From Ichthyosporea sp. XGB-2017a (taxonomy: Eukaryota > Opisthokonta > Ichthyosporea), in assembly GCA_002811675.1 (NCBI GenBank), contig PDIM01000041.1:162074-192744 (forward strand): a DNA stretch of 30,671 bases. Direction: 5' to 3'. The first letter of the stretch is position 1; every line of letters starts with the position of its first letter. The notes beneath the pieces were generated by a model. That model searched no databases. It had not been told where the DNA came from and was given only the letters and a program-made list of their open reading frames with translations. Both the position numbers and the translations under genes were made by a program. This document shows, in pieces, positions 1 to 30,671 of this stretch.

Positions 1-95
1 GAATTCCTGTTGTAACTTATGAATGGATTATCCAATGCATTATTCAAGACACTGTTATAGACTGGACGTCGAATAGTGTCTATTCTTATAATTAA
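1..95 (+). CDS. C-terminal end of a BRCT-domain protein (partial, 53BP1-like)
   Basis: An open frame enters from the left edge (codons from base 3) and stops with TAA at 93-95, giving 30 residues. They read like the last helix of a BRCT domain: VVTYEWIIQC has the conserved Trp and the Cys that follow a Val-Val strand, and the chain then ends in a short Tyr-rich tail. BRCT repeats bind phosphoproteins in DNA-damage signalling. The EWxIQCxI wording, with the stop soon after it, resembles the end of the tandem BRCT of 53BP1-type mediators, but 30 residues cannot settle the subfamily. It converges on the RING gene ending at 248. The BRCT assignment is fairly likely; the 53BP1 assignment is a guess from pattern memory. 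Confidence 0.5.
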   Translation, partial: IPVVTYEWIIQCIIQDTVIDWTSNSVYSYN

Positions 96-198
96 AATTA
101 AGCCAGTAGAAAGTCGCCGAGCACATCATGTACTAATTAACGAACACACTTCAATGCACAACGAAACAATTCAAACAAAACAAGAAGCTATTTTGAAA

Positions 199-213
199 AA
201 TAAAATGTTTATT
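199..213. terminator. Back-to-back poly(A) signals of two convergent genes
   Basis: AATAAA lies on the + strand at 199-204, about 105 bp after the BRCT stop. TTTATT at 208-213 gives AATAAA on the - strand, 35 bp after the RING gene stop. The two hexamers are four bases apart, so the 3' ends of the transcripts probably overlap. Seen directly as motifs; use as cleavage signals is inferred. Confidence 0.5.
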
Positions 214-247
214 ATTTTTATATAGTACAGAAAAAAAAACGTCCAAG

Positions 248-2735
248 TTATCTTCGACTACCATGTCTTCGCCTTGATGGCTGATTATTTGACGGTGGCT
301 GTGAAAAAGAGCCTGTTTTGACCTCGAACAGGCAAACAGGACACTTCCCCTTTATATACAACCAAGGATCGATACAGTATGAATGATATTTGTGTAAGCA
401 GGGTAGCACTTTGAGTGGGTCCCCTTCGTCAAACTCACTACGACAAATCAGGCAATCAGATCCTTCCGATTCAGAAGAATTATCTGAGTTAGTATCGCCA
501 GAATCCTCGTTCATTGGACCATTGCTACCTGAATAATTAAAAACAGGAAGCTGGGAAACTTGAGCTATGAAACAGAAAAGTTGTTAATAAGTGTTAATAT
601 GAATGATAATAACTAATACAATACATCAAGCAAACACACTTTTCATCTGTACTTACATGAGTTGCAACCTCGAAGACACTTCTTCTCCGAAAGTCTTTTC
701 ATATCTTCACAATACATTTGTGATTGCAACTGATGAGCGGCTTTTTCATCGCGGTTGGGCTTTTGGCTCCCCCCTGCCCTAGCATCTGTTTTTTCTCGAG
801 CACGTTTCTCTTGCTCTTCTCTATGCAACTCCTCTTGAAGAGCTCGAGCATAACTTTCGTCATCTTCAAAGAAAGAATGAAGGTCACCATCGCTGTTGCA
901 AGTCGTTTGGTCACTTGAGACTCCAGTAATACGCATCTTACTAGTTTCGCCACTTTGGATGCTCGTTTCTTTCGACTGCAACTCGCTAGGATCAATCATC
1001 CTATTTACACGGGAGCTGAATCCTGTGTTAGTTTCAAGTTCAGGTGTGCTAGCTTTTCTAACGTACGTCATTGGCTTCTTTCCTTCTCTTTTAGAGATGC
1101 GCAAGGCCTCCTGAAGCCCAATATCTCCAGTTCTATTCATTTCATCGCAATTCTTTGAAATATCTTTAATCACTGGTGCTTCACCACTACTTGCAATAGA
1201 ATTGTTATCTGATATTGTTCCCCTCTCGGAGTTTGAGCTTTCGGCGTCCAATGTTTCATTCGCGTTGTGTATTTGCGTGCTTAAACAAAGACTTTCGAGT
1301 ACAACAGATTCGGGAACTCCATCTCCATCTTGCGCTATGTAATTTCCTCCCAACTCTCTAAAATTATCAATATCGTCCATTTCGTAACTACGCTCGAGAG
1401 AAGACATGTCATACGTAAGGTCACCCAGCCCTGTAAACTTAAGTTCTACTTTAAATGAACGAGGAATCATGAGGTCGCTACGCGGCAAATTCATTTCGTC
1501 TTTCCCAATAACATACTTCCCCGAATCACCAAACAAAAAGCAAGGGTGGAAAGTAAATGAGGCAAGAAGTTGCCCGTTGCCGTCAAGTGGAAGGTGATAA
1601 AGCTTGACAATAATATCACGTTCAATATATTTTTCCACTGGAATTTTGATATTTTTCCGCTCTGCACACCCTTCGATCACATTGTTTGCCATATCCATAT
1701 CATTAATACCCTGAACAATCGACGAAAATATCGTCGCTTCCTCTGAATTGACCATTACCATAGGACGAATAGTGTCACCCATGGGGGGCGCCTTAATTCT
1801 AATTCTCTTTAAATATGCTCTATGAGATTCACCAGTAGAATGACTGGAATTCACCATCATGTTATTAAAGTCCTTCAAGAAACGGGTATGAGTAGGCTGG
1901 ATTGCAAAGGCAGACCCTTGAAGAAGTTTGTTATCTGGCACTTTGTACATCGATTGAAAGAGCAAGCTAAATGCCTTCATGCAATCTTCTATGCGCTCCT
2001 TTGCGGGCATCCAGGAGTTACTTGGTTGAAGCGCACCAGTTGAGCACAGTTTTGTGCTTCTGTGCATACAAAAAAATAGCACACATATCGCTACCAGGCA
2101 CTCATGGCCTGGGTTGCAATGCAAAACAGCAATGTTTGTTTGGTCAGAAGAGAGCCATGACTTAACAGATTCACACATTGCTACTATTGTTTCAAGCCTT
2201 CAAGAGACGGAAGAAAAAGATTTACGCATAAATAATAAAGAACATTATATTTCATAAAGATATCTGCAAGTGAATGTCATACCTAGGAGGGAGATCAGTG
2301 TTTTCAGCGAGAAGTGATGGGTTTGAAAAATCAAGTATAATATGTTCAAACATTGGTGCCGGTAAGCCAATGTTACACAGATTGTAAACCATATACTTAT
2401 TCTCATGGTACTTTTCAAGATATTTAAAGGCAGACTTTGTCTGAAAAAAAGGTAGCGTCACGACCATTGTTTGCAGAAATATTTGTTAGTATTATCACAA
2501 AACTACTGTGCGAAAAGTAAACTAAAGGCAAACTTACCTCCCGAAGCTTCTTCTGTGGCCTCACAAATGGCTCAGCAGTGGTAGAGGGAAAAGAGAATCT
2601 CCTTTTATCCCTCTTTCTCAACCCAGATTCTGTTGAAAGCCTAAGAATATACAAACCCTTTGTTACCTGAAATAGATTTGAATTTTTGGCACCGCTTCCT
2701 GTGTGGCCATCAAAGAACTTTGCTAGAGTCTTCAT
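248..2735 (-). CDS. PTEN/tensin-like pseudophosphatase with C2, UIM/MIU-like motifs and a C-terminal RING-H2 finger
   Basis: Four exons join in frame: 2735-2538, 2440-2283, 2197-657 and 528-248, giving 725 residues. Introns are 97, 85 and 128 bp, all GT-AG, with phases 0, 2 and 1. Residues about 25-240 follow the PTEN/tensin/auxilin phosphatase fold (KYMVYNLC, then LPPRLETI, then VLHC). The P-loop reads HCNPGHEC at 145-152: the Cys is kept but the catalytic Arg is Cys, so lipid or protein phosphatase activity is unlikely. Residues about 246-375 match the tensin-type C2 membrane-binding domain (ending SFKVELKF). A UIM-like motif (LQEALRISKRE, 480-490) and a MIU-like motif (DDESYARALQEEL, 564-576) suggest ubiquitin binding. 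Residues 658-698 form a perfect RING-H2 (C-x2-C-x14-C-x-H-x2-H-x2-C-x10-C-x2-C) with the Trp and Pro typical of E2-binding RINGs. Inferred role: a membrane-tethered ubiquitin ligase. The start is the first ATG before the fold. The architecture is one I do not recognise. Confidence 0.8.
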
Positions 2736-3212
2736 GATGCCTGGACTGATTCGTATAGGTTGCGGGGATATTTATTTGTTCGATACGCTGTGTGGGATAT
2801 GAGTGGAAGAACAAATCTTTGTAGTTGACGAAACGAGAGGGGGGCTTGCAAGAGATTGGCTCAAAGACAAGAATATGGTTCCGCCTAACAAGGGAGAGGA
2901 GGTGAACCAAGAATGAAATAAATCGTCAATGATCAGCTGGAGGGACCCGATCACCCCAATATGCACTTCCAGGCATAACCCTCCTCGGAATCCAAGGTCA
3001 CATTCCTGTGGCCACCAGTGCGGAAGGGACCAGCTGGGGGGTCCCTAGTGGACTTTTCCTCCATACATAATGGGGGGATTGAGGTCCCGGTCCGTATTTT
3101 TCTGTATTTTTTTTTATTCACAGAAATAACGAAATAGTGGTAGAGGTGCACAGCGAGGAAAGGAATAGTCATATCCCTGCTTGCCAAGGAGCTCGAGCAC
3201 ACAACGGGGGGG

Positions 3213-3672
3213 CAATCGTCCTCTGCCCCCAGTAGTACGTCGAATACTGCAGCTACAGCAAGATCGCAGGCGAGGCAAAATGTTGTCAGAATACTTCAAC
3301 GGGCTCAAAAAAGACCAAAACTATCTCAGTCGCAAAGTGTTGATGATCAAGGGCAGGTAAGTAAGAAAACTAAAGCTTCGTCTGCCATGGGTTCTTAATG
3401 TCTTCTGGGCTTCAAACCGTTGACGATGTGTGGGACGAGTATAAAAATGGATTCGACAACAACCGACCAAGTGAAGAGTTAGAAGAAATCATCGTCAGAA
3501 ATACTGGAGCGGCAATGCAGAATCCACTTTGCGAAAACGTCGTCTAGCGATGGTAAAGCTAGTGTCTCGCGTAGCACAGCAATATAAAATCCTGGAAACT
3601 CGAGCTGCAACTGTTACTTCCACTTGGTGCAAGAAGAACACCAAACACCAAGTCACTTTCATGGTTGGGTAA
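3213..3672 (+). pseudogene. Frameshifted remnant with a GCR1_C-like DNA-binding domain
   Basis: Three overlapping + frames read as one broken protein. A Ser/Gln/Ala-rich stretch (3213-3398) ends in TAA, which overlaps an ATG at 3398. That second frame (3398-3547) contains TVDDVWDEYKNG followed by PSEELEE. A third frame (about 3496-3672) continues with KYWSGNAES and a basic KRRLAMVKLV segment. The order, tryptophan-rich start, PSxxELE, a W-x-G segment and then Arg-Arg resembles the GCR1_C domain known from fungal Gcr1 and from Crypton transposons. A good splice donor (CAG/GTAAGT, 3354-3362) occurs inside the first frame, so part of the disruption could be an unrecognised intron. I call it a pseudogene because the domain itself needs a frame change near 3480-3496. 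The family assignment is tentative. Confidence 0.4.
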
Positions 3673-4281
3673 AGCGCTGCATGACAGCAAATCGACGGAA
3701 GCATCAGGGAAGGGCAAAGCTTTTTTTTTTGGCAAAACCGAGTTTTTAAAACAGCTGAGCAGTAGTAACATATTAACCCTGGATCGGCTCCAAAATTTTC
3801 AGAATGATAAAAGGCAATGTGATGTTGAAAAGCCCCCCCCCTCCGGATAACAGTGATAGTGATGATACTAATGATGATAATAATTACTGTGAACTATGTA
3901 GATACTGGTTTCTCAGATGAGGAACTTCTTCAACAATTTATAGCTGTTTAAGATACTGCTAACAAAAAAAAATAGACACGAATGCTGTAATGCAATTGGA
4001 ATCAAGGAGTGCTTTGTGGTTGTGCGCATGAAGAATCTTCGTAATAATGAATATAATTTTCGGAATAATCTGTTTTTGTTTTTGTTTTCTTTTTTTTTCA
4101 TACCTGCCAACAGCTATTTACATTTTTAAGGGTAGCATATTTAACAAAAAACGAGTGGTCTATGCCATAGAATTATGCGCATTGGGAAAACGCCAAGGTC
4201 CTCCGTGAAGATATGCTATATTCTGTCGCAGAGACCTTGCCTGAGTGAAGAATGGGTGTTACCAAGGAATGATGCTGCTCA

Positions 4282-4473
4282 AGGACTTTTTCTCTTTCCT
4301 CAGGAGGCTCAATAGGTCTTGAACATTGGTTTCATGTTGGGCCCGAAGAATCTGCCATGCCATACCTTGTCTTGGATGCGTATCTGGTTAGACACTATGT
4401 GCTAAAAAGAATAAAGGTGGAAACAAAATCGGCTCTCCACAATCGCTGCGAGAGCCATAAATATACCACATAA
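4282..4473 (+). pseudogene. Possible DDE-type transposase fragment
   Basis: An open stretch of 63 codons ends in TAA at 4471. It includes LEHWFHVGP, then PYLVLDAY and a basic YVLKRIKVE segment. An aspartate after a hydrophobic strand (LVLDAY) in such a setting is the look of the second catalytic strand of DDE endonucleases of the pogo/Tigger type. No start codon, first aspartate or third acidic residue could be placed, and upstream frames are interrupted. It may be part of the same decayed element as the remnant at 3213-3672, or unrelated. It lies 225 bp beyond the TXNDC9 stop. Low confidence: it rests on one short motif. Confidence 0.25.
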
Positions 4474-4698
4474 TCTGTACATAACACGCTCTCCTACAAA
4501 AAGCTCACCTCTCGCAAACTCTGCTAAGTTTATTGAAAATAGTGTATGCAACGTATCCCAGCTCACTGTAAGTTACACGACAATATATATACAAAATTCA
4601 ACTTCAAAGATTTTATAGAACAAGCTGCAATTAATGCCATGGCGGGATACACTTCCAAATATCAAAGCCGTGCACAAGGGTTAAGGAGTTCCGAGTCT

Positions 4699-5307
4699 TC
4701 AAGAATAAGACTCGTCAGATTCGCAATCATCTTCAGGGGCCACACCATCACAATAAATGTTTCCGTCATAGTTAATAAGGTCACCCAGTGCCTGTGCAAG
4801 CTGTTCAGTTTTAAAGTTGTCAACACCTCCAAACATATCAAAACCAGGCATTTGTCCCATCACTTTGCCTTTCTTGACCAGCACAAGGGTGGGCATGATA
4901 GTAATTTTGAGTCTTTCGGTAAGAAACGGGGATTTCTCTGCATCAATCTTAATAAATCGGCACTCCATATGCTTTTCTGCCAACTCAGAAAGATGACGAT
5001 CCAAAATTTTGCATCGCCAAGTTGTATTGCGGAAAAAGTGACAGACAATATTATCACTATTCTTCGACACATTAAAGAATTCCTTCTCCCCGTCAATCAA
5101 AGTGTATTTACCGTGCCCATTCGCCCTCCATTCCTCCTTGCGTTTCGCCATCTTTTTCAATTGATCTAATCTTTTTCTTCTAATAGCTTCTAAATCGTCT
5201 TCTTCCAAATTGTCTAACTTATTGAGCTCACTGTCTACCTGCTGTTCCACCATCTTTGCAGCGTCCAGCAGGTGCTTTTCAAAAGCAGCGCTCAAGTTGG
5301 GATCCAT
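4699..5307 (-). CDS. TXNDC9: Thioredoxin domain-containing protein 9 / phosducin-like protein
   Basis: A single-exon gene of 202 residues with ATG at 5307. TXNDC9-type proteins are cytosolic phosducin-like cofactors of the CCT chaperonin and act in actin and tubulin folding. The N-terminal ~65 residues are a charged helix (EEDDLEAIRRKRLDQLKK). The thioredoxin-like fold follows from about residue 70 (EFFNVSKNSDNIVCHFFR, then RFIKIDAEKSPFLTERL, IMPTLVLVKKG and FGGVDNF), and the acidic tail is rich in Asp, Glu and Ser. The active-site CxxC is absent, as is usual for this family, so redox catalysis is not expected. Length is normal (human about 226). It shares a divergent promoter region with Snf7. 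The long open frame on the opposite strand (4546-5169) is an antisense shadow. Confidence 0.92.
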   Translation of the reverse strand: MDPNLSAAFEKHLLDAAKMVEQQVDSELNKLDNLEEDDLEAIRRKRLDQLKKMAKRKEEWRANGHGKYTLIDGEKEFFNVSKNSDNIVCHFFRNTTWRCKILDRHLSELAEKHMECRFIKIDAEKSPFLTERLKITIMPTLVLVKKGKVMGQMPGFDMFGGVDNFKTEQLAQALGDLINYDGNIYCDGVAPEDDCESDESYS

Positions 5308-6063
5308 GTTGCTAATAACGGATTAACAGCACACTAGTTAACACAGACAATCACTCAAAGTTCACGGGGAGATACCAGCAGCAAATATGTGGGGAGTATT
5401 GCGCCTTTCAAAACAAGTTAGAGGAAGTTGATGATTCAGTTAGGCCTAATTCAGTCCGATCCTATGAATCTCTGTCCAGGCAAGAAGTTACAGCAGCACT
5501 TAGGATGGAGAGCGCCAGGCTGCCAGCTAGCCCGATTAATAAAGCAAGGATTAAAGCCTCCGGGGGGGGTTACGAGGGTTATAGGCAGAAGTGTGCTGTG
5601 TGATTTCCCCCATCCCCATCTCTGTACCTCCCTTGTGTTCCTATAAATCCATCGGAGAATTCCTCTCTAGCCCCTCCAAGGGACCCCCCCTATGGGTTGC
5701 AGCAGGCAGCAGCTGATCATGATCATGCATGCAGATCACAGCTGCGCGCACTCTAGCTGAGCTGTACTGTCATTGATTGTGGCCACAGCTTGCCTGTCAT
5801 GCCAACCGCTTTTTTTCTATGGGCCAGTCCAATTGATATGATTATCATCATTCGACGGCCTTTGTATTTTATTATTTATTATATTTATTACTTAGGTGAC
5901 GTGGGAAAGATTGAGAATAGTCGGGTATTATAGATTATTGACCTTGGAGTTGGATTTGAATTAGCTTGTGAGTCCGTCTCGTATATTCTTCAGCATAGAA
6001 GTTGTATTATCTTTTTAGTGTTAGTTTATTTAATTTATTATCTTTGATTTTCCAGTTTACAGA
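5308..6063. promoter_or_regulatory. Divergent promoter region of TXNDC9 and Snf7
   Basis: This 756-bp interval separates two divergent starts. It contains a G run and CCCCCC tracts (5562-5690), a TATA-like CCTATAAATCC near 5640, and a palindrome-rich patch at 5711-5770 with two adjacent TGATCA words (5714-5719 and 5720-5725), GCATGC and CAGCTG. The 180 bases before the Snf7 ATG are AT-rich. No open frame or RNA gene was recognised. Confidence 0.4.
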
Positions 6064-6793
6064 ATGAATCTTTTTGGGAAGGCGAAAAAGGCCCCTCCGG
6101 CCAAAGACAGTATTCAGAAGTTAAGGGAAACAATGGAACTTTTGGAAAAACGAGAACAGTTTCTCGAAAAGAAAATTGAAAATGAACTCAAAACTGCCAA
6201 AACGAATGCTTCAAAAAATAAGAGAGGTAAGTAGAAAGGCTCGATTGAAAGGAAATTTAGGTAACTGTGGCATTTGACTAACCAAAACATTTTATTTGGA
6301 ATCAAAAGTGGCGCTTATGGCTTTGAAGAGAAAGAAGACATATGAAGCTCAAATAGAGAAGATTACAGGAGCAAGAATGACTCTGGAAACGCAGGTGTTA
6401 ACAATTGAAAACGCAAGTGTTAATTTGGAGGCAATGAATGCAATGAAAATGGGTGCACAGACGATGAAGGATATACACGGGGCATTTACTATTGATAAAG
6501 TTGACGAGACCATGGATGAAATTCGCGACCAAATGGACGTTGCCAATGAGATTGGAGAAGCAATTTCACAGCCTGTTGGCTTGGGTATGGAATTTGATGA
6601 TGACGAGCTTGCTGCGGAGCTTGATATGTTAGAGCAAGAAGAGCTAGATTCTCAACTTTTGAGTACCGAAGCTGCCACACTGCCTAGTGTTCCTGTGGGA
6701 GAGCCTGTCTCGCCAAGCAAGGCTGAAGGTAAGAAGAAAAAGACTGCAGAAGAAGAAGAACTGGACGAGTTGCGAGCCGCCATGGCTATGTAA
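6064..6793 (+). CDS. CHMP4: ESCRT-III subunit Snf7/Vps32 (CHMP4)
   Basis: Two exons, 6064-6226 and 6309-6793, separated by an 82-bp GT-AG intron (phase 1), encode 215 residues. Snf7/CHMP4 polymerises on membranes to drive multivesicular-body budding, cytokinesis and membrane repair. The start MNLFGKAKK and the basic helix (LRETMELLEKREQFLEKKI) are typical, as is the ALMALKRKKTYE motif that spans the exon junction. The core helices contain NAMKMGAQTMKDIHG and VDETMDEIRDQMDVANEI. The acidic second half (DDDELAAELDMLEQEELD) is the autoinhibitory part, and a C-terminal LDELRAAMAM helix resembles the MIM1/Bro1-binding end. Family length is 215-240 residues, so the gene is complete. An AATAAA at 7033-7038 could end the transcript. 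Confidence 0.95.
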
Positions 6794-7159
6794 ATACATC
6801 ACGGGGCTGCAAGTATCGCTGATTTGGCCATGTTTCCCGCAGAGGAATTTTCTACTTGTCTGACTAAAATCAGCACAGTTAAAGCACTCTTTCTTTTTGG
6901 CTCATTGGGGAGGGAAGGAGAGTTGATGGAAAGGGGAAGTGGGGGTGGGTGGGGTACATGAGAAGTGAAGTAGTAAAGGCGATCATTCTTGTGCTGTGCA
7001 CAGGCTGCTTTGAGTTCATCGAATGCTTTGCTAATAAAGACAGTGAGACTGAATTAACGAGATTTTAAAACAAAAATCTCTATCGTGGTTTTTCATAGCC
7101 TTTTAATGATACTTTTCCATTTATTTTACAATGCAAAGTCAGCCTTACGAACTACCTGC
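6794..7159. terminator. Convergent 3' region of Snf7 and the acyltransferase
   Basis: A 366-bp interval between two convergent stops. It has a G-rich patch at 6900-6960, AATAAA on the + strand at 7033-7038 (a plausible Snf7 poly(A) signal) and TTTATT at 7120-7125, which gives AATAAA on the - strand 35 bp after the acyltransferase stop. No open frame of note. Confidence 0.45.
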
Positions 7160-8032
7160 TCATTTGTCTTTTTTCTCAAGATCAGCAACCATTTCGTTGT
7201 AGTTTTCTAACATACTGTTACGCGCCTTCTCCACCAAGTCGTTAATATCGTCCTTGGTGAGTCCTTTTGTTGGGATTGGCTTCAATACACGAAGAGAGGC
7301 CTGACCACTATTCCACAATCCTTTCTTCTTACTATAGAAGTTGAAGAAGGGAGAAAATACAACTGGGACTATAGGAACTTGAGCTTTAACGGCTACATGA
7401 AAAGCACCTTTCTTAAAAGGAAGCATACCTCTTCCATGGTGGCGAGTTCCTTCGGGATATATCCACACACTAACGTCATTTTCAATCATCTGCTCGGCAC
7501 ACTGATCCATAGCTTTGAAAGCTTCAGCTTTTGAAAATCTATCAACGAGAATATTTCCCGAAAGGTAAAAATACCAGCCGAACAGAGGGATATAAACCAG
7601 AGACTTCTTCCCTAACGCTGCAGCTCGAGGGGGCCAACATGAACCCATCAAGAATAAGTCAAGCGAGCTCTGATGATTAGCAATATACACACAAGGCTGA
7701 TTTTCCATAAGATTTTCAGTACCAAATCTATCAATCTTTATCCTAAAAATCCATTTGTTTGACATGTCGAGCAGCCAGGCCGTGAATGAGTTTAAATGAA
7801 CCCCCGGATAACGACCAATGCCACAAACCCCCAGAAGGCCTTTGATCAAGCCCATAAGCGACACGAACATTAATACCCAAAAGTATATAAGCATTTTCAC
7901 ATAATACTTGATCCAGTTAGGCTCTGGTTCTGGTCCAAAAGAGAAGCTTTCATGTTCTTCAAGATCCTCTGGCAGCGAGTTGACACTAGAGGTGGTAGCA
8001 TCTGCTGCCCCCTTTGCATCCTTTTTCCCCAT
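7160..8032 (-). CDS. 1-acyl-sn-glycerol-3-phosphate acyltransferase (PlsC family)
   Basis: A single-exon gene of 290 residues with ATG at 8032 (MGKKDAKG); the frame is open eight codons further upstream, but only to a GTG. The enzyme transfers an acyl chain to lysophosphatidate to make phosphatidate, normally in the ER membrane. Residues about 43-70 form a hydrophobic membrane segment. The catalytic NHQSSLD (NHx4D, 119-125) is intact, as is the substrate-binding YPEGTR (192-197), followed by GMLPFKKGAF and VPIVPVVFSP. These spacings match eukaryotic AGPAT1/2 and yeast Slc1. It lies convergent to Snf7 and divergent from CCDC24. Which AGPAT paralogue it is cannot be told from motifs. Confidence 0.92.
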   Translation of the reverse strand: MGKKDAKGAADATTSSVNSLPEDLEEHESFSFGPEPEPNWIKYYVKMLIYFWVLMFVSLMGLIKGLLGVCGIGRYPGVHLNSFTAWLLDMSNKWIFRIKIDRFGTENLMENQPCVYIANHQSSLDLFLMGSCWPPRAAALGKKSLVYIPLFGWYFYLSGNILVDRFSKAEAFKAMDQCAEQMIENDVSVWIYPEGTRHHGRGMLPFKKGAFHVAVKAQVPIVPVVFSPFFNFYSKKKGLWNSGQASLRVLKPIPTKGLTKDDINDLVEKARNSMLENYNEMVADLEKKDK

Positions 8033-8320
8033 TCTATTATATTGATTGATCTGCACTTACTGTAATTTGATAGTAAATGTGGTGAGGGTCAGAGTCGAGA
8101 TCTAGAGCTAGTCGATGGCAACTGCTCGAGTGATAACACAAACATCAACAGCTATAATATATTGTAATAATTTTAGCAGCTATGTAAGTACATGACATGA
8201 TGCATGATCATGCTGCACAGCGCTGCGATCGATGATCATCGCGCCGCACCCGCCGCCGCGCGACAAGCTACAGTATAAGTCAGCCCACGTAAATGGTGTA
8301 TCACGTGATGCCTACTGGGT

Positions 8321-8550
8321 TCCCATAGAGAACTGTATTCTTTTATTCTTTTTTTTTGAAGAATACAGTACTCTAGATCTATGGTTTCTCCGCACCACCA
8401 CGTGTAGTGATCTGCTTCCTTGTTTCCCCTAAAAGTCCCATAGAGAACTGTATTCTTTTATTCTTTTTTTTTGAAGAATACAGTACTCTAGATCTATGGT
8501 TTCTCCGCACCACCACGTGTAGTGATCTGCTTCCTTGTTTCCCCTAAAAG
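8321..8550. repeat. Perfect 115-bp direct tandem duplication (2 copies)
   Basis: Copy 1 is 8321-8435 and copy 2 is 8436-8550; read base by base they are identical, including the run of nine T. Each copy holds an 11-bp perfect inverted repeat (ACTGTATTCTT / AAGAATACAGT; 8332-8342 with 8359-8369 in copy 1, 8447-8457 with 8474-8484 in copy 2) around a 16-base T-rich loop. Each also holds the palindrome TAGATCTA and a CACGTG E-box. Complete identity implies a recent duplication, or an assembly artefact. Confidence 0.95.
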
Positions 8551-8556
8551 CCTGCC

Positions 8557-8563
8557 TATAAAG
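8557..8563 (+). promoter_or_regulatory. TATA-like element upstream of CCDC24
   Basis: TATAAAG sits six bases after the tandem duplication and reads toward CCDC24, whose ATG is 370 bp downstream. The distance would need a leader of roughly 340 bases or a leader intron, so assignment to CCDC24 is uncertain. Confidence 0.25.
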
Positions 8564-8932
8564 CCTTATACAGCTCTCGATGATGAATTATATTGGCACA
8601 CTAGTCACTAGCTAGTATACGTCACCTATTTTTAGCGAGGAACAACTATGGTCAGCTAACAATAGAAGTGCAAAGTGCAAAGGCCAAAGCAGAGGCAGCA
8701 CTCAGCAGCTACAGGCTACTTATATGGACTGACGCAGTTGACCGGACCAGCGAGTGGGGAATTTGGAAAGAAATCAGCTTTTGGAAGTCAGGTGCATCGT
8801 ATATTATGAAAATGCCATCTCAGTAAAGGAGATTAGCTTTTGATAGATAATTCTAACGGTGATTATGAATGATAAAGCATAAATTTATTAGGCAAGCCAG
8901 AATGTGTAGCATTAGTACTTGATTAAAAAGGC

Positions 8933-10285
8933 ATGGAGTGTTACGAAAAAAAAGCGTCGCTTTGGTCTCGTGTCATAGCAGACGTAAGAGAATGCGAGTG
9001 GGAAGAGATTAAGTCTATTATTGGTCGGAGTTTAATTGAAGAAAATGAACAAATGCATATGGAAGTCGAAACTTTGTATGACATATGGAAAGAGTACAGT
9101 GAAGAAACCAATGGGTTGGAAATAGATGCTGAACAACAGATATTCCCAGAACCACCGTTGATGAGAGAAAGGCTTGTGGCAGAAATTGATTTCTTCCTCA
9201 AAAATCTTGGTGAACAAAAGGGAAGCCTTGCCGGGAACATGCAAGAGTGCTTAAAGGATCAATGTGGGACAAACAAGAAAAAGAAAATAATTAGCTATAT
9301 TTTGGCCTCACCAGAAGGGACTTTATCTAGACCATCTTCCTCCATTGGGAGAGCGAGTGAGAGTAGTACATCCAGACCAGATTCGTCGTGCTCATTTATA
9401 GGAAGAGTGGGAGAAAGAGAAGAAGACGAGGATCTTCACAAACTATGTGCTGGCATTGAGAAAATGAAAACGAATATTAATGTTTTCCAGATTGATTCTG
9501 TTAAAGAGAAGCTTGTGGCTGCTTTCAAAGAAGAACAAACGTTACTCCTAAAAGACATCGATTTTATTCAGAAATGCATTGACGACGAAATGATGTACAG
9601 AACTAGTGTCGAAAATAGAAGCTTAATGGAAAAGCCCTCATTAAGTGAGCTGAGAGAATTTGGTACTGAACTCGAACGTCAATTTCTTGACAGTAAAGTT
9701 TTGAAGGGCTCACAGAAAGCACGAATTACAAAACCAAAATTGGCACATCCTGTCACTCAAGACATTGACAATGAAAGAATACTTAAAAAGACCACACGGG
9801 ATTCTCAACTTTTTCAAGAAAATCATTCCAAAGAAATGGCCTCTGTGACCGAGCAGGACTTTTTCCATTTTTTCGGGGATGATTTCAATTCTAAGTCTGG
9901 CCGCTCTTCGCATAAACCTAAACAAATTGGACACAAGCACAACTCTGTGAGGGGCATAGTGTCAAAAGTGAAGGTAAATCTCGAATGCAGCACGGATAAA
10001 GTGACCATACAGAGTGTTTCCTCAAGCTCAAAGATGTCGCATGAAGGAATTCAAAAGAAGTCTCCATCTGAAAGAAAACCAAAGACTTCTATATCTGGCA
10101 AAAAGACCAATTTGATATCTTCTGAGAAGCCAATATCACCCGAGAAGGCTGTGACAGCCAAAGAGTCATTTCACCCTCATTCTCCTGTCTTGCCACCGGA
10201 TGGCAATCTTACTGTGGGGAAGGGTAAGAAGAAGTACCATCGAGCTTCCAGAGTGAAGCAGATTGATGTAAAAATAGGTGTTTAG
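8933..10285 (+). CDS. CCDC24: CCDC24-like coiled-coil protein
   Basis: A single-exon gene of 450 residues. Three blocks line up in order with vertebrate CCDC24. The N-terminus (SLWSRVIADV, then EIKSIIGRSL and a helix with MEVETLY) comes first, followed by PPLMRERLVAEIDFFLKNL around residues 65-85. A central helix (NVFQIDSVKEKL, then LKDIDFIQKCIDDEM) spans about 182-225, followed at once by PSLSELREFGTELERQ. The last ~200 residues are a basic, Ser/Lys-rich, low-complexity tail that the animal protein lacks in this form. CCDC24 has no established molecular function. It lies tail-to-tail with DRC9, 163 bp away, which hints at ciliary co-membership but proves nothing. The ATG at 8933 is the only one before the conserved block. 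The call comes from pattern comparison, not a search. Confidence 0.65.
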   Translation: MECYEKKASLWSRVIADVRECEWEEIKSIIGRSLIEENEQMHMEVETLYDIWKEYSEETNGLEIDAEQQIFPEPPLMRERLVAEIDFFLKNLGEQKGSLAGNMQECLKDQCGTNKKKKIISYILASPEGTLSRPSSSIGRASESSTSRPDSSCSFIGRVGEREEDEDLHKLCAGIEKMKTNINVFQIDSVKEKLVAAFKEEQTLLLKDIDFIQKCIDDEMMYRTSVENRSLMEKPSLSELREFGTELERQFLDSKVLKGSQKARITKPKLAHPVTQDIDNERILKKTTRDSQLFQENHSKEMASVTEQDFFHFFGDDFNSKSGRSSHKPKQIGHKHNSVRGIVSKVKVNLECSTDKVTIQSVSSSSKMSHEGIQKKSPSERKPKTSISGKKTNLISSEKPISPEKAVTAKESFHPHSPVLPPDGNLTVGKGKKKYHRASRVKQIDVKIGV

Positions 10286-10373
10286 TAGTTTTCTTAGACT
10301 TCTCTCAGCTTCTTTGTCTTTGGCACTATTGACTTAGCAGTTCGCTTGGGTCGGGGCATTACTGATCCTTTCA

Positions 10374-10383
10374 TTTATTTATT
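10374..10383 (-). terminator. Poly(A) signals of DRC9
   Basis: Two overlapping TTTATT words on the + strand give AATAAATAAA on the - strand, 65-75 bp after the DRC9 stop and 89 bp after the CCDC24 stop on the other strand. Likely the cleavage signal of the DRC9 transcript. Confidence 0.4.
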
Positions 10384-10448
10384 ATTTAACACCAACTCTA
10401 CGAAATTTTGAGAAAATAAGTAAGTCCTTGGCAGTGCAAATACCAGCA

Positions 10449-11687
10449 CTATTTCTTCCCTTTCTTCCCTTTTTTCCCACCACCCTTCTTTCCCTTCTTG
10501 CCTTTAAGTGCAGCGCGACATTGACATCCTCGGATGAAGGCTTGAATTTTTGTCGCCGCATCGTGCTTAGTCTTTTCAATCCTTTCAAGCTCTGCAAGTG
10601 CTTTGAGCTCTGCAAAGTGGTCATCAATGTACTGCTGCATATTAATAAATTGCTCTGTTTTTTCTTCCATGGTGTGTAAGTCATTTGCACGATTTTTCTT
10701 TGCCTCCTCAATTTCCTTTTGTTTGTTTTCCAAATCTTGCTCATACTTGAGCATCCAGACTTGGATGAGCTTCTCTATTTCATCGTGCTGTAGCTGCAAA
10801 TACTGGACCGTTTCATTGTGAGCTTTGTTTTCCCGATCCAATTTTGTTTGTGCCAGATCCCTTTCATTCGCCAATTCCTCTATTTTATGAGCATTTTTGT
10901 TCTGTACATTTATGCCCCTGGCTGCCCTTTCTTTTTCCAAATATTTGCTTTCCAATGTCAAAGTGCCCTTGACCCTTTGCTTTTCTTCTTTAAGTCTTGC
11001 AATCATTGTCGCACATTCGTTCAATTCCTCTTCCATTTTAGTTTTGGTGGTAGTAATTTGCTTTGAAACTTGTTTGACTTGAGAACTTATCTCCTTTTCT
11101 CGAATAAATGTCTGCATGAGCTTCTGCCTACTCTCTTTAATTTCCGTGACAGTGTCTATTAAACATTCATAGGAGGTCTTGTTGGTGACATCAAGATATA
11201 TGCGGTGCAACATGCCTTGCAGAAAACCATGTTCATTATTTACTTTAACAAGGTTTTCTGCAACAACCGAATTCTCATTAATGGATTTACAAAGAGCCAC
11301 AGTGCTATGCTTTAACTCTTTTGTTATCTCTTCCAATTCACTATTGTGAAGCAAAGACAGGGGATCTTGAGCTTTTCCTTCTAGCGCTGCCTCATATCTT
11401 GCAGCAAGGTACCTTTGCTTTTCCAATATACTTACAACATCTTCTGCAAGAGTTTCGGCGTTGGTTGGGTTTTTATTTTTTTTCTCCTTAATAACGTCCG
11501 GCATCAGCCCTGAAAGGACCCTTAGCTGTTCTACTGCCTCTTCCAAAGGAACTCCCATCACTTGGAACTCTGTACAGCGTGAGAAAAACGCCTCGTTTGC
11601 TTTTGCAATCTTTGCCAAATTTTCCTCCTCTTCCTTGGAGTTTACCACCCTATGGGTATTATTAATCTGTTCTATCAGGTCTGACAT
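10449..11687 (-). CDS. DRC9: Dynein regulatory complex subunit 9 (IQ domain-containing protein G)
   Basis: A single exon of 412 residues, with ATG at 11687 (MSDLIEQINN); nine further codons upstream reach only a TTG. DRC9 is a subunit of the nexin-dynein regulatory complex, which links neighbouring axonemal doublets and tunes dynein. Nearly the whole protein is coiled coil. The stretch ARLKEEKQR through LESKYLEKE, the segment WMLKYEQDLENKQKEIEE and the following KKNRANDLHTMEE track vertebrate IQCG. One IQ motif (ATKIQAFIRGCQCRAAL, about 378-394) sits before a Lys/Gly-rich tail. DRC10/IQCD has the same layout and is the main alternative, but the run before the IQ motif fits DRC9 better. Its presence implies motile cilia or flagella. 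Confidence 0.82.
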   Translation of the reverse strand: MSDLIEQINNTHRVVNSKEEEENLAKIAKANEAFFSRCTEFQVMGVPLEEAVEQLRVLSGLMPDVIKEKKNKNPTNAETLAEDVVSILEKQRYLAARYEAALEGKAQDPLSLLHNSELEEITKELKHSTVALCKSINENSVVAENLVKVNNEHGFLQGMLHRIYLDVTNKTSYECLIDTVTEIKESRQKLMQTFIREKEISSQVKQVSKQITTTKTKMEEELNECATMIARLKEEKQRVKGTLTLESKYLEKERAARGINVQNKNAHKIEELANERDLAQTKLDRENKAHNETVQYLQLQHDEIEKLIQVWMLKYEQDLENKQKEIEEAKKNRANDLHTMEEKTEQFINMQQYIDDHFAELKALAELERIEKTKHDAATKIQAFIRGCQCRAALKGKKGKKGGGKKGKKGKK

Positions 11688-12246
11688 TATGCATTTCCCT
11701 CCCCTTTCACGCAAAAGTATGTGCCCAAATCTGTATGAGTATATATCTGGATCAAAAGTATTCGTTTGCCTGCTGTAGCTTTAGATACAAGGTCAGTGTT
11801 GCAAGACCATAATTATAAGGCATAAAGAGCAGGCCTGTAGTGCACACACACCAATACAGTCCATAGAATGATACTATAATTCTGGCACTAGGCAGCCAAT
11901 GGGGGCTTTTCCAAATATAGCTTCCTAGTCCCGTGAAACCACGTGCAGGGTTAAGGGCTAGGGTTATAAATTATTATGAATCATGATCTGTACGCGTGGC
12001 ACCTTTTCCCTCACTCGAGTACACTGAGGCAGCTTGTTGTTATTATTATTGTTATGTATCTCGCTCCAGCTACAGTCTCACAGTGCACACAGATAAAGAC
12101 TCTGCCGAGACAGAGACTGCTGACTCATTAGTTTAGTTGCCTTAATCTCCCTGGTGTAGTACTGTGCCAAGGCTCTTAGATCGGTTGTTCGAAAAGTACC
12201 GGGCCCGTAGCTTGCAGTGGTTGGTGTGTCTGTGCGTGTCTGTGGG
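11688..12246. promoter_or_regulatory. Divergent promoter region of DRC9 and Lon
   Basis: A 559-bp interval. It contains a CCAAT box near 11896, a CACGTG E-box at 11940-11945, a telo-box-like TAGGGTT at 11959-11965 overlapping TATAAA at 11965-11970 (reads toward Lon, 277 bp before its ATG), and CTCGAG near 12014. No RNA gene or convincing small open frame was found; the opposite-strand frame at 12078-12401 mostly overlaps the Lon presequence and is a shadow. Confidence 0.4.
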
Positions 12247-15117
12247 ATGTTGAGAAGTCTGGGTAGCGTGGTGCGTGGTGCCACCGTCGTGGCGCGGGGA
12301 GTTGGTACCACATCAGGAACTCGGTCGTTTGTCGCGTGGCCCACATTTTCAAATATTAAGAGCATTGGCGTTGGTGGTAAATCTACCGCGGGAAATAACA
12401 TTATGAGACCTTTGGGATTCCGATTTTATGGTGGTTCAGTAGGTGGTGGTGATGACGACGAGAAAAGTGACGGTAAGCGTGCAAAAAAAGGGTCAAAAGA
12501 CAAAAGTGCAACAGAGAAGACCAAGAATGGTGCGGAAAACGCAAAAGAATCGAAGCGACGCTCAAAGAGTGGGAGAATAGTAAGAAAAAGGAGTGCTGGC
12601 TCGGGTTTCGAGGAAGTTGTTATGGAAACTCCCACTATACTTGACCGAGAGAGAAGTGAAAGTGCGCCTTCAATGGGTAATGACTCACCGGCTAAAAATG
12701 AGGGATCTTCCCTTGTGGAATTTGGGGTTCCAAAACTGTACCCGGAAGTGCTCGCTCTTCCTATAACGCGACATCCTATATTTCCGGGATTTGTAAAACA
12801 TATTGAAATCCGAAGTAAAGAACTTGCTGCCATCTTGCAGAAAAAAATTGATAATGCGGCGCCATATGTGGGAACATTTATGTACAAGGACGACAACAAA
12901 ACAGATGAAATTATCAAAGATATTTCAGAGGTTTACGATGTTGGTTCATTTGCCCAAATTCAAAGAATCACAAAGTCCGAAAATGGGGCATTTCAAGTTC
13001 TACTTTTGGCTCATAGAAGAATCAAGATAAATTCAGTTATTGAGCAAGACCCGTTTATGAAAGTTAAGGTTGACAACTTGAAAAATGAGCCATTTGAGAA
13101 GAATGATGATTTATTGAAAGCAACGTCTGCTGCTGTTATTTCAACAATCAAAGATATCCTTCGTCTCAATCCTCTTTTCAAAGAGCAAGTTCATTTCCAG
13201 GCTCTGAATAGTCAGATATTTGACAATCCAGGACACTTGGCGGACTTTGGGGCTGCTTTAACTAGTGGAGACAGTGTCGAACTTCAAAGGGTTCTTCAAG
13301 AAGTGAATATTCAAGAAAGACTGAATTTGTGTCTCCATTTGTTAAAAACCGAACTGGTTGCAACGAAGCTGCAGGAAAAGATTGGGCGTGAAGTTGAAGA
13401 GAAAATATCAAAAAACCAACGCCAGTATCTACTTCAAGAGCAGTTGAAGAAAATTAAAAAGGAGTTGGGAATCGAAAAAGATGACAAGGATACTGTAATT
13501 GAAAAGTTTAGAAAGAGAGTAGAGGATTTAAAGATGGAAAAACACATCAAGGAGACCATAGATGAAGAGTTGGCCAAGCTATCATATTTGGATCAGAATG
13601 CCTCCGAGTTTAACGTTACCCGAAACTACCTTGATTGGCTCACCAGCATGCCATGGGGAAAGTTTAGTGAGGAAAATTTTGACATTAGTAGAGCCAGAGA
13701 GGTTCTAAATGCTGATCACTATGGATTGGAGGACATTAAAGAGCGAATTCTTGAGTTTATTGCTGTTAGCAAACTTAGAGGCTCAAGTCAAGGGAAAATT
13801 CTATGCTTCATAGGCCCCCCTGGTGTGGGAAAGACGAGTATTGCAAGGTCTATTGCCGAATCGATTAACAGAAAGTACTTTAGATTTAGTGTGGGAGGAA
13901 TGAGTGACGTCGCTGAAATTAAGGGGCACAGAAGAACTTATGTTGGTGCGATGCCGGGAAAAATTATTCAGTGTCTGAAGAAAACGGAAACGGAAAACCC
14001 TCTTATTCTAATTGATGAAATTGACAAACTTTCGGCTAGCCGACAAGGTGATCCGGCGTCCGCTCTTCTAGAATTGTTGGATCCGGAGCAGAATAAGAGT
14101 TTTCTTGACCATTACATGGATGTTCCGGTGGATTTGTCAAAGGTTCTTTTTATCTGTACTGCTAACGTTTCGGATACCATTCCAGGCCCCTTGCTCGACC
14201 GAATGGAACTGATCAGGGTTTCTGGCTACGTCACTGAAGAGAAAGTTGCAATTGCTAAACAATATCTTATTCCCCAGACAGCTAAAAGTACGGGAATTGA
14301 GCCTGCGAATGTAACTATCCACGATGATGCTATTGAAGGGCTTATCAAATATTACTGCAGAGAAAGCGGTGTACGAAATTTGCAAAAGCACATCGAAAAA
14401 ATCTTCAGAAAATCAGCCTTGAGGATTGTGGATAAAAATGAAAAGCAGATTGAAGTCCATCAACCGGATTTGAAAGACTTCGTGGGTCAGCCAGTTTTTG
14501 CCTCCGAGAGAATGTATGAGAGAACGCCGCCAGGTGTGGTTATGGGATTGGCTTGGACTGCAATGGGAGGGTCGACACTGTATATTGAAGCTTTGAATAC
14601 GGAATCGAAGTCGCCGTATAGCACAGATATGGAGAAGGACAAAGAACGGGAAGGGAAAGCTGGGTATCAATACACAGGGCAACTTGGGGACGTAATGAAG
14701 GAAAGTGCAAGAATCGCGTATACTTATGCGAAGCATTTTCTTGCTGAGAAGAGGCCTGAAAATGATTTTTTTTCTAAGGCGAATATTCACATGCATGTTC
14801 CGGAAGGTGCGACGCCTAAGGATGGGCCATCTGCTGGGTGCACAATTACCACGGCCCTGTTGTCATTGGCATTGAATACCCCTGTGTTGCAGGATACAGC
14901 AATGACCGGAGAAATTTCTTTGACTGGGAAGATATTGCCTGTGGGTGGAATTAAGGAGAAGATCTTAGCTGCAAAGAGGTCTGGCGTGAAGCACATTCTT
15001 CTTCCGGAACCGAATCGCAAGGATTATGACGATCTTCAGGAATTCATAAAAAACGACATCGATGTTCATTTTATTTCAGAATATGATGAGGTGTTCAATT
15101 TTGTACTCAAAGGATAG
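12247..15117 (+). CDS. LONP1: Mitochondrial Lon protease (LONP1)
   Basis: A single exon of 956 residues, ATG at 12247; the frame is open to an upstream GTG, but the ATG begins a clear matrix-targeting sequence (MLRSLGSVVRG, rich in Arg/Gly/Ser and poor in acids). Lon degrades oxidised and misfolded matrix proteins and regulates mtDNA. After a charged linker comes the substrate-binding domain (ALPITRHPIFPGFVKHIE, from about residue 155). The AAA+ module follows with Walker A GPPGVGKT (523-530), Walker B LILIDE (586-591) and an arginine-containing LLDRME. The protease domain has catalytic Ser862 in KDGPSAG and Lys903 in VGGIKEK, the Ser-Lys dyad. Length and dyad spacing match human LONP1 (959 residues). 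Intact and expected to be active. Only 52 bp separate its stop from that of IQGAP. Confidence 0.97.
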   Translation: MLRSLGSVVRGATVVARGVGTTSGTRSFVAWPTFSNIKSIGVGGKSTAGNNIMRPLGFRFYGGSVGGGDDDEKSDGKRAKKGSKDKSATEKTKNGAENAKESKRRSKSGRIVRKRSAGSGFEEVVMETPTILDRERSESAPSMGNDSPAKNEGSSLVEFGVPKLYPEVLALPITRHPIFPGFVKHIEIRSKELAAILQKKIDNAAPYVGTFMYKDDNKTDEIIKDISEVYDVGSFAQIQRITKSENGAFQVLLLAHRRIKINSVIEQDPFMKVKVDNLKNEPFEKNDDLLKATSAAVISTIKDILRLNPLFKEQVHFQALNSQIFDNPGHLADFGAALTSGDSVELQRVLQEVNIQERLNLCLHLLKTELVATKLQEKIGREVEEKISKNQRQYLLQEQLKKIKKELGIEKDDKDTVIEKFRKRVEDLKMEKHIKETIDEELAKLSYLDQNASEFNVTRNYLDWLTSMPWGKFSEENFDISRAREVLNADHYGLEDIKERILEFIAVSKLRGSSQGKILCFIGPPGVGKTSIARSIAESINRKYFRFSVGGMSDVAEIKGHRRTYVGAMPGKIIQCLKKTETENPLILIDEIDKLSASRQGDPASALLELLDPEQNKSFLDHYMDVPVDLSKVLFICTANVSDTIPGPLLDRMELIRVSGYVTEEKVAIAKQYLIPQTAKSTGIEPANVTIHDDAIEGLIKYYCRESGVRNLQKHIEKIFRKSALRIVDKNEKQIEVHQPDLKDFVGQPVFASERMYERTPPGVVMGLAWTAMGGSTLYIEALNTESKSPYSTDMEKDKEREGKAGYQYTGQLGDVMKESARIAYTYAKHFLAEKRPENDFFSKANIHMHVPEGATPKDGPSAGCTITTALLSLALNTPVLQDTAMTGEISLTGKILPVGGIKEKILAAKRSGVKHILLPEPNRKDYDDLQEFIKNDIDVHFISEYDEVFNFVLKG

Positions 15118-15169
15118 CAGCCACAACAGTAGTTGTGAACAAAAATGAAAGAAAGCAGCAAGGTTATAT

Positions 15170-18100
15170 TTACTTGGCGTAAAATTTTTTGTTTAGAAGA
15201 TGAATCAATAAATTGATATTAATCTTGCAAAAATCAAACATGGTCATAATAGAAATACCATCATATTGCATTTGCAAAAGCTCGTCAAAGTGTATCTCAG
15301 TGCTTTCGTGAGGCACCCCAAGAAAAGTTCCTTTGAACTTAAAGACACCAATTTCATTTGACGAAATTTCAATAGTGACCCCTTTGCGTTCAAGTCGAGA
15401 AACTCCTTCCAGTTCAACAAGAACCCCTTTGTCTAACAGCTTTTGGGCACCGTACTTAAACGATCCAAAATGGTGTTTTTCCGATTTCTTCTTGCTACCC
15501 GAAAACAAGTTGGTTAAACTTATTTTTTTCTTGGGCTTTGGAACTGTTGTCATATTTTCAATGCAACTTTTGATATATTCTTGATAGTCATTGTCTTGCT
15601 GTTCATAGTACTTAGTTTTTTCATCGAGGCTTTCAACTGCGGTTGTCAACTTCTGGATTTCAGCTTTCCTCTCTCGCCGGTAAGCAGCTTGGTTCCTAAT
15701 ATCCTGTGCCAAAGAATTTAAAATCTCTTGATAGCCACTTTTCTTGGTAACAAGCTTCGCCTCTTCTAGAAGCTTCAAATTGCTCAAAGCCTTATCCTTC
15801 ACTTCTTGCAAATGCTGGCATTGGACAGCATCCGAAGCGGGCCTGTATGATGATGTGTGGCGCTCCTGCTTAGTTAACTTGCTATCATGCTCATCTTTCA
15901 AAAAATTGTTCTTGAGCACATTTGCGATATGATTTTGGTTTTGTTCATCAGTACAAGGAGTAGCAAAAATCTCAGTAAGGGTTTTCCCTGGCTGAAATCG
16001 AATAATGTTAATCAACAGCCGCTTGGTTCGCAAGAAAAGAACAGTTGTATCGTGGTCATCGTCTGGGGAAACTTCAAATTTGTTTTGCAAGGCAAGAGAA
16101 ATTTCACCCTCATTCGAGCACAGTGCTTCCTTACTAAGATCTTCGCATTCGGCAATATTGTCATTTGAGGTAAAATTTTCCACATTTGGGGCAGGACCCA
16201 AGTCATCAAGAATCTCTCTTAGTTTGCTGTCTTTGGTAGGACTAAGCTGGTCGATATGTTCGCAAAGAAGTGAGTGGGTAGAGTAGATTTCTTTGGGGGA
16301 AATATAAATAATAGGTCGAGATAAAGTACGTACTTCACTATATTGGTCAATACCAAAATGCTCTTCAGCACTTGAAACTGAAGACACATCCTTAAAAAAT
16401 ACTTTCATTTTCTCGAACCTTTCTGAAATATATTCATTAAGAACGCTAAGATAGCTTTCATCTTCCCCAAACCTCATGTTTGATGATATGTGCTGGAGCA
16501 TTTTCGAAATTTCACCCAAATTTCTTCGTTCATGGGAAGAAATCAACGCATCCGTAGAGGATTCAACAACATCAAAGGCATCGGGAGCAATGATGGCCGG
16601 ATTTACATACCTGTAATAAACCAAGTTGCCCACAACTTTTAGAATAATGTCTTCATCAGATGAACAGAATTTTTGCTTCAACATCTCTTTCAGTTTCATG
16701 GCAATGTACCTCATTCCGTAAGGGAATGAAGAAGAAGCGGAGTTAATAACATCCAAAAACTGATCAGTGTGTACCTTCAAGGCCTCAATTCTTTGGTTAA
16801 ATATGGCTTTGACGTGTTCATGCTTCAAAGCTTCTTCGGGGGATACCTCATAAGGCAACCCACTTGCTTTCCCAGTTTCAGCCTCGGTATTGTTAATCCA
16901 GCTTTTATAGATATCGACGGGATTAGTATTGAGGTGAAGATCAACCTGGTCAAGGACTTTAAGCATCAGGGGCCGTAGCAGTTTTCTCAGAAATAGCCTT
17001 TCTTTGGCTCCCCGGTTATAATGCACCACCATTTTGATTACAGTAGGATTACCGGACGTAAAGTCTTTTATCTCATTGACGTTCGTCATTTCCTCTCGGA
17101 TTGCACTCTCGAAGAGCTTTAGCAGTAAATATTCTTCTCTGCTATTTTGGGCATAATTGAAAACTGTTAGAACAACACTTTCCATGAATCGAGATGTTTT
17201 TGATGGCGGTTGCAAATACACAAGCTTTGCAAGATAATCTGGTTCAGTCTGAAGAAGATAAAATAAATGTTGATAACTTTCAAGCCTATCGCGCTTATCT
17301 TTGGTGAGCGCTTTTAGTCCCGCCTCATGCTTTTCTCCTGCAGGGATACTTTTCTTTTTATACTTTCTAGATTGTGCTACCACTTCATCCAAGCTAATAC
17401 GATTACGAACCAAGAGTCCAATCTTAATATCCATTATATTGAGCTGCTTGGCCAGCTTTTGGTTTTGTCTGATATTCAAAACAACTTTTTGTCTTAACCT
17501 CTGTAGCGCAAGCTCCTCGGCATAATCAACATTGCTTTGATCTAGAAGGTGAAGAAAGCTGCACACGGCACCAACTGGAGGGCACGTCTTTCCGGTCAAT
17601 TCCCTGTAGTGTTTTGTTGCACTTTTTTGCCTCCACCAATTCTGAATCTTCTTCGCGGGCTCTTCTTGATCATTTAAAAAATTCAGTCGGTTCTTGAATG
17701 CTTGTCTTTGTTTCACACCTCGAAACCAGCTCTGAATCGTGACAGCTTGAGCGGTTGAACTTCGTAACATGCTCAACCGAGAAAGGTATCTTCTTCGTGC
17801 AAGTGCGCCCCTAAAAAAAAAACTCAAATTTTTTAAAGCCATGGCTCTATGGTTCTGATCGCGCTCCTTTTTTAAATCATTTGCAAAGCGTCGCGCTCTT
17901 ATTCCTCGAACTAGAGTCTGCAAACGCAAACAGGCGTTTAATTTCAATGCAGAAATTTCCTGATTGACAGAAGCAATATGACGTTGAATTTCCATTTTTG
18001 ATAAAAAACAAAGTTCCTTTTGTTGTTGATCTATATCAGCATCTAGCGAATTTAAGCTACTGCCATAGCCACTTTCTAAATCTTCATCTCTCAAAGAAGA

Positions 18101-19273
18101 CATTCGTGACTTCATGGGAACTTTACTTCCATGGAGGGCCACACTTTGCTCATCGTCGTTAAGACTTGAGGAGCTCGATGACAACTCGCGGGCCTTATTA
18201 ACTTGAGCTTTCCTGAGTCGGTTTTGGTAAAAGCGGTAATTGTCGTTCTGAACAAAGCGAAGTCCCGCGTCCCTATTCTGTAGAGCTTGGAACGAAATAA
18301 TCGCATTGTTTTCCGCGACACGTTCATTGACTGCAAGAATGGCAACATTCTCATTTGCTTGGTCGAGAGCTTGCTGTATCTCTTCGCGGTCAAGAAGAGA
18401 ATCGTAAAGCTCTTCTGATGACTGGGAAAGGTCATTTTTTGACTTGCGACTCTGCTTAGCAGATAATGTTTCCAAGTACTCATTTATGTTCCCTAGCTGT
18501 ATATTTGTTAATTGGGCACATGGCAGAACCACACTAGTTTGGAGTTTATGGGCATCGTTTTCGGCCACGGCTTGGTTTATAGCAATGATAACAGCATGGA
18601 GTTCTGCGTCTTCTTCATTGAGCTCTTTGGCTAGAACGCCACCAACTTTGCTAAACGCTGGCATTTGTGCTCCATGCTTCTGAAGTTCTCTGTTAATGGC
18701 GTCAATTTCATCCTCAGTAAATTCAACTTTACCAACAAGATCGGACATCTTTGGCCCTAAGCCCTTTTTGAACAAGAAATGACTGAGGGCATGGATACAG
18801 TAAATAACCTTTGGCATGTTCTTTTTGTCGTAGAGGTCAGTAACAGTAGGAAAGAATATAGAAGGCAGGCCAACAGTCTCCATGAACTTGAACCATTGGT
18901 TGATGTTATCCGTGTGTCTAAATGAAAGTCCATTCTCATTGTACCGGGTACGATCGTAATCAAATATTTTCTTTTTCTTAATCGCATCTGGGATAATAAT
19001 CATTCCCAATTTCGCTAAATCTACGCCATTTCGAAGTTCTTCTTCAAGTTCCGAGGGTTTTGGAAGTTCTTCCTTTACACAGGCCTCCATCCACTCTTTG
19101 GCCTCTTGCAAATGGCACAGGTACTCATAGGCCATAATCTTTTTACGCTCATCATCCATCCAGTGGCCATCTTCACCCCCACTAGGAAGAGAGGAATTAT
19201 CCCTCTTCAGCTTTGCCCTGGGCTCATGCGCTCGAAACTCCTCCTTGGAAGCAGAGGTCAAAACACCATCCAT
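15170..19273 (-). CDS. IQGAP: IQGAP family scaffold protein
   Basis: A single exon of 1367 residues. IQGAPs link actin, calmodulin and Rac/Cdc42 in cortical cytoskeleton, adhesion and cytokinesis. Domains in order: calponin homology (about 45-165), IQGAP-type repeats with predicted helices (about 215-345), and four IQ-like motifs (about 448-462, 484-498, 510-528, 540-556; LQTLVRGIRARR, FFRGALARRRY, IQSWFRGVKQRQ, IQNWWRQK). The RasGAP-related domain (about 680-960) has the signature YYRYVNPAIIAPDAFDVV, and the RasGAP C-terminus (about 1150-1350) follows LLINIIRFQPGKTLTEI. The GRD appears to lack an arginine finger, as in other IQGAPs, so it binds rather than inactivates GTPases. No WW domain is seen, and the protein is about 290 residues shorter than human IQGAP1. 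Confidence 0.95.
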   Translation of the reverse strand: MDGVLTSASKEEFRAHEPRAKLKRDNSSLPSGGEDGHWMDDERKKIMAYEYLCHLQEAKEWMEACVKEELPKPSELEEELRNGVDLAKLGMIIIPDAIKKKKIFDYDRTRYNENGLSFRHTDNINQWFKFMETVGLPSIFFPTVTDLYDKKNMPKVIYCIHALSHFLFKKGLGPKMSDLVGKVEFTEDEIDAINRELQKHGAQMPAFSKVGGVLAKELNEEDAELHAVIIAINQAVAENDAHKLQTSVVLPCAQLTNIQLGNINEYLETLSAKQSRKSKNDLSQSSEELYDSLLDREEIQQALDQANENVAILAVNERVAENNAIISFQALQNRDAGLRFVQNDNYRFYQNRLRKAQVNKARELSSSSSSLNDDEQSVALHGSKVPMKSRMSSLRDEDLESGYGSSLNSLDADIDQQQKELCFLSKMEIQRHIASVNQEISALKLNACLRLQTLVRGIRARRFANDLKKERDQNHRAMALKNLSFFFRGALARRRYLSRLSMLRSSTAQAVTIQSWFRGVKQRQAFKNRLNFLNDQEEPAKKIQNWWRQKSATKHYRELTGKTCPPVGAVCSFLHLLDQSNVDYAEELALQRLRQKVVLNIRQNQKLAKQLNIMDIKIGLLVRNRISLDEVVAQSRKYKKKSIPAGEKHEAGLKALTKDKRDRLESYQHLFYLLQTEPDYLAKLVYLQPPSKTSRFMESVVLTVFNYAQNSREEYLLLKLFESAIREEMTNVNEIKDFTSGNPTVIKMVVHYNRGAKERLFLRKLLRPLMLKVLDQVDLHLNTNPVDIYKSWINNTEAETGKASGLPYEVSPEEALKHEHVKAIFNQRIEALKVHTDQFLDVINSASSSFPYGMRYIAMKLKEMLKQKFCSSDEDIILKVVGNLVYYRYVNPAIIAPDAFDVVESSTDALISSHERRNLGEISKMLQHISSNMRFGEDESYLSVLNEYISERFEKMKVFFKDVSSVSSAEEHFGIDQYSEVRTLSRPIIYISPKEIYSTHSLLCEHIDQLSPTKDSKLREILDDLGPAPNVENFTSNDNIAECEDLSKEALCSNEGEISLALQNKFEVSPDDDHDTTVLFLRTKRLLINIIRFQPGKTLTEIFATPCTDEQNQNHIANVLKNNFLKDEHDSKLTKQERHTSSYRPASDAVQCQHLQEVKDKALSNLKLLEEAKLVTKKSGYQEILNSLAQDIRNQAAYRRERKAEIQKLTTAVESLDEKTKYYEQQDNDYQEYIKSCIENMTTVPKPKKKISLTNLFSGSKKKSEKHHFGSFKYGAQKLLDKGVLVELEGVSRLERKGVTIEISSNEIGVFKFKGTFLGVPHESTEIHFDELLQMQYDGISIMTMFDFCKININLLIHLLNKKFYAK

Positions 19274-19723
19274 GATGTACTTGTCCTCCAGTGAAAAGGG
19301 TTGCTTGAAAACACAAGTGCAAGTGTGAATACTATCAACTAATATGATATTCAGGAAGGGGCTGGTGATTCAGGGATTAAAGTTAATCCAATACAACGCA
19401 AACAAATGCATAAAACAAGTCTGGTACGGGTAGGAGAAAAAAGGAAGAAGACCGGGCAGCTATTATATCCCTCTCCAACAAGTTGGGGGGAAAAGAGAGG
19501 GAATTAGGTACAGCCTGCAGTAGCCCCGAGGAATGTGCAGGAATGAGGCTATAAATAGGAGCCATTACTGCAGCAGCAGCTGGTGATGATTCTTCTACAG
19601 GCTGGCCTATTGCCCCACTGTCTCACAACTAGCAACCTCCTACTGATGCTACTACCGCTTGCTAAATCAACCAGCAGCAGTAACACAGCCACTTGTTTTC
19701 GACTGTTTGTTGCTTTTCGAAAT
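19274..19723. promoter_or_regulatory. Divergent promoter region of IQGAP and the ArsC-like gene
   Basis: A 450-bp interval with a strong TATAAATA at 19550-19557 reading rightward and a TATAAT-like word on the - strand near 19462-19470 reading toward IQGAP. A GCAGCAGC-rich patch at 19568-19580 lies where transcription from the rightward TATA box would begin. The frame of the ArsC-like gene is open back to an ATG at 19586, so bases 19586-19723 may be 5' leader or an N-terminal extension. Confidence 0.4.
19550..19557 (+). promoter_or_regulatory. TATA box of the ArsC-like gene
   Basis: TATAAATA in the context GGCTATAAATAGG is close to the eukaryotic consensus. A start site about 30 bases downstream would fall near 19580-19590. 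That puts the ATG at 19586 at or almost at the cap and leaves the ATG at 19724 with a leader of roughly 140 bases, which favours 19724 as the translation start. Confidence 0.45.
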
Positions 19724-20204
19724 ATGGCTACTTTTACTTTGTATCATAATCCTCAATGCTCGAAGAGCAGGGCAGCGAAACAAATTCTGGACGAGCGAAA
19801 CGTCAAGTATTCAGTTGTCGAGTACTTGAATACACCCTTGTCTTACAACACTCTTGAAAAATTGTACTCGGGCATGGATTCTGTTGAAATCGAAGAAATG
19901 GTTCGCTCAGGAGAGCCTGATTACAAGGAAGTTATGTAAGTCTGTAAATCTTTTATCCCTGAAGACGGCAAACTTTTTCACTAATCAGTTCGTGTACGTA
20001 CGTTTTTTATTTTTATCTATTGATTTTTAATTTGGTGAGGTCAGTAACGGAAAGGATGGCGACGAGAAGAAAGAGTTACTTTTAAAGTTTTTGGAGGAGA
20101 ATCCGAAACTTCTTCAGAGGCCCATACTGGAATCTTCGTCAGGAAAAACAGTAATTGGGCGACCCACTGAGAACATAGCGGCCCTGGTCGACACAGAGAA
20201 TTAG
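19724..20204 (+). CDS. ArsC/YfgD-like arsenate reductase family protein (thioredoxin fold)
   Basis: Two exons, 19724-19935 and 20045-20204, separated by a 109-bp GT-AG intron (phase 2), encode 123 residues. The family includes the glutaredoxin-dependent bacterial arsenate reductase ArsC and its paralogue YfgD. The start TLYHNPQCSKSR carries the catalytic Cys12 in the family's HNPxCxxSR setting. EYLNTPLS follows the second strand, and the C-terminal half has LEENPKLLQRPIL and IGRPTENI, which include the arginines that bind the oxyanion in ArsC. SKSR and NPKLLQRPI read more like YfgD than ArsC, so arsenate reduction is possible but unproven. An ATG at 19586 would add a 46-residue extension that could be a targeting peptide. 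The family is mainly bacterial; the intron shows this copy is nuclear. Its stop lies 67 bp from that of spatacsin. Confidence 0.85.
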
Positions 20205-20271
20205 AAGGGAGAGTAAATTCTTCTCTTTCTTGTGTAGAGGATGGCCTCTGGGCGGATGCCATCTCTTTCAG

Positions 20272-23200
20272 TTATTTACAAGACAAGTCGTTATGTAAGG
20301 CCGCTGAAATAGTGCTAGGATCGAACTCTTGGTCAAAGGTTGAAACTCCGTAATTCTGCAGTGACTCCCTCAAGTCTTGAAGGAGTTCTACATCAGTTAC
20401 GTATTCCGCAATAAATTGTTTCAAATGCAGAAGAACTTTATGCCTGTCTTTAGATGAAGTTCTACTATTTTTTGCGATAGCAAAGGCTTTGTTTGCAATT
20501 TCTATAAACAAAACCTTTGGTAGCGAAAATCGGGCACGTACATCACTCAAGTACCTGATATTACCCGCCCCAATAATTTGTCTCAAAAGAATTTCAGGCA
20601 GCAAAGAGTCAATCTCAATTTCATACACTCTGGCCAAAGTTAAGGCCTCTTCAAATTTGTAGAAGCTGCAAACCAAATTAATGGCTTTATCCTTTTCAAT
20701 TCCAAACAAAGCACAATCAATATGCTTCATTTGTAAGGACAGTGCGTCGCTCATTCGACTACAATAGTTAGCTTTGTGCATCTTTTTCTCTCGCGTGTAC
20801 ACACAACTTCCCCGATCGTAGATTTCTTTAAGTGATGCATAAATCTCTATCTTTTGGCTCGGAGGGGTATGATTTAATCCTCTCCTGAAATTTTCAAACC
20901 AATGTTTACTTTCACTAATTATCCAGTCTATTAACAAATTGCTTTTGTAAAACTGGGCTAAAAAAGACCTCACTAGACTACGACGGCAAAGCCTTCGCTG
21001 CATGTGGTTCACAAGCTGATCAACAATTATCTTCTCCTTGTCACTACTACACAAAAGCATGTTTAGTCCAATCAACTTCTCACGATCCAACAAAACATCG
21101 AAAATAAAGAGGAAATCCACATACGGTAGACATGCTATCATCATATAGGTCAAAAGTAACCATTTTTCTTCACGTACATATTCGCACGATAAGGAACGGC
21201 CAAGTTCGATGCACTTTTCGAGACCATGAGTACAGTCCGTTGCATGGAAATAATGACAAGCAAATCGCAAAAGAACGGCTTTTTGAAATTGTGACAAGCA
21301 AAACCCAGGTTGCTTTAAATAGAGTAAAATATGTTCAGCGACTCGCACCAAGTATGAATGTGAGTGGGAGCAAAATAGTTCTATTACCGAATCCACTCTT
21401 TGAATGTCACTAGTACACAGATGAAGATCAATATTTTTGAATGATATTTCATCAATCGGAGCTACACAGAGAATATCTTGAATACATAGTGGCACGAGGA
21501 TTTCAAACTGAGTCTCAAAATCAATCATTTCCAATTCAGCATATGAATTCGCAAGGGGGGCCAATCCGCCTTGCAGGAAAATGTTTGCAAATACATCACT
21601 CGGATTCGCTTCTTGCAGTTGCAAAAACGTCAAACTAAGCTTGCGCGCTACTGTACATTTCAGTGCGATTGCTCGACAAAATGGTTCACAAATTTTTGTT
21701 ACTAGACTGAGCTGTTTGATCTGTGAGACTGCATCGCAAAGAAAATCGGACTCATCATTACAAATTTGCTTTTCTCTAAGCAAAAGTCGAATTGAAAAGG
21801 GCAATTCTTCAGGCACAAGCCATTCACAGGCGAGACACCATGCTGTATAAGCCAGATCGACCACATATTTAGAATCTTTTGGTTCTAAAAGCATCATAGA
21901 TTCTACAAAACAACCGCTATTTAAAAGGCAAGTTAATAAGGAGGGAGAAAGTTTGGTTTGCAAACCAGCAGACATTCCACACTTTGATGTTGATTCCAAC
22001 GATAGTTCACAGAACGTTGATTTCATGCATGAGAATACGTCTTTGAAAACTTCAAAAGGATCTTTGCAAACCAAAGCCCCGCTACTTTGGGATCTTGTCG
22101 CCCACAGCAAAACAAATGGTCTAATCAAATCGATACCATCTACTTCTATATTCCTAAAAAAAGCGCTTTGAAAGCCATCCGATAATAAACAAACGAAGAA
22201 GGCATAAGCATGCGCTGTCAAATAAGCTTTTGTGCTGAACATATTACTTATTTTACCGAATATGTTCAAGATACTTTTTTCATTTCCCCACGAAAGCTTC
22301 ACGGTCTCTTCCTTTAGCATACTGAACCCATAACTACAATGAACACTTTCCGCTGGTAAAGAAAACTCTTCCGATAAATACAGGGCTTCTTCGTACATGC
22401 CATTTTCAACAAGCCTCTCAATATATTCCTCCTCGGTTATATCTATAGAGCATGGAATATTTGTTGTACACATACTATGAAGGATCCCCCGATGACGCTT
22501 AAACGATTTGATAACCGCATCAGAAGTCAAAATGTTCGAATTGAGCACCAAGGTGCAGAAAGCGTTTCTTTCATCGGGTCCTTTATAAGACTTCAACTCT
22601 AAAAAGCACACCGCATCACAAAAATGATTTATCCATTTATCTTCCCTCTGCCATTCCCATCCAAATTTTTTTTGATATGGATGTGCAGCATTCAGTCTCA
22701 CCGACAGTACTTTTGAGATAGCTGTGCACTCTTTGAGAGCCTTAAGACGAAAAGCGTAGCAAAAGAACAGCAAATAGTAAAGTGGGGAATCAAAACAAAA
22801 TATGTAGCATGCGTTTAGAACGCTCATATAGCTTTTCTGTTCCAAGTCGGACATTATCAAGCGTTCAAGATCAGATATACCCATCAGCACTTTCTCATCA
22901 ACCCTTCTTTCCACTGTCTGAGAATTTCTTAGATCTCGTTTCACATTTGCGGGGCTACTTTGCCCACTGGAATTACAGCCACCTCTCGAAAACGCAGAGC
23001 TCGCCAATGTTATCCACATACAAAGACACCTCAACATATCCACCTTGCTTTGTGACCCCCCCACCAATATTAACAAAGGCTCCCTCATGAAATACCCACA
23101 CTTCAGCAGATTCTTGCACGAAGACTCAGGGCACTTTCCCCATTTCTTAATCACAGTAAAAAGGTTGGATTCTTTGATGAGGGAGGGTAATTGGGGGTCT

Positions 23201-25899
23201 AGCATATATTCACTATCGCTTGATACCACACTATCTGTTTCACGTTCATTTCCAAAGGATTTGTTAGCATCAGCGTCACTATCTGCATCGGGACGAGATC
23301 TGATTCCAAGTCTTTGATAGAAGTTTGCTTTTGTTTTTTCAACAGAACTAGGGGCAGTATTGTGCACATCATAAGGGTAGTTGTACACATCATTACGAAG
23401 ATCGTCTTGTGCGAGTATTTTAGAGATGCTTACACGAGAGCTTGAGTTTGGTGTAAAGGCCGAGCGCAAATGCTCACTTACACATGCGGGAATTTTACCC
23501 TGATGTTCATTCATTAAATCGTTTAGCAAATCAAATTCAAATCCGTGTTTGTCCAGGTGATACAATAAACAAATCAAATCGCTATTTTCAAAGCAATTTT
23601 CAGCAAACGAAGAGCTCAATGTTAATTTGTTAACAAACGAGTAAGCTAAAGGCAAGTTCCACCAGTTTTCGAGAATGAAAGGTGAACCATTACCTGACTT
23701 CCAATCAGCAATATGCAATGTTGCCGCTTCTAAACATTTCAAAATCAAAGTCGGCGATACGTTGGCCACTAGTTCGGAAGAGAATGTATCATGTCGAAAT
23801 GAAACTGTAATGCGTTCGTTACCTGGAAGAGCCGATCCAAGGGGGTACTCATTACCGTAGCTATATTCAAAGAAAAGTCCAACAAGGTCTTTGAAGGCAA
23901 TATTTTCTTCGGGACACAGACCAGTAATTTCAATCAACTCTTGTTTCGATGAATAGTCAAATATTCGCTTTGCCGCAAATGAATCAATCAAAAGCTTAGA
24001 AGCCCATTTAAACCTTTGCTCCGGATAACTTTCACTACCAAAATATATTTCCTCTAGGCATTCAATAAACTGATAGCAAGTGCATATTACGATAAAGTCA
24101 TCAAATTTCGACATTGCAAGATTATAGGCAGCAATACATCCTAGTTCATGACCATTACCAAATGTGCCAAAGCGTTTGACGTACGACTTTGAAGCAAGCG
24201 AAGAGCAGCCAAGTTTCAAATAATAGTCAAAATCTAATACATCAGATGAAGGAAAGTACAAATGTGATTTATCAATCAACATCGCAAACATATTTGAATC
24301 ACAGTCACATTCTGCGAGGTGACTGCTCAGAATTACAGCGTTGCACGAATGGCTGCAAATTCTTTCTTCCGACCGGAGAGATGATATGTGCGCTAGCAAA
24401 TCTTGACAATGGCTAAACGCGGCTCGCTCTTTAATCAAATTACATAGTCGATAGCTGTATTCTAATGCCACAGAAAAGTCTTGGCAGCCTATTTGGCGGG
24501 CTGAGCCTGAAATTACCCTGGATCCAGGTTTGAAGAGCATAATAGGAGACGACATATCGTTGACCAAACTTGAGTGTCTGGGCTTAAACCCTCTTCCAGC
24601 ATCTTGTGAATATATCAACAATCGCTTATGAATATCTGGAAACGCTTTGAACGCATTTTTTGCAGAATTGGTATCAATTACAGCAGTAGGGTCGGGGGTT
24701 TCCATTATACAAGTAAGAAGACTTTTTTCAGTATATGCTAAAATTCCCAATGACACAAAGCACTTTCTTGTAGTGAACAAAGTATTCAGTAGAGAATCAG
24801 TGTTTATGAGAGTATTTTCAGGGTCGTCGGGTGCTTCTTTACTCGGCATTTTAGAAATGCCGGGCATATTATAGAAAAAATACGCATTTTGAAGGGCAGC
24901 ACTCAAGACTGCCATGTCTTTCCTTTTCGCGACTCCCGATGAATTCTGAATATCAGCGAATCTCAGCAGCGGCAGCACCCAACCCCCCTTTTGGTTCGCA
25001 GCGGCATCAACATTAAACGTACTTGGGTGGTTCTGAACATAATTAAATAAAAATGAGGGTAAATCATGGAAAACGCTGAAGCTAACCATATCCCGATGGA
25101 ATACCTCAAAAAGATTCGGCATTAAGTTATTCTCATTTTCACGAAAATGATACATAAATTGCTTCCAATCTTCATCAAATAATATTTTCATCCGTGAAGA
25201 ACGAAGAAGCAAAGAGTTGAATGAATAATACTCCCAGTCTACTGGCACAAGTTCTGCATCTTTCCCCAAGCAAAACGATTCATCAAGCCCAAAGTTCTCA
25301 AAACTCTCCATAGTCGACCCCAAACAAGATGCCTGTCCTTTTGTTCCATTCAATAAGTTTTGTTCAAATAGCAAAAAGACTTCAAATATAAAAAACGTCG
25401 GTAGTACTGCAAATGAGCCATTATTTACAACTTGACTCTGGCGTAGTAAAGCTTCAAAACGTTTAATCGTATCCGGGACACACGACGAAGCTTTGATTTT
25501 TCCTCCGCAATTTTCTGCAGACGACATTATTTCACATAGTAACCCCTCTAAGTTTGCTGTATTTAAGTTGCACATTCGCTTGTGTGCAGGGCAAAAGAGT
25601 TCAAGCCGCTGAACTGCAAAAAGCAGCGTATAAAGGTGAAATCTATTGCTGCAGTTACCAATAGGTTTACCCATAGAAATCAAAAAAATACGCAGCTTCT
25701 CCTTTAGACATATACTTTCACTTGCAGCTTGGGAAGTGTCGAGGTGGGAGACAACGGCGCGCGAATGGATGTGGATCCACTCAACTATGTCGTCAATAAG
25801 ATTTGGTTTCACACTCTCGACATCCTTGGCAATGGGAGAGGGAGAGGAGATGAAGGGGGGGTCTTTGGGCTGGAATGTGAACATGGTTGTTGGAGGCAT
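20272..25899 (-). CDS. SPG11: Spatacsin-like protein (SPG11)
   Basis: A single exon of 1875 residues, ATG at 25899. Spatacsin works with spastizin and AP-5 in lysosome/autolysosome tubule reformation, and loss causes spastic paraplegia in humans. Most of the chain reads as alpha-helical repeats without known motifs. The family call rests mainly on residues 1713-1852, which follow the spatacsin C-terminal domain: SRMSDALSLQMKHID, then FYKFEEALTLARVYEI, LLRQIIGAGNIRYLSDV and a helix near YVTDVELLQDLRESL. A mid-protein block (DMLRCLCMWI, about residue 980) is also like spatacsin. Human spatacsin has about 2443 residues with an N-terminal beta-propeller. Here the chain begins directly with helices (HLYTLLFAVQRLELF), so the propeller seems absent, unless it lies on unseen exons beyond 25899, which the nearby PEX22 promoter makes unlikely. 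Other giant helical-repeat proteins are the alternative. Confidence 0.65.
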   Translation of the reverse strand: MPPTTMFTFQPKDPPFISSPSPIAKDVESVKPNLIDDIVEWIHIHSRAVVSHLDTSQAASESICLKEKLRIFLISMGKPIGNCSNRFHLYTLLFAVQRLELFCPAHKRMCNLNTANLEGLLCEIMSSAENCGGKIKASSCVPDTIKRFEALLRQSQVVNNGSFAVLPTFFIFEVFLLFEQNLLNGTKGQASCLGSTMESFENFGLDESFCLGKDAELVPVDWEYYSFNSLLLRSSRMKILFDEDWKQFMYHFRENENNLMPNLFEVFHRDMVSFSVFHDLPSFLFNYVQNHPSTFNVDAAANQKGGWVLPLLRFADIQNSSGVAKRKDMAVLSAALQNAYFFYNMPGISKMPSKEAPDDPENTLINTDSLLNTLFTTRKCFVSLGILAYTEKSLLTCIMETPDPTAVIDTNSAKNAFKAFPDIHKRLLIYSQDAGRGFKPRHSSLVNDMSSPIMLFKPGSRVISGSARQIGCQDFSVALEYSYRLCNLIKERAAFSHCQDLLAHISSLRSEERICSHSCNAVILSSHLAECDCDSNMFAMLIDKSHLYFPSSDVLDFDYYLKLGCSSLASKSYVKRFGTFGNGHELGCIAAYNLAMSKFDDFIVICTCYQFIECLEEIYFGSESYPEQRFKWASKLLIDSFAAKRIFDYSSKQELIEITGLCPEENIAFKDLVGLFFEYSYGNEYPLGSALPGNERITVSFRHDTFSSELVANVSPTLILKCLEAATLHIADWKSGNGSPFILENWWNLPLAYSFVNKLTLSSSFAENCFENSDLICLLYHLDKHGFEFDLLNDLMNEHQGKIPACVSEHLRSAFTPNSSSRVSISKILAQDDLRNDVYNYPYDVHNTAPSSVEKTKANFYQRLGIRSRPDADSDADANKSFGNERETDSVVSSDSEYMLDPQLPSLIKESNLFTVIKKWGKCPESSCKNLLKCGYFMREPLLILVGGSQSKVDMLRCLCMWITLASSAFSRGGCNSSGQSSPANVKRDLRNSQTVERRVDEKVLMGISDLERLIMSDLEQKSYMSVLNACYIFCFDSPLYYLLFFCYAFRLKALKECTAISKVLSVRLNAAHPYQKKFGWEWQREDKWINHFCDAVCFLELKSYKGPDERNAFCTLVLNSNILTSDAVIKSFKRHRGILHSMCTTNIPCSIDITEEEYIERLVENGMYEEALYLSEEFSLPAESVHCSYGFSMLKEETVKLSWGNEKSILNIFGKISNMFSTKAYLTAHAYAFFVCLLSDGFQSAFFRNIEVDGIDLIRPFVLLWATRSQSSGALVCKDPFEVFKDVFSCMKSTFCELSLESTSKCGMSAGLQTKLSPSLLTCLLNSGCFVESMMLLEPKDSKYVVDLAYTAWCLACEWLVPEELPFSIRLLLREKQICNDESDFLCDAVSQIKQLSLVTKICEPFCRAIALKCTVARKLSLTFLQLQEANPSDVFANIFLQGGLAPLANSYAELEMIDFETQFEILVPLCIQDILCVAPIDEISFKNIDLHLCTSDIQRVDSVIELFCSHSHSYLVRVAEHILLYLKQPGFCLSQFQKAVLLRFACHYFHATDCTHGLEKCIELGRSLSCEYVREEKWLLLTYMMIACLPYVDFLFIFDVLLDREKLIGLNMLLCSSDKEKIIVDQLVNHMQRRLCRRSLVRSFLAQFYKSNLLIDWIISESKHWFENFRRGLNHTPPSQKIEIYASLKEIYDRGSCVYTREKKMHKANYCSRMSDALSLQMKHIDCALFGIEKDKAINLVCSFYKFEEALTLARVYEIEIDSLLPEILLRQIIGAGNIRYLSDVRARFSLPKVLFIEIANKAFAIAKNSRTSSKDRHKVLLHLKQFIAEYVTDVELLQDLRESLQNYGVSTFDQEFDPSTISAALHNDLSCK

Positions 25900-26276
25900 T
25901 GCGTTTGGTGTAGATCTGGAGGGGTTAGTAGAGTGAGTCTTGCAGGATTTGTGTTTCTTGGTTGAGTAGTGTCATGTATTGCACACACTATAAGGCTCCT
26001 TTCTCCAGGGGGCACTGAAGAATGCAGTGGAGACTGGAGTCCTGCTGCTGCAGCCACGCATGACCAATTGAAAAAGTGTGTACTAGAGGGGCTGGGGGAT
26101 CTAGGGGTTGTGAGTCGATCAGCTGACTAGAGACTATTGATCGGGGCCCATGGCTGTATTCGACTGCTATCACTATGTAAATAAACTCCCTGTCAACAAC
26201 TGTCCTTGTTTCTCAAACCAACCACACTCCAGTAGAATCTCCCTTGAGGTGCTTGGAGTCACATCACTATCCCAAA
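25900..26276. promoter_or_regulatory. Divergent promoter region of spatacsin and PEX22
   Basis: A 377-bp interval between divergent starts. It has short G-rich tracts (GGGGCTGGGGG near 26088, CTAGGGG near 26101), a CGATCAGCTG word near 26116 and weak TATA-like words (ACTATAAGG near 25987). No open frame or RNA gene recognised. Confidence 0.35.
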
Positions 26277-27152
26277 ATGCTCTGGACAGCAGGAGGCGCG
26301 CACTACTATAGGGGTGGGTGGAGGCTCTATGTAAGTTTAGGAATCACCACAGGGGTTGCCTTAGCTGGGGCCTTATATTTGTGGCGAACTTATGCTCAAG
26401 ATGACGAAAGTGAAGAGCAGGAGAGAACAGATATAGAGGAGGACTCAAGAAATTTAAATCAAAGTTTTAATTTTGGGACCCAGATTGGGGAACAAAGAGA
26501 AACTCCTAGTTTGCCCACTCATCCATCAGCTCCCTTTACAGAGTATTCTGCACGCCTTGGCTCTTCAAATGGAAGAAAACCAAAAATTACCTTTTCAATT
26601 GCCCCTGAGAAATGCTTTAACCATGGGATAGATGGATTTAAGTTCGGAGTAAAAGACTTATTTGTGAAACTGGCAAGTTGCTATGATGTATACTATATTT
26701 TCCAATGCACCGAAAAAGACGAAACAAATACTTTGAAGGTGATGAGATCTTTGAAGTGCGTTGATGAAAGAGTAAGTTATTCTGTAGTAATGGACCGGTT
26801 TAAATATTGCACTTTATTAATCGACACATAATACCATGTAGAAGATACTGTTTTGCGAATCGGAAAAGGGCAAAGCACATATTGCCCGCCACATTGGACC
26901 CGTTCTGCATGTAGATGGTAAGCACCTTTTTGAAAGTTGAGGAAGGGTTGGTTATTTCCATGAGTTGCGTGTATAAATGTATTAACTTTGTAACTAAAAT
27001 CTCTGCGAATGATTCCAGATAGTAAACTGTGCATTGACATGCTCCAGCCGCATTTAAGAATGCTCTTTTTTGTTGAAGCTGAAAAGCACCAAGAAAGACA
27101 ACAATTCCATTCGAATGTGTTAGTTGTGTCAAATGTTGCGGATATTGCTTAA
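26277..27152 (+). CDS. PEX22: Peroxin-22 (PEX22) homolog, peroxisomal membrane anchor of Pex4
   Basis: Three exons, 26277-26771, 26842-26917 and 27019-27152, with 70- and 101-bp GT-AG introns (phases 0 and 1), give 234 residues. PEX22 anchors the ubiquitin-conjugating enzyme PEX4 to the peroxisome for recycling of the import receptor PEX5. Residues 17-36 form one hydrophobic membrane segment (LYVSLGITTGVALAGALYLW). After an acidic linker, the soluble domain (about 99-234) reads KPKITFSIAP, then KLASCYDVYYIFQCTEKDE, and across the junctions KILFCESEKGKAHIARHI, LHVDDSK and MLQPHLRMLFFVE. This order matches plant PEX22, including the LFC-x2-E-x-G stretch near the middle. The frame is open upstream to a TTG at 26244, but the ATG at 26277 has a good context (CCCAAAATG). 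No single exon would have been recognisable alone. Confidence 0.75.
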
Positions 27153-27400
27153 ATTCCTTTGTCGACCACCTTGCTCATCTACTTGGGAGAATGTGTTGGA
27201 AGCTTTTAATTTTTTCATTTTATAGTCTGGGCGATTCTCCATCGAGTGTTTATGTGTGTAACAGGACAGTTTGTTATTTGCATTTAAATGTTAAGCTCCT
27301 TCCGTTATCTGTAATATAAGCATGAAAAGTATTTTGTTTCTCCGGTATAGAGCTCTGCATCTGTATTACTGGTGGGCAAGGATTGCAGCAGTGTGCTATG

Positions 27401-27649
27401 CTAGCAGAGAGTGAAGTTGTTCGACAGCCATAGTGATTGAGCAACTGAATCTAATTGCTTCACATTTTCAAGGCGGTTATCTTCACATTCAATTTGGATT
27501 ATGCCTCCCTGGGATTTTGGCTTTGCCCCTGTGGCCTGTGCCCAGGCAATTTGCACGGTGGAGCTAAATGTGGCATGTGAAGTCTGTCCCGACTCCAAAG
27601 TGCAGGAAGTGCACGGTGAGGAGTGAGGACTCCTCGAAGAACACGTCAC
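27401..27649 (-). CDS. Possible small or partial hypothetical protein
   Basis: An open frame of 82 codons that begins at a GTG, so the real start would have to be an upstream exon or another frame. I do not recognise it. The last ~50 residues (AWAQATGAKPKSQGGIIQIE through LWLSNNFTLC) have a protein-like mix with a hydrophobic strand and an amphipathic helix. The adjacent - frame at 27564-27749 (ATG at about 27692, stopping in a TTTAG) would join it by an intron or a single frameshift. It could equally be a chance frame. No poly(A) or TATA signal was placed with confidence. Confidence 0.2.
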   Translation of the reverse strand: MTCSSRSPHSSPCTSCTLESGQTSHATFSSTVQIAWAQATGAKPKSQGGIIQIECEDNRLENVKQLDSVAQSLWLSNNFTLC

Positions 27650-27766
27650 AGCTGAGAGGGTATATCACTCTAGTGAAATAGCTATGGAGTATCATGGTTG
27701 ATCGATGTTGTAGTTGTTGCAGGGACGTGTGGGCATGATCCAGGCACACAAAATAATAAATTACAT

Positions 27767-27774
27767 TATAAATT
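27767..27774 (+). promoter_or_regulatory. TATA-like element upstream of the arrestin gene
   Basis: TATAAATT in an AT-rich stretch, 164 bp before the ATG at 27938. A start site about 30 bases downstream would leave a leader of roughly 135 bases. The motif is seen directly; its use is inferred and AT-richness raises the chance of coincidence. Confidence 0.3.
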
Positions 27775-27937
27775 ATATAGCAGAACAGACAATTTATTAT
27801 TGTGGTGAAATGGTTTATTATTCATGCTATTCCTGCTCTATAGGTGGCTACTGTATACACCTCGATTGACTGGACTGTTCTGAGTGATGTACTTCTTCTC
27901 TCATCCAAAACCCTCTTTGTAACTGAAGACATATATC

Positions 27938-29579
27938 ATGAGCGACCCCACAGCTGCTGGAAGCGGCGGAGGTAAAAACATATTATTTGATTTGGATGCT
28001 TTGGATACACTCACTATTGGGGGGGATGCGGGATTTACTTCTTTGAATGAAAAAGAGGTAAATTCTCAGATGACTGCCAGTCCAACAGATCATGCAAAAC
28101 AAGGTGGAATGCTGGGTAATCAGGAATTGAGCGGTGTTTCGGAGGCAAATGTTTTTGATGACTCGATGCTACCCGAAGGGACGTTTAAAAGGGATTTTAC
28201 TTTCTTAGGAGTTAATCAGGATGTGTATCGAAGCGGAGACACAGTAACTGTACGTAAAGATCCCGTAAACATGAAGGTTCAAGTCTTTGCTGAAGTGTTT
28301 ACTAATAACTTGGGGTTTGTGTGCATTTCGAATTTTTGACATGTTTAAAGGGAATGGTAGTAGTAGCGTCACAAGGTGAGCATTCAAAGCTACAACCAGT
28401 GAGAATTGAGGTGACTGTGAGTGGGAAGGAGTGTGTATCTTGGTATGAGCTTTCAATGAGTGATGCGACGGTAAGTTGGGCTTTGGATACCGCTTAGCTC
28501 TTACAAAGAAATTCGCATTGTGGTTGAGCTAATATTGTTTCCTTATTGAATAGATTGCAAAGGAAAGAAGTGATAGGAAAAGTGTCTTTGAGCAAACTAA
28601 AATAATTTGGAGCTATGCAGATCCATTGACAAAGGGAAACAATCCTTTACTGCCGGGCGTGCATCAGTACTGCTTTGTGCATTCTCTACCGAAGAAGCTT
28701 CCAAGTACATTCCAAAGAATTTTAAAATCGGACCTAGAAAAGACATGGGTTGTTCCAAGTAAGGGCTATTTGCCACGAAGAATTGACCCCGATACATCCA
28801 TAACTTATGAGGCGAAAGTTCGGATTATTGCAGCCGAGTATAGTGAGGAGAAAGTTGTTATGGAAGCAACCAGTCCATTCCGGGTACTGGAGAATATTTC
28901 TGAAGCAATTCTCTACAGGGAGCCCGTAAGCTGTTCGGGTGAGAAGAAATTTTTGTTTGGGGGGAATCTTCCTGCAAAGTTGGTGGTGAATACAAAGTAT
29001 TGTCACTTTATTGGAGATACTGTTCCATTGGAAGTGGAGGTATTCAACGATAGTAGCAAGAATGTCGATTCCATCGGACTAAGTGTTGCTCAGTGTATCA
29101 CTTACAAGTCTCAGGAGGAGTCTCTCGTTCAAGAAGTGATTCTTGTAAATGAGGTAATGCCCGGCACATACGTTGCTGCTGGCTGTGCAAGGAACTTTAC
29201 AATTGAATTTGACATTCCGCGATCCCCGAAGACCAATCCTCATGATGAACTGTCTCGCTGTGGTACTATTCTGTATGGGAATGTTATTCGGGTTGACTAC
29301 ATGGTCAATGTCCGCTTGATGGTTCACAATGCTCTAGATCTAAAGGTTGGATTTCCTATTCACTTGGTAGCAAAATCTGAAGGGGTAAAAGACTTGAAAG
29401 AGTGCTTGCACGAGTCCATAAAGCAGTACTCCACTTCTGCAAACACTACCGTTACCAATGGACAAAAAGAGGACAGGAGCCTTGAAGATCTATTGGACGG
29501 AGAAGTTTCGATGGAAGAATCGAGTGAAGTTGTGACTTATGCGGACAGTACTGACTATAAGTTCAATTCTTTCATTTAA
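27938..29579 (+). CDS. Arrestin-domain (alpha-arrestin-like) protein
   Basis: Three exons, 27938-28249, 28351-28470 and 28554-29579, with 101- and 83-bp introns (both phase 0), give 485 residues. Arrestin-fold proteins act as trafficking adaptors for membrane cargo, often coupling it to ubiquitin ligases or endocytosis. After an acidic, Ser/Gly-rich leader of about 85 residues, the arrestin N-domain runs from FKRDFTFLG through VYRSGDTVTGMVVVA (made across the first junction), VRIEVTVSGKECVSW, PGVHQYCFVHSLPKKLPSTF and ITYEAKVRI. The C-domain follows at about residue 255 (NLPAKLVVNTKYCHFIGDTVPLEVEVFN) and ends with VDYMVNVRLMV. No PPxY motif is seen, so direct recruitment of Nedd4-type ligases is not evident. 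The tail after the fold is about 70 residues and acidic. The exact arrestin subfamily is unclear. Confidence 0.8.
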
Positions 29580-29626
29580 TAGCAATTGATTGCCCATAAT
29601 GCTGAAAACCTCTTTGCTGACCGTAA

Positions 29627-29673
29627 AATAAATATTCTATTGTGATGGTATACACTACACAGGTGCGTTTATT
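29627..29673. terminator. Convergent poly(A) signals of the arrestin gene and POLR1G
   Basis: AATAAA at 29627-29632 on the + strand lies 48 bp after the arrestin stop. On the - strand AATAAA (29673-29668) overlaps the TAA stop of POLR1G at 29671-29669. The two genes are 89 bp apart, so their 3' ends interlock. Overlap of a stop codon with the hexamer may be coincidence. Confidence 0.4.
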
Positions 29674-30453
29674 CAGCTTCCCTTTTAATCTTCTTACTTT
29701 TCTTAGCACTACCTGGGGTCTTTGTAGACTGCCTTTTTGTGGAAATCCTTTTAACAGCAATCGTCTTTTCTTCGACGCACTCCCCATTCCCTTTGCTAAC
29801 CGACTTTTTTGCACCGATGGGTTCCCATCTCAATTTCAAATTTGCCCCGCTACTCATTACATTGGCAACTTTTGCTCTATTGCTTTTTAATAAAACTCTC
29901 TTTTTATCGTTTCCCACTTCGTCAGCGTTCATCTTCACTCTTCGCGAGATCAAAATTTGCCCATCCAAACCACACTCTGTACTCAGAACCCCATCAGCAT
30001 TTGCTAGCAAAACATTCAAATACGCTAGTTCCCCTTTGTTTACGCCAGGACTTTTGCTTGACGAACTAATCTCATATTCTTCGCCAACCATATTTCCGAA
30101 AGAGCAAGTCAAATCTTTACAATTGACATTCATACCTGTCAGTAAATTGGAATCGAAACCTTTCGGTGCTCTAATCAAAAATAAGCTTCGACCAGACTTT
30201 TTTACTTTTTCAACTGGAATACAACTCTGAGGGTCGACAGAGTGTTTTTTATAATTTTTCGGCGGCTCAAATGAAAAGCTAAGTAATTTTGTGTTGTTAG
30301 TCACACGCAGCAATATATTTTAAAATAAGGGTGAATGCACGGCCAATCTTACCTATTGTCATTTAGGGACCGCTCTTCCCTTCCAGGCATTGATTCATCT
30401 TCGTCGCTATCTATATATTCAGCAGATTTGAACACTTCCTTAGTTGCAACCAT
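29669..30453 (-). CDS. POLR1G: RNA polymerase I subunit A34.5/PAF49-like protein
   Basis: Two exons, 30453-30353 and 30278-29669, with a 74-bp GT-AG intron (phase 2), give 236 residues. Yeast Rpa34 and human POLR1G (CD3EAP) pair with A49 on Pol I and aid initiation and elongation on rDNA in the nucleolus. Exon 1 encodes a short acidic N-terminus (YIDSDEDES). Exon 2 starts with FSFEPPKNYKKH, followed by LFLIRAPKGFDSNLLTG (66-82), which matches the family's LWLIQAP core. The dimerisation strands follow and end at QILISR. The last ~55 residues are Lys/Ser-rich (KTPGSAKKSKKIKREAE), as expected for the family tail. The family diverges fast, so the call rests on the core motif, the domain order, the basic tail and the length. 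Confidence 0.7.
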
Positions 30454-30671
30454 GTTTGGATATACTATATGTCTATACTAATCAAAGCCCAAAGAGTGCT
30501 CGAACATGCAGGCCTGTGGGATTCGAAGCAATTTTAATTATGAAGTATGGCGGGTGTGTTTGTGATACTATGCAGCTATAAAAAAGCTATGGATAAGTGC
30601 TAAGTACTATAAGTCGAAGAAATTCACATGGTGCAGCAGCTGTGAGTCCAGTCAGTGATCACCCTGCAGTA
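30454..30671. promoter_or_regulatory. Promoter-like segment at the right edge
   Basis: Upstream of POLR1G (leftward) and probably of a gene beyond the window: TATAAAAA at 30577-30584 reads to the right, and a GCAGCAGCTG patch lies about 50-60 bases further on. A TGATCA word lies at 30656-30661. No coding sequence starts before the end of the window. Confidence 0.35.

Follow-up and report, generated by a model that had tools for sequence, protein, structure and literature searches.

A predicted fusion of a PTEN-like domain, a C2 and a RING-H2 in the ichthyosporean Chromosphaera perkinsii

One gene of Chromosphaera perkinsii appears to bring together three parts whose arrangement, a PTEN-like domain followed by a C2 and then a RING, is well supported by its sequence. 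We think it most likely that the product is a RING ubiquitin ligase tethered to membranes. Its membrane binding, ubiquitin binding, ligase activity and cargo are matters we infer, and we give about an even chance to the proposal as a whole, namely that a single gene encodes a dead PTEN-like domain with its C2, a MIU-like helix and a RING-H2, and that the protein acts at membranes in the way set out here. The PTEN-C2 unit would retain the protein at a membrane that bears phosphoinositides, much as is proposed for auxilin and the class II formins. The MIU-like helix would bind ubiquitin carried by cargo or by the enzyme itself, and the RING would recruit E2~ubiquitin and modify proteins at the same membrane, perhaps slowly given its non-basic linchpin. 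A stricter version, in which PTEN-C2 reads phosphoinositide, the MIU-like helix reads ubiquitin and chain extension by the RING is confined to membrane cargo bearing both marks (a lipid-gated ligase), we hold to be unlikely. Were the protein to work as proposed, ubiquitin ligation would join clathrin uncoating and actin assembly among the known effectors of PTEN-C2 units, and a lineage close to animals would possess a compact, natural link between phosphoinositides and ubiquitin.

The gene lies on the minus strand near one end of the window, by which we mean the whole stretch of 30,671 nucleotides that was analysed. Its features, in window positions, are these:

2538..2735, minus: exon 1, residues 1-66, beginning at the first in-frame ATG; identical in the public protein Nk52_evm69s1810
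2283..2440, minus: exon 2, residue 67 into residue 119; identical in Nk52_evm69s1810
657..2197, minus: exon 3, residue 119 into 633, with the remainder of the PTEN-like domain, the C2 and a linker holding UIM-like and MIU-like motifs
2060..2197, minus: the first 138 bases of exon 3, coding for 46 residues that include the signature loop; skipped by the public model
248..564, minus: exon 4 with the RING-H2; a second in-frame acceptor stands at 528
2038..2434, minus: PTEN-phosphatase-like region, residues 69-172, split by intron 2 (phmmer E 1.6e-8 to PTEN, 1.4e-4 to auxilin)
2098..2121, minus: signature loop HCNPGHEC, residues 145-152, with the Cys of HCxxGxxR retained and the Arg gone
1432..1818, minus: PTEN/tensin-type C2, residues 246-374 (Pfam PF10409, 27.0 bits against a cut-off of 27.1, E 4.2e-6)
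1084..1116, minus: UIM-like core LQEALRISKRE, residues 480-490 (in 3251 of 50000 linker shuffles)
826..864, minus: MIU-like helix DDESYARALQEEL, residues 564-576 (broad pattern in 525 of 50000 linker shuffles)
332..457, minus: RING-H2, residues 669-710 (Pfam PF13639, zf-RING_2, 45 bits against a cut-off of 27.3, E 1.3e-11)
208..213, minus: AATAAA, past the RING exon; from the start codon down to window position 1 the strand has no other

The PTEN-like domain and the C2

What marks the PTEN/auxilin/tensin superfamily, a PTEN-like domain followed by a tensin-type C2, was found by sequence search, and the two stand in the same order as in PTEN. The phosphatase part was assigned from phmmer matches to PTEN and to auxilin (chain 3n0a), with residues 1-375 as the query and no DSPc profile among the evidence; the alignments to solved PTEN chains stop at residue 172, short of the C2. 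The C2 is a single Pfam match marginally below its cut-off, by 0.1 bit in the 737-residue model, while in Nk52_evm69s1810 it scores 27.1 bits. Two of the four profiles that the sequence-only reading had suggested, PTEN_C2 and zf-RING_2, gave matches; the other two, DSPc and UIM, were absent from the 12 Pfam families found at E<=10, as were DnaJ and FH2. The searches did recover, in the order it had proposed, PTEN-like similarity, a tensin-type C2 and a RING-H2. An AlphaFold2 prediction for residues 120-400 (the exon-3 part) from the single sequence had a mean pLDDT of 33, too low to use. The same genome's second PTEN-C2 protein, a PTEN-formin, is 29% identical to residues 73-149 (BLASTP E 1e-8, one comparison), and the distance from signature loop to C2 is about 30 residues greater here than in that PTEN-formin.

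The signature is HCxxGxxR (PMC2386819), and PTEN's own loop reads HCKAGKGR. In the window protein both lysines and the arginine of that loop are missing: the aligner pairs the arginine of PTEN with a gap or an adjacent residue, and none lies nearby. Phosphatase activity is unlikely with this arginine lost, and the domain is probably inactive as a phosphatase, in keeping with its earlier description as a pseudophosphatase.

The same fusion could be put to another use, with the PTEN-C2 unit acting as a protein–protein scaffold that chooses the substrate and not as a tether to lipid. Tensin-like PTEN-C2 units can act as modules that bind other proteins, and a loop stripped of both lysines and the arginine makes lipid contact through the pocket less likely. 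Yet the tensin-type C2 has apparently been retained, and inactive kin, such as the PTEN domains of plant formins, are thought to localize the proteins that carry them (PMC2386819). We regard the scaffold as somewhat unlikely and keep the membrane tether as the preferred reading.

Exons, the public gene model and 46 disputed residues

Four exons running from 2735 to 248, separated by GT-AG introns throughout, make one reading frame of 725 residues if the exon-4 acceptor is 528 and of 737 if it is 564, with no internal stop in either version. The introns of the 737-residue model are 97, 85 and 92 bases long; the first in-frame ATG begins at 2735, and the last base of the stop codon is 248. The coordinates first proposed for these exons proved exact, and the 725 residues counted at that time are reproduced when exon 4 starts at 528. 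The largest piece of the gene is exon 3, which sits in a 518-codon open frame. AATAAA occurs on the minus strand at 3118, 2776 and 213 within window positions 1-3200, and ATTAAA once, at 1170, within exon 3.

A search of protein sets with the whole protein led to EukProt entry Nk52_evm69s1810, 679 residues from the same locus, in which PTEN_C2 and RING were already united in one public protein. The Nk52_evm prefix belongs to C. perkinsii, an ichthyosporean (PMC6981761), whose genome was described as 34.6 Mb with 12,463 genes and RNA-seq used for the annotation (PMC5560861, which names BioProject PRJNA360056 for the public RNA-seq). The assembly analysed here holds 25.06 Mb in 291 contigs. Nk52_evm69s1810 can be rebuilt from the window letter for letter by moving the start of exon 3 from 2197 to 2059 and that of exon 4 from 564 to 528. 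The public model drops 138 bases, a multiple of three, either by an annotation error or through an in-frame alternative acceptor.

If the gene were spliced as in the public model, the 46 residues that hold the signature loop would be left out, and the product would be a C2 and a RING behind a disrupted phosphatase fold. The start at 2059 is preceded by CAG with a T-run, and the 46 residues have next to no codon-usage signal (0.7 bits over 45 codons, or 0.02 bits per codon). On short pieces this test says little, since one frame of intron 1 itself scores 0.10 bits per codon. By the same measure exon 1 is weak (5.1 bits over 66 codons, 0.08 bits per codon), as is the RING exon (7.7 bits over 93 codons versus 4.5 in another frame), and exon 3 beyond the disputed part reaches 101 bits over 467 codons. 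The acceptor at 2197 likewise has a pyrimidine-rich tract, however, and the 46 residues read through without a stop and match PTEN by themselves (phmmer E 7e-4; auxilin 0.077), whereas Nk52_evm69s1810, which lacks them, finds no PTEN chain in the best 60 of 70 matches (down to E 1.2). On homology, then, the acceptor that the sequence-only reading had chosen, 2197, beats the public one. We find it quite improbable that the public splicing is the true state, and conclude from the sequence that the longer exon 3 is a real exon, or belongs to at least one real isoform. The public gene model probably loses the pseudo-active site, and surveys built on Nk52_evm69s1810 could overlook the PTEN-like domain.

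The RING-H2 and the ubiquitin-binding motifs

The eight zinc ligands of the RING, in C3H2C3 order, are C670, C673, C688, H690, H693, C696, C707 and C710; of the solved structures, ARK2C matches it best (E 7e-13). Calling it a textbook RING-H2 holds for these ligands and fails one residue further on, at the linchpin, which is the position next after the last cysteine. Here it is Leu711, non-basic where a basic residue is common, though not universal: ARK2C has Arg, and the five aligned RING relatives have Lys (four) or Arg (one). The leucine suggests modest activity or the need for a particular E2, and the ligase may be weak or even inactive. Taken to its end, this would make the RING a degenerate adaptor with no ligase activity of its own, and the uniformly basic linchpins of its aligned relatives speak for that. 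The intact zinc ligands speak the other way, and so do Ile672 and Trp700, both also present in ARK2C and both at E2-contact positions in related RINGs. The linchpin is, moreover, often cationic but variable, XIAP being a ligase with Tyr there (PMC12326332). We would be surprised if the RING were degenerate, and continue with it as a candidate ligase.

Two ubiquitin-binding motifs had been proposed in the linker, and they fared differently. The UIM pattern combines an acidic stretch with an L-x-x-A-x-x-x-S core; in the window protein the core comes without the acidic stretch, the strict pattern is unmatched, the Pfam scan at E<=10 holds no UIM, and we rejected the candidate as its core occurs at chance level in the linker shuffles. 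The MIU pattern is that of an inverted UIM helix with a central Ala. DDESYARALQEEL fits it and is plausible as a putative ubiquitin binder, although shuffled linkers also yield the broad pattern at the rate given above; tighter patterns turned up in 12 and 0 of 50000 shuffles, all the UIM and MIU patterns having been composed after the sequence had been seen. The region also gives a weak match to CCDC50_N (13.1 bits versus a cut-off of 27). A MIU-like motif precedes the C-terminal RING-H2 in four of five aligned RING proteins (present in the four from plants, absent from the fungal one), a sample that is not independent since its members were retrieved by words from the MIU-RING region itself. 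In RNF168 the central Ala of the MIUs is required for binding (PMC2699339).

It is very improbable that the fusion is a prediction error and the RING exon part of a short transcript of its own: exon 3 could indeed continue to a stop at 643, and exon 4 has an in-frame ATG at 514, before the RING, but just 92 or 128 bases part the two exons, their junction has a GTAAGT donor and pyrimidine-rich acceptors, AATAAA is lacking between them and present past the RING exon, the public annotation joins them, and a MIU-like motif and a RING-H2 co-occur in the four plant proteins.

Relatives, genomic surroundings and known systems

Searched as a whole, the protein returned one match among 5624 candidates at E<=1e-3, and residues 22-390 returned one among 2423 at E<=10; both times it was Nk52_evm69s1810 itself. 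Residues 555-737 gave nine matches among 132 candidates at E<=10, one of them Nk52_evm69s1810 and the other eight RING proteins (five of which were aligned), with PTEN_C2 absent from the listed domains of all eight. The searches reached relatives of comparable length with exact words in common, which excludes many distant PTEN kin and makes an absence weak evidence. Human PTEN, at about 403 residues, falls just below the lower length limit. Within that reach no ortholog was found, which leaves the fusion without support from conservation. Viral contigs held no match to the window protein. In the open-licence literature searched, by title and the start of the abstract, no protein combining PTEN-C2 and RING came up. 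The earlier remark that no protein with this combination had been described agrees with the protein and literature searches, whose reach among eukaryotes is limited. The parts are all known; their combination, PTEN-C2 with RING, is new to us, and so far comes from one species.

The same genome has a PTEN-formin gene (G000:C166:69837-73213, plus strand), with a PTEN-like domain whose HCTNGRHR preserves HCxxGxxR, a PTEN_C2 of 37.6 bits, a proline-rich stretch and pieces of FH2. PTEN-formins were recorded, as of 2008, in plants, prasinophytes and stramenopiles (PMC2386819). When the whole assembly was scanned with the PTEN_C2 profile and with the PTEN-C2 of the PTEN-formin, the PTEN-formin locus was the only one seen, with no stand-alone PTEN; both scans, limited by introns and sensitivity, also missed the window gene.

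The neighbouring open frames of the window have no evident tie to the PTEN-C2-RING gene:

4702-5322, minus: thioredoxin, with a weak phosducin match
6278-6790, plus: Snf7
7163-8056, minus: acyltransferase
12214-15114, plus: Lon protease
15173-19369, minus: RasGAP with a calponin homology domain, presumably IQGAP-like
20275-25971, minus: a 1899-codon frame with Spatacsin_C

Among known systems, auxilin and GAK share with the window protein a PTEN-like domain followed by a tensin-type C2, and their PTEN-C2 unit is inactive. They differ in what follows or precedes it, since the window protein has neither a J domain (no DnaJ in the Pfam scan) nor a kinase domain and ends in a RING-H2. The PTEN-formins (plant class II, prasinophyte and stramenopile) likewise use the PTEN unit as a building block, with an effector half that is FH2, for actin, where the window protein has a RING and no FH2. 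Those of plant class II and the prasinophytes have lost the same signature arginine, and for the plant class II domain the suggested role is localization rather than catalysis (PMC2386819).

On the ligase side, the RING-H2 resembles that of ligases of the Arkadia/RNF165/RNF38 type, ARK2C having Arg where Leu stands here; the N-terminal half of the window protein is unmatched among them. RNF168 combines RING and MIU in one protein, as is plausible here, but its RING is N-terminal, its MIUs are two and it is a chromatin protein (PMC2699339). In the four plant proteins a motif like DExxAxxLQExL is followed, as here, by a C-terminal RING-H2 with CPVC; PTEN_C2 is absent from their Pfam lists. In the NEDD4-type C2-WW-HECT ligases a C2 brings a ubiquitin ligase to membranes, a pairing that the window protein, as a candidate ligase, would share; the ligase domain is a HECT there and a RING here, and the NEDD4-type ligases lack a PTEN-like domain.
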